Shown: positions 1 to 64,000 of the stretch, in pieces | Position numbering within the stretch: position 1 is the stretch's first letter | Layout: every line of letters begins with the position of its first letter | Origin: Sphingopyxis sp. YF1 | GTDB lineage: Bacteria; Pseudomonadota; Alphaproteobacteria; Sphingomonadales; Sphingomonadaceae | DNA: 64,000 bases | Assembly: GCF_022701295.1 (NCBI RefSeq) | Contig: NZ_CP033204.1 | Span: forward strand, 2,604,001 to 2,668,000 | Direction of reading: 5' to 3' | Position numbers and translations under genes: made by a program | The notes under the pieces: generated by a model | Databases searched by the model: none | Told to the model about the DNA's origin: nothing | The model's input: only the letters and a program-made list of their open reading frames with translations

Positions 1-336
1 CGTCACCAGCCGCAGTTCGGGCAGGTCGACGCTGTACTGGACGAAACCGTTGCCGTCGGCGAAGCCCGGGAACTGCGCGTGGAAATTGGCGCGCAGGTCA
101 TGATTGCCGACGCTAGGCCATACGGGAAAGGGGCAGCGCGAGAAAGCGGTGGCGAGGCGGCGATAGCTGTCGGGATCGCCGCGGTCGGTGATGTCGCCGG
201 TGGCGAGCAGCAGGTCGGGCCGGTTCGGGCCCTCGATCAGCACGTCGAGCACCTCGTCGAGCCGCTTGCGGTTATATTCGGCCGGATTGTCCGGATCGAA
301 CCCGATGTGGATATCGGTGATCTGGGCGATCAGCAT
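1..336 (-). CDS. Metallophosphoesterase, CpdA-like, 3' end beyond window
   Basis: Only the first 112 codons are visible. They begin with an ATG at 336 and carry the calcineurin-like metallophosphoesterase signature: DxH (TDIHIG, near residues 8-10), GD followed by DRG (ATGDITDRG) and GNHD. CpdA-type members hydrolyse 3',5'-cyclic AMP and others act on other phosphodiesters, so cAMP as substrate is inference. The gene lies 43 bp downstream of the FHA-cytochrome gene on the same strand. An upstream enzyme of this operon has two cyclic-nucleotide-binding domains, which makes a cyclic-nucleotide phosphodiesterase role attractive. The C-terminal metal ligands cannot be checked here. Confidence 0.85.
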   Translation of the reverse strand, partial: MLIAQITDIHIGFDPDNPAEYNRKRLDEVLDVLIEGPNRPDLLLATGDITDRGDPDSYRRLATAFSRCPFPVWPSVGNHDLRANFHAQFPGFADGNGFVQYSVDLPELRLVT

Positions 337-379
337 GCGCGTCCCCTGCCTTGGGCCGGTTGGTCCGACCGCCCCTTGT

Positions 380-2314
380 TCATCCGCCCCGTTCCGCCTG
401 GCGCAACACCGGGGCCCGCCACGTCACCTCATAGAGCCCCCGCCCTGTCGAAGCCGTGACCTTGCGCCCAGTCTGCCGCCCTTGCCCCGGCGCGTCTGTG
501 ATTGCGATCACTTTCTTCTTGCGCTGCTGCGGGGGCATCCACGGCTTGCCGTCGTCGCTGTGATATTCGTGGCACATCGCGCACGGCGATTCGGTCGCGG
601 TCTCGACCTTCACCAGCCGCGCGCCGTCCTCGCCGACATGGCAGTCGCGGCACTGGGTGAGGCCGGGAACGAGGAAGTCGGTGGACGCCTTCGACCCTTC
701 GGCCGCGGTGTGGCAGTCGGCGCAGTCGGTCTCGCGGTGCGCGTCATGGTCGAACCAGCCCTTCTCCAGGAAGCGCGGCGTCTGGTTGACCGCCATCACG
801 CGCCAATTGTTACCCGATGCCGGAGCAAAGATGGTGTGACAGTCGTAACAGGCCCCGCCCTTCGAAAAGACCGCGCGCACCGCATCCTCCGCTCGGCCGG
901 GGCGCACCGCAACCTCGCGGAAATAGATGTTGTACACCTGCCCTTCGGCATAGGCGCCCGGCCGCCGCCGCTGCATGCCGCCGAGTTGCAGCGGGCGCGC
1001 CGGCGGGGTCGAACGATAATAGGCGGTGAGGTCGGCGACCACCTGTCCGGGCTCGCCGTGGCGCAGCGTCCGCGTCACCCCGCCCACGGTCTCGAACGCC
1101 AGACTGTGGCACATCGCGCAGTCGCGCTCCATCTCGACCGGCTTCACGCGCACCCCGTCGGCCTCGACGCGGTGACAGTTCTGGCACTCGAGCTGCTTGC
1201 CGAAATCGTAGCGCCCGCGGAAGCTCGCCGCCATGCGCGCGACCCCGCCGGTCGCCTGCAGGTGCAGGTCGTGCGGGAATTTGAGGCCGTTGTAGTCGAC
1301 CAGCCCCTTGGTCATCGGCGTGCGCGCCGGCTTCGCCCCCGGCGCGGCGCGGACAAGCGGGCGGAACTCCGGATGGCCGGTACCGAAATCGGACGCATCG
1401 GCGAGCGCGGTCGGATGCCCCGCAGCCTTCAGCCGCCCCGCCATACCGTCGTGACAGTCGGCGCAGAATTTCTGCGGCGTCGCCGCCATCGGCCCCGCGC
1501 CTTCATGCTCGGTATGGCATTCGACGCAGCGCCCCTGCGGGCGGTTGAATGCCTCGCCGACATTGGCGAGCAATTTGTCGAACCCACCCTTCGGCGCGCG
1601 CGCGGCGAGCAGCATCGCGGTGGGCGCATTGGCGTGCGCCGCACTCATCGCCTTGTGCTCGCCGGTGTGGCAGCCGACGCACGCCGTGTCGGTCACCGCG
1701 ACGAACGGCTCGACGTGGCACGACTGGCAATCGTCCTTCAGGCTCTTGTGCGCGCTCGACAGTGGCCCCGAACTCCAGCTGCTGTCGGCGTGGAACCCCT
1801 GCGGCCGTTCGTCGACGTTGCGATAGCTGTGCCACGCCCAGATCGGCCCGACCAGAAAGGCGAGCAGCATCAGCACCGCAAAGGTCCACGCGCCGACGCG
1901 CTTGCCCGGCATCACCCCCGCCAGCGAGAAGGCCTTGACCTCGTCAACGTCCTTCGACGACTGCGACAGTTCGTCGATGCGTTCGACGAGCAGGATGATC
2001 TGCTCGGCCTCGCGCGCGATCGTCAGCCGGTGCCCGCCGAAACGCAGCTCGGCCCCCGCCGCGCTGTCGATATCGGCGAGTGTTTCCGGCCGCCCGTTGA
2101 TATCGAACCCCAGCCCCTCCAGCGCGGCGATGCGGACATGCCGCCCGTCGGTGCTGCTGATCGTCGCGTGGTGCGGGTTCACCGCCAGGTCGGCGATATG
2201 GATGACATTGCCGCCCTCGCGGCCGAGCGTGATCGTATCGCCGGGCAGCGCCTGGTCGCGGATGATCTGCTTGCCCGTCTTCGTCGTCGAGATCCGGCGC
2301 AGGATGAAGCTCAT
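380..2314 (-). CDS. FHA-domain, membrane-anchored deca-heme cytochrome c
   Basis: A 644-residue protein. Residues about 1-105 look like a forkhead-associated (FHA, phosphothreonine-binding) domain (GREGGNVIHI around residue 31, then PHHATIS). One transmembrane helix follows at about 140-163. The rest is a cytochrome c3-like region with ten CxxCH heme c motifs (CQSCH, CVGCH, CVECH, CADCH, CQNCH, CAMCH, CYDCH, CADCH, CRDCH, CAMCH). The FHA part should be cytoplasmic and the hemes periplasmic. The ATG at 2314 is chosen because a GGGGAGGGG ribosome site precedes it; an in-frame start eight codons upstream is possible. It is 17 bp after the cytochrome b-like gene, so co-transcribed. It probably passes electrons across or out of the membrane, with the FHA domain as a phospho-signal input; that role is inference. 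Confidence 0.88.
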   Translation of the reverse strand: MSFILRRISTTKTGKQIIRDQALPGDTITLGREGGNVIHIADLAVNPHHATISSTDGRHVRIAALEGLGFDINGRPETLADIDSAAGAELRFGGHRLTIAREAEQIILLVERIDELSQSSKDVDEVKAFSLAGVMPGKRVGAWTFAVLMLLAFLVGPIWAWHSYRNVDERPQGFHADSSWSSGPLSSAHKSLKDDCQSCHVEPFVAVTDTACVGCHTGEHKAMSAAHANAPTAMLLAARAPKGGFDKLLANVGEAFNRPQGRCVECHTEHEGAGPMAATPQKFCADCHDGMAGRLKAAGHPTALADASDFGTGHPEFRPLVRAAPGAKPARTPMTKGLVDYNGLKFPHDLHLQATGGVARMAASFRGRYDFGKQLECQNCHRVEADGVRVKPVEMERDCAMCHSLAFETVGGVTRTLRHGEPGQVVADLTAYYRSTPPARPLQLGGMQRRRPGAYAEGQVYNIYFREVAVRPGRAEDAVRAVFSKGGACYDCHTIFAPASGNNWRVMAVNQTPRFLEKGWFDHDAHRETDCADCHTAAEGSKASTDFLVPGLTQCRDCHVGEDGARLVKVETATESPCAMCHEYHSDDGKPWMPPQQRKKKVIAITDAPGQGRQTGRKVTASTGRGLYEVTWRAPVLRQAERGG

Positions 2315-2331
2315 GGGTCCCCTCCCCCGCC

Positions 2332-3225
2332 TTACCAATAGAAAAAGACGCTGATGATGTGCGCCGACAGCGCCGCGATCAGCGCAAAGGTCAGCGGCAC
2401 ATGCACATAGAGCCAGATTTCGAGCAGCGCGCGCAGGCGGAGGTGCTGGCGCAGCCGCGCGAGCGCCGCCTCTTTCTGCGACAACAGCCCGATCACCTTG
2501 TCGCGCGCCTCGATCTCGCTGCTGCGCGACGCGCCGAGCGCGCGCAGCGCGGCAGCCGTCGCGTCATTGGGGTATCGCCCCGACAGACGCGCGCGGATCC
2601 CGCCGGCGAACGGATCCTCGTCGAGGCTGGCGAGCACGGGCGCGGTATCCTGCGGCGTCAGCGGCTGCGCCGCAACGTGGAGCTGGCGGTCGAAGGCACG
2701 GATCGCCTCCAGCATCTGCATTTGCGTCATCTCGTCGCGGTTGTTCGACAGCGCGGCGGGCAGCATCGCATAGACCACCACGCCGTACATCCCCGACAGG
2801 ATGACGAGCATCATCAACGTCCAGGCGAGCGTATGGACGTTCCAGCCGAGCTGGAATCCCGTGTGCCACGTGCCGACGACGATCAGGCTGAGCCCCAGAT
2901 AGACATGCGCCGAGGTCCACGCCTTGAGCGACCAGTAATCGCGCGTCATCTTGCGCTTGCGATACCCCAGCGCGGTGAGCCACAGGATCAGCCCCGCGCC
3001 GAGCGTGCCGAGCGTATAGCCGTACCAGCTGCCGCCATTGTGACGCGGAGTGACGTCGACCAGCATGTAAGAGACGATGATCAGCAGGCACAGCCCGCCC
3101 GAAATCTTCGCCCAACGGAAACCGGCGTAACGCAAAAAGCCCTCGTGGCGCCGCTCGCGCACGCGCTCGACCTGGGTCGCCTTGCTGCGACGCCCCAAAA
3201 ATTTTCGCGAAAACAGACTGGCCAT
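2332..3225 (-). CDS. Membrane cytochrome b-like protein
   Basis: A 297-residue integral membrane protein with helices at about 40-57, 67-86, 105-127, 131-152 and 270-295. A soluble, charged stretch lies between the last two. Histidines placed in or near helices (His107, His121, His131 and a pair in the last helix) fit b-heme ligation, as in small cytochrome b and ferric-reductase-like subunits. Its ATG overlaps the stop of the upstream oxidoreductase by one base (TGATG), indicating translational coupling. It most likely links the cytoplasmic FAD/ferredoxin enzyme to the deca-heme cytochrome encoded just downstream. The fold class is inferred from topology; I recognise no named family. Confidence 0.8.
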   Translation of the reverse strand: MASLFSRKFLGRRSKATQVERVRERRHEGFLRYAGFRWAKISGGLCLLIIVSYMLVDVTPRHNGGSWYGYTLGTLGAGLILWLTALGYRKRKMTRDYWSLKAWTSAHVYLGLSLIVVGTWHTGFQLGWNVHTLAWTLMMLVILSGMYGVVVYAMLPAALSNNRDEMTQMQMLEAIRAFDRQLHVAAQPLTPQDTAPVLASLDEDPFAGGIRARLSGRYPNDATAAALRALGASRSSEIEARDKVIGLLSQKEAALARLRQHLRLRALLEIWLYVHVPLTFALIAALSAHIISVFFYW

Positions 3226-5672
3226 CAGCCGGCGTCCTCCTCGAGCCGCGCGATCGACAGGAACTCCTCGGGCGACACGCGGATCGCGGCGCCGGTCGGG
3301 CACGCACGCACGCACGCCGGGCCGCCGGCGATACCCTTGCACATGTCGCATTTGACCGCGATCTTCTTGGGTTTCTCTTCGCCCAGCTGCTTCTTGGTCC
3401 ATTTGGGCGACGGTTCGCCCGGCCCCGGACCAAAGCCGGTGAGCAGCCAGCGCAGCAGGCTCGGCTTGGGCGGCGGCGCCGCTTCCATGCGGATCACGCC
3501 ATAGGGGCAGTTGCGCATGCAGTTGCCGCAGCCGATGCAGCCCGGCTCCATGAACACTTCGCCGTCGGGGCCGCGATGGATCACGTTCGGCGGGCAATCG
3601 GCCATGCAGTGCGGATGCTCGCAGTGGCGGCAGCTCGTCGGGACATGCAGGTGCGCAAAGGTCTTGCCCGCCTCGCGATCGAGCCGCGACAGGCCCTCGT
3701 GGCTGTCGGCGCACGCCTTTTCGCAATTGTCGCAGCCGACGCACAGATTCTCGTCGATCAGCAGCGCGTCGGTCGCCTCGCCCAACCCTTCCTTCATGAT
3801 GAAGCTGGCGGTGTCCGAATAAAGATCGACCGCGCTCGAATAGCTGGCCTTGCGCGATTCGATGAAGTTGTTCATCTGCGCGCGTTCGGCGACCGCCGCC
3901 TCGGTCGCCTCGCGGACCTGCGGCCGTTTGGCCAGCATCTTGCGGAAGCTGTCGCCGGTCAGCTTGATCAGTTCGGCCCCGACCGCCGCCTTCACCGTGG
4001 CGTTGCGCGGCGCCCCGCTGAGCACGCCCATTTCGCCGAAAAAACTGCCCGCAGGCAGATATCGCAGGAAGATCGGCTTGCCGCCGATATCCTTCTCGAC
4101 CACCATCGACCCCGACCGGATGACATAGACGTCGTCGCCCTGCTCGCCCTCGGTTAGCACGACTTTGCCCGCGGGTACGCGTTCGACCTCGGCGGTGTCG
4201 ACGACGGGGCCCAGATCCTCGACGGTCAGCCCACCCTTGAAGATCTGGAGCAGCTGGCGTTCGAGCGAAATGCGGTTGATCACGCGCTTGGCGCCCGGCA
4301 CCGCCGCCATCAGCTTGAGCGCCGCGGTGCGCGACACCTCGACGAAGATGCTGTCCTCACCCGCGCGGATCGTCGCGCCGCGCTTGCGGCCCGAAATCAG
4401 CCCGACCTCGCCAAAGATCGACCCTTCCTCGATCGGCACGGTGAAATCGGGACCGACCTCGACCAGCGCATGACCGTCGGCGATCGCGAACAACGACGAT
4501 CCCGGTTCGCCCTTTTCGAAAACGACGTCGTCCTTGCGGTAAAAGGCGACCTTCGAATCGAGCATGAATTCGCGCATCTGGAGCGGCGACACGTCGGCGA
4601 AGATGCGCACCCGCGACCGCAGATATTCCAGCCACTCGCTGACCGTCTTTTTCTCCGGCAGGTCGGCGAAGATCGCCGCCAGATCCTTCTCGTCGGCGGG
4701 GGTCAGGGCGGTGTTGCCGTTGATGAACTCGACGACGTCATAACCCTGATTCATGCAATGCTTGATCAGCGGATAACCCGCGAGCGCGCCGATCACGAAG
4801 ATGCCGGGAACCGTCGATTCGAACGTCGGCGACAGTTTCGGAAAGGCTTCGCGGTCGGGACCGGTAAACTCGATCCCCATCGATTCGACGAAGCCGCGCG
4901 GCGCGACCGATCCCAGTCGCGCGACGATCACGTCGCACTGGATCCGCTCGTCGCCGGTCGGGGTCTCCAGCGTCAGCCAGCCGGGTTCGACCAGCTTCGG
5001 CTGGGTCTCGGTGCGGATCGACATGAAACCATTCTCGCCCGCCTCCATCATGTCGGAGACATTCTTGGCCTTGGCGCGCGCGAAATCCTTTGAGCGATTG
5101 AGGATGGTGACGGTGTTTTCGAGCGCTTCCTCGGCGACCCCGAGCGCGTTTTCGATCCCCGCGTCGCCCGATCCGACGACGGTGATATGCTTGTCCTTGA
5201 AATCCTCGGGGTCGTCGACCGTGTAGATGATGTGCGGCAGGTCGGCGCCGCCGCAGCGCATCCGGTTCGGATTGCCCTGCGTGCCGATCGCGAGGACGAT
5301 ATTTTCGGCCCTGTAGACGTCGCCCCTGGCGGTCTTGATCTCGAACGCGCCCTGCTGCCCGGTCACTTCGGTGACCTCGGCATGCTTGACGACGTTGACC
5401 TTGTTGTTCGCCGCATCCTCGTCCCAGTTGGCGAGGATATATTCGCGCGCGCCCTCGGCGAAACGGCAGTCGGAACGCAGGTCGAGCCGATCGGGCGTCG
5501 CGAGCACACGCTTGCCCTTCTGATATTTGAAGATGGTGTCGGAGAGATGGTCGGTCTTTTCGAGCAGGACGTGGCTCATGCCGAGCTGTCCCGCGCGCGA
5601 CGCCGCGCTCAGCCCCGCGGGACCCGAGCCGATGATCGCGACCCGGACGATATCGGGAGCCGGCTCGCTCAT
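3225..5672 (-). CDS. FAD/NAD(P) oxidoreductase fused to two cNMP-binding domains and a 4x[4Fe-4S] ferredoxin
   Basis: An 815-residue multidomain protein. Residues 1-330 are a thioredoxin-reductase-like flavoprotein with an FAD motif (GSGPAG, 15-20) and an NAD(P) motif (GSGDAG, 167-172), but no active-site CxxC is seen. Residues about 350-600 hold two cyclic-nucleotide-binding domains. Both keep the phosphate-binding cassette: FGE at 420-422 with R431, and FGE at 545-547 with R556. Residues about 640-800 carry sixteen cysteines in four groups (644-654, 681-693, 712-722, 775-791), enough for four [4Fe-4S] clusters as in DmsB-like subunits. It probably moves electrons from NAD(P)H to the membrane cytochrome under cyclic-nucleotide control. 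Its ATG sits in an ATGA overlap with a short leader frame. Confidence 0.9.
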   Translation of the reverse strand: MSEPAPDIVRVAIIGSGPAGLSAASRAGQLGMSHVLLEKTDHLSDTIFKYQKGKRVLATPDRLDLRSDCRFAEGAREYILANWDEDAANNKVNVVKHAEVTEVTGQQGAFEIKTARGDVYRAENIVLAIGTQGNPNRMRCGGADLPHIIYTVDDPEDFKDKHITVVGSGDAGIENALGVAEEALENTVTILNRSKDFARAKAKNVSDMMEAGENGFMSIRTETQPKLVEPGWLTLETPTGDERIQCDVIVARLGSVAPRGFVESMGIEFTGPDREAFPKLSPTFESTVPGIFVIGALAGYPLIKHCMNQGYDVVEFINGNTALTPADEKDLAAIFADLPEKKTVSEWLEYLRSRVRIFADVSPLQMREFMLDSKVAFYRKDDVVFEKGEPGSSLFAIADGHALVEVGPDFTVPIEEGSIFGEVGLISGRKRGATIRAGEDSIFVEVSRTAALKLMAAVPGAKRVINRISLERQLLQIFKGGLTVEDLGPVVDTAEVERVPAGKVVLTEGEQGDDVYVIRSGSMVVEKDIGGKPIFLRYLPAGSFFGEMGVLSGAPRNATVKAAVGAELIKLTGDSFRKMLAKRPQVREATEAAVAERAQMNNFIESRKASYSSAVDLYSDTASFIMKEGLGEATDALLIDENLCVGCDNCEKACADSHEGLSRLDREAGKTFAHLHVPTSCRHCEHPHCMADCPPNVIHRGPDGEVFMEPGCIGCGNCMRNCPYGVIRMEAAPPPKPSLLRWLLTGFGPGPGEPSPKWTKKQLGEEKPKKIAVKCDMCKGIAGGPACVRACPTGAAIRVSPEEFLSIARLEEDAG

Positions 5673-5743
5673 GCGCGCGCGCCCTCACGGCGGGCGACGC
5701 GAGCGAATCCGGCCATGACGTTGACGAACCTGCGCACGGGCAT
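5669..5743 (-). CDS. 24-residue leader peptide upstream of the redox operon
   Basis: A short frame reads MPVRRFVNVMAGFARVARRE... and ends in a TGA that overlaps the ATG of the 815-residue oxidoreductase (ATGA). A purine-rich AGGGGGACAGGG precedes its ATG and looks at least as good as the ribosome site of the downstream gene. The peptide is basic and amphipathic, with four Arg in the second half. It could be a coupled leader that sets translation of the large gene, or the N-terminal remnant of a membrane-targeting peptide. No family is recognised and expression is unproven. Confidence 0.45.
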   Translation of the reverse strand: MPVRRFVNVMAGFARVARREGARA

Positions 5744-5817
5744 CCCTGTCCCCCTATCGCCAGCCCCCCGGCGAACACAAAACGGATGCGACCCGGACTT
5801 ATGTCCTGGAACGAAAG

Positions 5818-5846
5818 CTATGCCCTTGAAAGCGAGGGCAGGTCAA
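5818..5846 (-). promoter_or_regulatory. Possible sigma70-type promoter of the redox operon
   Basis: On the minus strand TTGACC (5846-5841) and CATAGC (5823-5818) are separated by 17 bases, 75 bp upstream of the leader ATG. The -10 match is poor. No FNR or CRP palindrome was seen next to it. Confidence 0.3.
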
Positions 5847-5905
5847 CAAGCGAGGCAGAGATTCGCCTTGCTGCGATACGTTCGCAACAGAGCGGTTGTC
5901 GCCCG

Positions 5906-6295
5906 TCAGGGTGCGGGCCGGACCTGGTTGTCGACGCCCTGTACCGCGATGCGCGGCTTGCCCTTTCCGTTCACGCGCCATGTCACGACATTGTCGACGC
6001 CCGAGACGCTGAGCGGCGCGCCGGGACGCAGGACGATGGCGATCCGGTTGTCGACTCCGTTGACCGTCAGCGCGGGACAGTCACCGGTGAAACTGATGCG
6101 GTTGCCCGTCCCCGACACTTCGGCGGGGCGTCCTTCACAATCGACCTCGTGCATCTGGTCGACGCCGTTGATCGTCGAGCCGTTGCGGGTTCCCGCACCT
6201 TCGCTCCGCTGCATTGCCAGCGAGGGCGAAGCGGCGAGCAGGCTGAACAGGGCGGCCGGGAACAGCATCCGGATGGCGGTACGGTTTCGAAACAA
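5906..6295 (-). CDS. DUF3060 secreted repeat protein
   Basis: A 129-residue protein with a Sec signal peptide (MLFPAALFSLLAASPSLA region). Three or four short repeats of the pattern 'V.GVDN.(I/V)' follow, which is the DUF3060 signature and suggests a small beta-helical fold in the periplasm or on the surface. The chosen start is a TTG at 6295 because AAGGAG stands six bases before it. The ATG at 6268 has no ribosome site and would trim the basic N-region of the signal peptide. Function is unknown for the family. It stands alone between the redox operon and bpt. Confidence 0.75.
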   Translation of the reverse strand: MFRNRTAIRMLFPAALFSLLAASPSLAMQRSEGAGTRNGSTINGVDQMHEVDCEGRPAEVSGTGNRISFTGDCPALTVNGVDNRIAIVLRPGAPLSVSGVDNVVTWRVNGKGKPRIAVQGVDNQVRPAP

Positions 6296-6373
6296 GGCGG
6301 TCTCCTTCGTTTCCCGCCTCTTATTCCCCTGTCCGTTCAATGATATGGAAATCGCCCCGCGTCAACGGCGCGT

Positions 6374-7150
6374 TCAGGCCAGCTCGAACTGGGCCGCGAT
6401 CGCGTCCGACGCGATCGGCTCGAAGCGCGACCAGCCGTCGGGACCCAGTCGTTCGAGCGGACGGAAGCGCGCCTTGTACGCCATGCGCGCCGAATTCTCG
6501 ATCCAGTAGCCGAGATAGACATAGGGCAGCCCGGCCCTCGATGCGCGCGCGACATGGTCGAGGATGATATACGTCCCCAACCCCTCGCGCATCGGGTGCG
6601 CTGCGTCGAAGAAGCTGTAGATCATCGACAGTCCGTCGCCCTGCCGGTCGGTCAGGCAGCAGCCGATCAGCCGGCCGCGACTGCCGTCGGCCGCCGGCGG
6701 CTCGCGATATTCGATCAGATAGCTATCGACCGGGGTCTGCTCGACCATGTCGGCGAAATCCTGCTCGTCCATGTCGGCCATGCCGCCATCGGGATGGCGC
6801 GCGCCCAGATAGGCGCGCAGCAGCGCGTACTGCTCCTCTGTCGCCCAGGGCTTGCACGCGGTGGCGACCAGGTCGCCGTTGCGACGCAGGTTGCGCTTCT
6901 GCGAATTGCTCGGCGCAAAATCGGCCGCGGCGACGCGCACCGACACGCATGCCGAACAGTCGGCGCAGCTCGGGCGGTAGGCGACCGACTGGCTGCGGCG
7001 AAAGCCGATGCGTCCCAGCGCATCGTTGAGTTCGCCCGCGCTGTGGCCGTTGAGCTCGGTGAACACCTTGCGCTCGGTCTTGCCCGCCAGATAGGGGCAT
7101 GGCGCGGGGCTGGTGACGAAAAAGCGCGGAAAACGGAACGGGGCGGACAC
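6374..7150 (-). CDS. bpt: Aspartate/glutamate leucyltransferase (Bpt/ATE family)
   Basis: A 258-residue member of the bacterial arginyl/leucyl-tRNA protein transferase family, which adds Leu (or Arg) from tRNA to N-terminal Asp or Glu and feeds substrates to the N-end-rule ClpS/ClpAP pathway. Family features include the N-terminal 'PCPYL...ERKVFTEL' block, the cysteine-rich '[16 protein letters not shown]' segment and the C-terminal '[22 protein letters not shown]' region that holds the acyl-transfer core. The GTG at 7150 is chosen because CGGAGG precedes it and the length then matches the family. The gene is monocistronic on the minus strand. Confidence 0.95.
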
Positions 7151-7333
7151 GCGAATTTGACCTCCGGACTGTGATGCGGATCCCCCCGATGCGGGTCCGA
7201 CGCGCCATCTGCACCGACTATGCCGCCGCACGTCAATGGTGCAAAGGAGATTTACCATTTTTGCGCGTCCCGAACTGAATCAAGTTCGCAACTTCCTGAA
7301 TCGACCGCTAACTTTTGTGCCGATTTGAATCGC

Positions 7334-8788
7334 TCAGGCGTAACCCTTGAGCTCGTCGCCGGTCAGCGTCGCGACGTGGAGCACGTTGGTCGACCCCGGC
7401 GTGCCGAACGGAACCCCCGCCATCATCACCAGCTTCGCACCCGCGCGCCCGATCCCATGGCGCAGCGCCATGCGCTTGCCCTTGGCGATCATCTCCTCGA
7501 AACTGCCGATGTCCTTGGTCGGCACCGCATGCGCGCCCCAGAGCAGCCCCATGCGCCGCGCCGCCTCCTTCCTGGGCGTCAGCACCAGCAGCGGCGCGCC
7601 CGGCCGCTCGCGCGCGACGCGGCGCGCGGTCGATCCCGACGCGGTGAAACAGATGATCGCGTCGGCCGCGATCGTCCCGATGATGCTCCCCGCCGCCTCG
7701 GCGAGCGCGTCGGCGGTCGTCGCGTCGGGCACCGTCTCGGTGAAGTGCAGCCGGCGGTAATAGTCGGGATCGCTTTCGACCGATCGCGCGATGCTGTCCA
7801 TCATCGTCACCGCCTCGACCGGCCAGGCGCCCGCCGCGGTCTCGGCCGACAGCATGATCGCGTCGGCGCCGTCATAGACCGCGGTCGCGACGTCGGACAC
7901 TTCGGCGCGCGTCGGCGAGGGCGAGACGATCATCGATTCGAGCATCTGCGTCGCGACGACCACCGGCTTGCCCATCCGCCGCGCGGTCGCGACGATCCGC
8001 TTCTGGAGCGGCGGCACCGCTTCGGGCGGCAATTCGACCCCCAGGTCGCCGCGCGCGACCATCGCCGCGTCGGCGAGCTCGAGGATCTCCTCGAGCCGCT
8101 GCACCCCCGCGGGCTTCTCGAATTTGACGAGCAGCGCCGCCTTGCCGCCGATCAACCGCCGCGCCTCGGCGACATCCTCGGGGCGCTGGACGAACGACAG
8201 CGCGATCCAGTCGACATGCTGTTCGAGCGCAAAGGTCAGGTCGCGGCGGTCCTTTTCGGTCAGCGCCGCAAGCGGCACCACGACATCGGGAACGTTGACC
8301 CCCTTGCGGTCCGAAATCCTGCCGCCGACCTCGACCACCGTCTCGATCCGCCCGGGCGAAACCGCCTGCACGCGCAGCACCAGCTTGCCGTCGTCGATCA
8401 GCAGCCGCGTGCCGGCTTCGAGCGCCGCGAACAGCTCGGGATGCGGCAGATGGACGCGCGTCGCATCGCCGGGCGCCGGGTCGGCGTCGAGAACAAAGCC
8501 CGCGCCCTTGACCAGTTCGGCGGGCCCGTCGCGGAACGCCCCGACACGCAGCTTCGGCCCCTGCAGGTCGACGAGGATCGTCGTCGGCCGCCCGGTTTCC
8601 TTCTCGAGCGCGCGGATCGCCGCGATCACCTTCGCATGGCCTTCATGATCGCCATGGCTCATGTTGACGCGAAAGGCGTCGGCGCCCGCGCGATGCAGTT
8701 CGGCGATCATCGCGGGATTGGCGCTGGCGGGGCCCAGCGTCGCGAGGATACGGACCTTGCGCTGGCGGGGGGTAAAACTCTGGACCAC
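7334..8788 (-). CDS. pyk: Pyruvate kinase
   Basis: A 484-residue pyruvate kinase, which transfers phosphate from phosphoenolpyruvate to ADP in the last glycolytic step. Visible motifs are 'KVRILATLGPAS' at the N-terminus, 'RVNMSHGDHEGH', the catalytic Lys in 'LLVKFEKPAG', the Mg-binding 'VARGDLGVELP' and the C-terminal allosteric domain with 'TASGSTARRVARERP'. The GTG at 8788 is chosen because CGGAG lies five bases upstream and the resulting length matches the family; longer in-frame extensions are low complexity. The gene is single and divergent from the DUF1244 gene. Confidence 0.97.
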   Translation of the reverse strand: MVQSFTPRQRKVRILATLGPASANPAMIAELHRAGADAFRVNMSHGDHEGHAKVIAAIRALEKETGRPTTILVDLQGPKLRVGAFRDGPAELVKGAGFVLDADPAPGDATRVHLPHPELFAALEAGTRLLIDDGKLVLRVQAVSPGRIETVVEVGGRISDRKGVNVPDVVVPLAALTEKDRRDLTFALEQHVDWIALSFVQRPEDVAEARRLIGGKAALLVKFEKPAGVQRLEEILELADAAMVARGDLGVELPPEAVPPLQKRIVATARRMGKPVVVATQMLESMIVSPSPTRAEVSDVATAVYDGADAIMLSAETAAGAWPVEAVTMMDSIARSVESDPDYYRRLHFTETVPDATTADALAEAAGSIIGTIAADAIICFTASGSTARRVARERPGAPLLVLTPRKEAARRMGLLWGAHAVPTKDIGSFEEMIAKGKRMALRHGIGRAGAKLVMMAGVPFGTPGSTNVLHVATLTGDELKGYA

Positions 8789-8904
8789 GAAAGCTCCGGT
8801 CGAAATGGGGGTGAATGTCGGCGGCTTGCCTAGGCGCGTTGCGATGGGCAAGGCAAGCTGCGTATAGCTATTCACGCCCTCCCCGCGACCGATGGAGCCC
8901 GACC

Positions 8905-9234
8905 ATGTCCTGCAGCGAAGACGCCCCGCCCGCCAACGACGCGCTCGACACACTCGACGATGCCGCCGCCGCGGCGGCGTTCCGCCGCCTCGTCCGCCTC
9001 CTCCGCCACCGCAGCGACGCCGCGAACATCGACCTGATGGGGCTCGCGGGTTTCTGCCGCAACTGCCTCGGCGACTGGATCGCCGAGGCCGGCGGGCTCG
9101 ACAAGGAGGCCGGCCGCGCGATCGTCCACGGCATGCCGACCACCGCGTGGAAGGCGCTCCACCACACCCCCGCGACCCCCGAACAGCTCGCGCGGATGGA
9201 AGAAAGCATGGCGAAGAATCCCCGACCTCGCTAG
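8905..9234 (+). CDS. DUF1244 family protein
   Basis: A 109-residue soluble protein. The core 'FRRLVRLLRHRSDAANIDLMGLAGFCRNCLGDWIAEA' and 'IVHGMPTTAWKALH' are the conserved DUF1244 blocks, with the invariant 'FCRNC' cysteines. The family is common in Alphaproteobacteria and its biochemical role is unknown. The ATG at 8905 follows GGAG with an eight-base gap; an upstream in-frame extension would overlap the pyk promoter region. It is probably co-transcribed with the GapR-like gene 54 bp downstream. Confidence 0.85.
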   Translation: MSCSEDAPPANDALDTLDDAAAAAAFRRLVRLLRHRSDAANIDLMGLAGFCRNCLGDWIAEAGGLDKEAGRAIVHGMPTTAWKALHHTPATPEQLARMEESMAKNPRPR

Positions 9235-9288
9235 GGACGCGCCAGGCGCGATTCTCGCGCAGCCATCATCCATCCAGCGGAGTCCCAA

Positions 9289-9531
9289 ATGAGCGAAGCC
9301 ACCACAGCCGACCAGCAATTGCGCCTGTTCATCGAGCGCATCGAGCGGATGGAAGAAGAAAAAAAGGGCGTCGGCGAGGATATCCGCGACACCTATAACG
9401 AAGCCAAGGCCCAGGGCTATGACACCAAAATCATGCGGCAGGTGATCAAGCTGCGGAAGATGTCCCAACACGACCGGATGGAAATGGAAGCCATTCTGGA
9501 CACATATAAGGCGGCCCTCGGCCTCGCTTGA
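9289..9531 (+). CDS. gapR: GapR-like chromosome-structuring protein (DUF2312)
   Basis: An 80-residue DUF2312 protein. The sequence is a long charged helix with coiled-coil character ('[33 protein letters not shown]...VIKLRKMS') and the family's '[13 protein letters not shown]' end. In Caulobacter the family member GapR is a DNA-clamping protein that binds overtwisted AT-rich DNA and is needed for replication and transcription. The same role here is inferred from family membership. GGAG precedes the ATG. It converges with the HEPN-like gene, with only three bases between the two stops. Confidence 0.85.
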
Positions 9532-9534
9532 GGA

Positions 9535-10212
9535 TTATGGGTTTGTTTCCCAGTAGAGTTTGAGCATGTCCCCATCGCCTGCCTTCAGAAGCTCCAGGAT
9601 GGCCGTCACACTGGCCACATGGCTTCGGAAGGCAGCGTTGGATTTTTCCATGACGGAAACGATCGCCTCACTGAACCAGTGAAATGCCAGCAACGCCCGA
9701 CGAATGTCGTCTTCGGAAATTTCGAGATCCTCATTTTGCTTGGGGTGGGTGATCCGGTTTCTCAGGGCGATCGTGCCTTTGAGGTCGGCCCATCCCGCAC
9801 CACCGAAATCGGGGGTCGCGTCGGGAGCGAATTTTGCCGCTATGCGGCTCGTCAACCGGATCGAGGCTGCCGTGGACAGGAATCGCGGCTGCTTCGATAT
9901 GCGGCCGGTGTCATCGACCGTAACCATCGATTCTGAAAGCGCGATTCTTTCGGCCTCTTCGAGGACACCGATTTCGTCGGCAGCCTCGACCACGTGCCTG
10001 CGATAAATCCATGCCTGCCCTTCGACGGCTGCAATAAGCGTGCGGATCAGGCCTCTTCGGTTGGTCGAACTGTCATCCGCCTTTTGGCGTCGCAACGCGT
10101 CATCGACATCGAGTATCAGCACGCGAATAAAGCTTGGGCGTACATCGTTGATTTCCGTCACGTCCCGCCCCATTTGTTGCGACCAACCGCATGCCAAGCG
10201 ATCACCTTTCAT
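9535..10212 (-). CDS. HEPN-like hypothetical protein
   Basis: A protein of about 225 residues without a named family that I recognise. Its C-terminal half has '[16 protein letters not shown]' (Arg151-x4-His156), which matches the R-x4-6-H motif of HEPN ribonucleases, followed by an all-helical tail. Base and codon use is visibly less GC-rich than in neighbours, suggesting acquisition. The start is uncertain: ATG 10212 leaves only 31 bp to the divergent gene and ATG 10173 leaves 70 bp; neither has a good ribosome site. It stands between two housekeeping genes without a visible antitoxin partner. Confidence 0.65.
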
Positions 10213-10243
10213 ATCCAAAACCCCGGCAGGAGGGAATCTCCCT

Positions 10244-10561
10244 ATGTTCAGCACCACCACCAACGCCGTCGAGGGCCGTCCGGTCCGCGAATATCTGGGC
10301 ATCGTCACCGGCGAGGTGATCGTCGGCGCCAACCTGTTCCGCGACCTGTTCGCCAGCATCACCGACATCGTCGGCGGCCGCTCGGGCAAATATGAGGATG
10401 TCCTCGCCCGCGCCCGCAAGGAAGCGATCGCCGAGATGGAAGCCGAAGCCGCGCGGCTCGGCGGCAACGCCGTGATCGGCGTCGACCTCGATTACGAAGT
10501 GCTCGGCCAGAACGGCTCGATGCTGATGGTGTCGGCCAGCGGGACGGCGGTCGTCCTCTGA
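10244..10561 (+). CDS. YbjQ/UPF0145 heavy-metal-binding-like protein
   Basis: A 105-residue UPF0145 (YbjQ) family protein. The blocks '[37 protein letters not shown]', '[30 protein letters not shown]' and '[11 protein letters not shown]' are typical. The fold is a pentameric dodecin-like assembly and the function is unresolved; a metal-related role is only by name. AGGAGGG about ten bases before the ATG supports the start. The gene stands alone upstream of yebC. Confidence 0.88.
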
Positions 10562-10665
10562 CGACGCCGGTCCTTCGCCGCGCTCTACCGCACCGGCTCC
10601 GGTTGTGCGCGGCCCTTCGCCGCGCTAGGGCGGCGTCACAATTTTCCATCGGATGGAGGTAGGCT

Positions 10666-11412
10666 GTGGCCGGCCATAGCAAATTCAAGAACATCATGCA
10701 CCGCAAGGGTGCGCAGGATAAAAAGCGCAGCAGCCTCTTCTCGAAGCTCAGCCGCGAAATCACCGTCGCGGCGAAGATGGGGCTGCCCGATCCCGACGCC
10801 AACGCCCGCCTGCGCGCCGCGGTCAACGCCGCCAAGGCGCAGTCGATGCCCAAGGACAATATCCAGCGCGCGATCGACAAGGCGGCGGGCAACGACGGCG
10901 ACAATTACGAGGAAATCCGGTACGAAGGCTATGGCCCGGGCGGCGTGTCGCTGATCGTCGAAGCGCTGACCGACAACCGCAACCGCACCGCGACCAACGT
11001 CCGCACCGCGTTCAGCAAGAATGGCGGCAACCTCGGCACCTCGGGCAGCGTCAGCCACGGCTTCGACCGCCTCGGCCTGATCAACTATAGCGCCGGGGCC
11101 GGCGACGCCGACGCCGTGTTCGAGGCCGCGCTCGACGCGGGCGCCGACGACGTCGAATCGTCCGACGACGGCCACGACATCTGGACCAGCGTCGACAGCC
11201 TGCACGAAGTCGCGAAGGCGCTCGAAGCCAAGCTCGGCGAGGCGGAGGGCGTCAAACTCGCGTGGCGGCCGACGCTCAAGAGCGAAATCGCCGACGAAAG
11301 CATCGCGCAGACGCTCTTCAAGCTGATCGACACGCTCGACGACGACGACGACGTCCAGACCGTGTGGGGCAATTACGAAATCCCCGACGCGGTGATGGAA
11401 AAGCTGGGTTGA
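10666..11412 (+). CDS. yebC: YebC/PmpR family transcriptional/translation factor
   Basis: A 248-residue YebC family protein beginning '[21 protein letters not shown]', the invariant N-terminus of the family, and continuing with '[24 protein letters not shown]' and '[16 protein letters not shown]'. Members have been described as transcription regulators and, more recently, as factors helping ribosomes through difficult sequences. The start is a GTG at 10666 with GGAGGT six bases before it. Location upstream of ruvC-ruvA-ruvB is widely conserved. Confidence 0.97.
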
Positions 11413-11417
11413 TGAAA

Positions 11418-11547
11418 ATCCTCCCTGTCGCAATGCGATGGGGAGGGGGACCGCCGGCGAAGCCGGTGGTGGAGGGGTCAATGTGTCATGGCCCCTCCGT
11501 CAGCGCTTCGCGCTGCCACCTCCCCATGCCTGCGGCACAGGGAGGAT
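11418..11547 (+). repeat. Palindromic repeat element, copy 1 (11-bp terminal inverted repeats)
   Basis: A 130-bp GC-rich element fills the yebC-ruvC gap. It is bounded by perfect inverted ends ATCCTCCCTGT (11418-11428) and ACAGGGAGGAT (11537-11547), with internal smaller hairpins (GCCGGCGAAGCCGG, GCGCTTCGCGC). A second, diverged copy lies inverted at about 30970-31098. The right end contributes the GGGAGGA ribosome site of ruvC. It resembles non-autonomous REP/MITE-like intergenic repeats. Confidence 0.75.
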
Positions 11548-11554
11548 CAAAATT

Positions 11555-12028
11555 ATGATCATCCTCGGCCTCGATCCCTCGTTGAGCTGCACCGGCTGGG
11601 GCGTGATCCGCGTCGAAGGCAGCCGGATCAGCCATATCGCCAACGGCCAGATCAAGACCGACGCCAAAGCCTCCCTGCCCGACCGGCTCGCCTATCTCGA
11701 CACCGTGCTCGCCGCGGTGATCGCCGACCATGCGCCGGTGTCGGCCGCGGTCGAGGAGGTCTTCGTCAACGACAATCCGCAATCGACGCTCAAGCTCGCG
11801 CACGCGCGCGGCGTCGTCCTGCTCGGCTGCGCCCGCGGCGGGCTCGCGGTCGGCGAATATGCGCCGCGCGTCGTCAAGAAGGCGATCGTCGGCACCGGCG
11901 GCGCGGCGAAGGAACAGGTGCAGGCGATGCTGCGCATCCTCCTGCCCGGCGCGAAGGTTGCGGGCGCCGATGCCGCGGACGCGCTGGCCGTCGCGATCTG
12001 CCACGCCCACCACCGGCCGTTGCGATAG
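11555..12028 (+). CDS. ruvC: Holliday junction resolvase RuvC
   Basis: A 157-residue RuvC endonuclease, which cuts Holliday junctions symmetrically during recombinational repair with RuvAB. Acidic active-site residues are visible in '[18 protein letters not shown]' (first Asp), 'AAVEEVF' (Glu) and the C-terminal '[17 protein letters not shown]' (last Asp and His). The ATG at 11555 follows GGGAGGA, which belongs to the flanking repeat element. It is separated from ruvA by a second repeat element. Confidence 0.97.
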
Positions 12029-12045
12029 GATTCAGGAAGAATCCT

Positions 12046-12190
12046 CACACGAAGGCACAAAGGCGCGAAGAGGAACTGCTCCCCTGCGAAAGCCGGGGCC
12101 CATATCAACGCCGCATCTGGGCCCCGGCTTTCGCCGGGGAACAACCTGCTCCGTCTCGCGCTACCCCCTTTGTGTCTTTGTGTCTTCGTG
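12046..12190 (+). repeat. Composite inverted repeat between ruvC and ruvA
   Basis: Two nested palindromes. The outer arms (12046-12070, CACACGAAGGCACAAAGG-like; 12168-12190, its imperfect reverse complement) are themselves built of short CACGAAG/CACAAAG units. The inner arms CGAAAGCCGGGGCCCA (12087-12102) and TGGGCCCCGGCTTTCG (12118-12133) form a perfect 16-bp stem with a 15-base loop. It looks like one repeat inserted in, or combined with, another. No gene is present in this 210-bp gap. Confidence 0.75.
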
Positions 12191-12238
12191 CGAACCAATT
12201 TTGTTCCCTTTTCATTCCTGCCGCGCTAACCCGGTCGC

Positions 12239-12841
12239 ATGATCGCGAAACTCACCGGAAAGCTCGACAGCAGCGGCGCAGGCCATGCGGTGATCGACGT
12301 CGGCGGCGTCGGCTATCTGGTCGAGGCATCGGCGCGCACCCTCGACGCGCTCGGCCGCGTCGGCAGCGACGTCACCATCCACACCGAAATGCTCGTCGGC
12401 GAGGATTTCCTGCGCCTGCTCGGCTTCGCGCGCGCCGAGGAACGCGACTGGTTCCGCCTGCTCACCCACGTCCAGGGCGTCGGCACCAAGGTCGCGCTGG
12501 CGATCCTCTCGGCGCTCGAAGTCGGCGAACTCCAGCGCGCGCTCGCCAGCGGCGACAGCGCGATGATCGCGCGGGCAAACGGCGTCGGCCCCAAACTCGC
12601 GCAGCGCATCACGCACGAGCTGAAGGACAAGGCCGGGGCATTGGGCGGCATCGCGGGGGGAGCGAGCATCCCCGGCACCGCCATCGCGGGCCCGCTCGGT
12701 GACGCCGTCGCCGCCCTCACCAGCCTCGGCTTCAAACCCGGCGAAGCCAGCGCCGCCGTCGCCGCGGCGAATGAGGAACTGGGCGCGGGCGCCAGTCTCG
12801 ACGCGCTGGTGCGTGTGGCGCTCAAGAAGGCCGCCAAGTGA
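12239..12841 (+). CDS. ruvA: Holliday junction branch migration protein RuvA
   Basis: A 200-residue RuvA, the tetrameric junction-binding subunit that loads RuvB. The N-terminal OB-fold ('[29 protein letters not shown]') is followed by the two HhH motifs ('[16 protein letters not shown]' and '[19 protein letters not shown]'). The C-terminal domain contacting RuvB starts at about residue 155 ('[20 protein letters not shown]'). The stop overlaps the GTG of the next gene (GTGA), so the two are coupled. Confidence 0.97.
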
Positions 12842-13248
12842 CCGACCGCGTTCGCAACGCCGCCTGCCGCTGCGGCCGGATCCGCATCGCCTGCACCGGC
12901 GAGCCGATCCGCGTGTCGGTGTGTCACTGCCGCGAGTGCAAGGCGCGCAGCGGCAGCGCTTTTGCGGCGCAGGTGCGCTTCCCCGCCGAACAGCTCCGCA
13001 TCGAGGGCGAGGCGAACGCGAGGATGTGGCAATATGCCGGCGCCAGCGGCCACACCGCCGACTTCTTCTTCTGCTCCACCTGCGGCGCGGGCGTCTGGTA
13101 TCGCGCGCGACCCTATCACGACGCCTATGCGATCCCGCTCGGCAATTTCGAACCCGGCCACGGCTTCGTCCCCGACTATTCGGTCTGGGAGGAACGCAAG
13201 GAGCCTTGGGTTTCGATCACCGGCGAGGCAATAGAGCACCATGACTGA
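12838..13248 (+). CDS. GFA/CENP-V zinc protein
   Basis: A 136-residue member of the GFA (glutathione-dependent formaldehyde-activating enzyme-like) family. Zinc-binding cysteines are visible as CRCG (residues 10-13), CHCREC (29-34) and CSTCG (near 79). The substrate is unknown; most members are not proven formaldehyde enzymes. The gene starts at GTG inside the ruvA stop (GTGA) and its last eight bases overlap the start of ruvB, so it is embedded in the ruvA-ruvB unit and should be translated with it. Confidence 0.88.
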
Positions 13249-14269
13249 GCCGGCCCTCACCACCCCGCACCGCACCCCCGAGGATGCCGACGCCGCGCTG
13301 CGGCCCAAGTCGCTCGCCGAATTCGTCGGACAGGCGGCGGCGCGCGAGAATCTGCGCATCTTCGTCGAGGCCGCGAAGGCGCGCGGCGATGCGCTCGACC
13401 ATGTGCTCTTCTTCGGCCCGCCGGGGCTCGGCAAGACGACGCTGGCGCAGATCGTCGCGCGCGAGCTCGGCGTCGGCTTCCGCTCGACCAGCGGCCCGGT
13501 GATCGCCAAGGCGGGCGACCTTGCCGCGCTGCTCACCAACCTCGATGACGGCGACGTGCTGTTCATCGACGAAATCCACCGCCTGTCGCCCGCGGTCGAG
13601 GAAATCCTCTACCCCGCGATGGAGGACCGCGCGCTCGACATCATGATCGGCGAAGGCCCCTCGGCGCGCAGCGTGCGCATCGACCTGCCCAAATTCACCC
13701 TCGTCGGCGCGACGACGCGGCAGGGCCTGCTCACCACCCCGCTGCGCGACCGCTTCGGCATTCCGGTGCGGCTCAATTTCTACACCCACGCCGAACTCGA
13801 ACAGGTGATCACGCGCGCCGCGCGGCTGCTCGCGCTGCCGCTGGCCCCCGACGGGGCGCTCGAAATCGCCCGCCGCGCGCGGGGCACCCCGCGCATCGCC
13901 GGGCGGCTGCTGCGCCGCGTGCGCGACTTCGCGACCGTCGCCGGGCATGCGATCGTCGATGCAAAGGCGGCCGACGCAGCGCTCAACCGGCTCGAAGTCG
14001 ACGCGCTCGGGCTCGATGCGATGGACCGGCGCTATCTCCTAATGATCGCCGACATTTATCGCGGCGGACCGGTCGGGGTCGAAACGCTCGCAGCGGGGCT
14101 TTCGGAACCCCGCGACACGATCGAGGATGTGATCGAACCCTATCTGCTCCAGATCGGGCTCATCGCGCGCACTGCTCGCGGCCGAATGATAAACGCAAGC
14201 GCATGGAAACATTTGGGTTTATCGCCACCCGCGGGATCGCAGGACAGCCTCTTCGCCCCCGAGGCGTGA
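13241..14269 (+). CDS. ruvB: Holliday junction helicase RuvB
   Basis: A 342-residue AAA+ motor that drives branch migration on RuvA-bound junctions. Walker A is '[19 protein letters not shown]', Walker B is '[12 protein letters not shown]', sensor 1 is '[20 protein letters not shown]', and the C-terminal winged helix contains '[16 protein letters not shown]'. The ATG at 13241 overlaps the GFA gene by eight bases. Length and motif order are standard for RuvB. Confidence 0.98.
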
Positions 14270-14390
14270 TCGGCGCCGCGCGGCACCTTCGCCAACTTCC
14301 GCACTTTTCTGCCACCAATCGCCGCGCCACCGCGACGAAGTGTTGATCAGGGGTTTGCGACGAGTCGTTGCATCGCTATCGGTCGGGACA

Positions 14391-14870
14391 ATGAACGACG
14401 CCCTTCCTCCTTTTGTCCCCGGCGCTTTCGCCGGGGCCGCGCATCACTTCCGCGCGCGCGTCTATTTCGAGGACACCGACCTCAGCGGCATCGTCTATCA
14501 CGCCAATTATCTGCGCTATATGGAGCGCGCGCGCTCCGACATGCTGCGCCTCGCCGGCATCGACCAGCGCGCGGCGATGGAAGCGGGCGAAGGCGCCTGG
14601 GCGGTCACCGACCTCGCCATCAGATATCGCAGCCCCGCCCGGCTCGACGACGACCTGCTGGTCGTCAGTACGGTCGAGGCGGTGCGCGGCGCCAGCGTGA
14701 TCATCGCGCAGCGCATCCTTCGCGGTCAGGATGCGTTCAGCTCCGACACGCTTACCGAGGGCCGCGTCACCGCGGCCTTCCTGTCGCCCGAGGGACGGCC
14801 CCGTCGCCAGCCCGCGGACTGGATCCAACGCTTCACCGCCGTCATGAATGGAGAGACCTCCCCTTGCTAG
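14391..14870 (+). CDS. ybgC: YbgC-type acyl-CoA thioesterase
   Basis: A 159-residue hotdog-fold thioesterase of the YbgC family, usually the first gene of the tol-pal cluster. The catalytic Asp lies in 'VYFEDTDLSGIVYHANYLRYMERARSD', and the later 'TDLAIRYRSPARLDDDL' is also family-typical. The ATG at 14391 is preceded by a weak GGTCGGGA. The stop overlaps the TTG start of tolQ by seven bases. A role in phospholipid/acyl turnover at the envelope is inferred from family knowledge. Confidence 0.93.
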   Translation: MNDALPPFVPGAFAGAAHHFRARVYFEDTDLSGIVYHANYLRYMERARSDMLRLAGIDQRAAMEAGEGAWAVTDLAIRYRSPARLDDDLLVVSTVEAVRGASVIIAQRILRGQDAFSSDTLTEGRVTAAFLSPEGRPRRQPADWIQRFTAVMNGETSPC

Positions 14871-15562
14871 ACAATATCAAGCTGGCCGCCGACGCGGCGA
14901 CGCTGTCGCCGATCGCGCTGTTCCTTCAGGCCGACATCATCGTGAAGGCCGTGATGATCGGCCTGCTCGCTGCTTCGATCTACGTCTGGGCGGTGATCTT
15001 CACCCACGGCCGCGGCGTGGGCAAGATGATGGCGGCATCGGAGCGCTTCGAACGCGATTTCTGGCGCGCGGGCAATATCGACAAATTTTACGAGGAAAAC
15101 GGCCGCGAGGAGCTGCCGAGCGCCAAGGTCCTCGGCGCGGGCATTTCCGAATGGCGCCGGTCGACCGCGGGTAAGGCCGTCGACCGCGACGGCACCCGCG
15201 AACGGCTGGGCATCGCGATGCACAGCGCAGTGGCGGGCGAGGTCGACAAGCTCGCCGAAAAGATCGGCGTGCTGGCGACCATCGGTTCGGTCGCGCCCTT
15301 CGTCGGGCTGTTCGGCACCGTCTGGGGCATCATGCGCAGCTTCACCGCAATCGCCGCCGAGAATAACAGCAGCCTGGCCGTCGTCGCGCCGGGCATCGCC
15401 GAGGCGCTGTTCGCCACTGCGATCGGCCTGTTCGCCGCGATCCCCGCCGTCATCGCCTACAACAGCTTCTCGCAGCGGCTGAACCGCCTCGAATCGCGCT
15501 TGGGCCGCTTCGCCGACGGGCTCCACGCGACCTTCAGCCGCGAGCTCGAGGTCGACGCCTGA
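14864..15562 (+). CDS. tolQ: Tol-Pal system proton channel subunit TolQ
   Basis: A 232-residue TolQ/ExbB family protein with three transmembrane helices (about 18-42, 137-160, 172-197). The channel block 'ATIGSVAPFVGLFGTVWGIMRSF' and 'GIAEALFATAIGLFAAIPAVIAYN' are diagnostic. TolQ and TolR form the proton-driven motor energising TolA for outer-membrane constriction. The start is TTG at 14864, supported by GGAGAG eight bases upstream, within the ybgC end. Confidence 0.96.
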   Translation: MLDNIKLAADAATLSPIALFLQADIIVKAVMIGLLAASIYVWAVIFTHGRGVGKMMAASERFERDFWRAGNIDKFYEENGREELPSAKVLGAGISEWRRSTAGKAVDRDGTRERLGIAMHSAVAGEVDKLAEKIGVLATIGSVAPFVGLFGTVWGIMRSFTAIAAENNSSLAVVAPGIAEALFATAIGLFAAIPAVIAYNSFSQRLNRLESRLGRFADGLHATFSRELEVDA

Positions 15563-16074
15563 TGGCGATGTCGGGCCCTTCCACCGGCGCCGGCCGTCGG
15601 CGCGGTCGCGGCGCACACCGCGCACCGATGTCGGAGATCAACGTCACCCCGCTGGTCGACGTCATGCTTGTGCTGCTGATCATCTTCATGATCACCGCAC
15701 CCTTGCTCGCTTCCGCGGTACCGATCGACCTGCCCGAAAGCCGGGCGAAGCCTGTCGAGACCGAGGAGCAGGAACCGGTTCAGCTGTCGATCAATGCCGA
15801 CGACACCATCTATATCGGCGAAGAGGTCGTTCCCGAGAGCGAGCTTCCCGCACGGCTCGACGCGATCGCCGCGGCGCAGAAGGAAGGAGAGCGCCCGCAA
15901 CAGATCATGCTGCGCGCCGACAAGGGGCTCGACTATGGTCGCGTGATGCGCGTGATGGGCGAACTCAACCGCGCTGGACTGTCGCGGATTGCGCTGGTGA
16001 CGACGGGTGCCCAGGGGGAAACCCCGACCACCGCCGAAGCCGCGGTCACCGATGGTTCAGAAACCGGTCAATAG
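15562..16074 (+). CDS. tolR: Tol-Pal system motor subunit TolR
   Basis: A 170-residue ExbD/TolR protein: a short cytoplasmic N-terminus ('MSEINVTPLVDVMLVLLIIFMITAP'), one membrane helix carrying the proton-path Asp (PLVDVML), and a periplasmic domain ending in 'MRVMGELNRAGLSRIALVTT'. It pairs with TolQ. It starts at a TGATG overlap with tolQ. Confidence 0.96.
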   Translation: MAMSGPSTGAGRRRGRGAHRAPMSEINVTPLVDVMLVLLIIFMITAPLLASAVPIDLPESRAKPVETEEQEPVQLSINADDTIYIGEEVVPESELPARLDAIAAAQKEGERPQQIMLRADKGLDYGRVMRVMGELNRAGLSRIALVTTGAQGETPTTAEAAVTDGSETGQ

Positions 16075-16084
16075 GCTGACGATC

Positions 16085-16909
16085 ATGGCCGCAACACCGG
16101 CAGACAGGGGCAATCAGCAACGCGGCATTGCGATCGCGGTGGTCGCGCATGTGCTGATCATCGGCCTGCTTTCGGTGCAATGGACCGCAGGCGATCGCCG
16201 ATTCGACAATCCGCCGATGGAGGTGGACCTGATCGCCGAAACCGCAACCGAATCCAGCGCACCGGTGATCAGCGATACACCGCCCGCCGCGCGGCTCGGC
16301 GAAGAGGATGCGGTAGACATAGCGGCGCCCGAGCCTCTGCCGACCCCCGCCCCGCCGCTTCCTGAACCCGTGGTGCGTCCGCCCCCCGCGCCCACCCCCA
16401 AGCAGGTCGCACGCCCCAAACAGCCGCCGCCGAAGCAGGCGCCTCCGGCCGCGAAGAAGGCACCGCCCAAAGCGGCCCCCAAGGCGCCGACTAAAAACGC
16501 GGGCGCCCGCCCGACGGGCCGTCTCGACGGAATCACCGAAGGACTGGGCCGCGAACAGACCAAAGCGCCGAGTAAGGGCGCGCCCGCGAGCAAGACGGCG
16601 GCCGAGGTGCGGCGATCGATCGATGTCAGCATCAAGGCGGCCATCCGTCCGCGTTGGGACAGCTGCCGCGTCAGTGGCGTCGATGTCGATCAGCTCAAGA
16701 CCGTGGTGAAATTCCGCCTGACCCCGTCGGGCGCTCTCGCGGGCTTCTCCGGCGTCACCACCACCGGTGAGAACGACAGCAACAAGTTTCAGGTCCAGCG
16801 CCACCAGGAGTGCGCAAAACGCGCGGTTGAACTCGCCGCGCCCTTCGACCTGCCCGAAGAAAATTACAGCTTCTGGCAGAATTACACGCTCGATTTCATC
16901 AAGAGGTAG
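16085..16909 (+). CDS. tolA: Tol-Pal system bridging protein TolA
   Basis: A 274-residue TolA: one N-terminal membrane anchor ('GIAIAVVAHVLIIGLLSVQW'), a Pro/Lys/Ala-rich linker at about 90-165, and a C-terminal TonB/TolA-like domain ('VRRSIDVSIKAAIRPRWDSC...FRLTPSGALAGF'). It spans the periplasm and transmits TolQR force to TolB/Pal. The ATG at 16085 is chosen because it lies just after the tolR stop; an in-frame ATG at 16052 inside tolR is possible. No strong ribosome site is seen for either, so re-initiation is likely. Confidence 0.92.
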   Translation: MAATPADRGNQQRGIAIAVVAHVLIIGLLSVQWTAGDRRFDNPPMEVDLIAETATESSAPVISDTPPAARLGEEDAVDIAAPEPLPTPAPPLPEPVVRPPPAPTPKQVARPKQPPPKQAPPAAKKAPPKAAPKAPTKNAGARPTGRLDGITEGLGREQTKAPSKGAPASKTAAEVRRSIDVSIKAAIRPRWDSCRVSGVDVDQLKTVVKFRLTPSGALAGFSGVTTTGENDSNKFQVQRHQECAKRAVELAAPFDLPEENYSFWQNYTLDFIKR

Positions 16910-16912
16910 TCC

Positions 16913-18274
16913 ATGTTGCGCCCGATCACCCTGACGCTCGCCCTTATGCTGACCACTGCGCCCGCGTTCGCACAGGAAAGCGTCGCGCCTCCGGCAACCG
17001 CCCAGACCGAGCCGCGCGAAACGATCGAAGGAACGCTGTCGCAGGACCGCACCGTCATCGCCGTCCCCGCACTTGCCACCCCCGCGGTCACCACCGTCGC
17101 GGGTCTGCGCACCGACAGCCTTGGGCGCCAGATCGCCGAGGTCATCGCCGCCGACCTCGAACGCAGCGGCCTTTACGCCCCGCTCGGCCCCGGCAGCGTC
17201 CGCGCCATCTCCATGCCCGAAGTCACCGCACCGCGCTTCGCCGACTGGCAGGCACGCAACGCCGAAAATGTCGTCCACGGCTTCGTGCGCACCAACAGCA
17301 CCGGCGGGCTGGTCGTGGGCTGCTATCTCTATGACACCGATCTCGGCAGCGAGCTGGTGCGGCAGGGTTTCGAAATCCAGCCTTCCGACTGGCGCCGCGC
17401 CGCGCACAAGTGCGCCGACGCCATCTATTCGCGCCTGTCGGGCGAATCGCCTTTCTTCGACAGCCGCGTCGCCTACATCGCCGAGAGTGGTCCCAAGGGG
17501 AACCGGATCAAGCGACTCGCGATCATGGATTCGGATGGTGGCAACCACCGCTTCATCACCAACGGCCAGGCGCTCGCGCTTAGCCCGCGCTTTTCGCCCG
17601 ACTACAAGAAGATCGTCTACGTCAGCTATCTGAACGACCGCGTCCGCGTTTTCGTCTATGATGTCGACGCGGGTACGCAGAAGCTCGTGACCGAAAGCCG
17701 CAACGCGACCTTCGCCCCGCGCTGGTCGCCCGACGGAACACAGATCCTCTTCTCGATGGCGGTCGGCGGAAACACCGACATCTATCGCGTGTCGGCGAAT
17801 GGCGGCACGCCGGTACGGCTGACCAGCACCCCCGGCATCGACGTCGGCGGCAGCTTTTCGCCCGACGGCAGGAAGATCGTGTTCGAAAGCGATCGGTCGG
17901 GCAGCCAGCAAATCTATACGATGAACATCGACGGGTCGAACCAGCAGCGGATCAGTTTCGGCGGCGGGCGCTACGCGACCCCCGAATGGTCGCCGCGCGG
18001 TGATCTGATCGCCTTCACCCGGCTTGGAGGCGGCAATATCCGCATCGGTGTCATGACACCGGCAGGCGGCGGCGAGCGGCTGCTGACCAACAGCTGGCAG
18101 GACGAAGCGCCGACATGGTCGCCGAACGGCCGCGTCATCCAGTTCTTCCGCACGTCGGCGGGCCGTGACGGCAAGTCGAGCCTGTGGCAGGTTGACCTGA
18201 CCGGCGTGAACATGCGGCGCCTGCCGACCCCGCAGGATGGATCCGACCCGAGCTGGGGTCCGGTCCGGCCCTGA
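16913..18274 (+). CDS. tolB: Tol-Pal system protein TolB
   Basis: A 453-residue periplasmic beta-propeller. A signal peptide ('LTLALMLTTAPAFAQ') precedes the N-terminal domain, and five PD40-type propeller blades follow, with repeated 'SPDGxxIxF' signatures (for example 'FSPDGRKIVFESDRSG'). TolB binds Pal and TolA. The gene starts three bases after tolA. A 127-bp gap separates it from pal. Confidence 0.97.
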   Translation: MLRPITLTLALMLTTAPAFAQESVAPPATAQTEPRETIEGTLSQDRTVIAVPALATPAVTTVAGLRTDSLGRQIAEVIAADLERSGLYAPLGPGSVRAISMPEVTAPRFADWQARNAENVVHGFVRTNSTGGLVVGCYLYDTDLGSELVRQGFEIQPSDWRRAAHKCADAIYSRLSGESPFFDSRVAYIAESGPKGNRIKRLAIMDSDGGNHRFITNGQALALSPRFSPDYKKIVYVSYLNDRVRVFVYDVDAGTQKLVTESRNATFAPRWSPDGTQILFSMAVGGNTDIYRVSANGGTPVRLTSTPGIDVGGSFSPDGRKIVFESDRSGSQQIYTMNIDGSNQQRISFGGGRYATPEWSPRGDLIAFTRLGGGNIRIGVMTPAGGGERLLTNSWQDEAPTWSPNGRVIQFFRTSAGRDGKSSLWQVDLTGVNMRRLPTPQDGSDPSWGPVRP

Positions 18275-18401
18275 CGGGAAACCAAGGGCTTGCGCGGCTG
18301 ACGGAACCAAAAAGGGAAACCAGGGTTGGACCCCCGGGTTCAACATGGGTTAAGCTGCGCCTGAACAGGACAATCCGGAACAACACGAAAGGGACGAAAA
18401 C

Positions 18402-18914
18402 ATGACGATAAAGAAAACCACCGCCATGGTCGCCGCGATCGCGATGCTCGCCGTGGGGGCCTGCTCGAAAAAGGCGCCCGAAACGCTGCCGCCTGTCCCC
18501 GAGGGCACCGGAGGCACCGATACGGGACCGGGGACCGGAGGCATCATCCCCGGCTCGCAACAGGACTTCGTCAACAGCGTCTCGTCGGACCGCATCTTCT
18601 TCGGTTTCGACCAGTTCAACGTCGATGCAGAGGACCAGGCGACGCTGGCGAGCCAGGCCCAGTGGCTGCAGCGCAACCCCGCGGTGCGTGTGCTGCTGGA
18701 GGGCCATGCGGACGAACGCGGCACCCGCGACTATAATATCGCGCTCGGCGAACGCCGCGCCAACGCCGCGAAAAACTATCTCGCATCGCTCGGCATCGAT
18801 CCGTCGCGCATCCAGGTAATCAGCTATGGCAAGGAACGTCCGGCCGAGCTCGGCTCGACCGAGGACGCCTATGCCAAGAACCGCCGCGCGGTGACCGTAG
18901 TCATCCAGCGCTGA
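18402..18914 (+). CDS. pal: Peptidoglycan-associated lipoprotein Pal
   Basis: A 170-residue outer-membrane lipoprotein. The signal peptide ends in a lipobox 'AVGAC' (Cys at about residue 21), followed by a Gly/Thr/Pro-rich linker and an OmpA-like peptidoglycan-binding domain ('FGFDQFNVDAEDQATL...LEGHADERGTRDYNIALGERRANAAKNYL'). It completes the Tol-Pal complex. Its last 14 bases overlap the end of the convergent gspO, with no room for a separate terminator. Confidence 0.97.
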   Translation: MTIKKTTAMVAAIAMLAVGACSKKAPETLPPVPEGTGGTDTGPGTGGIIPGSQQDFVNSVSSDRIFFGFDQFNVDAEDQATLASQAQWLQRNPAVRVLLEGHADERGTRDYNIALGERRANAAKNYLASLGIDPSRIQVISYGKERPAELGSTEDAYAKNRRAVTVVIQR

Positions 18915-19674
18915 GCAGCGGCCACAAGGCCACCGTCGCCCAGGCGGCAACGGCCAGAAAAACACCGAAGGGGATCGCGCGCAGTGAAAGCGGGCGGTCC
19001 CCTTTTCCTTGCGTGCAGAGCGCCCACAGCATCCCGCCCGCACTCGCGAGAAGGATCATCAGCGGCATCGCCTGCCAACCGATCCACGCGCCGGTCGCCG
19101 CGGCGAGCTTGGGATCCCCGCCCCCCATGCCCCGTTTCCCGCGCACCCGTTCGAAAAGGAGCGCGACGAGAGCAAGCAGCACACCGCCCGCGACCGCGCC
19201 GATCCAGCGATCGAACAGGCTCGTACCCAGCAATGGTCCGGCGAGAAGCAGGCCGGCGACGGCCAGCACACCGTTGAGGCGGTCGGGCAACCACATGAAC
19301 CGCGCGTCGAGCAAGGCGAGGGGCAGCAGCAGCCAGCCAAACAGCGCCCACAGCCAGCCCGCCATCCCCGGCATGATCGCCAGCGCCAGCGCCCCGATCA
19401 GCCCCGACGCGAGTTCGACCTGCATGTGGAACGGATCGATCCGCGCACCGCACCCCCGGCACCGGCCACGCAACGCCAGCGCCGACGCAAGCGGGACAAG
19501 CTCCAGTGGTCCCAACACGCGGTCGCAGCCGTCGCAGCGCGAGCGCCCCAGTATCGAACGCCCGGCCGGCCAGCGCAGCACCAGCGTTGCGATGAAACTG
19601 CCGAGAACCAGCCCTATCAGCGCGGCAAGCGCGACGCCGGCGCCATGGGGCAAGGCGTCGAGCGCCGCGATCAT
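18901..19674 (-). CDS. gspO: T2SS prepilin peptidase/methyltransferase GspO
   Basis: A 257-residue A24-type aspartic prepilin peptidase. The N-terminal zinc region has two CxxC pairs ('CDGCDRV', 'CRGCGARID'). Catalytic aspartates lie in 'LLDARFMWLPD' and in 'GKRGMGGGDPKL' (the GxGD-type motif). About eight membrane helices are expected. It cleaves and N-methylates the pseudopilins GspG-K encoded upstream. It is the last gene of the T2SS operon, three bases after gspN. Its stop codon lies inside the antisense of pal. Confidence 0.93.
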   Translation of the reverse strand: MIAALDALPHGAGVALAALIGLVLGSFIATLVLRWPAGRSILGRSRCDGCDRVLGPLELVPLASALALRGRCRGCGARIDPFHMQVELASGLIGALALAIMPGMAGWLWALFGWLLLPLALLDARFMWLPDRLNGVLAVAGLLLAGPLLGTSLFDRWIGAVAGGVLLALVALLFERVRGKRGMGGGDPKLAAATGAWIGWQAMPLMILLASAGGMLWALCTQGKGDRPLSLRAIPFGVFLAVAAWATVALWPLLSAG

Positions 19675-19677
19675 CGT

Positions 19678-20385
19678 TCAGAACCGGCCCGAGGCGACCA
19701 GCACGAACCCGCCATCACCGGCACGAAAGCCGATCGCCGTCAGCGCCGCCGCCAGAGCGGGGTCATCGGCAGCGATCGCGAAGCGCGCGCGATAGGCGCC
19801 GCTGCCGTCAAAACTCAAGCTGAGCCGTTCCATCCCCGACTGGCTGGTGAGGGCCGCCTGCGCCCGCCCGTCGACGCAGCGCAGCGGACCCGACAGGCCA
19901 CGCGCCAGGTCGAGGCCGGCGATCGACGTGCCCACCGCCAACTGGATCCGCCCGCCCGCGGCGATGCAGCGCCCGCGATCATCGAACCGGGCTTCGACGC
20001 CCTCGAACCGCAGGCTGTCGACGGGGACGACCCCGAGCCCGCCCGACAGCGAGGTGGCCCCGACGAGACCGGATACACCGCGCGGATCGCTGCCGTGCAG
20101 GCGCCCCGCAAGTTCGCCGAGCCGCGCGTCGGAACGCACAAAACCCAGTTCGACATTTCCGCCCAGCAACGCCAGCGGCGACAGGCTGGCCTGCACATTG
20201 CCGAGCGGCAGCGCACCGAGCCGGGCCTCGACCAGTTCGCCGGCCCAGACCGATCCCGTCACCTCGCGCGCGGTGAGCCCCGATCGTTCGGCACCGGCCA
20301 TGGCGAGCGCGAGCCGCATCGGAAAGGTCGCGACGACCAGGATGAGAGCGATCAAGATCGCAGCAACGATTATACGGCGACGCAT
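19678..20385 (-). CDS. gspN: T2SS protein GspN
   Basis: A 235-residue GspN-like inner-membrane protein: one N-terminal helix ('IIVAAILIALILVVATFPMRLAL') and a periplasmic domain with the GspN block 'SGLTAREVTGSVWAGELVEARLGALPLGNV'. GspN is accessory and absent from many T2SSs. The ATG overlaps the gspM stop (TGATG). The position after gspM supports the call more than the sequence alone. Confidence 0.85.
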   Translation of the reverse strand: MRRRIIVAAILIALILVVATFPMRLALAMAGAERSGLTAREVTGSVWAGELVEARLGALPLGNVQASLSPLALLGGNVELGFVRSDARLGELAGRLHGSDPRGVSGLVGATSLSGGLGVVPVDSLRFEGVEARFDDRGRCIAAGGRIQLAVGTSIAGLDLARGLSGPLRCVDGRAQAALTSQSGMERLSLSFDGSGAYRARFAIAADDPALAAALTAIGFRAGDGGFVLVASGRF

Positions 20386-20867
20386 CACGCCCCGCCCCGC
20401 CGCAATTCGGCGGTCATGCCGACCGTGCCATCGTTCCCCGGCGTAATCGTCAGCTGATCGACGACGAAGCCTTGCGCTTCCAGACCGGCGAGCCAGTCGG
20501 CGAGCACCGGCGCCTTGGCGGTGGCGATGGCGATCGTCGCCTGTCCCGGCCCGCGCGCCTCGTTGCGGTCGAGCGTCAATCCGATATCGCCCGCGGATTG
20601 CGCGAGAAGCTGGTCGACAGGCGTCGCATCGGCGGCTGCAGCCGCAGCGCCGGCCGGACGCTGGCCGAGCAATTGCACCTTGGCGACGACGCGCCCCTCG
20701 CGCTCGACGGCGGCGCGATGGCGGCTTTCGAGATCGACAAACATGGCGATGGCCGGCCGCCCGAGTGCCCAGCCGAGCACGCCGAGCGCGAGCGCGCCCG
20801 CCGCGCCGACAAGCCAGCGCTCGCGGCGCGACAACCCCTGCCACCAATTGCCGATCCGCGCGATCAT
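20385..20867 (-). CDS. gspM: T2SS protein GspM
   Basis: A 160-residue GspM: a short cytoplasmic start ('WWQGLSRRERWLVGAAGALALGVLGWAL'), one membrane helix at about 20-38, a coiled-coil stretch and a ferredoxin-like C-terminal domain ending 'VDQLTITPGNDGTVGMTAELRR'. It partners GspL in the inner-membrane platform that recruits the ATPase GspE. The ATG overlaps the gspL end by four bases. Confidence 0.9.
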   Translation of the reverse strand: MIARIGNWWQGLSRRERWLVGAAGALALGVLGWALGRPAIAMFVDLESRHRAAVEREGRVVAKVQLLGQRPAGAAAAAADATPVDQLLAQSAGDIGLTLDRNEARGPGQATIAIATAKAPVLADWLAGLEAQGFVVDQLTITPGNDGTVGMTAELRRGGA

Positions 20868-22006
20868 GGCACCGCCCTTATCGTGATATTCGCCGTCTGC
20901 TGCCCGTCGGTGCCCGCACCCGCTTGGGCAGTAACCTTGTAACCCCTCGCCTGTAACGCAAGCAGCACCGCATTGAGATCCTCGACGCGCGGCGCCACAA
21001 GCATCGCGGTCAGCGTACCATCCGTGCGATGCGACAGGCTCTTGAGCGCAACGCCGGGCGCGCCCTGCATCGCTTCGTAGAGCGCCGAGGCGGGTACCGA
21101 GAAAGCGAGCGGCCCGCCCCCCGCCGCGGCGAGACGGCGATCGAGTTCGGCCTCGGCGGCGGCGGCATCGCTCGCGCCGATTCCCGCCTTCTTCGCCGTT
21201 GCGACCGCTACCGCGTCCGCGCGATCGGTGTCGGCATAAAGACGGATGGCGTGAACGAGAGGGATCAAAAGGCTGATCGCCACCAAGGCTATGGCGAGAC
21301 GCTTGATCCATTTGACGAGCAGCGGATCGATCGCCCAGCGCCGCTTGGGCTGCCACGCACCGCTGAGCAGATCGAGCGGCGGAGCCGAGAGCGAGAGCAA
21401 CAGTGCCTCACGCATTCGGTCGGGATCGAGCGGCACGATCGGCCGCCCCGCCGCGACCAGCTGGTCGAGTTCGGGATCGGATGCGAACGCACGGTCGACG
21501 CTGCGCAGCACCCGTTCGCGCCCCACCTCAACCGACCACAGACTATCCTCGTCGGGCGGCGGCACGGTCGCAGCGGCTGGCAGAATCGCTTCAGCGACCA
21601 ACCCCTGTGCCTTCAACCAGTCGTTCCATGCGGTCATTGCCGAATGCGTGGTAACCACGACGGGCACCGCTTGCCCGATTTGCGCCGCCTGACCGGCGAC
21701 AATGTGCAACGCCGCCGCGTCGCCCAAGCTGTCGCGCAGCGTATCGATCCGCGCAACCGCCGCCGCCTGTGCAGGCGCGGCGTCGGGATAGTGGCGCCAG
21801 CGAAGCGGGGCGTCCGCGGCCGGAGCTAGCGCAATCAAGCGATCGTCGCCCTCTTCGTCAGGCTTTTCCCATGCATCAACCCAGCCGTCATCCTGTCCCG
21901 AATCGACGATCACACCGTCATCGACGCGCAGCCATGCGGGCCGCAAAGCCTCACCGCCCGAAAGCGCGGCCTGCGTCGGCAGCCAGATAAGCAGGGTCCG
22001 CGCCAT
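20864..22006 (-). CDS. gspL: T2SS protein GspL
   Basis: A 380-residue GspL: an actin-like cytoplasmic domain binding GspE (residues about 1-225), a membrane helix near 245-265 ('LAIALVAISLLIPLVHAIRL') and a periplasmic ferredoxin-like domain. The start 'MARTLLIWLPTQ' at 22006 lies one base after the gspK stop. Sequence is divergent, as usual for GspL; position between K and M fixes the assignment. Confidence 0.9.
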   Translation of the reverse strand: MARTLLIWLPTQAALSGGEALRPAWLRVDDGVIVDSGQDDGWVDAWEKPDEEGDDRLIALAPAADAPLRWRHYPDAAPAQAAAVARIDTLRDSLGDAAALHIVAGQAAQIGQAVPVVVTTHSAMTAWNDWLKAQGLVAEAILPAAATVPPPDEDSLWSVEVGRERVLRSVDRAFASDPELDQLVAAGRPIVPLDPDRMREALLLSLSAPPLDLLSGAWQPKRRWAIDPLLVKWIKRLAIALVAISLLIPLVHAIRLYADTDRADAVAVATAKKAGIGASDAAAAEAELDRRLAAAGGGPLAFSVPASALYEAMQGAPGVALKSLSHRTDGTLTAMLVAPRVEDLNAVLLALQARGYKVTAQAGAGTDGQQTANITIRAVP

Positions 22007-22007
22007 A

Positions 22008-23015
22008 TCAGTCGGCTTCGCCCCAGTCGCGGCGCACGATGACGGGACGCGCGGCCCCGGCAGCGGGTGCCCCACCATAGGCATCGATGAGCGAATCCGC
22101 CGTCAAGAAACCATCCCCCATCGTCACTTCGGTCGTCAGCGCCAGCCAGCGGCTCGCCACCCCCGCCTGCCCGGCGACATCGTCAGGCGGAGTCAGGCGG
22201 GCCAGCGGCCCGGACTGCCAGAATCGCACGCTGCTGCCATAGCCGCCGACAGGGCGCGCGACCAGCGCCGCGCGCGCATCGGCGACGCTCAATTGCCCCG
22301 GCAGAAGCATTGCCACGAGCGGTGCCTGTGCGGGCGACAGCGTATTGACGTTGAGCTTCACCGGTTCGGCGACGGGTAGCGTACAGAGCCAAGGCCGCAG
22401 CCGGCCGTAAATCCCGGGCGTGACGCCGCGTACCGCCCGCAGTTCGCTGATATCGACCATCGTGCGGTTGGCGGGCAGGTAACTGCCCGGCAGGGAACGG
22501 TAAACGCCGTCCTCCGCGCCCAGCGGGCCGTCAATGCTGTCGCTGTCCAGCCAGTCGGCGGTGGCGCCCGCAATCATCCTTGCCTCGTCGGCGCCGACGC
22601 CGAGCAAGGTCATCAGCTCGGCGAACTGGCCGGTCGCGCCGGGGCGCTGGCTGAATCGTCCCGGTGCGGTTTCGGCAACCAGGCTGTTGAGATTGAAGCA
22701 GTTATTGGCATCGCTCAGGCGCGCCGTGCCGTGCCCGCCCGGGAGCGGCAGAGTGAAATCGCGGCCGAGCCAGTCGCCGACCAAAGTGAGCTTTGCCTTG
22801 TCGCGCCCGACAAGGTCGGCAACGCGGCGCAAGGCAATTTCCTCGGCGGCGAAAGCAAAAGCGCGCCCTTGGTCGACCGTCGCGACGCTGCCCGCGATGC
22901 GCGTCGCGAGCGTCAGCCGGTCGAGCGCGGTTGCGGCGATCACCGCCATCACCGACACCAGCAGCAGGACGCTGAGCAGCGCCGCCCCCCTTTCGTCGGA
23001 CCGACGTCCGGTCAT
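22008..23015 (-). CDS. gspK: T2SS minor pseudopilin GspK
   Basis: A 335-residue minor pseudopilin. A short leader 'MTGRRSDERG' precedes a hydrophobic helix ('AALLSVLLLVSVMAVIAATAL') that lacks Glu at +5, as is normal for GspK. It is much larger than the other pseudopilins, with the inserted helical domain ('ITGATADWLDSDS'-type region) known for GspK. It caps the pseudopilus tip with GspI and GspJ. The ATG overlaps the end of gspJ. Confidence 0.93.
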   Translation of the reverse strand: MTGRRSDERGAALLSVLLLVSVMAVIAATALDRLTLATRIAGSVATVDQGRAFAFAAEEIALRRVADLVGRDKAKLTLVGDWLGRDFTLPLPGGHGTARLSDANNCFNLNSLVAETAPGRFSQRPGATGQFAELMTLLGVGADEARMIAGATADWLDSDSIDGPLGAEDGVYRSLPGSYLPANRTMVDISELRAVRGVTPGIYGRLRPWLCTLPVAEPVKLNVNTLSPAQAPLVAMLLPGQLSVADARAALVARPVGGYGSSVRFWQSGPLARLTPPDDVAGQAGVASRWLALTTEVTMGDGFLTADSLIDAYGGAPAAGAARPVIVRRDWGEAD

Positions 23016-23746
23016 GGTGCACCGTCCTTGACCGGAACCGTAGACGGTGGCGGCGCAGGCGCCGTCAGGAAGATCATCACCAGTGGCGCGCGACCCTGGC
23101 GCGTCAGCCGCACCTCGACCGCGCGCGGCAGGCGATCACCGGGATCAGAGATCCAGCTTCCGCCCCATTGTCCCTGATCGTCGCGATAGCGGAGCGCAAC
23201 GCCGGTCACTTCGCCGATCAGGCGATCGCCGTCGCCGGGCGCGACACCGTCGAGCATCGGCTGCACCGCGCGGCGCCATTCGCCGCCGGAAAAGGCATAG
23301 GCGACGCGCTCGACGTCGGGTCGCGACCCGGTTTCGAGCGACCCGGCACCGCCGTGAACGAGCGCAAAGCCGTTTTCGGAACCGACGAAGGCAGGAACCG
23401 TCTCTCCTGACGGTCCGCGCGTCGCGCGCGGGAGCGCCTGCGCCAGATCATTCGCCATCAGCGCGCGCAGTCGGTTAACACTGCCCATCGCTTTGAGCCG
23501 GCCCTGCACCGCATCCTGCGTGTCGATGCTGCTGCGCAGCAGCCCGACCCCCATCGCAGCGATCGCCGCGAAGAGCGAGAGCGCGACGAGCATTTCAACG
23601 AGGGTGAAACCGCCGTCGCCTTGCCCCACTCCCGTTTGTGCCGAGCCTGTCGAAGCATTGCCCCTCTTCCGGCGAGGCCGAATGAAACAACTACCCTTCG
23701 GCAAGCGCGGGACGACCGGGGGTTGGGATGGATCGCGCCCCTTCAT
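23012..23746 (-). CDS. gspJ: T2SS minor pseudopilin GspJ with an unusually long leader
   Basis: A type II pseudopilin with the cleavage/helix motif 'GG|FTLVEMLVALSLFAAIAAMG'. The ATG at 23746 overlaps the gspI stop (ATGA), giving 244 residues, but then the leader before the cleavage site is about 45 residues, Arg/Pro-rich, and partly encoded by a dispersed repeat (23631-23659). A GTG at 23629 would give a normal seven-residue leader and 205 residues but has no ribosome site. Either the repeat lengthened the leader or translation starts inside it. It forms the tip complex with GspI and GspK. Confidence 0.88.
   Translation of the reverse strand: MKGRDPSQPPVVPRLPKGSCFIRPRRKRGNASTGSAQTGVGQGDGGFTLVEMLVALSLFAAIAAMGVGLLRSSIDTQDAVQGRLKAMGSVNRLRALMANDLAQALPRATRGPSGETVPAFVGSENGFALVHGGAGSLETGSRPDVERVAYAFSGGEWRRAVQPMLDGVAPGDGDRLIGEVTGVALRYRDDQGQWGGSWISDPGDRLPRAVEVRLTRQGRAPLVMIFLTAPAPPPSTVPVKDGAP
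23631..23659 (-). repeat. Dispersed repeat in the gspJ leader
   Basis: On the minus strand the segment reads GCTTCGACAGGCTCGGCACA followed by AACGGG. This resembles a short extragenic repeat (TTCGACAGGCTCAG-type) that I know to be scattered in many sphingomonad and related genomes. Here it lies inside the coding frame between the gspI end and the gspJ pseudopilin motif. Confidence 0.5.
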
Positions 23747-24120
23747 CGGCTGGGCCGGATGATCGTGAGGGTGGCTTGTCCGCGGCCGCTTTCGGGACGC
23801 ACGGTGAGATCGATACGGAGCAGGCTGTCGTCGGCGGTCGGCGCGACACGCTGCTCGATCTGCCAGTTGCGCCCGGCGTTGGCGACCGACGAGACGTTGC
23901 TGCCGATCGTCGGCGGCGCCGGATCGGTCCACAATTCGACCGCGCGGTTCTGCGCGACGATGCCTGCCATCGTACGCTCGTCGAGGTCGCCCGCGCTGCG
24001 GACTGCAAAGGCATCGAGGCGCACGAGCGTCAGCGCGGCGATGCTGATGATGCTCAGGGCAACAAGCATTTCGAGCAGGGTGAAGCCGCACTCTGCGGTT
24101 TCGGATCGTTCATTCGCCAC
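23743..24120 (-). CDS. gspI: T2SS minor pseudopilin GspI
   Basis: A 125-residue pseudopilin with leader 'MANERSETAECG' and 'FTLLEMLVALSIISIAALTLVRL', including Glu+5. GspI initiates the pseudopilus tip. The GTG at 24120 is chosen because GGGGAGGT lies five bases upstream; it overlaps the gspH end by eleven bases. Confidence 0.92.
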   Translation of the reverse strand: MANERSETAECGFTLLEMLVALSIISIAALTLVRLDAFAVRSAGDLDERTMAGIVAQNRAVELWTDPAPPTIGSNVSSVANAGRNWQIEQRVAPTADDSLLRIDLTVRPESGRGQATLTIIRPSR

Positions 24121-24589
24121 GGCTGACCTCCCCGGTCGCCGAGACACGCACAGCCTCGCGCGCGTCGCCGCCCGCCAGCACAATCGCCTGCGGCGTCGGG
24201 CTGGTGCCCACGCGATCGAAGAGGACGCGTGCCCCCCCCTGCCCGTTTGCGGCGACGAAGTGCACGCCAGACGGCCAGTTGCGCTGTTCGAAGGCTCGGC
24301 CCGGTAGCGGTTGCCATTCCCCCGCGATCCGCCGCTCGAACCCGTAACCCGACGGCGCGAAATTCACCGCCACGCTCCGCCCCTCAACCACCGCAACATC
24401 GCGCGCGGCGGCAAGGCGCGCGGCGAGCCGGTCGGCCTCGCTGCGCACGCTGCGCTCCTCGCCCGGGATGGTGAGCACGACCGCAGTCGCGGCGAGTCCG
24501 AGAATCGCCAGCACAACCATCAGTTCGACGAGGGTGAAGCCGTTCGGCCGCACGGGATCAGCTGTCGGCGCGGATGTCCGCATTTTCAT
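24110..24589 (-). CDS. gspH: T2SS pseudopilin GspH
   Basis: A 159-residue pseudopilin: leader 'MKMRTSAPTADPVRPNG', then 'FTLVELMVVLAILGLAATAVVLTIP' with Glu+5 and a GspH-type globular domain. The frame starts within gspG (32-base overlap). ATG 24589 or 24583 may be used. It joins the shaft and tip complex of the pseudopilus. Confidence 0.92.
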   Translation of the reverse strand: MKMRTSAPTADPVRPNGFTLVELMVVLAILGLAATAVVLTIPGEERSVRSEADRLAARLAAARDVAVVEGRSVAVNFAPSGYGFERRIAGEWQPLPGRAFEQRNWPSGVHFVAANGQGGARVLFDRVGTSPTPQAIVLAGGDAREAVRVSATGEVSRGE

Positions 24590-25049
24590 CAGTCCCGCCG
24601 GGAGCCCCGTCGGCGCCCATTGACCACACGTCGAACGCCTTCCCGTTCGCACCGGGCGCTTGGTAGTGATAGGGGCGCCCCCACGGATCCTGTGGCAGCG
24701 TCTTGATATAGCCACCACGGCGATAGCGTTCGGGCTGGGCCAGCGCGGGAGGCGCGGTGACGAGTGCATTCAGCCCGTCGCCCGATGCAGGGTAGACCAG
24801 ATTGTCGAGGCGATACTGTTCGAGCGCGGTTTCGAGCGTCGCGATGTCGGCCTTTGCCTTGGTTACCATCGCCTTGTCCTGACTCGGGAGGACGTTGATC
24901 ATGACCACCGTCGCGAGCAGGCCGATGATGAAGATGACGACCATCAGTTCGGTCAGCGTGAAACCGCGCTCGTCCTTCTTGCGGCGCGTGGCGGCCGATG
25001 GGCGGGCGGGGTCGAGCATCAGGCGAAAGAAAAGCTTCATCAGCGACAT
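24558..25049 (-). CDS. gspG: T2SS major pseudopilin GspG
   Basis: A 163-residue major pseudopilin. A 28-residue leader ends in 'KKDERG', followed by 'FTLTELMVVIFIIGLLATVVMINV' with Glu+5, and the GspG C-terminal signature 'GYIKTLPQDPWGRPYHYQAPG...DVWSMGADGAPGG' with Ca-binding residues. It forms the pseudopilus shaft. The start is two bases after gspF; an internal ATG at 25040 would shorten the leader by three. Confidence 0.95.
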   Translation of the reverse strand: MSLMKLFFRLMLDPARPSAATRRKKDERGFTLTELMVVIFIIGLLATVVMINVLPSQDKAMVTKAKADIATLETALEQYRLDNLVYPASGDGLNALVTAPPALAQPERYRRGGYIKTLPQDPWGRPYHYQAPGANGKAFDVWSMGADGAPGGTDENADIRADS

Positions 25050-25051
25050 TT

Positions 25052-26272
25052 TCAAAGTCCGGCTAGGTTCTGCAACTGGAGGATCGGCAGCAGGATGGCA
25101 AGGATGATGAGGGCGACGCACGACCCCATAACGACAATTATGACAGGTTCGAGAAGCGCCATCGAGGCGGCGGTAAAACGGTCGAACTCGCGCTCGAGAT
25201 AGTCGGCAGCGCGTTCGAGCATCTGCTCGAGGCGCCCTGCGCTCTCGCCGCTCGCGGTCATGTAGACCAGCAGCGGCGGAAAGACTCCGGCATCGCGCAA
25301 GGCGGCCGACAGGCTGCCCCCCGCGCGCACCTGGTCGACGATCGCCGCGGTGGCGCCGGCAAGCGCCGCGTTGCGGATCGTCGGCACCGTCAGGCGCAGC
25401 CCCTCGACCAGTGGCAACCGGCTGGACACCATCGTCGACAGCGTACGCGCGAAACGCGCGGCGTAGAGATCGCGTAGCAGCCGCCCGAGCACGGGCAGGC
25501 GCAGCAGCCGCGCATCGACGCGCGCCTTGAATACTGGACGGCGCATCGCCGCGACCCAGCCGAAAATGCTCGCTGCGAGCAGCAAGGCGATCAGCCACCA
25601 CCAGTTCGCCGCGAAGTTCGAGACGGCGATCACCGCGCGGGTCAGAAAGGGCAATTGCTGCCCGGTGTCGGTGAACTGCTCGACGACGCGCGGCACGACA
25701 AAGATCATCAGCGCCGCGACGACGCCGATCGCGACCACTGCCAGCACGATCGGATAGGCAAGCGCGGCGATCAGCTTGCCGCGCACCTCGGCCTGGCGCT
25801 CAAGCAGGTCGGCGAGCCGCGCGAGGATCACTGTCAGACTGCCCGTCGTCTCGCCGGCGGCGACCATCGCACGGTAGAGCGGCGGGAAACTGTGCGGTTG
25901 GCGGGCCATTGCATCGCCGAGGCGTCGCCCCTCGAGCAGGCCGGCATGGATGTCGCCGATCACCGCGCGCGCGCTTTCGGCCTCGCTCTGGCGCGTCAGC
26001 GTGCGCAGCGCTTCTTCGAGCGGCGCGACCTCCGCAAGTGTCGCGAGCTGGCGGGTGAAGAGCGCGAGGTCCTTGCTGCTCAATCGAGTCCGGCGAAAGG
26101 CGAGCAGCGAACGGCCCGCAGGCTTCGCCCCCGCCGCCTCGACCGCAACGATGTGGAACCTGCGGGCGACAAGGTCGGCCCACGCCGCATCGTCGTTGAC
26201 GGCAGTCAGCCGTCCCTTGCGCTCGCGGCCCTGCGGATCGATCGCCACATAGCGATAATCAGGCATCGACAT
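25052..26272 (-). CDS. gspF: T2SS inner-membrane platform protein GspF
   Basis: A 406-residue GspF: two repeated T2SSF cytoplasmic helical domains, each followed by membrane helices ('AYPIVLAVVAIGVVAALMIFVVP' and the C-terminal 'LEPVIIVVMGSCVALIILAILLPI'), three helices in all. Family marks include 'FTRQLATLAEVAPLEEALRTL' and 'MTASGESAGRLEQMLERAADYLE'. It couples GspE to the platform. The start overlaps the gspE end. Confidence 0.96.
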   Translation of the reverse strand: MSMPDYRYVAIDPQGRERKGRLTAVNDDAAWADLVARRFHIVAVEAAGAKPAGRSLLAFRRTRLSSKDLALFTRQLATLAEVAPLEEALRTLTRQSEAESARAVIGDIHAGLLEGRRLGDAMARQPHSFPPLYRAMVAAGETTGSLTVILARLADLLERQAEVRGKLIAALAYPIVLAVVAIGVVAALMIFVVPRVVEQFTDTGQQLPFLTRAVIAVSNFAANWWWLIALLLAASIFGWVAAMRRPVFKARVDARLLRLPVLGRLLRDLYAARFARTLSTMVSSRLPLVEGLRLTVPTIRNAALAGATAAIVDQVRAGGSLSAALRDAGVFPPLLVYMTASGESAGRLEQMLERAADYLEREFDRFTAASMALLEPVIIVVMGSCVALIILAILLPILQLQNLAGL

Positions 26273-27752
26273 CCTCGCGCCGCGCGATGCGGATCGCTTC
26301 CTCGGCGGTGGTCAGCCCCTTTGCCACCATCGTCCGCGCCGCCGAGGCGAGCGTCGGCGATTTGAGGAAAGCGTGTTTTGCGATCATCGCCTCGTCGCCG
26401 CCATTGTAGATATAGCGACGCACGGTCTCGTCGACCTTGATCGCCTCGAATACTCCGACGCGGCCCTTGAAGCCGGTGCCGGTGCAATCGTTGCAGCCTT
26501 TGGCGCGCCAGACGACGGTGCCGATGTCGAGGCCGAGCATCGCGGCGATGCTGTTGTCGGCCTGGACCGGCTCGCGACACTGGTCGCAGAGCTTGCGGAC
26601 GAGGCGCTGCGCGATCACCGCGCGCAGCGTCGATGCCAGAAGAAAAGGCTCGACTTTCAAATCCTTGAGTCGGGTGATCGCGCCCACCGCATCGTTGGTG
26701 TGCACCGTCGACAGCACGAGGTGACCGGTGAGCGACGCCTGCACCGCGATGTCGGCGGTTTCGCGGTCGCGGATTTCGCCGACCATCACGACGTCGGGGT
26801 CCTGACGCAGGATTGCGCGCAAACCGGCGGCAAAATCGAGCCCAACCTTGGCATTCACCTGCGTCTGGCCGATGCCGTCGACGGCATATTCGACCGGATC
26901 CTCGACGGTGAGGATATTGCGCTGGCCGTCGTTCAACTGCTTGAGCGCGGCGTAGAGCGACGTCGTCTTGCCCGAGCCGGTCGGACCGGTGACGAGGATG
27001 ATCCCGTTGGGTTCGGCAAGCGCCTCGCGCAGGATCTGGTCCGCGGCGCCGGTCAGGCCGAGGATGTCGAAGTCGATCCCGGCGCTGTCCTTGTCGAGGA
27101 TGCGCATCACGACGCGTTCGCCGGCGCGGCTCGGCAGCGTCGAGACGCGGACGTCGACCGCCTTGCCCGCGAGCGTCAGGCCGATGCGCCCGTCCTGCGG
27201 CACGCGGCGTTCGGCGATGTCGAGGCGCGCCATCACCTTGATGCGGCTGACGACAACGGGGGCGACGTGCGGCGGCATGCGCAGATGTTCGCGCAGCACG
27301 CCGTCGGTGCGCATGCGGACGACTAGCCCGCTTTCATAAGGTTCGATGTGGATGTCGCTGACGCCCTGCCGCACCGCTTCGGCGATGATCGCGTTGATCA
27401 GCCGGATCGCGGGTGCGTCGTCGGCGCTGTCGAGGAGGTCCTCGGCGCTGGGCAGGCTGAAATCCAGATCGCCGCCGTCGAGCGATCCCGCCATCGCCGC
27501 GGCCGACGCATCGACGGCATAATGGTCCGAGAGCAGCCGGTCGAAATCGGCACTATCGGCGGTAGTGACGGTGAGCGGCGCCGCGAGATAGCGCTTCACC
27601 TCGATCAGCACCGCGGGATCGCTGCCCCCGCGCAGCGTCGCCCGCCACACACCATCCTCCCCCGGCGCGATGACCACGCCGTGGGTGCGGGCAAAGCCGT
27701 AGGGGATATCGACCGGCGCCGGGGGAGCGGCGATCGGTTCGGGATCGGTCAC
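26259..27752 (-). CDS. gspE: T2SS ATPase GspE
   Basis: A 497-residue secretion ATPase. It has an N1 domain, then the conserved 'IHIEPYESGLVVRMRTDG', Walker A 'GPTGSGKTTSLYAAL', the Asp box 'ILTVEDPVEYAVDGIGQTQVN', Walker B 'DPDVVMVGEIRDRETADIA', the His box and the tetracysteine zinc domain (CDQC...CNDC). It starts at GTG 27752 with GGAGAG upstream and a GTGA overlap with gspD. It powers pseudopilus assembly. Confidence 0.97.
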   Translation of the reverse strand: MTDPEPIAAPPAPVDIPYGFARTHGVVIAPGEDGVWRATLRGGSDPAVLIEVKRYLAAPLTVTTADSADFDRLLSDHYAVDASAAAMAGSLDGGDLDFSLPSAEDLLDSADDAPAIRLINAIIAEAVRQGVSDIHIEPYESGLVVRMRTDGVLREHLRMPPHVAPVVVSRIKVMARLDIAERRVPQDGRIGLTLAGKAVDVRVSTLPSRAGERVVMRILDKDSAGIDFDILGLTGAADQILREALAEPNGIILVTGPTGSGKTTSLYAALKQLNDGQRNILTVEDPVEYAVDGIGQTQVNAKVGLDFAAGLRAILRQDPDVVMVGEIRDRETADIAVQASLTGHLVLSTVHTNDAVGAITRLKDLKVEPFLLASTLRAVIAQRLVRKLCDQCREPVQADNSIAAMLGLDIGTVVWRAKGCNDCTGTGFKGRVGVFEAIKVDETVRRYIYNGGDEAMIAKHAFLKSPTLASAARTMVAKGLTTAEEAIRIARREDVDA

Positions 27753-29953
27753 GGAAACTCTCCGGGCGGGGGCGCGGGCGCCTCCGAAATCGAGGGGGGA
27801 ACGTCGGTGGTCGAGATCGTCCCGCCCTCGCTGCGCAGCGCGGGGAGGTTGACCGGCCCGACGGTGATGTCGGTGGGCTGCGGCGGCGACGGCGGGGTCG
27901 CGCCCATATAGTCGCGGACGAGCGTGTCGATCGCGGGTTCATCGTCGGGGTTCCGGCGCAGCTGGGTGTCGCGGATATAGCCGTAGCGGCGCGCGGTCAG
28001 CGCGGCATTGTCCTCGCGGTTGCGCAGGATCGTCGGCCGGATGAAGACCATCAAATTGGTCTTGGCACGCGTCCGGCTGCGCGATTTGAACAGTTCGCCG
28101 AGCAAGGGAATGTCGCTGAGCAGCGGCACGCGCTGGAGCGTCCGCCGCTCATCGTCGTTGAGCAGTCCGCCGATCGCGAGAATCTCGCCGTCGTCGACGG
28201 TCAGCACGGTTTCGAAGGCCCGCTTGTTGAGGATGAGGTCGCTGTTGCGCGACGAGACGGGGCCCGCGACGCTCGACACTTCCTGACGGAGGAACAGCTT
28301 GACCTCGCCCGCGCCGTTGACCTGCGGCGTGACCTCGAGCTTGATGCCGACCTCCTCGCGCTGGACGGTGCGGAAGGCATTGTCGAAATTATCGCTGAGC
28401 GCCTCGCCCGTCGTGATCGGGACTTCCTGTCCGACGAGGAATTTCGCCGCCTGATTGTCGAGCGTCACGATATGCGGCGTCGCGAGCAGGTTCGACGTGG
28501 TGTCGGAGCGCACCGCGTTGATGATCGCGCCGAACACGGTGTTCTTGCCGATATCCCCGGCGAAGCCCGCGAAGCCGCCGGTCGCCGACAGGAGCGACGC
28601 CGCGGCGGCTTCCTGGAGGCTGTTGCCGAGCGAGCTTGTCGTCTGCGTCACCGTGGTGGTGCCGTTGACCGTCGTCGTCTGCTGCGACAGCTGGTTCGCG
28701 GCGATGGCGCCGCCGATCGTCAGAATGTTGGGCTGGGCATTGGTGTAGCTGGTCGCGACAAAGGGAATATTCTTGCCGCCGAGCAGGAACTGGACGCCCA
28801 GCTGTTTCGCGGCATCGTCGCCGATTTCGACCACGATCGCCTCGACCAGAACCTGTTCGCGGCGGCTGTCGAGCTGGCGGATCAGTTCGCCGAGCATCCG
28901 CTGCACTTCGCTGTTGGCGGCGACGATGATCGCGTTCGCGCCCTCGTAGCGGGTGACGATCGCGGGGCCGCGCGTCGCGATGCTGCCGCCCGCGCCGCCG
29001 ACCGCGGCCGGGGCGGGCGCAGCAGCCGAGACAGGGGCCGCCGACGTGCTGCCGCCCGACGGGGTCGATGACGAGGAAGCCGGCGGCAAGCCGGCCTTTT
29101 GCGCGGGATCGCTGCCCCCGCCGACGAGTTGCTGGATCGTCGGCAACAGGGTTTCGGCATTGGCGTGCTGGAGCCAGTAGACGCGGAGTTCGGTGCCACC
29201 CGCCGCCTTGGCGTCGAGGTCGTTCGCCATCACGACGAAGCGCGCGACGAGCGCCTGGTCGCCGCGCAGCGCGATCGCGTTGCTGCTGTCGATCGGCACG
29301 ATCGCGACGGGCGACTGCGCGCCCTCGCCCGCCGCAGGCACGAGCGCCTGGAGCGCGGCGGCGATTTCGCGCGCGCCGGCATTTTTGAGCGTGACGATCT
29401 GGCTGGTGGTCGTGTCGCGGTCGATGCTGCCCGCGAGCGCGCGGATGCGGCGGATATTGTCGGCGAAGTCGGCGACCACAAGGCTGTTGGCGTTGCGGTT
29501 CGCGGTCAGCGAACCCTGCGGACTGACCAGCGGGCGCAGCGTTTCGACCGCCGCGACCGCGTCGATGTGGCGCAGGCGGATAATCTCGGTCACGAACTGG
29601 TTCTGCGCCGCGCCGCTGCCGCCGATGCGGCCGGGCTGCGCCGCCGCGCCGTCGATCGGCTGGATGCGATAGGCGCCGTTCGGGCCGGGGACCGCGACGA
29701 GGCCGTTCGAGCGCAGCGTGGCGAGGAAAATCTCGAAATATTCGCTGCGCGACAGCGGCCGATCGGTGACCACCGACACCTTGCCATTGACGCGCCCGTC
29801 GATGACGAAGGTGCGCCCGGTGATCCGCGCCGCATCCTGGATGAAGGCGCGGATATCGGCGTCGCGGACGTTAAGCGTATATTGCGCGGACGCCGGGAGG
29901 GGCGCGGCCGAAACCAGTGCGGCGGCAAGCATCAGGGACAGTTTGAGACGCAT
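27749..29953 (-). CDS. gspD: T2SS outer-membrane secretin GspD
   Basis: A 734-residue secretin: signal peptide ('LMLAAALVSAAPLPASAQ'), N0 domain ('YTLNVRDADIRAFIQDAARITGRTFVID'), N1-N3 repeats with a Ser/Ala/Pro-rich loop at about 285-325, and the secretin core ('ATPHIVTLDNQAAKFLVGQEVPI', 'VGIKLEVTPQVNGAGEVKLFLRQEVSSV', 'PLLSDIPLLGELFKSR'). It forms the outer-membrane channel. It begins five bases after gspC. Confidence 0.97.
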   Translation of the reverse strand: MRLKLSLMLAAALVSAAPLPASAQYTLNVRDADIRAFIQDAARITGRTFVIDGRVNGKVSVVTDRPLSRSEYFEIFLATLRSNGLVAVPGPNGAYRIQPIDGAAAQPGRIGGSGAAQNQFVTEIIRLRHIDAVAAVETLRPLVSPQGSLTANRNANSLVVADFADNIRRIRALAGSIDRDTTTSQIVTLKNAGAREIAAALQALVPAAGEGAQSPVAIVPIDSSNAIALRGDQALVARFVVMANDLDAKAAGGTELRVYWLQHANAETLLPTIQQLVGGGSDPAQKAGLPPASSSSTPSGGSTSAAPVSAAAPAPAAVGGAGGSIATRGPAIVTRYEGANAIIVAANSEVQRMLGELIRQLDSRREQVLVEAIVVEIGDDAAKQLGVQFLLGGKNIPFVATSYTNAQPNILTIGGAIAANQLSQQTTTVNGTTTVTQTTSSLGNSLQEAAAASLLSATGGFAGFAGDIGKNTVFGAIINAVRSDTTSNLLATPHIVTLDNQAAKFLVGQEVPITTGEALSDNFDNAFRTVQREEVGIKLEVTPQVNGAGEVKLFLRQEVSSVAGPVSSRNSDLILNKRAFETVLTVDDGEILAIGGLLNDDERRTLQRVPLLSDIPLLGELFKSRSRTRAKTNLMVFIRPTILRNREDNAALTARRYGYIRDTQLRRNPDDEPAIDTLVRDYMGATPPSPPQPTDITVGPVNLPALRSEGGTISTTDVPPSISEAPAPPPGEFP

Positions 29954-29958
29954 AAACT

Positions 29959-30828
29959 CTACTTCGAGACAAATATGGCGATGGGAACGACGCTGGCGCC
30001 GCGTTCGACCTCGAGCGAGAGGCGCGCGCCGGGAGTCAGCTGACCCGCGAGCGCGGCGGCGTCGCCCGCCGAGCCGATCGGCCGGCCGTTGACGCCGCGG
30101 ATCACGTCGCCGGGGCGCAGGCCCGCGGCGCGGAAGGCCGCCCCGTCGCCCTGCGACTGGACGGTGACGCCGGTAACGCGCCCGTCCTCGGTACGCGGCG
30201 CGAAGCCGACGCCCGCCTTGAGCGCGGCGGGCGAAAGTTCGCCGCCGGTCGCCGGGGCAGCCCCCACTTCGGGGGTCGGCGCGGGCAACGGGGTCGCGGG
30301 CGCGGCGACCGCGGCCTCGCCGCTCTGGTCGAGGAACAGGCTTTCGCGCGCACCGCCGCGATCGAGCAGCACATGGTCGAAGGCGACGCCGGCAAGCTTG
30401 ACCCCCGGCGCGATCTCGTCGCCGACGGCATAGCTCGACTGCACCCCGTCCTCGCCAGCGATGATCGCCGAACCGCCGCCGGTCGCCTCGTTGAGGTTGA
30501 TGCCGTAGAGCGTCAGGCCGAGCGCGGTGACGGTGGCGTTCGCGGCGCCCTGTCCCCCGGTACGGAAAAAAGGGTCGAAGCTGGCGAAGAGCGCGCGGCG
30601 TTCGGCGGGCGAGGCGATCACCGCCGCCTGCGGTTGCCACGCGCCGAGCGGCGACAGCGGCACGATCAGCGCCCAGACGAGGCGCACCGCCTGCCAGACG
30701 AGAAGGAAGCCGAGCAGTCCGGCAAGGAGGAGCGGCGCGAGCGCGCGCGGCGATTTGCGGCGCGGGCGCAGCCATGCCGGCAGCGCACGCGGCAACCGAA
30801 CGGCCGATCCGGACATCAGCGTCGCCAT
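29959..30828 (-). CDS. gspC: T2SS inner-membrane clamp protein GspC
   Basis: A 289-residue GspC: cytoplasmic start, one membrane helix at about 31-55 ('APLLLAGLLGFLLVWQAVRLVWAL'), HR domain binding the secretin ('LGLTLYGINLNEATGGGSAIIAGEDGVQSSY'), and a C-terminal PDZ domain ('GLRPGDVIRGVNGRPIGSAGDAAALAGQL'). It is the first gene of the operon. The ribosome site is weak. A run of PhoB-box-like heptamers lies 59-98 bp upstream. Confidence 0.95.
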   Translation of the reverse strand: MATLMSGSAVRLPRALPAWLRPRRKSPRALAPLLLAGLLGFLLVWQAVRLVWALIVPLSPLGAWQPQAAVIASPAERRALFASFDPFFRTGGQGAANATVTALGLTLYGINLNEATGGGSAIIAGEDGVQSSYAVGDEIAPGVKLAGVAFDHVLLDRGGARESLFLDQSGEAAVAAPATPLPAPTPEVGAAPATGGELSPAALKAGVGFAPRTEDGRVTGVTVQSQGDGAAFRAAGLRPGDVIRGVNGRPIGSAGDAAALAGQLTPGARLSLEVERGASVVPIAIFVSK

Positions 30829-30886
30829 GAAATCTGCCCAAACCCCCGACTGAAATTGCGTCTCGCGAATCGCCTAGGCGCGATCG

Positions 30887-30926
30887 GTGACAATCAGTTG
30901 ACGGGAAGATTACAGTTTTTTGTCAG
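30887..30926 (-). promoter_or_regulatory. Pho-box-like heptamer array upstream of gspC
   Basis: On the minus strand, heptamers CTGACAA (30926-30920), CTGTAAT (30915-30909), CCGTCAA (30904-30898) and TTGTCAC (30893-30887) start exactly 11 bp apart, separated by four-base spacers. This is the architecture of PhoB binding sites (CTGTCAT repeats with 11-bp pitch). It is placed where an activator would act for gspC. Confidence 0.65.
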
Positions 30927-30969
30927 AGGGGCGAGTCCGGGGTGCGGCGGCTCGCCGCATGGGGCCTTC

Positions 30970-31098
30970 GCGTGCCCAGGCCACGGGGGGAGCGGCAACC
31001 CGCGGGGCCGACGGAGGGGCATGGACGCAGCGTCGACGCCCCTCCACCACGCCCTTCGGGCGTGGTCCCCCTCCCCGCCGCCTTGCGGCAGGGAGGAT
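30970..31098 (-). repeat. Palindromic repeat element, copy 2 (inverted relative to copy 1)
   Basis: The segment between gspC and the TonB receptor aligns with the reverse complement of the 11418-11547 element: shared blocks include CGACGGAGGGGC, CCCCTCCACCA, GGTCCCCCTCCCC and the end CAGGGAGGAT (31089-31098). The left terminal repeat is decayed. It lies directly after the receptor stop and could act as a 3' hairpin for that transcript. Confidence 0.65.
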
Positions 31099-31104
31099 TT
31101 TTCA

Positions 31105-33795
31105 TCAGAATTTCAGCGACGCGCTCAGCGAAAAACTGCGACCGAGCTTGTAACGGTTGAAGAAGATGCGGTTGTCGCCCGATTCCTGCACTTCCTTGTA
31201 GGTGCGCCCGGTCAGGTTGCGCGCCTCGAACTTGAGCTCGATTTCCTTCTTGAACAGCGTCAGCCCCTGGCGCGCGACGAAGTCGAGCTGGATTCCGGGC
31301 TTTTCCATCAGGTCGGGCTGCCCCGACGGACCACGGCTGGTGACGCGCGGGCTGGCATAGGTCAGGAGCAGCGTCTGCTGCGACAATTTGTCCTGATCCT
31401 CGAGTCCGATCTGGACGTTGACCAGATGGTCCGACTGGCCGGTGAGCGGCGTGCCGTCGGTGAAGAAGTTCGCGGCATCCTGGACGATGCCGTTGATCAC
31501 CGTCGTGTCGCCGTCGCCGACCGAAATGTCGGACCGGGTCCAGGTATAGTTTCCGATCAGCACGAGGCGGCGGCTCTGCCAGAAGGGCGCATCCGACAGC
31601 GTGTCGAGCGGAACATATTTCTGCAGCTCGAACTCGGCGCCGTAGAGCTTCGCCTTGGGCGCGTTGGCATAGCTGGTGTTCACCGACGAATCCGAGATCG
31701 AGGTATAGGCCTCGATCGGCTTGTCGATCGATTTGTAGAAGCCCGCGACGGTGAAGCGCTGGTCGCGTCCGAAATACCATTCGTAACGCGCTTCGGCATT
31801 CCACAATTCGCTGTCGGTCAGCGACGGGTTGCCGCGGAACAGGCGGTTCGATTCGGGGTCCTGGTACACCTGCGCCACGAGTTCGCGGAACTGCGGGCGC
31901 GCGATCGTCTTCGACCCGCTGAGCCGCAGCTGCATGTCGGGCGCGACTTCCCAGGTCAGCGTCACCGCGGGCAGCCAATAGTCGTTGGCAAGGTTGGTCG
32001 GGACGATCGACGACGCGCCCGAATTGAACAGGTCGATCGGCGACACCGCCTGGCGGGCGTCCTCGTAACGCACGCCCGCGTTGATGTTGACCCCCGGGGT
32101 CAGTTCGGCCTGGAGCTGAGCATAACCCGCGTGCGTGCGGAGCTTGGCGTCGAAGGCCGCCGTCCCGTCCTGCGCCGAGGTTTCGAGCAGCGTGATGTCG
32201 TAGAGCTGGATCGTCGCGTCGGAGAGCAGATAGTCGGGGCGCAATTGCTGCACCGCGACCGGCAGGTTCGACGCGCGGAACTGGAAGGCGCGGCGTTCGG
32301 ACACGCGGTGCGTGTCGCTGTAGGCGTAGCCGACCGTCGCGCTGATTTGCGGCGCGATTTCGTACGACAGGTCGACACCGCCCGACCACAGATCCTCATT
32401 CAGGTCCGAAAAGGCGATCGTCGCGTCGCCGCGGTTGCCGCCAAGATCGTTGACGAACTTGTCGCCGACCGGGTCCTGCGCGGTGGGCAGGTTGGTGCGG
32501 ACATAGGTGAAGCTGCGTTCGTATGGCGCTTCGCGCTGCGAATTGGCGTAGCCGCCGCGCAGGTCGAGCTTGAACCGGTCGAAATGGAATTCGCCGACGA
32601 ACTGGGTGTTGATCAGCTGGCGTTCGTACCAGGCGGTGTCCTGCTTCATGATGTCGCGGCCGACCTGGTTCGCGTCGGTGCCGAGCGCGAGCCGCGCCTG
32701 CTTGAGCGTGTCGCGGATATAAAGGTTGGTCCAGCGCAGCTTGTGCTCGCCGAGTTCGAGCCCGAAGCCGAGCAGGCCGTTGACGACGACGCGGTTGTCG
32801 GTGACGACGCGGTTGTAGCTCGTCTGCGGATCGCCCGACAGGTCGGCCTCGACCGAGGTCTGTTGCAGCGTGTCGCGCGTGCGCCACTTGTTGCTGATCC
32901 CGGCGGTCGCGATGATGCCGAGTTCGCCGTCGGACATCGGGATCGTCAGCCCGCCGGTGAGCCCCGCCGACCAGTTGACCGGGATATGGTTGTTCTGCTG
33001 GAGCAGCGCGGTCGGCGCGTTGACGAGCTGCATCGCCATCGCCTGCAGGTCCTGGCGGCTGAAATCGGCGCCGTCGATGATCGGCTTGCCGCTGGCGAAG
33101 GCCGATTTGAGCAGGTCGGGCACGTCGCGCGTGCCGTCGTCGAAACCGGTCCAGTCGGCGTCGCCGCCATAATAGGTGTAGCCGAGCTCGTTCGTCGTCT
33201 CGCTGTCCCAGCCGATGCCGCCCGAGACGGTCAGGAAATTCTCGCGCGGGGTCGATTTGGTGGTGAGGTTGATCACCCCGCCGCCGAATTCGCCGGGGAA
33301 GTTCGCCGAATAGCTTTTCTGGACGAGCGTCGAATCGATCACGTTCGACGGAAAGATGTCGAGCGGGACGACGCGCTTGAGCGGTTCGGGGCTGGGCAGC
33401 GGCGACCCGTTGAGCAGCGCGAGCGAATAGCGGTCGCCGAGCCCGCGGACATAGACGAAACCGCCGCCGACCACCGACAGGCCGGTGACGCGCTGGAGCG
33501 AGCCCGAGATGTCGCCCTCGCCGGTGCGCGCGATATCGGCCGAGGACAGCACCGAGACGACCTCGGGCGTCGCGCGGACGACATTGGGGGTGTAGCGGCC
33601 GGTGACGACGATCTCCTGGTTCGCGCCGCCGGGGATCGAGACGTCGGCCTCGTCCTCCGCCGGCGTCGCCGCGTCGGCGGCCGGCGGCGTTTCGGCGGCC
33701 GCCCCCGCGGGCGCGGCGTCCTGTGCCAGTGCGGCGGGCGAGACCATCGCCGATGAGAGGAGCAGCATGCTGGCGAAAAGCGACCTGTTGGTCAT
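31105..33795 (-). CDS. TonB-dependent outer-membrane receptor paired with ElpS-like lipoprotein
   Basis: An 896-residue receptor: signal peptide ('ASMLLLSSAMVSPAALA'), an Ala/Pro-rich acidic spacer, plug domain ('QEIVVTGRYTPNVVRATPEVVSVL', 'VRGLGDRYSLALLNGSPLPSPEPLKRVVPLDIFPSNVI') and a beta-barrel ending in an aromatic strand ('LSASLKF'). The ATG at 33795 leaves AGGGG ten bases upstream. It follows the lipoprotein gene with an 88-bp gap containing a hairpin. A receptor next to an ElpS-type lipoprotein and a T2SS operon recalls the Caulobacter arrangement. The substrate is unknown; a phosphorus-related ligand is inference from the promoter. Confidence 0.9.
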   Translation of the reverse strand: MTNRSLFASMLLLSSAMVSPAALAQDAAPAGAAAETPPAADAATPAEDEADVSIPGGANQEIVVTGRYTPNVVRATPEVVSVLSSADIARTGEGDISGSLQRVTGLSVVGGGFVYVRGLGDRYSLALLNGSPLPSPEPLKRVVPLDIFPSNVIDSTLVQKSYSANFPGEFGGGVINLTTKSTPRENFLTVSGGIGWDSETTNELGYTYYGGDADWTGFDDGTRDVPDLLKSAFASGKPIIDGADFSRQDLQAMAMQLVNAPTALLQQNNHIPVNWSAGLTGGLTIPMSDGELGIIATAGISNKWRTRDTLQQTSVEADLSGDPQTSYNRVVTDNRVVVNGLLGFGLELGEHKLRWTNLYIRDTLKQARLALGTDANQVGRDIMKQDTAWYERQLINTQFVGEFHFDRFKLDLRGGYANSQREAPYERSFTYVRTNLPTAQDPVGDKFVNDLGGNRGDATIAFSDLNEDLWSGGVDLSYEIAPQISATVGYAYSDTHRVSERRAFQFRASNLPVAVQQLRPDYLLSDATIQLYDITLLETSAQDGTAAFDAKLRTHAGYAQLQAELTPGVNINAGVRYEDARQAVSPIDLFNSGASSIVPTNLANDYWLPAVTLTWEVAPDMQLRLSGSKTIARPQFRELVAQVYQDPESNRLFRGNPSLTDSELWNAEARYEWYFGRDQRFTVAGFYKSIDKPIEAYTSISDSSVNTSYANAPKAKLYGAEFELQKYVPLDTLSDAPFWQSRRLVLIGNYTWTRSDISVGDGDTTVINGIVQDAANFFTDGTPLTGQSDHLVNVQIGLEDQDKLSQQTLLLTYASPRVTSRGPSGQPDLMEKPGIQLDFVARQGLTLFKKEIELKFEARNLTGRTYKEVQESGDNRIFFNRYKLGRSFSLSASLKF

Positions 33796-33828
33796 GGCCG
33801 TAAAAACCCCTGTTATTCGATGATAAGC

Positions 33829-33863
33829 GGAGCGGGACGCACCCTCGTGGCGCGCCCCGCTCC
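33829..33863 (-). terminator. Hairpin between the lipoprotein and receptor genes
   Basis: GGAGCGGG (33829-33836) pairs with CCCGCTCC (33856-33863) around a 19-base GC-rich loop. No U-run follows, so partial termination or mRNA stabilisation after the highly expressed lipoprotein is more likely than a full stop. Confidence 0.4.
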
Positions 33864-33883
33864 TGTTCGGGCGCGAAGGCGCG

Positions 33884-35446
33884 TCAGACCGGGATCGCGT
33901 TGCAGGCGCCGCTCGACGAACCGAAGCTCGCGGTCGCGCTGTTGCAGGTCCAGCCCTGGAAGCGGGTGTCGCTCGCGTCGCGGACCGCGCCGATATAGGT
34001 CGGGACCGCGAAGAAGCTGCTGATGCTCGTCGGGTTGAACACCGCGCGGCCGGTCTCGCTCGCACCGTTGACATAGACGCCCGTCAGCGACGGCGTGAAG
34101 GTCGAGCTGTTGTTGGTGCCGGCGTTGAAGATCGCCGCGACCGCGTCGTTGGTCACGCCGCCCGAGCCGGTGAAGGGCCCCGTGCCGCCGCACTGCATCA
34201 CGACCGAGTCGAACTTCGGCGGCCCCGCCTCGTCGGCGCCCGTGGTCTGCACCGTCGTCGCCGAGTTGAGGCGGAGGCACGACACGCCCGGCGAGACGAA
34301 GATGCCGTTCATCAGGCGATAGTCGGCGCCGCCGCGGATCAGCACCGCCGCGGCATTGCCCGCGCCGTTGGCGCGCTGGACGAAGGTGAAGTTCGAGATC
34401 GCGACATTCTGGCGCGGAACCGCGTCCTCGTTGCCGTTCGAATCGGCCTCGATGATCGAATCGCCGACGCCGCCGCCGGCGCGCTGGACCGCGAGCAGAT
34501 ACTGGATGTTGCCCTTGTAGCCGACGTCGGTGTCGAGGCTGTCATCCTCGGCGCCGGTGATCGCGATGTTGCGCATGTTGACGCGGCCGCCGAACACTTC
34601 GATGCCGTCGTCCGAGCTGTTGTGGACGTGGATATTCTCGATCGTGGTGCCCGAACCGGTGCCCGACGGGGTCAGCCCCTGCAGTTCCTTGTCGGCGCTG
34701 AGGACAAAGCCCGAATAGCGGATCTGGACGTAGGACATGCGGCCCGAATTGTCGGCCGGCTGCGCGCCGCCGTAGAGCGCGTTCGACGTGCCCTCGGTAT
34801 CGCGTTCGCACGCCACGGTGCCCGGCGTCGCGGCGGGCGCGAGGCAGTCGGTGACCGGCGCGCGGCCGAGCAGGACGACCCCGCCCCACATCTGCGACGC
34901 ATTGTCGTCGGGGGTGGCGACGACGTTGCCGCGACCGGTGAAGACGATCGGCTGGGTCGGGGTGCCGACCGCGTCGATGCGGTTACCGCGGTTGACGACG
35001 AGGTAGGAGACGCCCGTCGCGCCGAAGATGGTAACGCCCGGATCGATCGTCAGCGTGACGTCGGTGTTGGTGCTCGCCGCACCCTGGTCGGTGCCGACGT
35101 CGACGCGGCCGGGAAGCGAGTAGATGACACCCGCGACCTTGGGGATCGCGGTCGAGGCCGTGAAGCGCGCGGGGAAGCCACAATTGCGCCACGTGCCCTG
35201 CGGGCCGCTGATCGTGCCAAGATCAGTGAGCTGGACCGCGCCGGTGATCGACGGGCAGTTGGCGGCGGGGGTGACGCCGGTCGGGGTCGGCGTGGGGGTC
35301 GGCGTGGGGGTCGGGGTCGGGGTCGGCGTCGGAATCACGATGACGCCCTCGCCCGGCGAGGCGACGCCATCGGCACCGCACGCCGCGAGAATGGAACAGG
35401 CCACGCCGCTGAGCATGACCAAACGAACGCGCGCGAAAGCCGCCAT
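33884..35446 (-). CDS. elpS: ElpS-like extracellular lipoprotein
   Basis: A 520-residue lipoprotein. The signal peptide ends in lipobox 'ILAAC' (Cys23); a linker of nine Pro-Thr repeats follows at about residues 38-56, then a beta-helix-like body ('GVTIFGATGVSYLVVNRGNRIDAVGT', 'GRMSYVQIRYSGFVLSADKELQGLTPSG', 'SDDGIEVFGGRVNMRNIAITGAEDDSLDTD'). Caulobacter ElpS is a lipoprotein of this kind, induced by phosphate starvation, secreted by the T2SS and encoded beside it. The gene name is by analogy of context and architecture. GGAGAA precedes the ATG at 35446. A heptamer array lies upstream. Confidence 0.75.
   Translation of the reverse strand: MAAFARVRLVMLSGVACSILAACGADGVASPGEGVIVIPTPTPTPTPTPTPTPTPTGVTPAANCPSITGAVQLTDLGTISGPQGTWRNCGFPARFTASTAIPKVAGVIYSLPGRVDVGTDQGAASTNTDVTLTIDPGVTIFGATGVSYLVVNRGNRIDAVGTPTQPIVFTGRGNVVATPDDNASQMWGGVVLLGRAPVTDCLAPAATPGTVACERDTEGTSNALYGGAQPADNSGRMSYVQIRYSGFVLSADKELQGLTPSGTGSGTTIENIHVHNSSDDGIEVFGGRVNMRNIAITGAEDDSLDTDVGYKGNIQYLLAVQRAGGGVGDSIIEADSNGNEDAVPRQNVAISNFTFVQRANGAGNAAAVLIRGGADYRLMNGIFVSPGVSCLRLNSATTVQTTGADEAGPPKFDSVVMQCGGTGPFTGSGGVTNDAVAAIFNAGTNNSSTFTPSLTGVYVNGASETGRAVFNPTSISSFFAVPTYIGAVRDASDTRFQGWTCNSATASFGSSSGACNAIPV
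35280..35332 (-). repeat. Hexanucleotide tandem repeat encoding the Pro-Thr linker
   Basis: Tandem CC(C/G)AC(C/G)-type units encode nine consecutive Pro-Thr pairs just after the lipidated cysteine region. The near-identical units make length variation by slippage plausible, which would change the tether length but keep the frame. Confidence 0.7.
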
Positions 35447-35570
35447 GAAATTCTCCGTTGTCCGCTGTGCGCCCCCAAAAGGTCGAGCGGCGCCCCTGCT
35501 GAAAATCACCGGCGGGTGCGAAGGAGGAATCCCTCCACACCCCCGATGCCGCCGCCACTAGGGTGATTCG

Positions 35571-35632
35571 GTGACGGTCTGACGCCAGAGCGATGACAGT
35601 GCGGTGACGGTTTGGAGTCGTTTCGGTGACAG
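35571..35632 (-). promoter_or_regulatory. Pho-box-like heptamer array upstream of the ElpS-like gene
   Basis: Plus-strand heptamers GTGACGG (35571), ATGACAG (35593), GTGACGG (35604) and GTGACAG (35626) all start at multiples of 11 bp from each other; a weaker one (ACGCCAG, 35582) fills one gap. On the coding strand they read CCGTCAC/CTGTCAT, close to the PhoB consensus. The best pair is 35593-35610. The array lies 125-186 bp upstream of the ATG at 35446. The rest of the 35447-35764 gap holds nothing else recognised. Confidence 0.7.
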
Positions 35633-35764
35633 GCGCCGCGGCGCGCGCGGCCGCGACTTCGCGTCGGGAAAAATAAATGCGCCACAGCCCGCTTGCATCA
35701 CCCGGAAAGCTTTGCTAGGCGCCCGCTCCTACCTGGTGCCGGCCCGTCCGGACCATCATGATGT

Positions 35765-35851
35765 GCGGTCGTGGCGGAACTGGTAGACGCGCAACGTTGA
35801 GGTCGTTGTGGCCGAAAGGCCGTGGAAGTTCGAGTCTTCTCGACCGCACCA
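35765..35851 (+). tRNA. tRNA-Leu (anticodon GAG)
   Basis: An 87-base cloverleaf with acceptor GCGGTCG pairing with CGACCGC. The anticodon stem is CAACG/CGTTG with loop TTGAGGT (anticodon GAG). A long class II variable arm (TGGCCGAAAGGCCG) and T arm with TTCGAGT are present, and CCA is encoded. The variable arm identifies it as tRNA-Leu. Confidence 0.95.
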
Positions 35852-35855
35852 TCAT

Positions 35856-35876
35856 CGCCAGAATATGGCGTCTTTT
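35856..35876 (+). terminator. Rho-independent terminator of tRNA-Leu
   Basis: The five-base stem CGCCA/TGGCG with loop GAATA is followed directly by TCTTTT, four bases after the tRNA end. The remaining stretch to 36083 holds no gene that I can support. Confidence 0.6.
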
Positions 35877-36083
35877 CAGAAAATTGGACAGATATCTCTT
35901 CCCCTTGAGGGGAGCATTGTTCGCGCGCGCAAGCCGCCCTCCGCCGATGCACGGGGAGGCCGTACCGACCCGGTTCGCAGGCGCAGCCTGGAAAAGCCGC
36001 CGCACGGACCGCGGGCGGACGCGTCCGCCTGCGGCCTCATGCGGCGGGAAGCGGGGACGACGTCCCCATTCGGTCCGCTACCT

Positions 36084-37319
36084 TCAGGGTATCGGGGTTC
36101 GGCTCGCAATGGCGGCTTCGATCAGCCCCTGCATCTCCTGTTCGAGCTCGACCCCCTTGCGGTCGCCGCCGCTCGATATCTCGGTTGCGATGAGACCGTA
36201 ATAGCCGGTGTCGCGGTCGATCCATCCGACCCAGCCATACGCCCCCGGCGACGAATTGACCTTTGACGTCGCGCAAGCCGCAACCGTGTCGCATTCGACG
36301 AACGATCCCAGCGCATATTCCCAACCCGTCGCGCCCGACGGAACGAAGATGCGCGGCAGCCCCGCCGTCCGTTGCTGGGTGAAGCCCGCCATGTCGGTGA
36401 CGAAGGCCCCGCCGAGCAGCGCGCGCAACAGTTTCGCATAGTCGCGCGGCGTCGAATAGGCGCCCCCCGCGACCCATGGATTGGTCGGCGCGCTGCCCGC
36501 GGGATCGTACCAGGTCGTGCTGGCCATTCCGAGCGGGGTCGTCACATGCTGGGCGAACAGTTCGTGGAACGTGCGCTCGCGAGCGGGCGATGTTCCCGGC
36601 TGGATGCTGCTGTCCTTCGCCTCCAGATAGGCGCCCGCAACCTGCATCGCATGCGGCCCATAGCTGTATTGCGCGCCGGGCGCATTGCCGGGACGCAGGA
36701 TGTCGTAGCGCAGGTCGTGAATATTCTTGGCGCAATTATAGAGGACCAGTGCCGGCGTCAGCTGGCAGCCGCCGACGAGCGGGCTTCCGTTGAACCCCGA
36801 GGTCATCGACAGCGCATGCTTGAGCTTGACGTCCTTCTTTGTCCCGCTCGTCGTCCAGAAGGCCAGCGATGGCCGCATCGGATCGTCGAGCGTCACGATG
36901 CCGGCCTGCACCATCCGCATCGCCAGCACTCCGGCGAACCATTTGGACGCCGAGGCAAGCGGGGTGACACGGTCGATCCCGAAACTGCCCTTTTCATATG
37001 CGAACAAATAGTCGGGGTCTGTCGCGTTGCCGACGATGAAATAGCCGTTGGCGACCTCGCTGTCGGCGTCGATCGCGGCCTGAAGTGCCGTCCAGTCATA
37101 GGTATAGCCGCCGGCGGTGGTCGTCAGGCCGGTCAAGGCCGACGGAACCACGGCCGGCGACGCGGTCCTGGACGAAGGCACCGCCAGCGGGGGTAGCTGT
37201 ACCATCGGAGGCGCGTCGCCGCCGTCCGGACCCGCCATGCGCGTTTGCGCGGCGAACGCCCCTGCCCCGACCACCGCGACACCGGCCGCGAGCCACGCCA
37301 ATATCTTTCGTTCAGCCAT
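36084..37319 (-). CDS. Secreted beta-lactamase-fold serine hydrolase
   Basis: A 411-residue serine hydrolase of the class C beta-lactamase/penicillin-binding-protein-like superfamily. A signal anchor ('ILAWLAAGVAVVGAGAFAAQT') is followed by the SxxK nucleophile motif 'SASK' (near residue 123) and 'YSYGP' at the Tyr-x-Asn position. The likely substrate is a peptide, ester or beta-lactam-like amide; it cannot be fixed from sequence. GGGAGAG precedes the ATG. It sits 64 bp downstream of the TonB receptor gene on the same strand and is probably co-transcribed with it. Confidence 0.85.
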   Translation of the reverse strand: MAERKILAWLAAGVAVVGAGAFAAQTRMAGPDGGDAPPMVQLPPLAVPSSRTASPAVVPSALTGLTTTAGGYTYDWTALQAAIDADSEVANGYFIVGNATDPDYLFAYEKGSFGIDRVTPLASASKWFAGVLAMRMVQAGIVTLDDPMRPSLAFWTTSGTKKDVKLKHALSMTSGFNGSPLVGGCQLTPALVLYNCAKNIHDLRYDILRPGNAPGAQYSYGPHAMQVAGAYLEAKDSSIQPGTSPARERTFHELFAQHVTTPLGMASTTWYDPAGSAPTNPWVAGGAYSTPRDYAKLLRALLGGAFVTDMAGFTQQRTAGLPRIFVPSGATGWEYALGSFVECDTVAACATSKVNSSPGAYGWVGWIDRDTGYYGLIATEISSGGDRKGVELEQEMQGLIEAAIASRTPIP

Positions 37320-37383
37320 CTCTGCTCTCCCGTCTTCGTTGCACCGTTTCGAAAAGGAGGGGCCGCGCCGCGCGGCCGGCGGG

Positions 37384-39651
37384 TCAGAAGGACATGCGTC
37401 CTTCGACGCCGATCACGCGCGGCTGGCTGTAGCGATTGATCGTCGGCGCCTGTGCGACATAATAAATCTTGTCGAACAGGTTGTTGGCGAAGACGCTGAT
37501 GCCGACCTTGCCGAACTCGACCCCGACGCGAAGATTGACGAGAACATAGTCGTCGAGGTCGACCGAGGTCGCGGTCAGTTCCTGTTTGCCGCCCCATTGC
37601 CCGCTCACGAGAATATTGCTCGTCAGCGTCACCTCGTTCGCGACCGGATAGCGAAGATTGAGATTGGCCGACGCGAGCCAGTCGGGAACCTGCGCGAGGT
37701 CGAGCCCGTCGTAGCGACCGCTCCGGACCTGGCCGCCCTGCCGCGATCCGCTGAACGCGAGCCGTCCACTGCCGGGTCCGAGATCGAAGCCCTGGCTATA
37801 TTCGGCCTCGATCCCCCAGCTTTTCGCATCGCCGGCATTGGTCAGGTAGCTGACCGCCGCGACCGGGCAGGTCGGGTTGGTCAGCGCGCAGCCGTCGTCG
37901 ACCTGCGCGATCAGATCCTCGAGATCGGTATAATAGCCCGCGATCGCGAAATAGCCGCGGCGCATCGGGCTGCCCTTGATGCCAAGCTCGTACGACGTGC
38001 TGTTCTCGTTGCCGAAGAGCACCTCGACCGGGTTCGGCGCGCGCGGATCGGAAAGGCGCGTGTTAAAGCCGCCGGCGCGATAGCTGCTGCCGACCTTGGC
38101 ATAGGCGAGGATGCCCGAAGCGAGCTTGTACGACAGCGTCGCATTGTAGGAGAGATTGTCGGCAGTGATGCTGTCGTCGATGATCCGCGACGGTCCGCCG
38201 GTCGGCAGCCCCGTTCCCAGATCATAAAGGCGCGCGGTGATGCTGCGGCTGTCGTGCGTGTAGCGCAACTCGCCGGTCAGGTTGAGGCTGTCGCTGATAT
38301 CGAAACCGAGCGAGCCGTACGCGGCATAGCTTTCGAAATGGAGCCGCGCGGGGGCGATGTTGCCGGGCGAGGGATTGGCGGGGGTCGGGGTGCGCGTCGT
38401 CGTGACCGAAAAATCGCTGTCGAGCAGGAGCATGTCGGCGCCGACGAGCCAGGTCAGCCGGTCAGACCTGCCGGCGACATGGATGTCCTGCGAGAAATTG
38501 TCGGTGGTGTCGACGACATAGGAGGCGCTGTTCGGATCGATCGGGGTCAGAGCGCCGACCTGGCCCGCGGCGCGCGCGCGCGCCAGTTCGGCCGGACTGA
38601 CCGCGTCATTGTCGAGATCATATTCGCTGTGCCGCCTGCGGTACGAGGTTGTCGAGCTGAGGTCGGCACCGCCGAGGTCGACGCGCACGATCGCCTGCAA
38701 CCCGTCGATGTCCTGCGACGCGCGCGGCGCGGTGTTCCACGGATAGTTGAAGCGGTCCTGGACATAGCCGCCCGGGAAGCCCGGCGTGCCGGCGGGAATG
38801 AAGATCTGGTAATGGATCGCGGGCGTGGTCAGCCGCTGCGTTTCGGCCATGACGATCGCATCGACCGGCCCGCGCTTCACGCGGATCTGGCCGCGCAGGC
38901 CGTGCCCCTTTTGCCGATCGAAATAGACGTCGTTGTCGGGGTTGTAGAAGAAGCCCTTGTCCTGTTCGACCAGATCGCCGCTGAGCCGCATCGCGATCCC
39001 GTCACCGAGCGGGACGTTGACCGCACCCTGCAATTGCAGCGCGTCGGTTTCGAACGCGTAGCGCGCGCTGCCCCAGCCCGAGAGGTCGAATTCGGGTTCG
39101 GCCGAGATGATGTTGATCGCCCCGCCGACCGCGTTCCGGCCATAGAGCGCGCCCTGCGTACCGCGCAGCACCTCGACGCGGCCGATGTCGAGCAGGTCGA
39201 GGCGGGTGAAGTTGCGCCCGCCGACCGGGCCGCCCGCGATATAGGCGCCGCCCCGATAGAGGCCGACGCTCGGATCGCCGTTGGTCGCACGCGCGGTCGA
39301 GGACGCGCGGATCGAGATTTCGGACGTGATCGAGGAACTGAGGTTGTTGAAGCGGACGCTCGGCTGGTCGGCGAGCAGTTCGCCGCTGCCCGTCGCGCCG
39401 CCGCGATCGGCGAGCGCCGCCCCGTCGATCACCGACGCCGCGGTCGGAATATCGGCGAGCCGCTCTTCGCGGCGCCGGGCGGTGACGACGATCGCGCCGT
39501 CGTCGCCGGTGTCGCCGGTGTCGGCGACGACCGTGTCGGCCGACGATTCGGAGCGAGGTGCGTCGGCCGCCGCCTCCTGCGCGAAGGCCGAAGCCGCCGT
39601 CGCGGACCAGACCGCAACCGTGCAGAACAGAAGATGCGCCTTGCGCTCCAT
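37384..39651 (-). CDS. TonB-dependent receptor of the GntR-controlled locus
   Basis: A 755-residue receptor: signal peptide ('TVAVWSATAASAFAQ'), TonB-box/plug ('GAIVVTARRREERLADIPTAASVID', 'VEVLRGTQGALYGRNAVGGAINIISAEP') and a barrel ending 'VGISVFANNLFDKIYYVAQAP...VEGRMSF'. This is the FpvA/IroN-like type common in Sphingomonadales for uptake of aromatic or peptide-like compounds. GGGAGGGATTC precedes the ATG, and an ATTATCGATAAT palindrome lies 28 bp upstream. The downstream serine hydrolase and upstream peptidase suggest a peptide-like substrate (inference). Confidence 0.93.
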   Translation of the reverse strand: MERKAHLLFCTVAVWSATAASAFAQEAAADAPRSESSADTVVADTGDTGDDGAIVVTARRREERLADIPTAASVIDGAALADRGGATGSGELLADQPSVRFNNLSSSITSEISIRASSTARATNGDPSVGLYRGGAYIAGGPVGGRNFTRLDLLDIGRVEVLRGTQGALYGRNAVGGAINIISAEPEFDLSGWGSARYAFETDALQLQGAVNVPLGDGIAMRLSGDLVEQDKGFFYNPDNDVYFDRQKGHGLRGQIRVKRGPVDAIVMAETQRLTTPAIHYQIFIPAGTPGFPGGYVQDRFNYPWNTAPRASQDIDGLQAIVRVDLGGADLSSTTSYRRRHSEYDLDNDAVSPAELARARAAGQVGALTPIDPNSASYVVDTTDNFSQDIHVAGRSDRLTWLVGADMLLLDSDFSVTTTRTPTPANPSPGNIAPARLHFESYAAYGSLGFDISDSLNLTGELRYTHDSRSITARLYDLGTGLPTGGPSRIIDDSITADNLSYNATLSYKLASGILAYAKVGSSYRAGGFNTRLSDPRAPNPVEVLFGNENSTSYELGIKGSPMRRGYFAIAGYYTDLEDLIAQVDDGCALTNPTCPVAAVSYLTNAGDAKSWGIEAEYSQGFDLGPGSGRLAFSGSRQGGQVRSGRYDGLDLAQVPDWLASANLNLRYPVANEVTLTSNILVSGQWGGKQELTATSVDLDDYVLVNLRVGVEFGKVGISVFANNLFDKIYYVAQAPTINRYSQPRVIGVEGRMSF

Positions 39652-39679
39652 GAATCCCTCCCAGATGTATTGTGCTATT

Positions 39680-39691
39680 ATTATCGATAAT
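39680..39691. promoter_or_regulatory. Putative GntR operator, site 1
   Basis: A perfect 12-bp palindrome ATTATCGATAAT in AT-rich sequence, upstream of the TonB receptor. The identical palindrome lies beside the GntR regulator gene (41892-41903). Both are AT-rich islands in GC-rich DNA. Confidence 0.65.
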
Positions 39692-39748
39692 TTTGTGCAT
39701 CAAGCGACGCGAGTCAAGCCGGAAAGCGCCGGAGACGCCTTTCAGCGA

Positions 39749-41071
39749 TCAGCGGTGAGCAGGAACCGCGTGGAGAAGGAGGTCACGAAAGCCGCGCGCC
39801 GTAGCGGCGAGCGGCTCGGCCGCGACGGTCGAAAAATCGTCGGTTGCGGCATGGTGGTGACGATGCGCGCCGAAAATCCCGGCATGGCGCGGATAGCCGG
39901 CCCTGACGATCTCGGTGAGCTCGCCCGCCGTTCCCTCGCCCGAGGGATACGCCATTTCGATTCCCGGCTGCCCCCTGAAAATCTCCCGCGCGCGCGCGAC
40001 GAGATCGGGTGAGAGCATGAGGAAACGATTGGAATCGGCGCTCGGCAGCGGCAGCAATTGCCCTGGAATCTCGTGCCAGTCGCGCGTCGCGGCATTGGCC
40101 CCGAGATGCAGCCAGAAATCGGTCTCGGCCGGCGGAGGACCGAACGCCTCGACGAGATGCGACGCGCCGAGATTTTCATATTCGTGCCCGCTGTTGGACA
40201 CGAACAGCAGGCTGTGCCGCCGAAAGGCGCGCGACATCCAGCCGGCGAGCGCGAGCCAGATCGCAATCCCGGGCCCCCGTTCGCCGGCGCAGTCGGTCCA
40301 CCCCGATCGCGGGGTCGACACGACGATCCATCGCTGCCCCGGACGCAGAATCCGCCCGATCACATTTTCCGCCGGGCGCGTACCGCCCTCGCCCGCCAGA
40401 ATGAGGCGCGCCTCGCGGCCGTGGCGGGCGGCCTCGACGACCGGCGCCGCAAGGCGCGGCGCGAGCAGCGCGAGCGGCCGCGCCGATGCCGGGCGATCGG
40501 CGGGAACGTTCAGCAGCAGCGCTTCGCCGGTCGGGCCCATCGTCACGAGAATGACGGCCGCCGCCCCCCGCTCGATCGCGTCGGCCAGCGCGGCCCGCAC
40601 CGTGCGGTCGAGGAGGCTGGACCAGCGCCGGTGCGGCAGGCGAACGAGCGCGATGGCGCCATCGAGACGCCCCGGAAGCTCGGCAAGCCGGAGCGGCGCG
40701 GCCAGTCCGCCCAGCGCGGTCGGCACGGCGAGCGGCTGCGCGACCAGCTCGACGCGGAGATCGCCGATCCGGAGATGGCAGGCGCTGGCGTCGAACCAGG
40801 GCGCCTCGAAACGCTGGCGCTCGACCGCGAAGCCGGCCCGCTCGAGGCGCTTCGCCGTCCAGTCGGCGGTCCAGCGGTCGCCGGGCCCGCCCGAGCGCTT
40901 GTTCCCGGCACCGGCATAGGCTTTGACATCGGCAAGGAGGCGTTCGGGTTCGAACATCGCCATGTCCGCGGACCGGGCGGCGGCGGGCACCGCCGCGCCA
41001 GCCTGAAGCGCGAGCGGCGCCGCGAGCCCCGCCTTCAGCAGGCTGCGCCGGCCGGTCGGGCCGCGCGTCAT
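39749..41071 (-). CDS. M28-like exported protein with altered metal site
   Basis: A 440-residue protein with a twin-arginine-type signal (RRSLLKAGLAAPLALQAG) and an M28 aminopeptidase-like layout with an inserted PA-type domain (about 110-230). The usual metal ligands are mostly replaced: 'VSTPRSGW' stands where HxDS is expected, 'AGERGPG' for GADDNASG, and 'SGHEYENLGAS' for the EE pair; a late 'HHHAATDD' is kept. It may bind rather than cut peptides, or use a different site. Its ATG overlaps the regulator stop (ATGA). Confidence 0.7.
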   Translation of the reverse strand: MTRGPTGRRSLLKAGLAAPLALQAGAAVPAAARSADMAMFEPERLLADVKAYAGAGNKRSGGPGDRWTADWTAKRLERAGFAVERQRFEAPWFDASACHLRIGDLRVELVAQPLAVPTALGGLAAPLRLAELPGRLDGAIALVRLPHRRWSSLLDRTVRAALADAIERGAAAVILVTMGPTGEALLLNVPADRPASARPLALLAPRLAAPVVEAARHGREARLILAGEGGTRPAENVIGRILRPGQRWIVVSTPRSGWTDCAGERGPGIAIWLALAGWMSRAFRRHSLLFVSNSGHEYENLGASHLVEAFGPPPAETDFWLHLGANAATRDWHEIPGQLLPLPSADSNRFLMLSPDLVARAREIFRGQPGIEMAYPSGEGTAGELTEIVRAGYPRHAGIFGAHRHHHAATDDFSTVAAEPLAATARGFRDLLLHAVPAHR

Positions 41072-41811
41072 GTCGCCTTGGCGCGGCGGCGCCCGGGCTT
41101 CGGCCTGACCCGCCGCGCCTTGTAGTCGGCCAGCGCCTCGGCGAAATTCTGCTGCGAGGTCGCGATCAGATCGCGCGCGACGCGGTCGGCGTCGTCGGGT
41201 TCGCGCGCCACGATATGGCGGCAGAGCTGTTCGTAGAGCACCGCCGAACGGCGCCCGACCTCGCCCTCGCCATGCGCGGCGACGAATTCGTCGGTATAGA
41301 CATTATGCTGCCAGCGGGCGAGCAGCGCGAGCCGGTCGAGCAGCTCGAGCGCCAGCGGTGCGTTCGACCGTTTGGCGATGAAGCGCCCGATGCGGTTCGA
41401 AACGCGGAGATGCTCGGCCGAATTGGTCGTCCGTTCGGTCACATCCTTATATTCGACGAGCCGGTGCATCAGTTCGCGCCCGTCGCGATCGCTCATCGCG
41501 GTGCAGGCGAGCCGGCAGACGACCCCGAACAGCGCCTTCCACAATTCGTAGATCTCGTCGGCCCCGTGATCGTCGACGTCGATCGCAAAGGCGCCGCGCC
41601 AGGGCACGACCTTGATCAGGCCGAGGCTCGCGACATGGCGGAACGCCTCGCGGACCGGGGCATGGCTCACCCCGAAGCGCGCGGCGATCTCGCGTTCGCG
41701 CAGCCACGACCCCGGCGGGATCCGCCACGCGACGATATCGTCGATCAGCAGCCGCGCGATCACGCGGTCCTGCGTCGGCGCATTGTCCTCGTCGCTCGTC
41801 ATCGCCGCCAT
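41068..41811 (-). CDS. GntR family (FadR/FCD type) regulator
   Basis: A regulator of about 247 residues. The N-terminal winged helix contains 'IPPGSWLREREIAARFGVSHAPVREAFRHVASLGLIKVVPWRGAF', diagnostic of GntR, and a helical FCD effector domain follows ('RLVEYKDVTERTTNSAEHLRVSNRIGRFI'). Starts at ATG 41811, ATG 41844 or TTG 41883 are all in frame; 41811 has AAGG/GCAGG nearby. The gene is coupled to the M28-like gene and divergent from a serine hydrolase. The shared palindromes suggest that it controls both flanks. Confidence 0.88.
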   Translation of the reverse strand: MAAMTSDEDNAPTQDRVIARLLIDDIVAWRIPPGSWLREREIAARFGVSHAPVREAFRHVASLGLIKVVPWRGAFAIDVDDHGADEIYELWKALFGVVCRLACTAMSDRDGRELMHRLVEYKDVTERTTNSAEHLRVSNRIGRFIAKRSNAPLALELLDRLALLARWQHNVYTDEFVAAHGEGEVGRRSAVLYEQLCRHIVAREPDDADRVARDLIATSQQNFAEALADYKARRVRPKPGRRRAKAT

Positions 41812-41891
41812 ATGCCTTGCCTGCTCCCCATCCGGGCGTCCCATCCTAGCCCGGGTGACGAGCGGGACAATCTTCGATTGCAACGACGTTT

Positions 41892-41903
41892 ATTATCGAT
41901 AAT
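41892..41903. promoter_or_regulatory. Putative GntR operator, site 2
   Basis: A second ATTATCGATAAT palindrome in the divergent region between the GntR gene and the serine hydrolase at 41942, identical to the site upstream of the TonB receptor. Confidence 0.65.
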
Positions 41904-41941
41904 ATTTGCGAAGACAAGTCAGCGAATCCCGGGAGCGGAAG

Positions 41942-42952
41942 ATGATCGCACGCCACCTCCTTGTGCTTGCCGCCGCTGCGGCGACGATCCCCCTGCCCGC
42001 GTCGGCCACGGCGAGCGAGACGATCCCCGGCTGCGCCGCGGCGATCGCCTATTCGAACGCGAACAGGGGGCTCGCGCTGCTCGTCCTGCGCGACGGCGAG
42101 GCGGTCTGCGAGACAGAGGACACGGCCACGCCGCACGAGCTCTGGTCGGGGACCAAGAGCCTCGTCGGGCTGATGGCGGCGGCGGCGGTGCAGGACGGGC
42201 TGCTGACGCTCGACGAGTCGGCGGCGGCGACGATCACCGAATGGCGCGGCGACCCCGAAAAGGCTGCGATCACGCTGCGCCAGCTGCTCGCGATGACCAG
42301 CGGCCAGCCCTCGGCGGTCGGCCGTCCGCAGGGCTATGCGGCGTCGCTCGACATTGCGCTCACCGCAAAGCCCGGCGCCAAATTCCAGTATGGCCCGACG
42401 CCCCTGCAGATCTTCGGCGAGGTGATGCGCCGCAAGCTCGCCGCCGCGGGGCAGGCCCCCGACCCGCGCCGCTATCTCGAACGGCGGCTGCTGACCCCGC
42501 TCGGCGTCAGGGTCGGCGGGTGGAGGAACGGGCCCGACGGCCATCCGCTGATGCCGCAGGGGCTAGCGCTTGCGGCGACCGAATGGGCAAAGATCGGCGA
42601 GTTCGTGCGCCTCGGCGGCCGGTCGGGCGGCAAACCGCTGGTCGACGAAACCACCTTTGCCGCGCTGTTCCGGGGCAGCGAAGCCAATCCGGCCTACGGC
42701 CTCACCTGGTGGCTCCCGCGGGCGACCGCATCGGACGATCCCGTCACCCGGTCGACCGACATCATCGACCCCGCCGGGCTGCCCGCCGACCTGGTCGTCG
42801 CGGCGGGTGCCGGCGACCAGCGCCTCTACGTCATCCCGTCGCTGCGACTGACCATCGTCCGCCAGGCCCGCCTCGACGTCGCCGCGATGCTCGCCGGCCG
42901 CGAGGACGAATGGTCGGACAAGCGCTTTCTGTCGACGCTGCTCGCGCAATAG
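41942..42952 (+). CDS. Second secreted serine hydrolase (beta-lactamase fold)
   Basis: A 336-residue secreted protein: signal peptide ('LLVLAAAAATIPLPASATA') and an SxxK-type nucleophile 'WSGTKSLVGLMAAAAVQDGLLTLDE' followed by 'LLAMTSGQPSAV' and 'FQYGPTPLQIFGEVM'. These features are standard for beta-lactamase-related hydrolases and D-amino-acid/peptide esterases. GGGAGCGGAAG precedes the ATG. It is divergent from the GntR gene with an operator-like palindrome in between, and convergent with the permease gene. Confidence 0.85.
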   Translation: MIARHLLVLAAAAATIPLPASATASETIPGCAAAIAYSNANRGLALLVLRDGEAVCETEDTATPHELWSGTKSLVGLMAAAAVQDGLLTLDESAAATITEWRGDPEKAAITLRQLLAMTSGQPSAVGRPQGYAASLDIALTAKPGAKFQYGPTPLQIFGEVMRRKLAAAGQAPDPRRYLERRLLTPLGVRVGGWRNGPDGHPLMPQGLALAATEWAKIGEFVRLGGRSGGKPLVDETTFAALFRGSEANPAYGLTWWLPRATASDDPVTRSTDIIDPAGLPADLVVAAGAGDQRLYVIPSLRLTIVRQARLDVAAMLAGREDEWSDKRFLSTLLAQ

Positions 42953-43028
42953 GGCAGCGCGGCGCGAGAACCCGGTCTACACCGGCGGATCGCGCGGCAG
43001 TCGATCGCCGCACCACGCTGCTCCGCGG

Positions 43029-44435
43029 TCAGGCCCGGGTGTCGGCCAGCCGGCTCCGCCGCTGCCCGTAGCCGGCGTAGAGCAGGAGGCCGATCGCGTT
43101 CCAGACGAGGCACCACAGCAACGTTTCGACCGGCAGGCTGAAGAAGAGATACAGGCAGCCGCCGATCGTGCCGAGGCCGACCAGCCACACCGCGCGGACA
43201 CGGAACGGGCGCGGCGCGTCGGGAGCGCGGCGGCGCAGCACGAGCAGGCAAAGCCCGACCGCCATGAAGGCGATCAGCGTCCCGGCGTTGGCGAGCGCGG
43301 CGACCTTGCCGATCGGCAGCAGCCCCGCGAGCACCGCGACGATCACCGCGGTCAGCAGCGTGATCCGCGTCGGAGTACCGCGCCGCGAGATGTGCGCGAG
43401 CCGCTGCGGCAGGAAACCGTCGCGCGCCATCGCGAGGAAGATGCGGCTTTGCCCGTAGAGGAAGGCGAGCAGCACGGTCGGCAGCGCGACGACCGCGGTG
43501 GTCGCGACGACCTGTGCGATGCCGCCCTGCCCGATCGAGCGCAGGATCAGCGCGAGCGGCTCGGGGCTGTCGGCGAAGCGCGCGAACGGCAGCGCGCCGA
43601 CCGCGGTCGCGGCAACGAGCATGTAGATGAGCGTGCACACCGCCATCGACCCGATGATCGCGATCGGCAGGTCGCGCGCCGGGCGCCTGGTCTCCTCTGC
43701 CGCGGTCGAAATCGCGTCGAAGCCGTAGAAAGCGAAGAAGATGATCGCCGCCGCGGCCATCACCCCGCGCTGCACCCCGTCGCCATCGACATGCGCCGCA
43801 TAGCCATAGGGCATGAAGGGGTCGAAATTCGCCGCGTCGAAATAGGGCAGGCTGTAGCCGACGAAGAGCAGCAGCGTGACGATCTTTACCACCACCAGCA
43901 CCGAATTGATCCGCGCGCTTTCGCGCGTTCCAAGCAGCAGCAGGCCGGCGACCACGGCGATGATCGCGATCGCGGGCAGGTTGATCAGCCCGCCGAGTTC
44001 GGGCCCGCGCGTCAGCGCTTCGGGGAAACCGATCCCCATCAGGAGCGGCGACGCATAGCCCGACCAGCCCACCGCGACGGTCGAGACCACGAGCGAATAT
44101 TCGAGGATCAGGCTCCACCCGACCACCCACGCGAAGGCTTCGCCGATCCCCGCATAGGAGTAGCTGTAGGCGCTGCCCGCGGCGGGCATCATCGACGAGA
44201 GTTCGGCGTAGGCGAGCGCGGCGCAGGCGCACACCACGCCGGCGATCGCGAAGGAGATCAGCACCGCCGGACCCGCCCGGTCGACGCCGACGCCGATCAG
44301 CGTCAGGATTCCCGTCCCGATGATCGCGCCGACACCGAGCGCCATGAGCTGCGGCCACGACAGGCTGGGCGGCAGCGCGTCGGCGCTGCGCCCTTGCGCT
44401 GCCACCACGGGTTTGCGGCGGGTCCAATTGTTCAC
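43029..44435 (-). CDS. APC family amino-acid permease
   Basis: A 468-residue transporter with twelve predicted membrane helices and the APC core motif 'LGVGAIIGTGILTLIGVGVDRAGPAVLISFAIAGVVCACAALAYAELSSMMPAAGSAYSYSY'. A later 'FFAFYGFDAISTAAEETRRPARDLPIAI' marks the cationic-amino-acid-transporter-like branch. It imports amino acids, plausibly basic ones. It starts at GTG 44435 with GGGAGAG upstream and ends the operon of amidohydrolase, ALDH7 and TPR genes. Confidence 0.93.
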   Translation of the reverse strand: MNNWTRRKPVVAAQGRSADALPPSLSWPQLMALGVGAIIGTGILTLIGVGVDRAGPAVLISFAIAGVVCACAALAYAELSSMMPAAGSAYSYSYAGIGEAFAWVVGWSLILEYSLVVSTVAVGWSGYASPLLMGIGFPEALTRGPELGGLINLPAIAIIAVVAGLLLLGTRESARINSVLVVVKIVTLLLFVGYSLPYFDAANFDPFMPYGYAAHVDGDGVQRGVMAAAAIIFFAFYGFDAISTAAEETRRPARDLPIAIIGSMAVCTLIYMLVAATAVGALPFARFADSPEPLALILRSIGQGGIAQVVATTAVVALPTVLLAFLYGQSRIFLAMARDGFLPQRLAHISRRGTPTRITLLTAVIVAVLAGLLPIGKVAALANAGTLIAFMAVGLCLLVLRRRAPDAPRPFRVRAVWLVGLGTIGGCLYLFFSLPVETLLWCLVWNAIGLLLYAGYGQRRSRLADTRA

Positions 44436-44500
44436 GGTGCATCTCTCCCCAAATTCGCGGCCCGATCGTTCGGGTCCGCCGCCTGCCCGGTCGCGTCAGT

Positions 44501-45496
44501 TCACGGCTTTTCGTTCGGGAACAGCAGCACCCAGTCGGCTTCGGCCTGGATGCGCGCGAAGAAGCTCCAGCTGTCGACGTTGATCGAGCGCTGCAGCCAG
44601 GGCTTCGCCTTTTCGGGCTCGCCGCTGAGGATATAATAGTTGGCCAGGCTGTATGCGGTCGATGCCGCGACGCCGTCGGCGGTTGCGAAAGCCCGGCCGC
44701 TGTCCTTGTCGCTGAAGAAGCTGTCGGCGGCGCGGTTGCCCTTGAACAGCTGGATGCCGTCGAAATAGGTATCCGATCCGCCCTTCGGATGCACTTCGAA
44801 CAGCGTCAGGTCATAAGCATCGAGCAGCTTTTGCGCCTCGCGCAGCTTGCCCGCGCGCGCCAGCGACAGATATTCCCAATAGGTGTTCGCGGTGCGCGCC
44901 TCGACATCGTGCGTGAAGGCCGCCGATTCCGCCGATTTGGCGAACCATTTCGCGGCATTTTCGAAATCATGCTTGCCGAAATAGGCCTGGCCGAGGTGGT
45001 AATAGAGATAATATTGCACGACATCGGGGTCGCCCCTGAAATAGTCGGGACCCGGCTTTTCGCGCTCGAGCGGCTGGTTCTCGTAGAGCTTTGCCGCCTT
45101 CAGCCCCAGTTCGATCGACTTGTCGAATTCGCGCAGCGAGAAATGGCGATGCGCGCGGTGGCGGAGCAGCTTGCCCGAATTGGGGAAGCGCTTGAGCGCC
45201 TGATCGTAAACCGCCGCCGATTCCTTCGTATAGCCCTGATAGAAGAGGATACGGCCGTACCAGGTCGCGCTGTCGACGGTCATGTTCGCGTCGAACGCGG
45301 CCTTGGCGTCGCGCGCCGCGCGCTCGAGCGTCTCGGTCGCGGCGACATTCGCGTTGCGCGAGGGCGCCGTATACATCGGTTGGCCGAGCAGCGAGGTGCC
45401 CTGGAAGCTGCCGTCCTGCGCCGCAGCGGGGAGCGGCGCGGCGACCAGCAGCAGGCCGGCCGACGCAAGCAATTTCAAATGGCTGGATTTCATCAT
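44501..45496 (-). CDS. Secreted TPR protein A
   Basis: A 331-residue protein with signal peptide ('LLASAGLLLVAAPLPAAAQ') and tetratricopeptide-like repeats ('WYGRILFYQGYTKESAAVYDQALKRFPNSGKLLRHRAHRHFSLREFDKSIELG', 'YHLGQAYFGKHDFENAAKWFAKS'). It is a clear paralogue of the protein at 53070-54005. AGAGG precedes two tandem ATG codons. It lies between the ALDH7 and permease genes in one operon. A binding or scaffold role in the periplasm is inference. Confidence 0.85.
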   Translation of the reverse strand: MMKSSHLKLLASAGLLLVAAPLPAAAQDGSFQGTSLLGQPMYTAPSRNANVAATETLERAARDAKAAFDANMTVDSATWYGRILFYQGYTKESAAVYDQALKRFPNSGKLLRHRAHRHFSLREFDKSIELGLKAAKLYENQPLEREKPGPDYFRGDPDVVQYYLYYHLGQAYFGKHDFENAAKWFAKSAESAAFTHDVEARTANTYWEYLSLARAGKLREAQKLLDAYDLTLFEVHPKGGSDTYFDGIQLFKGNRAADSFFSDKDSGRAFATADGVAASTAYSLANYYILSGEPEKAKPWLQRSINVDSWSFFARIQAEADWVLLFPNEKP

Positions 45497-45524
45497 AGAT
45501 CCTCTCCGAACAAATTCCGTGTCT

Positions 45525-47087
45525 TCAGTCGATGTCGAGATCGAACTTCACGCCCTGCGCAAGCGGCAGCGAGGTCGAGTAATTCACCGTCGCGGTAACG
45601 CGGCGCATATAATTCTTCCAGCTGTCGGACCCCGACACGCGGCCGCCGCCGGTGACCTTCTCTCCCCCGAAGGCGCCGCCGATCTCCGCACCGCTCGTCC
45701 CGATATTGACGTTGACGATGCCGCAATCGCTGCCTTGCGCCGACTGGAACTTCTCCGCTTCGCGCACGTCGCCGGTGAACACGCACGACGACAGCCCCTG
45801 CGGCACCCCGTTCTGGAGCGCGATGGCATCGTCGAATGCCGTGTAGGACAGGACATAAAGGATCGGGGCGAAGGTTTCCTCGCGGACGATGTCGGTCTGG
45901 GCGGGCATTTCGACGATCGCGGGGCGGACATACCAGGCGTCGGGCGATCCCGCGACCTCGATCCGCTCGCCGCCGTGGACGGTACCGCCCTCGCGCCGCG
46001 CCTGTTCGAGCGCCCTCTGCATCGCGTCGAACGCCGCCTTGTCGATCAGCGGGCCGACGTGCGTCGCATCGTCGAGCGGGCTGCCGATGTTGAGGCTGCC
46101 GACCGCGGCGATCAGTCGCTTCACGAATCCGGCACGGATATCCTCGTGCGCGATCAGGCGGCGCAGCGTCGTGCAGCGCTGGCCGCAGGTGCCCGTCGCC
46201 GCAAAGATGGTGCCGCGCAGAGCCAGCCCCATATCGGCGCTCGGCGCGACGATCGCGGCGTTGTTGCCGCCGAGTTCGAGGATCGGGCGGCCGAAGCGAC
46301 GCTGGACGCGCACACCGACGTCCTGCCCCATGCGCACGCTGCCCGTCGCGCTGAGGATTGCGACATCGGGGTGATCGGCGAGCATCGCGCCGCACGCGGC
46401 GTCGCCGATCGCGACCTGCACCAGATGATCGGGCGCGAGGTCGTATTCGGCCGCAACCTGCTGCAACAGACCGGCAAAGGCGAGCGCGGTGAGCGGAGTC
46501 TTTTCCGACGGCTTCCAGATCGCGCTGTCACCGCATACGAGCGCGACGGTCGTCCCCCATGCCCACACGGCGGCGGGGAAGTTGAACGCCGAGATCAGCC
46601 CGAGTACGCCCAGCGGGTGCCAATATTCGGTCAGCCGGTGCTCGGCGCGTTCCGACGCGATGGTCAGGCCGAAGAGCTGGCGCGACAGGCCGACGGCATA
46701 TTCGCAGATGTCGATCACCTCCTGCACTTCGCCGCGCGCTTCGGTGAGGATCTTGCCATTCTCGATGGTCAGAAGCCGCGACAGCGCCTCCTTGTGCTCG
46801 CGCACGAGCAGGCCGTAGCGGCGGACCAGCTCGCCGCGATGCGGGCCGGGCACGTCCTTCCAGGCGGCAAAAGCGGTGCGGGCGTTTGCGACCATGGCGT
46901 CCATGTCGCCCGCCCGGTCGGTGCGCAGGAGCGCGAGCGCGGAACCGTCGATCGGCGAACGAACCTCGAGGTCCGTACCCCGGCTGGCATCGAGCGACAG
47001 CCCGAGTTCGTCGAAGATGCCGGCCACCTCCTGGGCAAAGGCGCCCGGTGCGGCGTGATGGGAGATTTTCGTATCCAGAGCGTTCAT
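45525..47087 (-). CDS. amaB: ALDH7-family aldehyde dehydrogenase (aminoadipate-semialdehyde type)
   Basis: A 520-residue NAD(P)-dependent aldehyde dehydrogenase of the antiquitin/ALDH7 branch. Diagnostic parts are 'LELGGNNAAIVAPSADM', the catalytic 'GTCGQRCTTLRRL' and the C-terminal 'GSDCGIVNVNIGTSGAEIGGAFGGEK...GRVSGSDSWKNYMRR', close to alpha-aminoadipic semialdehyde (piperideine-6-carboxylate) dehydrogenase of lysine breakdown. Substrate assignment follows the subfamily, not a test. ATG 47087 has only a weak GGA site. It lies 50 bp after the amidohydrolase gene and 28 bp before TPR protein A. Confidence 0.88.
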   Translation of the reverse strand: MNALDTKISHHAAPGAFAQEVAGIFDELGLSLDASRGTDLEVRSPIDGSALALLRTDRAGDMDAMVANARTAFAAWKDVPGPHRGELVRRYGLLVREHKEALSRLLTIENGKILTEARGEVQEVIDICEYAVGLSRQLFGLTIASERAEHRLTEYWHPLGVLGLISAFNFPAAVWAWGTTVALVCGDSAIWKPSEKTPLTALAFAGLLQQVAAEYDLAPDHLVQVAIGDAACGAMLADHPDVAILSATGSVRMGQDVGVRVQRRFGRPILELGGNNAAIVAPSADMGLALRGTIFAATGTCGQRCTTLRRLIAHEDIRAGFVKRLIAAVGSLNIGSPLDDATHVGPLIDKAAFDAMQRALEQARREGGTVHGGERIEVAGSPDAWYVRPAIVEMPAQTDIVREETFAPILYVLSYTAFDDAIALQNGVPQGLSSCVFTGDVREAEKFQSAQGSDCGIVNVNIGTSGAEIGGAFGGEKVTGGGRVSGSDSWKNYMRRVTATVNYSTSLPLAQGVKFDLDID

Positions 47088-47137
47088 TTTATTGTCCGTT
47101 GAAATGGGGAGAATGAGGGAGATACCCGAGGGTGGCA

Positions 47138-48493
47138 TCACGGGCTGGCAGCGCCTTCCTGTACGATGACGCGACCGCCCTTGATGACGGTGGAAACATG
47201 TTCGAGCACCGTCACATCGCGATAGGGATCGCCCGCGACCGCAATCAGATCAGCGAACTTCCCGGCCTCGATCGTACCGATATTGCCCGACTGCCCGAGC
47301 AGCGCCGCGGCATCGACCGTGGCGGCGCGGAGTGCGGCGGCCGGCGTCATCGGCCCCTGTTCGACCATATGGCGGAACTGCCGCGCATTCTGCCCGTGCG
47401 GCGACACACCCGCGTCCGTACCGAAGGCGATGTTGACCTTGTACCGGACCGCGAGGCGGATGTTCCGGCCGGCAACGGCTCGCGCCTCGGCCATCTTTGC
47501 CTGCACTTCGGGGGTCGCATCGGCGTCCTTGCGCCCGTCGAGCAGGCCCAGCGTCGGCACCAGCCAGGTCCCGCGCTTTGCCATCGCCTGTGCGGTCTCT
47601 TCATCGAGCCAGGTGCCATGCTCGATCGAATCGACCCCGGCGCGCACCGAAGCCGCGACGCCCGCGCCACCATGCGCATGCGCCGCGACCTTGAGACCGA
47701 GGCTGTGCGCGGTGGTGACGATCGCGTTCAGCTCCTCGTCGCTGAGATGCTGGCCGAGGCCGCGCGCCTGTTGCGACATGATGCCCCCCGTCGAGGTGAT
47801 CTTGATCAGGTCGGCGCCATATTTGGCGGCTTCGCGGACGCGCAGCGCACACTCGACGCCGCCGGTGCAGGCGCCGGTATAGTCATAGGGATAGAGCGCC
47901 TCGGTCGTCTTGCGGTTGAGCCCCGACATGTCGCCATGCCCGCCGACGATCGACAGCGACGTGCCCGAAAGGAAGATGCGCGGCCCGACGAGCGCCCCCT
48001 CGTTCACCGCATCGCGCAGCGCGTGGATCGAATAGCCGTCCGAGCCGACGTCGCGCACCGTAGTGAAACCCGCTTCCAGGGTCCTTTTGGCATTGGCAAA
48101 GGCGAAGAGCGCGACATCCTCGGGCGTGTCGATCGCCGCCGACCATAGTTTCGTTTCAGGCGAAAAGCTGAAATGGACGTGCGTGTCGATCAGCCCGGGC
48201 AGCACCGTCCGGCCCTTCAGGTCGATCGCGCGCGCGCCGGGCAGCTCGATATGGCCGGCGCGAATCGCTGCGATCCGGTCGCCTTCGACAATGATCGTGC
48301 TCGGCCCGAGCGGCCGCTCGCCGGGTACCGCGATGACCGCACCCGCGTGGATCAGCAGCGTGTCGGCCCGCGGGGCTTCGGCGGGCACGGCCCGCGCCGC
48401 GGGCACCGCCAGCAGCCCCGCAGCGAGCGCGACCGCCGCGGCGGAGCCCCGCCCCCACCGGCCCCGAGCCGGCCTTTTTTCCGTGCCGTTCAC
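47138..48493 (-). CDS. Secreted amidohydrolase (Xaa-Arg/Lys dipeptidase-like)
   Basis: A 451-residue metal-dependent hydrolase of the prolidase-like amidohydrolase group: signal peptide ('AAAVALAAGLLAVPAARA'), 'LPGLIDTHVHFSFSPE' (HxH), 'ADLIKITSTGG' (bridging Lys), 'VAAHAHGG', 'SIEHGTWLD' and 'FGTDAGVSPHGQN' (metal Asp). Characterised Caulobacter members of this group cleave dipeptides ending in Arg or Lys; the same specificity here is inference. It begins at GTG with AGGAG upstream and heads the operon, divergent from a TonB receptor. Confidence 0.88.
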   Translation of the reverse strand: MNGTEKRPARGRWGRGSAAAVALAAGLLAVPAARAVPAEAPRADTLLIHAGAVIAVPGERPLGPSTIIVEGDRIAAIRAGHIELPGARAIDLKGRTVLPGLIDTHVHFSFSPETKLWSAAIDTPEDVALFAFANAKRTLEAGFTTVRDVGSDGYSIHALRDAVNEGALVGPRIFLSGTSLSIVGGHGDMSGLNRKTTEALYPYDYTGACTGGVECALRVREAAKYGADLIKITSTGGIMSQQARGLGQHLSDEELNAIVTTAHSLGLKVAAHAHGGAGVAASVRAGVDSIEHGTWLDEETAQAMAKRGTWLVPTLGLLDGRKDADATPEVQAKMAEARAVAGRNIRLAVRYKVNIAFGTDAGVSPHGQNARQFRHMVEQGPMTPAAALRAATVDAAALLGQSGNIGTIEAGKFADLIAVAGDPYRDVTVLEHVSTVIKGGRVIVQEGAASP

Positions 48494-48552
48494 GCAAATT
48501 CTCCTGTCGGCCCTCGCCCCGCGGACCCCGTCTGCGGCGCCACTCCATTCGC

Positions 48553-48604
48553 ATAGGAAGTTATTGCTGGAGGGGCAATAAATTTTATGATAGGAAAATT
48601 ATGG
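48553..48604. promoter_or_regulatory. Operator cluster between amidohydrolase and TonB receptor
   Basis: Three copies of a related motif are seen: ATAGGAAGTTATTGC (48553-48567, plus), a reverse copy (48575-48592) and GATAGGAAAATTATGG (48589-48604, plus). Similar motifs lie upstream of the XRE-cupin gene (51195-51210) and the M19-like gene (51951-51967). The cluster fits an operator for that regulator, controlling both divergent promoters. Confidence 0.5.
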
Positions 48605-48671
48605 AAAATTTGGCATGGACCGGAAATCAGAAAAGATTCTGGCCGGGAAAACGGGTCCAAAAGGAGGGAAT

Positions 48672-51116
48672 ATGTCGAAAATCGTGTCACGCCTGCTGCT
48701 GTCATCGACTCTCGCATTCGCGATGGCGCCAGCCGCTTATGCACAACAGACGCCGCCGCCGGCGGATGACAGCGCCGACGCCCGCGATGGCGGCAGCGAC
48801 ATCGTCGTCATCGGCACGCGCCGCAAGGATCGCTCGATCACCGACAGTTCGGTCGCGATCGACGTCATCTCGCCCGAACAGATCAACGCGACGGGCTATT
48901 CGGACGTCAACGATGCGCTGCGCACGCTGGTCCCCGCGTTCAACGCCCAACGACTCCAGGGCAACGACGGATCGTCCTTCGTGCGTCCGATCACGCTGCG
49001 CGGCTCGCCGGCCGATCACGTGCTGCTGCTGATGAACGGCAAGCGCCGCCACCGCGCCTCGATCGTGCAGATCGGGACCGGCCACGCCTCGACCTCGGGT
49101 TCGCAGGGGCAGGATTTCAACGTCATTCCGCCAATCGCCCTGTCGAGCGTCGAGGTGCTGCGCGACGGCGCGTCGGCCCAATATGGCTCGGACGCGATCG
49201 CGGGCGTGATCAACATGGAGCTCAAGAAGCAGAAGAGCGGCGGCTCGCTCATCGGGCAGGTCGGCGAATATTATTCGTCGGGCGGCCGCACCTATGACCT
49301 TCAGGGCCACCTTGCGGTGCCGGTGGGCGACAACGCCTATTTCAACATCGCCGCCCAATATACCGACCAGGCCAAGGCCTATGCCAAGAAGGCAACCCAC
49401 GCGGGGGCCGAGGCGCTGCGCGCGCAGGGCGTTCCGGGCGTGCCCGAACATCCCGAGGGCAACCTCGACCCGCGCTACAAGGCCTTCAAGGCGGTGTGGA
49501 ACGCGGGTGTCGAACTCGGCGACGAGCTCGAACTCTATTCGTTCGGCAACTATATGACGGGCGAAAGCTCGGTGACCTTCGGCCTGCGCCAGCCGTTCGC
49601 GGCGGGCGGCCTCAACGGCCACAGCACCTACGCCAATTCGGCGTTCGACCTCAGCCCCGCCCACCCGCAGCTGTTCAACCTCGCCGCCATCTATCCGGGC
49701 GGTTTCACCCCCGAATTTTCGGGCGACCTCGAGGATTTCAGCGCGCTCGTCGGGCTGCGCGACGAGGTCGGCCGCCTGAAGTGGGACCTGTCGGCGCGCT
49801 ACGGCACCAACACCGTCGACTATACGATCACCGGCACGATCAACGCGTCGATGGGGGTCAATTCGCCGACCTCGTTCAAGCCGGGTTCGCTGACCCAGCG
49901 CGAACTGCAGTTCGACGCCGAGCTGTCGTATGAACTGACCGACAATATCCTCGCCTTTGCGGGTGCCAGCTACCGCAAGGAAACCTATGTCATCGGCGAG
50001 GGCGACCTCGCCAGCTACCTCACCGGGCCGCTGCGCGATCTGCCCGCCGGATCGAACGGCTTCCAGGGCTTCTCGCCCGAATTCGCCGGCAGCTTCGATT
50101 CGAAGAGCTATGCGGTGTTCGGCGAAGTCGATGCCGACATCACCCCCTGGTGGAACCTGTCGGTCGCCGCGCGCTACGAGGATTATGACCAGTTCGGCGA
50201 CAATTTCAGCTACAAGGCCGCGACGCGCTTCGAGCTGAGCGACGCCTTCGCGCTGCGCGGGTCAGTCAGCACAGGCTTCCGCGCCCCGGCCGCCGGTCAG
50301 GTGTTCGGCACCAGCCTGACCTCGCAGCTCGACGGCCTCGGCGGCTTCATCCTCGACGCCGTGCTGGTCCCGGGTTCGCCCGCGGCCAAGGTGTTCGGGT
50401 CGAACGCGCTGACCCCCGAAACCTCGTTCAACATGTCGGCGGGCATCGTCTTCACCGGCATCGACGGGTTCCTGACCACGCTCGATTTCTACCAGATCGA
50501 CGTCGACGACCGCCTGCTTCTGACCCCGTCGCGCAACACGACCGCGGCCGAACGCGCGGCGCTCGCCGCGATCGGTTTCCCCAACGGCGCCGACATCGAG
50601 CAGGTGCGCTATTTCCAGAACGAGATGGACACGCGCGTGCGCGGTTTCGACCTGGTGAGCACCTATCGCCACAGCTGGTCGGACAATGCCTCGACCGACT
50701 TCAGCCTGGCGGTCAACTACAACGAGCAGCATCTGCGCGGCGCGCCGCCCCCGGGCTTCAGCCCCGCGATCGTCACCGAGTTCGAACGCGGCACCCCGCG
50801 CTGGCGCGGCAATTTCTCGGCGACGACCAAGGTCGGCGACTTTGCCTTCATGGGCCGTGCGATCCATTATGGCGCCTGGCGCCGGCTGGACGGCGCGAGC
50901 TTCCTGCCGCGCAAGGCGGTGACGCTGTTCGACGCCGAAGTGACCTATTCGGGTATCGAGAATGTCGACCTGAGCATCGGCGCGCGCAACCTGTTCAACA
51001 TCTTCCCCCCGGGCCGCGGCGCAGCGCGCGCGCGCGCCGGCCTGATCTACGACAACCACAGCGTGTTCGGGGTCGCGGGCGGATTTTACTATTTGAACGC
51101 CAAATTTAAGTTCTGA
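48672..51116 (+). CDS. TonB-dependent receptor of the peptide locus
   Basis: An 814-residue receptor: signal peptide ('LLLSSTLAFAMAPAAYAQ'), plug ('SDIVVIGTRRKDRSITDSSVAIDVISPEQINATGYSDVNDALRTLVP') and a barrel closing with 'FYYLNAKFKF'. AAGGAGGG six bases before ATG 48672 is an excellent ribosome site. It is divergent from the amidohydrolase operon and upstream of the XRE-cupin regulator. It most likely imports peptides or a modified amino-acid compound processed by the neighbouring hydrolases (inference). Confidence 0.93.
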   Translation: MSKIVSRLLLSSTLAFAMAPAAYAQQTPPPADDSADARDGGSDIVVIGTRRKDRSITDSSVAIDVISPEQINATGYSDVNDALRTLVPAFNAQRLQGNDGSSFVRPITLRGSPADHVLLLMNGKRRHRASIVQIGTGHASTSGSQGQDFNVIPPIALSSVEVLRDGASAQYGSDAIAGVINMELKKQKSGGSLIGQVGEYYSSGGRTYDLQGHLAVPVGDNAYFNIAAQYTDQAKAYAKKATHAGAEALRAQGVPGVPEHPEGNLDPRYKAFKAVWNAGVELGDELELYSFGNYMTGESSVTFGLRQPFAAGGLNGHSTYANSAFDLSPAHPQLFNLAAIYPGGFTPEFSGDLEDFSALVGLRDEVGRLKWDLSARYGTNTVDYTITGTINASMGVNSPTSFKPGSLTQRELQFDAELSYELTDNILAFAGASYRKETYVIGEGDLASYLTGPLRDLPAGSNGFQGFSPEFAGSFDSKSYAVFGEVDADITPWWNLSVAARYEDYDQFGDNFSYKAATRFELSDAFALRGSVSTGFRAPAAGQVFGTSLTSQLDGLGGFILDAVLVPGSPAAKVFGSNALTPETSFNMSAGIVFTGIDGFLTTLDFYQIDVDDRLLLTPSRNTTAAERAALAAIGFPNGADIEQVRYFQNEMDTRVRGFDLVSTYRHSWSDNASTDFSLAVNYNEQHLRGAPPPGFSPAIVTEFERGTPRWRGNFSATTKVGDFAFMGRAIHYGAWRRLDGASFLPRKAVTLFDAEVTYSGIENVDLSIGARNLFNIFPPGRGAARARAGLIYDNHSVFGVAGGFYYLNAKFKF

Positions 51117-51194
51117 TCCCGTTCGTTCGAGACGAGCATGGATTTCCGGTAGGCACGGCGATGAAAGGCATAGCGTATATGCCAATCCCGTAGC

Positions 51195-51210
51195 CTATCG
51201 GAAATTTGTG
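51195..51210 (+). promoter_or_regulatory. Operator-like motif upstream of the XRE-cupin gene
   Basis: CTATCGGAAATTTGTG matches the core of the motifs at 48589-48604 and (reverse) 51951-51967. It may mediate autoregulation. Confidence 0.4.
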
Positions 51211-51297
51211 TTTTATAGATTGCGACGGACGATTGATCGGATCATTCCCCGTCCCCGATCGCCGCACGATCTCGAGCAAGTTGAGGATTGGAGACTT

Positions 51298-51921
51298 ATG
51301 CCGCCCAGGAGTGGAAACGAGCCGGACGTTCTGGACGCTGTGCGCAGCGCCCGGCGGCCTCGTTCCGAAACCTTTCATCTGGGCGAGCGATTGCGCCAGC
51401 TGCGCCGCGAAAGGGGCATGACGCTGGAGGATGCGGGGCGCCTGACCGCGCTCGCAGCCTCGACCCTTTCGAAGATCGAGAACGACCAGATGTCGCCGAC
51501 GTTCGACGTCGTGCAAAAGCTGGCGGTCGGTTTCGACATCGACATCACCGAATTGTTCGCAAGCAATTCGGGCCAGGGCGCGACCGGACGGCGCAGCGTC
51601 ACGATGGACGGCGCCGGGCGCCTGATGGAAACCGCGGTCTATCGCCACCGGCTGATCGCGGCCGAACTCAAGAACAAGAAGCTCCTGCCCTTCGTCACAA
51701 CGATCAAGGCGCGCAGCCTCGAGGATTTCAAGAGCTGGTCGCAGCACAGCGGCGAGGAATTCCTCTACGTGCTCGAAGGCGAAATCTGTTTCCAGACCGA
51801 GCATTACGAACCCGCGATCCTCGGGGTCGGCGACAGCATCTACATCAACAGCAGCATGCAGCACGCCTGCTATTCGACGAGCGAGCAGGACGCCGTCGTG
51901 CTGTGGGTCAACACCGGCTGA
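51298..51921 (+). CDS. XRE-cupin transcriptional regulator
   Basis: A 207-residue regulator: an N-terminal XRE helix-turn-helix ('LGERLRQLRRERGMTLEDAGRLTALAASTLSKIENDQMSPTFDVVQKLAVGFDI') fused to a C-terminal cupin sensor domain ('GEEFLYVLEGEICFQTEHYEPAILGVGDSIYINSSMQHACY'). Such regulators often control polyamine, amino-acid or peptide catabolism. TTGGAG five bases before ATG 51298 supports this start over an upstream one. It lies between the receptor and the M19-like gene. Confidence 0.92.
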   Translation: MPPRSGNEPDVLDAVRSARRPRSETFHLGERLRQLRRERGMTLEDAGRLTALAASTLSKIENDQMSPTFDVVQKLAVGFDIDITELFASNSGQGATGRRSVTMDGAGRLMETAVYRHRLIAAELKNKKLLPFVTTIKARSLEDFKSWSQHSGEEFLYVLEGEICFQTEHYEPAILGVGDSIYINSSMQHACYSTSEQDAVVLWVNTG

Positions 51922-51950
51922 TTCCCCGCCGCCGGATCCGATCGACGCTT

Positions 51951-51967
51951 GCAATAATTTTCCGATA
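51951..51967 (-). promoter_or_regulatory. Operator-like motif upstream of the M19-like gene
   Basis: On the minus strand TATCGGAAAATTATTGC, the clearest copy of the motif shared with 48553-48604 and 51195-51210. It lies 42-58 bp before the ATG of the M19-like gene. Confidence 0.45.
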
Positions 51968-52008
51968 CGCTAATTTCTTTCCAATAGAGAATTGGAGAGG
52001 GCGAAGCT

Positions 52009-53073
52009 ATGGACAGACGGAATTTCATCCTGTCGGGGGCGGCCTTGTCGGCCACGATGGCGCTGGCACCCGCGACGGCGGCGTTTGCGAAGGCGCGCCC
52101 CCTCACCTTTGACGCGATGGGCGAAGTGCGCTTCGAATATGATGCGGCGCTGATCGGCGAGATGCGCGCGAGCGGCCTCGACGCGATCACCGTCACCCTC
52201 TGCGATCCCAAGGTCTATGAAGGTCAGGCCTATGAGGAAGCCATCCAGGCCGTGCTCGACCATGATGCACACATCGCGAAACACCCCGAGCTGTTCCTGA
52301 AGGCGACGAAGGCCAGCGACATCGAAGTCGCGCGCCGGAACGGTCAACTCGCGCTTTTCTACCTGTTCCAGAACAGCACCCAGTTCGGCCGCGATCTCGA
52401 CAATGTCGACCTGTTCCGCAAGCTTGGCGTGACGTCGGCGCAGATCACCTACAACGACCAGAACTGGGCCGGCGCGGGATGCAAGGAACTCGGCGCGAAC
52501 GGCCTGACGCACTTCGGCCGCGACCTCGTTGGCCGCATGAACGAACGCCGCATGCTGATCGACCTCTCCCATTCCAACATGCAGACGATGGCCGACACGA
52601 TCGCAGCGTCGAAGGTGCCCGTGATCGTCTCGCACACCGCGTGCATGGCGGTGCACAGCAATATCCGCAACACGACCGACGCGAACCTGCGCCTGCTCGC
52701 CGACCGCGGCGGGGTCGCCGGAATCTGCCAGATGCGGCCGTTCCTGACGACGAAGCGCGATGACGCGCTGCCCGAATATTTCCGCCACATCGCGCATGCG
52801 GTCAATGTCATGGGCGCCGACCATGTCGCGATCGGCAGCGACCGCGACCACCGCGTCGTCGAAATGACCGATGCCTATATCGCCGAACTCAAGGCCGAAG
52901 AGGGTGCCAATTTCAACGACGCCGACTGGCCGTTGTTCATCAACGAACTCAACGGCCCGCGGCGCATGGAAGTCGTGTGGGACGGCGTCCGCAAGCTGGG
53001 ATACCCCGAAAGCGTCGTCGAAAAGATCATGGGGACCAACGTCCGCCGCATCTATCAGGAAGTGATCGGATGA
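52009..53073 (+). CDS. M19 (renal dipeptidase)-like exported protein with altered metal ligands
   Basis: A 354-residue protein of the membrane-dipeptidase family with a twin-arginine-like signal (RRNFILSGAALSATMALAPATAAFA). The TIM-barrel blocks 'MLIDLSHSNMQTMADTI' and 'PVIVSHTACMAVHSNIRNTTDANLRLLADRGGVAGI' keep both histidines of the second half. The first HxD motif is replaced ('FDAMGEVR') and the bridging Glu region reads 'FYLFQNSTQ'. It may be a one-metal or non-canonical hydrolase. It overlaps the next gene (ATGA). Confidence 0.82.
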   Translation: MDRRNFILSGAALSATMALAPATAAFAKARPLTFDAMGEVRFEYDAALIGEMRASGLDAITVTLCDPKVYEGQAYEEAIQAVLDHDAHIAKHPELFLKATKASDIEVARRNGQLALFYLFQNSTQFGRDLDNVDLFRKLGVTSAQITYNDQNWAGAGCKELGANGLTHFGRDLVGRMNERRMLIDLSHSNMQTMADTIAASKVPVIVSHTACMAVHSNIRNTTDANLRLLADRGGVAGICQMRPFLTTKRDDALPEYFRHIAHAVNVMGADHVAIGSDRDHRVVEMTDAYIAELKAEEGANFNDADWPLFINELNGPRRMEVVWDGVRKLGYPESVVEKIMGTNVRRIYQEVIG

Positions 53074-54005
53074 GCCGGCTCCCGCTCCGCGCCGCCATCG
53101 CCCTGTCCATGCTGCTGGCGGCAGCCCCCGCGTCGGCCGATGTCCCCGGTGCCGACGCGGGGCGTTGCGCGACGAGCCTGATCGGCACCCAGCTGACCAT
53201 CCCCGAATATCCGGCCGCGACGCAGAAGATGCTCGACGAGGATATCGCGATCGCGGCGGCGGCGCTGCGCATCGCACCGGGCCGCGAGGACAGCCATATC
53301 TGGTACGGGCGCCGGCTCGACTATGCCGGTCGCATCTGCGACGCGGTCGATGCGTTCAGCGCCGGGATCGAGCAGTTCCCGGACAGCTACAAACTCTATC
53401 GCTTCCGCGCCCGCGACCTGACGCGCGCGCGGCGCTTCGAGGAAGCGCTCGCCGACTATGAAAAGGCGCTCGAACTGATGGGCGACACCCCCGACAGCTT
53501 CGAACCCGACGGCATGCCCAACCCGATCGGGCTGACGATCAGCACCTATCGCGGGAACATCGTCTATTATCACGCGCAGACCAGCTTCGCGACCGGCGAC
53601 TATCCGACGATGGTAACCGGAATGGCCCGGTCGCTCGAGCTTGCGGCCGATTTCGCGCGCGACGACATGCGCGTGCCGACCGCCTACTGGACCTATATCG
53701 CGCTGCGCAAGATGGGCCAGCACGACAAGGCGCGCGCGGCGATCGACGCGATCGAACCGGGGCTGAAACTGATCGAGAATTTCACCTATTACCAGGCGGT
53801 CCAGATCATGCAGGGCCGGCTCGACCCCGCGGATTTCAAGGACACGCGCGACAGCACGATCAAGTTCGCGATCGCGATGGAGCGCCGCTTCGCCGGCGAC
53901 GAGGCGGGCGCAAAGGCGCTGCTGACCGAGATCATCCGGGAAAATCCGCAGGGACACTGGCCCTCCGAAGCCGAACTCGCGCAGCCCGGCCGCAAAGGCT
54001 ATTAG
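53070..54005 (+). CDS. Secreted TPR protein B
   Basis: A 311-residue exported protein: signal peptide ('AAIALSMLLAAAPASA') and TPR-like helices ('DSHIWYGRRLDYAGRICDAVDAFSAGIEQFPDSYKLYRFRARDLTRARRFEEALADYEKAL'). It is a paralogue of TPR protein A (same WYGR...FP.S.KL.R.RA pattern). Its ATG overlaps the M19-like stop, so the two are co-translated and likely work together in the periplasm. Confidence 0.85.
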   Translation: MSRLPLRAAIALSMLLAAAPASADVPGADAGRCATSLIGTQLTIPEYPAATQKMLDEDIAIAAAALRIAPGREDSHIWYGRRLDYAGRICDAVDAFSAGIEQFPDSYKLYRFRARDLTRARRFEEALADYEKALELMGDTPDSFEPDGMPNPIGLTISTYRGNIVYYHAQTSFATGDYPTMVTGMARSLELAADFARDDMRVPTAYWTYIALRKMGQHDKARAAIDAIEPGLKLIENFTYYQAVQIMQGRLDPADFKDTRDSTIKFAIAMERRFAGDEAGAKALLTEIIRENPQGHWPSEAELAQPGRKGY

Positions 54006-54365
54006 CCGGGACGGCGCCCTCTCCCACGGGCAGGCGTCATGACGACGCGTCGAACCTTGGCATTCTCGCCGACGGATCGAACCCCGCCGCGGTGGGTGGC
54101 GATTTTCGCCGCCGCGGTCGGGTTTCGGCCTGTTCGCCATCGCCCGAACGGTGGGCTGGATAGCGCATGCCACGGAGCGGGCGTCGACCGGCATGATCAC
54201 CAGACCTCGCGCGCGATATATCGGTAGAAACCGAGGGGCCGGTGAGCCGGCCAACCGGATCGGGGACGGAAGGATCGTGTCCCGATTGCCATTTGCGGAT
54301 CGGCGGCGTTCAGGCGCGGGGACGAGTTCCTGCCACCCCAAGCCATTGCGCATCCCGACAGCCGG
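54006..54365. other. Intergenic stretch without supported gene
   Basis: 360 bp between TPR protein B and the convergent RpiR gene. A 62-codon frame (54039-54227) has no ribosome site or recognisable similarity. No hairpin with a U-run or repeat was noticed. Confidence 0.5.
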
Positions 54366-55259
54366 TCAGAAACGCTTGATCGAGAGCACCTCGAAGGTCT
54401 GGCGCAGCGTATCGATCGCATGGTCATAATCGCCGAGCGCGAGCGCCGCGATCAGGGCATCGACGACGCAGAGCTGGGCGATACGACTCGTCATCGCCTC
54501 GGTGCGAAAGCGCGTTTCGCGCGCCATCGTAAAGAGCACGACATCGGCATGCGCCTGGATCGGTGAACGCGCGAAATTGGTGATGACGATGGTCCGCGCG
54601 CCCGCCTCCTTCGCGAGCCGCGTCGCGGCGACCGTCTCGTGCGTCGCGCCGCTGTGCGAAATCGTCAGCACCGCGACATCGGGGTCGCAGCGCGAGGCGC
54701 TGATCGCCTGGACATGGCTGTCGGTGACCACGCGGGCGTCGAGCCCGATGCGCAGCATGCGATAATGCGCGTCTTCGGCCATCGGCGCCGAGGATCCGAT
54801 GCCATAGATTTCGACACGCTTTGCCGTGCGGATCGCATCGACGGCGCGCGCGAGCGACTGCGGATCGAGCACCGAAAGCGAATCGCGCAGCGCCTGAATC
54901 CCCGAATGAAAGACCTTGCGGCAGATCATATCCATATCATCGTCGCGCCCGACGTCTTCATGAATGAACTGCACCGGCTCGACGATCTCGCGCGCCAGGC
55001 TGAGCTTCAGATGCTGAAAGCCCGAGAGGCCGATACCGCGGCAGAAATTGACGATGCTGCCCTCGCTCACCCCGACCGCGTCGGCGAGTTCGGTGATCGA
55101 CATCCGCACGATTCCCTCGGGCTGCGCAAGGATATAGTCGGCGATGCGTCGCGCGCCCTTGGCCATACCGCCATGCGCCATCCTCATTCGTACAAGCGCA
55201 TTTTCGACCGGCCCCCGATCATCGGCCGCGCCCCGTTCTTCCGTGATTTTCTCGGTCAT
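54366..55259 (-). CDS. RpiR family transcriptional regulator
   Basis: A 297-residue regulator: an N-terminal HTH ('GARRIADYILAQPEGIVRMSITELADAVGVSEGSIVNFCRGIGLSGFQHLKLSLAREI') and a C-terminal SIS phosphosugar-binding domain ('RVEIYGIGSSAPMAEDAHYRMLRIG', 'VLTISHSGATHETVAATRLAKEAGA'). It is divergent from the TonB receptor and transporter block. A phosphorylated ligand such as a sugar phosphate or phosphonate-like metabolite is plausible. Confidence 0.93.
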   Translation of the reverse strand: MTEKITEERGAADDRGPVENALVRMRMAHGGMAKGARRIADYILAQPEGIVRMSITELADAVGVSEGSIVNFCRGIGLSGFQHLKLSLAREIVEPVQFIHEDVGRDDDMDMICRKVFHSGIQALRDSLSVLDPQSLARAVDAIRTAKRVEIYGIGSSAPMAEDAHYRMLRIGLDARVVTDSHVQAISASRCDPDVAVLTISHSGATHETVAATRLAKEAGARTIVITNFARSPIQAHADVVLFTMARETRFRTEAMTSRIAQLCVVDALIAALALGDYDHAIDTLRQTFEVLSIKRF

Positions 55260-55350
55260 ATCCGGAAATTCTCTGACTGAATCCGTTGCCCAACCCCCTT
55301 GGGACCGATCATGCTACCCCGGAATCCCCCCATCTCAAGAACAAAATATC

Positions 55351-55377
55351 CTCATTTAATGATATCATAAAAATGAG
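55351..55377. promoter_or_regulatory. Palindrome in the RpiR-receptor divergent region
   Basis: A perfect ATGATATCAT (55359-55368) sits nearly centred between the inverted arms CTCATTT (55351-55357) and AAATGAG (55371-55377). It is a candidate RpiR operator and lies four bases from the Pho-box-like site. Confidence 0.5.
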
Positions 55378-55380
55378 AAA

Positions 55381-55398
55381 ATTTCATTCAACTGTCAC
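55381..55398 (+). promoter_or_regulatory. Pho-box-like site upstream of receptor-PhnDCE-PLC block
   Basis: ATTTCAT (55381-55387), spacer TCAA, CTGTCAC (55392-55398): two heptamers with 11-bp pitch matching the PhoB box at 5 and 6 of 7 positions. It is oriented toward the TonB receptor gene 112 bp downstream. Confidence 0.55.
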
Positions 55399-55510
55399 AT
55401 GCCGCGCCTAGCCGGGCCTCGAACATTGATGCGGCGCAGCATCGAGTCGCCCAACGCGACCGGCCCCTGCACTGCCAATGTGACCGCGATCCTTCAACAG
55501 GGGCAATATT

Positions 55511-57670
55511 GTGCAAAACTCTCCCAAATTTCGTGCCGCCGTTCGTCTTGGCCTGTTCCTGACCGCCAGCGCGCTGCCTTGCGCCGCGTTCGCCACCGAA
55601 GCGGCAGCGGACGCCGCCGAGGCCGGGGACGAGATCGTCGTGACCGGATCGGTGACGGCCGAAGCGACACCGACCGCGGCGCAGGCGATCGAATATGGCA
55701 ACGCCGTCCAGATCATCAGCGCCGAGCAGATTGCCGAGACCGGGGCGACCAACTTCGCCGAAATCGCCCAGTTCCTGATCAAGGGCGCCAACATCGGCTA
55801 TTCGCCCGACGAAGGCGAATATACGATCCGCCTCGACGGCGGCAGCGACCGCGACACGCTGGTCGTGCTCGACGGGGTGCCGCTTTACGATCGCGGCCCC
55901 GCGCTCGAGGATATCTGGGGCACGACGACGATCGACCCGCACATGATCGAGCGCGCCGAGGTGTTCCGTGGCGGCAACAGCCTCTTCTTTGGCAGCAACG
56001 GCGGCATCGGCGTGATCAGCCTCGTCACCAAGCGCCCCGACGGCACCAGCAAGTTCGAATTCGGCGCGCAATATGGCGCGTTCAACACGCGCGAAATCTG
56101 GGGCAACGCCAGCTTCCCGCTCGACGCCGACGGGCGCCACAGCCTGATGTTCTACGGCGGCAGCATCCAGACCGACGGTCCGCGCATCTTCGCCCCCGAA
56201 TCCTATGTCGACAATGTCGCCAAGGCCGGCGGCATCCAGAAATATCCGCTCAACCGCGGCAATCTCGGCTTCAAATATCTGTGGAAGGTCGACGACAGGA
56301 GCGAGTTTCGCGTGGGTGGGCAATATACCCAGATCGAGTTCCACGATCCGTTCCCCGACGCCGAAACCTATTCACCGAACCGCGTGCGCTATCCGATCAT
56401 CGACGTCACGCTCGACCGCCGCTGGTCGGACCATGTCTACACCGAGATCGCCGGCTACTGGAGCAATCCGCGGCTCAACAACACCGAAACCTACGCCGAA
56501 ATCTGCAAGGTCGCCACGGGTTGTACCGATCCCTCGACCGGCAAGCCGATCGCGTTCGGCGACGCCACCGGCAAGTCGATACCCTTCCCCAACAAGGGCT
56601 TCGGCAAGGATTCGAAGGTCGGCGGCTTCCGCGAACTCGGGCTCAACCTCCGCAACACCCTGTCCTATCCCGACCTGTTCGAACTGGTCACCGGCGTCCA
56701 GGTCGTTTCGTACAAGAATGATTCCGACCCCGTCTTCCCGATCTCGAACAAGTCGAACACGATCACCGGCGTCTACGCCGATTTCCGCCCGGTGCTTCCG
56801 TTCAGCCGCGACACCAAATTGTCGCTCGCGCTGCGTACCGATTTCGCCGACAGCTTCGGATCGCGCACGATCTGGAAATTCGGTTTCCGCCAGCCGATCG
56901 GCGACTTCTATATCCGCGGCAACGGCGGCACCTCGTACAGCCTGCCGCGGACCAACGAACTGTTCATCGATACGCCGACGCTGGTCGGCAATCCCAATCT
57001 CAAGACCGAAGAGACCGAAACCTATAATGGCGGCGTCGGCTTTGCGACCGACTTCGGCAATGTCGCGGTGAATGCCGAAATCGGCGCCTTCCGCACCGAC
57101 GTCACCAACCGCATCCAGAGCACGTCGGGCCTGACCCCGAACACCTTCTTCAACAACGACCGGATCACCCAGATCCGCGGGCTGACCGCCGAACTCGACG
57201 TGCGGGTCGGCAACGGCCTCTCGTTCAGCGTCAACTATACCAAGCAAAAGGCGCATCTCGACGGCAGCAAATTGCAGATCAACGAGACCCCCGAATATAT
57301 GATCGGCGGCAATGTCAGCTGGCGCAGCCCGGACGAGCGTTTCCACATCACGCTGTTCCCGCGTTACCAGGGCGCCGAATATGCGACCGGCGGCGTCAAC
57401 CAGTCGCTGCGCCACAATTTCGGCAATTATTTCCTGATGAACGGATCGATCGGCTATCGCGCGGGCGACGAGCGCCAACACCAGTTCCAGCTGCGCATCG
57501 TCAACATCTTCGACAAGAAATATGCCGAGCGCTACGGCTATGGCAACATGCGCTACAGCTCGGCGTTCAACCGCGGCGAGATCGCGCTCAACAGCCCCGA
57601 ATATTTCTACGGCTATGAGTTCGAGGGCAAGCCGCGCAGCGTCTACATCTCCTACACGACCAAATTCTGA
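55511..57670 (+). CDS. TonB-dependent receptor of the phosphorus-acquisition block
   Basis: A 719-residue receptor: signal peptide ('LFLTASALPCAAFA'), plug ('DEIVVTGSVTAEATPT', 'EGEYTIRLDGGSDRDTLVVLDGVPLYDRGP', 'VFRGGNSLFFGSNGGIGVISLVTKRP') and a barrel ending 'SVYISYTTKF'. The start is GTG with AGGGG eight bases upstream. It is followed on the same strand by a PhnDCE-type transporter and phospholipase C, so it probably brings a phosphorus-containing compound across the outer membrane (inference). Confidence 0.92.
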   Translation: MQNSPKFRAAVRLGLFLTASALPCAAFATEAAADAAEAGDEIVVTGSVTAEATPTAAQAIEYGNAVQIISAEQIAETGATNFAEIAQFLIKGANIGYSPDEGEYTIRLDGGSDRDTLVVLDGVPLYDRGPALEDIWGTTTIDPHMIERAEVFRGGNSLFFGSNGGIGVISLVTKRPDGTSKFEFGAQYGAFNTREIWGNASFPLDADGRHSLMFYGGSIQTDGPRIFAPESYVDNVAKAGGIQKYPLNRGNLGFKYLWKVDDRSEFRVGGQYTQIEFHDPFPDAETYSPNRVRYPIIDVTLDRRWSDHVYTEIAGYWSNPRLNNTETYAEICKVATGCTDPSTGKPIAFGDATGKSIPFPNKGFGKDSKVGGFRELGLNLRNTLSYPDLFELVTGVQVVSYKNDSDPVFPISNKSNTITGVYADFRPVLPFSRDTKLSLALRTDFADSFGSRTIWKFGFRQPIGDFYIRGNGGTSYSLPRTNELFIDTPTLVGNPNLKTEETETYNGGVGFATDFGNVAVNAEIGAFRTDVTNRIQSTSGLTPNTFFNNDRITQIRGLTAELDVRVGNGLSFSVNYTKQKAHLDGSKLQINETPEYMIGGNVSWRSPDERFHITLFPRYQGAEYATGGVNQSLRHNFGNYFLMNGSIGYRAGDERQHQFQLRIVNIFDKKYAERYGYGNMRYSSAFNRGEIALNSPEYFYGYEFEGKPRSVYISYTTKF

Positions 57671-57678
57671 TCGTTCGC

Positions 57679-57708
57679 GGGTCCGGCACCGGCGACGGCG
57701 CCGGGCCC
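57679..57708 (+). terminator. Hairpin between receptor and phnD-like gene
   Basis: GGGTCCGGCAC pairs with GCGCCGGGCCC (two mismatches or wobbles) and is followed by GTTTGG. It may reduce read-through so that the receptor mRNA is more abundant than the transporter mRNA. Confidence 0.4.
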
Positions 57709-57785
57709 GTTTGGAGTCCGGTTCATGGCATTGTCACAGCCCGCCCCTAGCAGCCCTCCGTCTTACGGGTCGATGGAGGTTGCAT

Positions 57786-58721
57786 ATGGGACGCTGGATC
57801 TTCGCGGGCGTGCTGGCGGCGATGCTCGCCGTCGGCGCGGGCTGGCTGGCACGGCGTCCGCAATCGGCACAGCCGCCGCCGCTGCGCGTGCTGCTGATCC
57901 CCGCCGACGGCGGGACCGAGAGCGGCACGCTCGCCGACTATCGACCGATCTTCAACGCGGTGGCACGCCGCACCGGGATGCGCTTCGACCTGAAGGTCGC
58001 CCAATCCTACGGCGGGGTGGTCGAGGCGATGTGTAACAATGTCGCCGATATCGCCTTCGTCGGCCCGGTCACCTATTTGCAGGCCCGCAAGCGCGGCTGC
58101 GCCGAACCGCTGGCGGTCGCGGTCAAATCGGGTCGATCGGTCTACTATGCCGGGCTGTTCGTCCGCCCCGAATCCTCCATCCACGCGATCGCCGACCTGC
58201 CCGGCAAACGCGTGGCCTTTGGCGACGTCAACTCGACCTCGGCCTTCGTCTTTCCCGTCACCATGCTCCTCGATGCCCGCATCGATCCGGCGCGCGACCT
58301 GTCCGCGGTGCGCATGACGGGCACCCACGCCAACAGTCTCGCGGCGCTGATCAATGGCGAAGTCGACGCTGCGGCGCTTTCCTTCGATTCCTACGACAAG
58401 GCGGTACGCGCCAATGTCCCCGGTGCGCGGTCGCTGCGCGTGATCGCGCGGAGCGACCCGATCCCCTATCCGCCGCTGATCGCGAGCCCCCGCCTGCCGC
58501 CTGGACTGCGTGCGCAACTGCGCGCGGCCTTCGAGAATCTCGACGACCGGCCGGACGTCGCGCCCGCCATGATCCGCGGCTATGGTGGCGCGCAGGTCGA
58601 TTCCTACGTCGGCCAGATCGCCCCCGACCATTTCGCCCCCGCGGCGCGGAAAATGGCGCAAATCAGCGATGCGCTGAAAAACGAGATGCTGCGCAAGTCA
58701 GCCGCGAGGCCGCGCCGATGA
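57786..58721 (+). CDS. phnD: PhnD-like phosphonate/phosphite ABC substrate-binding protein
   Basis: A 311-residue periplasmic binding protein: signal anchor ('WIFAGVLAAMLAVGAGWLA'), then 'GTLADYRPIFNAVARRTGMRFDLKVAQSYGGVVEAMCNNVADIAFVGPVTYLQARKRG', the classical PhnD block for phosphate, phosphonate or phosphite analogues. GGAGGT precedes ATG 57786. It overlaps the ATPase gene (ATGA). No C-P lyase genes are nearby, so the exact substrate is open. Confidence 0.9.
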   Translation: MGRWIFAGVLAAMLAVGAGWLARRPQSAQPPPLRVLLIPADGGTESGTLADYRPIFNAVARRTGMRFDLKVAQSYGGVVEAMCNNVADIAFVGPVTYLQARKRGCAEPLAVAVKSGRSVYYAGLFVRPESSIHAIADLPGKRVAFGDVNSTSAFVFPVTMLLDARIDPARDLSAVRMTGTHANSLAALINGEVDAAALSFDSYDKAVRANVPGARSLRVIARSDPIPYPPLIASPRLPPGLRAQLRAAFENLDDRPDVAPAMIRGYGGAQVDSYVGQIAPDHFAPAARKMAQISDALKNEMLRKSAARPRR

Positions 58722-59443
58722 TCGACATCCGCATCATCGATCTCGGCGTCCGCCATCCCGGCGGCGCCGAAGCTCTCGCCGACATATCGCTCGACATTTC
58801 CGCAGGCCAGTTCTGCGCCGTGCTGGGGGCATCGGGCGCGGGCAAATCGACCTTGCTGCGCGTGATCGCGGGAATGACCGCCCCCGACACCGGGGGCATC
58901 TTGTACGATGGCGCGCCTCTGGGCGCCGCGCTCCGCCGCCGCTTCGGGCTGGTCCCGCAGGATTTCGCGCTGTGCGGACGGGCGCGCGTCGCGGGCAATG
59001 TCATGGCGGTCGCCGATATCGCGCTTTGGCGCTCTTTCACCGGCCTCTACCCGCGGCCCGCACGCGAGCGCGCGGCCCGGCTGCTCGCCGCGCTGGGGCT
59101 CGACGAAACCCATCTTGCGCGCCGCGCCGACAGCCTCTCGGGCGGCCAGCAACAGCGCGTCGCAATCGCCCGCGCGCTTCTCCACCGCCCGGCGATCATC
59201 CTTGCCGACGAACCCGTCGCCAGCCTCGACCCCGCGACCGGCGAAGCGACGCTGGCCCTGCTTCGCGACGAAGCGCGCGACCTCGGCGCAACGCTCGTCT
59301 GCAGCCTGCATCAGCCCGACCTCGCGCGCCGCTTCGCCGACCGCATCATCCTGCTCGACGCCGGTCGCATCGTCTTCGACGGGACCGCCGCCATGTTCGA
59401 CGGCGACATGGCACGGCCGCGCCTGGTGGCAGCGCGGTCATGA
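58718..59443 (+). CDS. phnC: PhnC-like ABC transporter ATPase
   Basis: A 241-residue ABC ATPase. Walker A is 'GASGAGKSTLLRVIAG', the signature 'LSGGQQQRVAIARALL', Walker B 'AIILADEPVASLDPATGE', and the H-loop is in 'LVCSLHQPDLA'. The 'RFGLVPQDFALCGRARVAGNV' Q-loop region is PhnC-like. It energises uptake through the adjacent permease. Both ends overlap neighbours by four bases. Confidence 0.93.
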   Translation: MIDIRIIDLGVRHPGGAEALADISLDISAGQFCAVLGASGAGKSTLLRVIAGMTAPDTGGILYDGAPLGAALRRRFGLVPQDFALCGRARVAGNVMAVADIALWRSFTGLYPRPARERAARLLAALGLDETHLARRADSLSGGQQQRVAIARALLHRPAIILADEPVASLDPATGEATLALLRDEARDLGATLVCSLHQPDLARRFADRIILLDAGRIVFDGTAAMFDGDMARPRLVAARS

Positions 59444-60435
59444 ATGCGCCCCTCCCCTGGCGCTTCCCGGCTGTTTTCAATGCGCGGACCGCCGCGCTGC
59501 TCGTCGCAGTGCTGCTGCTGTTCGGCTACACCGGCCAGCGCGTCGAAATCGGGCGGATGCTGGCGCTCAGCGGCGAAGCGGTACTGGCAGAAGCGGGGCT
59601 CGTCGATCACTCGCAGGTCGCCGGGGGGCTGGCGTCGACGCTCAGCCAGCTGGTACCGATCCAGCTATCGTCGCGGCGCGAGGTGAGCCGGATCGAGAAT
59701 TTCGATCCCGGGCGCCTCCCCCTCTTCGCGCATATAAAAACGGTCGAAACGCGCGTCAGCGAGCTCGATCCCGACACATTGCGCCACGAGGAGCGCGTCG
59801 TGCGCACCGCGTGGCTGGTCGAACCCTTCGGCTATGCCTTTCACGTTGCGGCGAAGATGATCGAGACGATCGAGATCGCGCTTTGGGGCACGCTGATCGC
59901 GGTGCTGATCGGGCTGCCGCTGGCGCTGTTCGGGGCACGCAACGTCACGCCGCACCCCGCGGTCCGCACCGCCGCACGCGCCGCATCGGCTTTTCTCCGC
60001 GCGGTGCCCGAACTCGTCTCCGCCCTGTTCCTTGTCGTCGCTTACGGCTTCGGCCCGATCGCCGGGGTGCTCGCGCTTGGCCTGCATGCGGCGGGTTTCC
60101 TCGGGAAATTCTATGCCGACGACATCGAGGATGCCGACCCGCGTCCGCAAGCCGCGCTGGCGGCGATGGGCGCCGGGCGACTGACGATCTGGCGCACGGC
60201 CGTCCTGCCGCAGATCCTGCCGCAGCATATCGCCTGCACGCTCTACACTTTCGACCGCAACGTCCGCATGGGCGCAGTGATCGGCCTCGTCGGCGCGGGC
60301 GGTATCGGCCAGGAATTGAAGGGCCGCTTCGACATGTATGAATATGGCCATGTCGGCACGATCCTGATCGCCATTTTCCTCGTCATCCTGACCCTCGACC
60401 TGATCGCGTCGCGGGCGCGTCGGGCGTGGCGATAA
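59440..60435 (+). CDS. phnE: PhnE-like ABC permease
   Basis: A 331-residue permease with an N-terminal helix, a periplasmic stretch of about 100 residues and a C-terminal PhnE core with about five helices. The EAA-like loop 'ALAAMGAGRLTIWRTAVLPQILPQHIACTLYTFDRNVRMGAVIGLVGAGGIGQELKGRFDMYEYGHVGTILIAIF' is diagnostic of phosphonate/phosphite permeases. It starts in an ATGA overlap with the ATPase gene and is followed by phospholipase C after 34 bp. Confidence 0.92.
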   Translation: MNAPLPWRFPAVFNARTAALLVAVLLLFGYTGQRVEIGRMLALSGEAVLAEAGLVDHSQVAGGLASTLSQLVPIQLSSRREVSRIENFDPGRLPLFAHIKTVETRVSELDPDTLRHEERVVRTAWLVEPFGYAFHVAAKMIETIEIALWGTLIAVLIGLPLALFGARNVTPHPAVRTAARAASAFLRAVPELVSALFLVVAYGFGPIAGVLALGLHAAGFLGKFYADDIEDADPRPQAALAAMGAGRLTIWRTAVLPQILPQHIACTLYTFDRNVRMGAVIGLVGAGGIGQELKGRFDMYEYGHVGTILIAIFLVILTLDLIASRARRAWR

Positions 60436-60469
60436 AACCAGCCCTTTCTTCCAACCCGGAGTAGTTTGC

Positions 60470-62572
60470 ATGAGCGAGTCGAGACGTAATTTCCTGAAAG
60501 CGGCCGGCGTCGCGGGATCGGCCGCGGCCTTCCACGCCAGCATCGGCCGCGCGCTGGCAATCCCCGCCAAGCGTACGACGGGCACGATCAAGGATGTGCG
60601 CCACATCGTCATCCTGATGCAGGAAAATCGCTCGTTCGATCATTATTTCGGGACGATGAAGGGCGTGCGCGGCTTTGGCGACCGCCACCCGATCCCCCTC
60701 CCCGATGGCAAGAATGTCTGGTTCCAGAGCAATGGTGCGCGCGATCTGCCGCCCTTCCACCTCGACACCGCGCGCACCAACGCGCTGAAGGTGCCCGGCA
60801 CCCCGCACAGCTTTTCCGACGCGCAGGCCGCATGGAACCAGGGCAAGTTCGGATTGTGGCCGAAGTTCAAGACCGACTATTCGATGGGCTATTACAGGCG
60901 CGAGGATATTCCCTTCCAGTTCGCGCTCGCCGAAGCCTTCACCATCTGCGACGCCTATCATTGCTCGATCACCACCGGCACCGATCCCAACCGCATCGTC
61001 TTCTGGTCCGGCTCCAATTTCGATCCGGAGGTCGCCGCCACCGGGACCAATTGCCGCGACGACAAATCGGAACCCAACAACCTCCGCTGCTGGATCAAGG
61101 GCGCGTTGCCCGAACCCGGCTACACCTATGCCGGCAACGCGCTCGAATGGGCGACGATCCCCGAAGTGCTCGAGGCGGCGGGCGTCGACTGGCGCATCTA
61201 TCAGGACCCCAATGACAATTGGACCGGTGCCATGCACGGCGGCCTCGCGTTCAAGGGTTTTCGCGACGCGAAGCCGGGTTTGCCGATCTACGAACGCGGC
61301 ATGTCGCATCATTCGCTCGAAAAGCTGGCCGAGGACGCGAAAAACGGGACGCTGCCCGCGGTGTCATGGGTGCTGCCGCCCAAGCAATGGTCGGAGCATC
61401 CCTCGGCCTCGACGCCGATCGAGGGCGCCGAATTCACCGCGCGCGTGCTCGATGCGCTGACCGCCAATCCCGACACATGGGCGGGCACCGTCTTCTTCCA
61501 GACCTTCGACGAGAATGACGGATTGTTCGACCATCTGCCCCCCGCCGCGCCGCCGTCGTACAACGCCGACGGCACGCTCGCGGGCAAGGCGACGCTCGCG
61601 CTGCCCGGCCATTATTTCGACGATCATGAGGACAAATATCTGTCGCGCGACGACACTATTTCGGGAACGACGCGCCCCTTCGGGCTCGGCCCGCGCGTGC
61701 CGATGTATGTCGTCTCGCCGTGGAGCAAGGGCGGCTGGGTCAGCAGCGAGGTCTTCGACCACACCTCGGTGGGTCAGTTCCTCGAAAAGCGCTTCGGGGT
61801 CACCATCCCGGCGATCAGCCCGTGGCACCGGTCGGTCTGCGGCGACCTGACCTCCTGCTTCGATTTCTCGAAGGGCGCCGACGCCGCCTTCCCCGCACTC
61901 CCCGACGTCAGCGGTTCGACGACGATCCTCGACGCGCATCTCCAGCGGCCGAAGGCGCTGCCGCCGCGCGCGCCGCAGGAGCTGTTTCAGGAGCGGGGCA
62001 TCCGCCGCTCGCGTGCACTCCCCTATAGACTCCACGTCGACGCACGCATCGACGCGGGCGGCCAGTCGATCGTGCTCGATTTCATCAACGAGGGCACGGC
62101 GGGCGCGGTTTTTCACGTCTACGACAAGAACCGGCTCGACCGCATCCCGCGCCGCTATACGGTCGAGGCGGGCAAAGCGATCAGCGACAGCTGGGACGCC
62201 GCATCCGGCGGGGCGTTCGACCTCTGGATCCTCGGCCCCAACGGCTTCCATCGCGCCTTCCGCGGCACGCTCGGCGAAGCCGCGGCCGCGCCTGCGATGA
62301 CCATGCGCCACGCCGGGCAACAGCTCGCTTTCGCCTTCACCAACGACGGACGCGAAGTGCAGCAGATACGCATCGCCGGCGACGCCTACACCGCCGCAGC
62401 GGCGCGAACGGTGACCGTCGCGAACCGCGGCAAGGCGGTAGCGAACTGGCCCACCGCAAAGGAGCATGGCTGGTACGACGTCACCGTCACGCTACCCGGC
62501 ATGGAAGCCCGCCTCGCCGGGCGGATCGAACGCGGCACCCATGGCATCAGCGATCCGCTGGCCGCGACCTGA
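60470..62572 (+). CDS. plcN: Tat-exported phosphocholine-specific phospholipase C
   Basis: A 700-residue bacterial phospholipase C of the phosphoesterase family. The Tat signal 'SRRNFLKAAGVAGSAAAF' is followed by the active-site block 'VILMQENRSFDHYFGTMKGVRGFGDR', then 'HYDD'-type metal residues in 'FQTFDENDGLFDHLPPAAPP'. The DUF756-type C-terminal beta domains lie at about 505-590 and 605-690. It cleaves phospholipids to release phosphocholine or similar headgroups, feeding phosphorus acquisition. GGAG precedes the ATG. Export by Tat and T2SS is known for such enzymes, and this genome region supplies a T2SS. Confidence 0.93.
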   Translation: MSESRRNFLKAAGVAGSAAAFHASIGRALAIPAKRTTGTIKDVRHIVILMQENRSFDHYFGTMKGVRGFGDRHPIPLPDGKNVWFQSNGARDLPPFHLDTARTNALKVPGTPHSFSDAQAAWNQGKFGLWPKFKTDYSMGYYRREDIPFQFALAEAFTICDAYHCSITTGTDPNRIVFWSGSNFDPEVAATGTNCRDDKSEPNNLRCWIKGALPEPGYTYAGNALEWATIPEVLEAAGVDWRIYQDPNDNWTGAMHGGLAFKGFRDAKPGLPIYERGMSHHSLEKLAEDAKNGTLPAVSWVLPPKQWSEHPSASTPIEGAEFTARVLDALTANPDTWAGTVFFQTFDENDGLFDHLPPAAPPSYNADGTLAGKATLALPGHYFDDHEDKYLSRDDTISGTTRPFGLGPRVPMYVVSPWSKGGWVSSEVFDHTSVGQFLEKRFGVTIPAISPWHRSVCGDLTSCFDFSKGADAAFPALPDVSGSTTILDAHLQRPKALPPRAPQELFQERGIRRSRALPYRLHVDARIDAGGQSIVLDFINEGTAGAVFHVYDKNRLDRIPRRYTVEAGKAISDSWDAASGGAFDLWILGPNGFHRAFRGTLGEAAAAPAMTMRHAGQQLAFAFTNDGREVQQIRIAGDAYTAAAARTVTVANRGKAVANWPTAKEHGWYDVTVTLPGMEARLAGRIERGTHGISDPLAAT

Positions 62573-62584
62573 CAGGCGACACAG

Positions 62585-62610
62585 GCCGGACGGCCATATG
62601 GTCGTCCGGC
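62585..62610 (+). terminator. Palindromic terminator-like hairpin after phospholipase C
   Basis: GCCGGACG and CGTCCGGC flank a CCATATGG core, giving an almost perfect 26-bp palindrome 12 bp after the stop. There is no U-run, so it may be bidirectional or stabilising. Confidence 0.45.
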
Positions 62611-62664
62611 TAAGGTCGAAATATCGTGGGGTGAAGACGAGTCTGCGGCTCAACGAGGAGAAGA

Positions 62665-62983
62665 ATGCTCCCATTTTCTGCGGACGCAACGGCCTGCGCG
62701 ACGAATTGAGCCATCGCGAATTCTCCGCTGCGGACGCAGAAGCAGTACCTCTTTGTCGTCCGTGCCGAAGAATATCTGGTCGGAAAAATTCCGGTAGCTA
62801 TGGTCGTTCCAATCGCCCCCGTCAGGAATGATCGCCCCGACTCTCCTCGAACGCGTCGGGAAGCTCGACGCCGAGCTCCGATTTGGGCCCACGCTCATTC
62901 TTGGACCGAAGGACGAACGCACACCCGAGCAGGCGGAGGTGGCCTTTCTGCCGGCCGGATGGGCGCATTTGATAGATATCTGA
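62665..62983 (+). pseudogene. Possible decayed small gene
   Basis: GAGGAGAAGA precedes an ATG at 62665. The frame reads 'MLPFSADATACATN', meets a TGA, then continues in frame as 'RTQKQYLFVVRAEEYLVGKIPVAMVVPIAPV'. A shift of frame then gives 'MIAPTLLERVGKLDAELRFG...PAGWAHLIDI' and a stop at 62983. Each piece has protein-like composition, so one nonsense and one frameshift change in a real gene would explain it. No family is recognised. The rest of 62573-63156 holds nothing else. Confidence 0.3.
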
Positions 62984-63156
62984 AATCGAATGCAAAGCAG
63001 CGTCCGATGGCGAAGTTCGTTTCACAAGGAAAATGCTGCGAAGCTGCGCCCAGACGCCGTTCCGTACCGCCGAAGGCTCCCCCATGGGGCCAGGATCAGT
63101 TTCTGCGCGAGGGTGCTTGTCTTCGTTCCGGCACGCTGGTAGAGGCGCCCCTCGTT

Positions 63157-63232
63157 GCCGCTTTAGCTCAGTTGGTAGAGCACATCATTCGTAATGATGG
63201 GGCCACAGGTTCGAGTCCTGTAAGCGGCACCA
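63157..63232 (+). tRNA. tRNA-Thr (anticodon CGT)
   Basis: A 76-base cloverleaf. Acceptor GCCGCTT pairs with AAGCGGC, the D arm has AGCTCAGTTGGTAGAGC, and the anticodon stem CATCA/TGATG holds loop TTCGTAA (anticodon CGT). The T arm has GGTTCGAGTCC, and CCA is encoded. It is the likely attachment site of the adjoining integrase. Confidence 0.96.
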
Positions 63233-63298
63233 CAAATCCCCGAAAATCCGTGACTTTCTCCACCAACAGTTGGCAATTGTGGCGCTCAAAAGCGTCCC

Positions 63299-63419
63299 CA
63301 GCATACGCTCAGCATACGGTCGGGCTAATTTTTGGGGTATTTTTGGCGCGAGTGCGCGCTGAACGATAGCATCCAATAATCCTCGAATGCCATGCTCGCT
63401 GCGTATGCCAGCATACGGT
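63299..63419 (+). repeat. CAGCATACGST repeats between tRNA-Thr and integrase
   Basis: The 11-mer CAGCATACG(C/G)T occurs at 63299-63309 and 63310-63320 in exact tandem and again at 63409-63419. An inverted GCGTATGC lies at 63401-63408. Spacing and place fit integrase or excisionase arm-binding sites. Confidence 0.6.
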
Positions 63420-63426
63420 GATCGGC

Positions 63427-64000
63427 ATGGTCAGTTGGAATCATAAAGGGCTCATGGCCGTCAAGCACGGGGGTGAGGATGCGATCATCCTTGATCCCCA
63501 TGGCAATCGCTTGGCCCTCAAAGTTACAAAATCGGGGAAGACTTGGGTTTGGAGGGCACGAGTTCGCGGAATACCTCGCGTGATTACGCTTGGGCGGTTT
63601 CCAGCGCTTGGTCTGGCCGACGCACGCATCAAGGCTTGCAAGATTGTTGCCGACCTTAATGCAGGCGAGGATGTCTACCTGACCCATGGCGTCGGAACGA
63701 GCGACATTAGCGTCTCAGCAACCGCAATGACCTGTGAGGAAGCTTGGGATCGATATATCGGCGGCCTTGAAACTGGCACGAATGTGCATGGAAAGTCGGG
63801 CAACAAACCCAGCACCATTTCCTACAAGAAAGGAGCGTGGCGCAGGCGATTTCAGAGCGAGATCGGCTCAAGCCTCATTACCGACGTGACTGACGACACG
63901 CTGTTCGACATTATCCAGTCAATTCGAGACGACGGCGATATGGCAGCAGCTAATTCCGCCGCCGCCTATCTCAAGGCATTCTTCAAATGGGCCAAGGCGG
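63427..64000 (+). CDS. P4-type tyrosine integrase, 3' end beyond window
   Basis: The first 191 codons of a tyrosine recombinase. The N-terminal arm-DNA-binding domain (DUF4102-like: 'GEDAIILDPHGNRLALKVTKSGKTWVWRARVRGIPRVITLGRFPALGLADARIKA') is followed by the start of the core-binding helical domain ('MTCEEAWDRYIGGLE...DTLFDIIQSIRDDG...AAYLKAFFKWAKA'). The catalytic domain lies outside. ATG 63427 is chosen; GTG 63418 is also in frame. Codon use is less GC-rich than the chromosome. It adjoins tRNA-Thr and so marks the left edge of a genomic island or prophage. Confidence 0.88.
   Translation, partial: MVSWNHKGLMAVKHGGEDAIILDPHGNRLALKVTKSGKTWVWRARVRGIPRVITLGRFPALGLADARIKACKIVADLNAGEDVYLTHGVGTSDISVSATAMTCEEAWDRYIGGLETGTNVHGKSGNKPSTISYKKGAWRRRFQSEIGSSLITDVTDDTLFDIIQSIRDDGDMAAANSAAAYLKAFFKWAKA

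Follow-up and report, generated by a model that had tools for sequence, protein, structure and literature searches.

The analyzed window comprises 64,000 nucleotides of the Sphingopyxis sp. YF1 genome. Its beginning carries a four-gene operon, entirely on the minus strand, in the order flavoprotein, cytochrome b, FHA-decaheme cytochrome and phosphodiesterase. The following features were annotated:

3225..5672, minus strand: 815-aa oxidoreductase binding flavin and NAD(P), which also contains two cNMP domains and a ferredoxin module with 16 Cys (ORF, profiles)
4713..5672, minus strand: FAD/NAD(P) two-Rossmann module of the flavoprotein, about aa 1-320, without CXXC
4371..4415, minus strand: phosphate-binding cassette of cNMP domain 1, aa 420-434, with E422 and R431 (both residues in 105/105 sequences)
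3996..4040, minus strand: phosphate-binding cassette of cNMP domain 2, aa 545-559, with E547 (104/105) and R556 (105/105)
3255..3764, minus strand: 16-Cys ferredoxin module, aa 637-806, HycB/HydN/DmsB-like (all 16 Cys in 105/105 sequences)
2332..3225, minus strand: cytochrome b, 297 aa, probably diheme (ORF, motifs, alignment)
380..2314, minus strand: FHA-TM-decaheme cytochrome c, 644 aa, ATG at 2314 and stop at 380 (ORF, profiles, hydropathy)
2012..2257, minus strand: FHA domain with a non-canonical phosphothreonine site, cytoplasmic by predicted topology
1823..1906, minus strand: single hydrophobic (transmembrane) segment between FHA domain and hemes (hydropathy scan)
569..1729, minus strand: ten CXXCH heme motifs with a conserved extra His
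1..336, minus strand: calcineurin-like phosphodiesterase, N-terminal 112 of 282 aa, ending outside the window at -512

An earlier note on this sequence had joined these four proteins in one operon of overlapping genes, and the ORFs were confirmed at the positions given there. The overlap itself holds for the first gene pair, in which the cytochrome b ATG overlaps the flavoprotein stop codon (TGATG), whereas the later pairs are separated by gaps of 17 nt (cytochrome b/FHA gene) and 43 nt (FHA gene/phosphodiesterase). The search against Rfam resulted in no match in positions 1-12000 of the window.

The flavoprotein matches the profiles Pyr_redox, PF00027 (two stretches), Fer4 and PF13247 (E 7.8e-10), and its gene directly adjoins that of cytochrome b upstream; in one relative (L133), both are fused to a single chain of 1118 aa. 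Its flavin part had been labeled thioredoxin reductase, a name which was rejected in the strict sense as the redox-active CXXC is lacking and the only cysteines upstream of the ferredoxin module are at positions 69, 140, 246 and 306. The two cNMP cassettes, by comparison, are as intact as proposed: their Glu and Arg, present in 104 to 105 of 105 sequences, are retained in relatives of 95% to about 43% identity. The best PDB matches of the protein include PKA and PKG in the cNMP part.

Cytochrome b contains two WX3HX13H motifs (W103/H107/H121 and W271/H275/H289) and an SGXXG motif at position 144. The four histidines H107, H121, H275 and H289 are found in 100 of 101 relatives with one gap, a count that includes stop-containing rows and some partial proteins, and among 100 relatives the motif pair is kept in 98 and SGXXG in 95. 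These motifs, which the earlier note had overlooked, are shared with the inner-membrane protein of PCC4, a putative porin-cytochrome conduit for which the consulted part of He et al. (2017, PMC5566968) gives about 300 aa, two WX3HX13H, one SGXXG and five TM helices; a simple hydropathy scan of the window protein revealed three separate stretches.

In the FHA cytochrome, the FHA domain of the window itself matches only the profile MU2_FHA, below cut-off, and its identity is established by the relatives, as 27 of 32 members match PF00498 at E up to 0.01. The nearest solved FHA domains by profile are those of OdhI/GarA. The domain keeps Gly-Arg and has lost the phosphothreonine-contact Ser and the GSxNGT residues; S occupies the contact position in 6 of 98 sequences, again counted with stop-containing rows and some partial proteins. 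Because of these losses, a canonical phosphothreonine signal, proposed before as second input of the system, is not supported and was rejected. Alignment A1 comprises 34 of 36 rows (without L073 and L079) and alignment A3 32 of 36 (without L030, L033, L053 and L072); L030, L033, L053 and L079 have one or more stops inside the chosen boundaries. Matches of the FHA cytochrome to MtrC/MtrF-domain profiles are weak and partial, with the window protein below cut-off, and no FHA cytochrome was detected in 24 genomes of other families of the same order.

The phosphodiesterase scores higher against the curated model of SpdA (2',3'-cyclic nucleotide; 141.7, cut-off 400) than against that of CpdA (80.8, cut-off 225), both below cut-off. 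The name CpdA was rejected, and the removal of 3',5'-cAMP by this enzyme, as assumed previously, is doubtful.

Across the phylum, the genes of flavoprotein, cytochrome b and FHA cytochrome are repeatedly found as a group. Among the best 80 of 585 confirmed loci, which lean to sphingomonads, cover flanks of up to 8 kb and are partly cut by contig ends, 78 carry cytochrome b, 76 the FHA-decaheme cytochrome and 70 the phosphodiesterase, in identical order wherever present. The operon order of cytochrome b and the FHA cytochrome is also seen in 21 of another 24 loci (L124-L147), to which the family contributes 2, the class 16 and the remaining phylum 6, with G060 as the source of two of these six. 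The phosphodiesterase was seen beside the other three genes only within the same family. The earlier note had named a lack of co-occurrence in other genomes as a finding that would speak against it; co-occurrence was observed, and the interpretation withstood this check.

Furthermore, the operon looks like one half of a two-locus system, a point absent from the earlier note. In this genome, the second locus is found 1.6 Mb from the operon; in many relatives, the two are near each other. Its products are a C554-like tetraheme protein, an HbpS-like lipoprotein, a candidate barrel of the outer membrane and a decaheme-LVIVD protein of 1443 aa. For the candidate barrel, neither Pfam nor PDB yielded a match; its C-terminal residue is Y or F in 120/120 listed relatives, and a simple count of amphipathic strands gave a weak signal (z 1.6; three control proteins gave -1.0, 0.6 and -0.9). 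The big decaheme protein shows partial matches to ExtM/N/O far below the curated cut-offs, and the name ExtM (68.2, cut-off 800) was rejected.

Flavoprotein and big decaheme occur in the identical 54 of 149 family genomes. In the phylum (397 genomes) and class (192 genomes) samples, all 13 decaheme-positive genomes are among the 17 flavoprotein-positive ones; the big decaheme is missing in 4 flavoprotein-positive genomes of the phylum sample and likewise in 4 of the class sample. Each of the three samples, with negatives partly listed, was taken as the same genomes across searches because size and printed rows agree, and since the sampled genomes share ancestry, Fisher values overstate their independence. 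The distribution of the conduit modules is patchy. In six genera with mixed members (g25, g26, g27, g421, g422 and g452), flavoprotein and decaheme go together, where the g26 comparison uses G205 of the phylum sample and G740 of the family sample and the negatives of g422 and g452 are deduced from their absence in the family-sample lists. One member of g452, G734, has cyclases and lacks the conduit.

A class III cyclase is present in 54/54 conduit-positive compared to 10/95 conduit-negative family genomes. In 42 of the 54 genomes, it maps no further than 35 kb from one or the other locus; for the decaheme gene alone, this distance applies in 40 genomes, where about 2.4 are expected by chance, assuming evenly spread cyclases and with the limit of 35 kb chosen after seeing the positions. 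This link is supported for the family only, as a cyclase relative lies in the flanks of just one of the 24 further loci, L135. As the cyclase co-occurs with the conduit, often as a neighbor, cAMP gains indirect support as an input, and electron flow may be switched by it directly.

Taken together, we slightly favor the reading that the operon forms the inner-membrane half of a trans-envelope conduit, which would lead from NAD(P)H to an outer-membrane module, with gating by cAMP and docking via the FHA domain. Cytoplasmic NAD(P)H would deliver electrons to the FAD of the flavoprotein, from where they would travel along its four Fe-S clusters to cytochrome b, whose two b hemes would carry them through the membrane. 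In the periplasm, the FHA cytochrome would take them up with its ten c hemes, the subunits probably acting as a complex. From there, they would reach the second-locus module with the C554-like and HbpS-like proteins, the candidate barrel and the big decaheme-LVIVD cytochrome. The cAMP made by the linked CHASE2 cyclase would bind to the two cNMP domains and allosterically change electron entry, and the FHA domain would serve as a cytoplasmic docking module for which phosphothreonine is not needed. Of the original interpretation, the electron-transfer operon and the membrane crossing are retained and the phosphothreonine input is not.

Alternatively, the conduit is real and its cNMP domains have a structural role or a different ligand, while the cyclase acts via another cNMP protein or on neighboring secretion genes, which we regard as a serious although rather unlikely explanation. 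Downstream of the cyclase in this genome, a protein of ~250 aa without Pfam match is followed by ShlB/FhaB-type genes, which the cyclases near the loci could serve, and the genome holds a frame of 236 aa, a CRP-like size, related to the second cNMP domain. Against this stand the retention of Glu and Arg in both cassettes over the whole identity range, the cyclase accompanying the conduit in every positive family genome, and the FhaB query, which found no match in the cyclase-bearing stretches of 7 of 11 relatives.

The same conduit could also work inward, from an extracellular donor via the outer decaheme and the periplasmic hemes to cytochrome b and on either to quinone or through the Fe-S clusters and FAD to NAD(P)+. 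Such a flow to the quinone pool was hypothesized for PCC4 in the consulted part of He et al. (2017, PMC5566968), with which the inner-membrane motifs are shared. We consider it unlikely here: the conserved flavin/NAD(P) module directly upstream is a natural entry point of NAD(P)H, and the reduction of NAD(P)+ by a high-potential donor would require an input of energy.

A purely periplasmic supply of reductant, e.g., for a reductase or cytochrome c maturation, without an outer-membrane step is quite improbable. It would fit the lack of a porin gene inside the operon and the genes of haem-lyase type nearby. These comprise NrfE/CcmF, adjoining the operon in L073, and an NrfG-like TPR protein that scores 42 bits (cut-off 306) and has relatives at 52 of the 80 loci, a count which may include other TPR proteins. 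Haem lyases are, however, expected wherever many c hemes are made, and the second locus, which co-occurs exactly with the operon and encodes a candidate barrel ending in Y or F in all 120 listed relatives, argues for an outer-membrane step. A chance neighborhood of unrelated redox and signaling genes, for which no supporting evidence was found, is refuted by the gene order kept over many genera and several classes and by the joint presence or absence of modules that are often unlinked.

With regard to regulation, the favored outward conduit may be switched post-translationally, a view to which we give somewhat less than even weight: a dedicated CHASE2 cyclase would sense an extracytoplasmic signal, the twin cNMP domains within the conduit's electron-entry subunit itself would bind cAMP and the operon phosphodiesterase would reset the system. 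To our knowledge, cAMP control of bacterial electron conduits is known only at the level of transcription, and aerobic sphingomonads are not known for extracellular electron transfer. If true, signaling and electron export would be connected by a direct allosteric switch, and a conduit switched by a second messenger would be spread over aerobic sphingomonads, for which the gene set would suggest electron exchange with the outside. The flavoprotein gene set, widespread with 54 of the 149 family genomes sampled, would gain a testable function.

Among the matches listed from the open-licence literature, no paper deals with the fused flavoprotein or with the FHA-decaheme cytochrome, and the accessible parts of PMC8258643 and PMC10654088 add nothing on the sphingomonad operon. 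Several components resemble known systems. The cNMP domains share with CRP and PKA/PKG the Glu and Arg of the cassette, which we take to be the phosphate-binding residues, and differ by their fusion into a redox protein. FHA proteins of the OdhI/GarA type bind dehydrogenases without phosphothreonine in the target; unlike these, the sphingomonad domain continues into a TM segment and hemes and no longer has SRxH and GSxNGT. With MtrCAB/PioAB/MtoAB, as summarized in part of PMC5566968, the system shares a decaheme cytochrome, a (here candidate) barrel and an inner-membrane redox protein, but electrons would enter through flavin, Fe-S clusters and cytochrome b rather than through CymA. The Geobacter cluster extHIJKLMNOPQS, as far as described in part of PMC5877670, likewise has a porin gene among multiheme cytochrome genes, to whose ExtM/N/O products the big decaheme is partially similar, with scores far below the ext cut-offs.

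The closest likeness is to PCC4 (He et al., 2017; PMC5566968), whose main text mentions neither FHA, cNMP nor 'sphingo'. According to its consulted part, a PF13247 Fe-S gene directly precedes the inner-membrane protein gene in Subgroup II and the cluster contains a porin gene and cytochromes with 4, 5 and 10 hemes. The PF13247 gene upstream, the WX3HX13H pair with SGXXG and a 10-heme cytochrome recur in sphingomonads. In L131, L145 and L146, the triad is even surrounded by 4-, 5- and 10-heme cytochromes and a porin candidate of ~540 aa, named by position and terminal Phe only; when these pentaheme and porin candidates were compared by BLAST with the C554 protein and the candidate barrel of this genome, no match was significant. 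The candidate barrel here does not resemble the porin candidates of L131 and L146 and lies 1.6 Mb from an operon without porin gene. The heme set is incomplete, as the operon contributes only the 10-heme cytochrome and the second locus proteins with 4 and 10 hemes; pentaheme queries matched none of the 80 named loci, whose flanks reach up to 8 kb, and 3 of the 24 further ones. The HbpS-like and LVIVD-decaheme partners, the operon phosphodiesterase and the linked cyclase further distinguish the sphingomonads. The outer-membrane module is different from that of PCC4, and the sphingomonad system is best read as a putative cAMP-linked variant of a PCC4-like trans-envelope conduit.

The genome of Sphingopyxis sp. 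YF1 consists of a single contig of 4.37 Mb. Four genes form the operon at the start of the window, of which the second has a start codon overlapping the stop of the first:

5672-3225, minus strand: gene 1, flavoprotein of 815 aa, in which an FAD/NAD(P) module at the N-terminus is followed by two cNMP domains and, at the C-terminus, by a ferredoxin module with 16 Cys
3225-2332, minus strand: gene 2, membrane protein of 297 aa (cytochrome b)
2314 (ATG) to 380, minus strand: gene 3, protein of 644 aa that contains an FHA domain, a single hydrophobic segment and ten CXXCH motifs
336 to beyond the window, minus strand: gene 4, calcineurin-like phosphodiesterase (282 aa, taken from the genome)

A DUF3060 protein gene (5906-6340) is located immediately upstream on the same strand. 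The cytochrome b matches PF01292 (cytochrome b561) below the cut-off only, and 27 of 34 relatives match this profile with E-values up to 0.01.

The earlier note had treated these genes as one electron-transfer unit, and they are indeed found together in other genomes. Among the best 80 of 585 confirmed loci, some of which end at contig borders, 78 contain the cytochrome b, 76 the FHA cytochrome and 70 the phosphodiesterase, and the gene order is identical. For 24 further loci (2 from the family, 16 from the class and 6 from the phylum sample), with flavoproteins 43-64% identical to that of the window, the cytochrome b and the FHA cytochrome each lie beside the flavoprotein in 21; the exceptions are the loci L125, L135 and L143. 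Of these 24, only the two family loci have the phosphodiesterase after the first three genes (the triad), and locus L128 has a weaker match at a distance of about 10 kb. The distribution of the FHA cytochrome is patchy: it was detected in 33 of 60 near genomes, all belonging to the same genus; 24 near genomes from other families of the order gave no hit. In locus L133, flavoprotein and cytochrome b form a single chain of 1118 aa (-14 to 3342 with respect to the flavoprotein match), a natural fusion suggesting that the two subunits touch each other directly. Locus L135 (genome G060) holds a second flavoprotein copy that has neither cytochrome b nor multiheme genes in its vicinity; a cyclase relative is located at a distance of about 4 kb.

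Relatives of an NrfG-like TPR protein are encoded near the operon in 52 of the 80 loci, and NrfE/CcmF adjoins it in locus L073; such haem-lyase type genes near the operon in many relatives fit the large need for c hemes. ARAGORN called a tRNA-SeC (34112-34201) and a tRNA-Leu (35765-35851) in the window. Neither is backed by Rfam at gathering scores, the former sits within a 541-aa open frame, and both are probably false.

In the 24 further loci, a set of additional genes recurs near the triad, comprising a double HbpS-like protein (13 loci), a barrel-like protein (14), a second large decaheme protein (12) and a small protein (8). The same gene set is located in the window genome at 4238902-4248676 of the contig, 1.6 Mb from the operon:

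478 aa: C554-like tetraheme protein
671 aa: HbpS-like protein with a lipobox-like N-terminus
659 aa: barrel candidate with a C-terminal Phe
1443 aa: large decaheme protein with ten CXXCH motifs and LVIVD repeats

The barrel candidate has no match in Pfam or PDB, and some of its relatives are named "alginate export domain-containing" in UniRef. Among the matches listed, the last residue is Tyr in 119 of 120 and Phe in the remaining one, both being frequent at the C-terminus of outer-membrane barrels. An HbpS-like protein of tandem type, encoded at 10346-12358 of the stretch L157, has a lipobox-like start as well as a proline-rich linker, and its gene adjoins the barrel candidate in the 10 examined loci holding both.

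The flavoprotein was detected in 54 of 149 family genomes and the large decaheme protein in those same 54. The two loci are less than 15 kb apart in 23 of these genomes, 15-60 kb apart in 4, farther apart on the same contig in 12 and on separate contigs in 15, so that their joint retention is independent of linkage. In the phylum sample (397 genomes) as well as in the class sample (192 genomes), 13 genomes encode the decaheme protein, all within 17 flavoprotein genomes; the converse fails, as 4 flavoprotein genomes in each sample lack it. The numbers from all three samples are inflated by kinship of the genomes, but in six genera whose sampled members differ, flavoprotein and decaheme protein are present or absent together.

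Alignment of 105 flavoproteins revealed that all 16 ferredoxin cysteines, the first GxGxxG and the second GxGxxG/A are kept. Glu and Arg are likewise retained in the two phosphate-binding cassettes, a single Glu of a single sequence excepted. At the end of the second NAD(P) strand, 103 of the 105 sequences have R193, which we take as a hint at NADPH. H107, H121, H131, H275 and H289 of the cytochrome b are found in 100 of 101 rows, the remaining row being a gap, and its two H-x13-H pairs would be enough for two b hemes.

The FHA domain is confirmed by profile search: PF00498 was matched by 27 of 32 cytochrome members, and the closest solved FHA domains are OdhI and GarA. At the phosphopeptide site, Gly-Arg is present in 98 of 98 sequences, which alone is general; Ser occurs at its position in just 6 of 98, and the GSxNGT loop is not conserved in the operon cytochromes. 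The previously proposed phosphothreonine input is therefore unlikely in its usual form, and the domain is suggested to be a docking module that would act independently of phosphorylation.

Two class III cyclases are encoded in the window genome, one carrying CHASE2 and located 20 kb from the operon; the catalytic motifs resemble those of an adenylate cyclase. Class III cyclases were found in 54 of 54 flavoprotein-positive versus 10 of 95 other family genomes. In 40 of the 54, the large decaheme gene has a cyclase no more than 35 kb away, where about 2.4 would be expected by chance assuming evenly spread cyclases; the same applies to the flavoprotein gene in 26 and to at least one of the two genes in 42. 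Five genomes picked for proximity (G653, G676, G735, G641 and G355) encode on one strand, in this order, the cyclase, a protein of about 250 aa without Pfam match, and the C554, HbpS-like, barrel and decaheme proteins. Over-reading of this link is cautioned against by 12 of 54 genomes in which neither locus has a cyclase within 35 kb, by the 24 further loci, where a cyclase relative occurs in the flanks of L135 alone, and by the ShlB- and FhaB-type secretion genes that come after the cyclase in the window genome. The FhaB query matched 4 of 11 relatives' stretches containing the cyclase. The genes for the ShlB-type transporter and for an FhaB-like protein of 3277 aa are located in the region that separates the operon from the CHASE2 cyclase (4582-16336 of the stretch L153, about -15418 to -3664 in window coordinates).

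Judged from sequence, a role for cAMP is likely because of the invariant cNMP sites and the co-occurrence of the cyclase, and cAMP may act allosterically on the flavoprotein itself. The electron path and the outer-membrane step are putative, and so, above all, is a gating of electron flow by cAMP.

The putative conduit PCC4 comprises a porin and cytochromes with 4, 5 and 10 hemes, its inner-membrane protein carries two WX3HX13H and one SGXXG, and one subgroup has a PF13247 Fe-S gene upstream of the gene for this protein (He et al., 2017; PMC5566968). FHA and cNMP do not appear in the main text of that paper. The cytochrome b of the window shares both motifs, with two WX3HX13H in 98 and SGXXG in 95 of 100 relatives, and the loci L131, L145 and L146 hold 4-, 5- and 10-heme cytochromes and a porin candidate of about 540 aa around the triad, so the inner-membrane module is PCC4-like. 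Neither the set of 4-, 5- and 10-heme cytochromes nor a porin gene is present in the cluster of the window, and the sphingomonad outer-membrane module differs from that of PCC4; the system is therefore regarded as a PCC4-related variant rather than a member.
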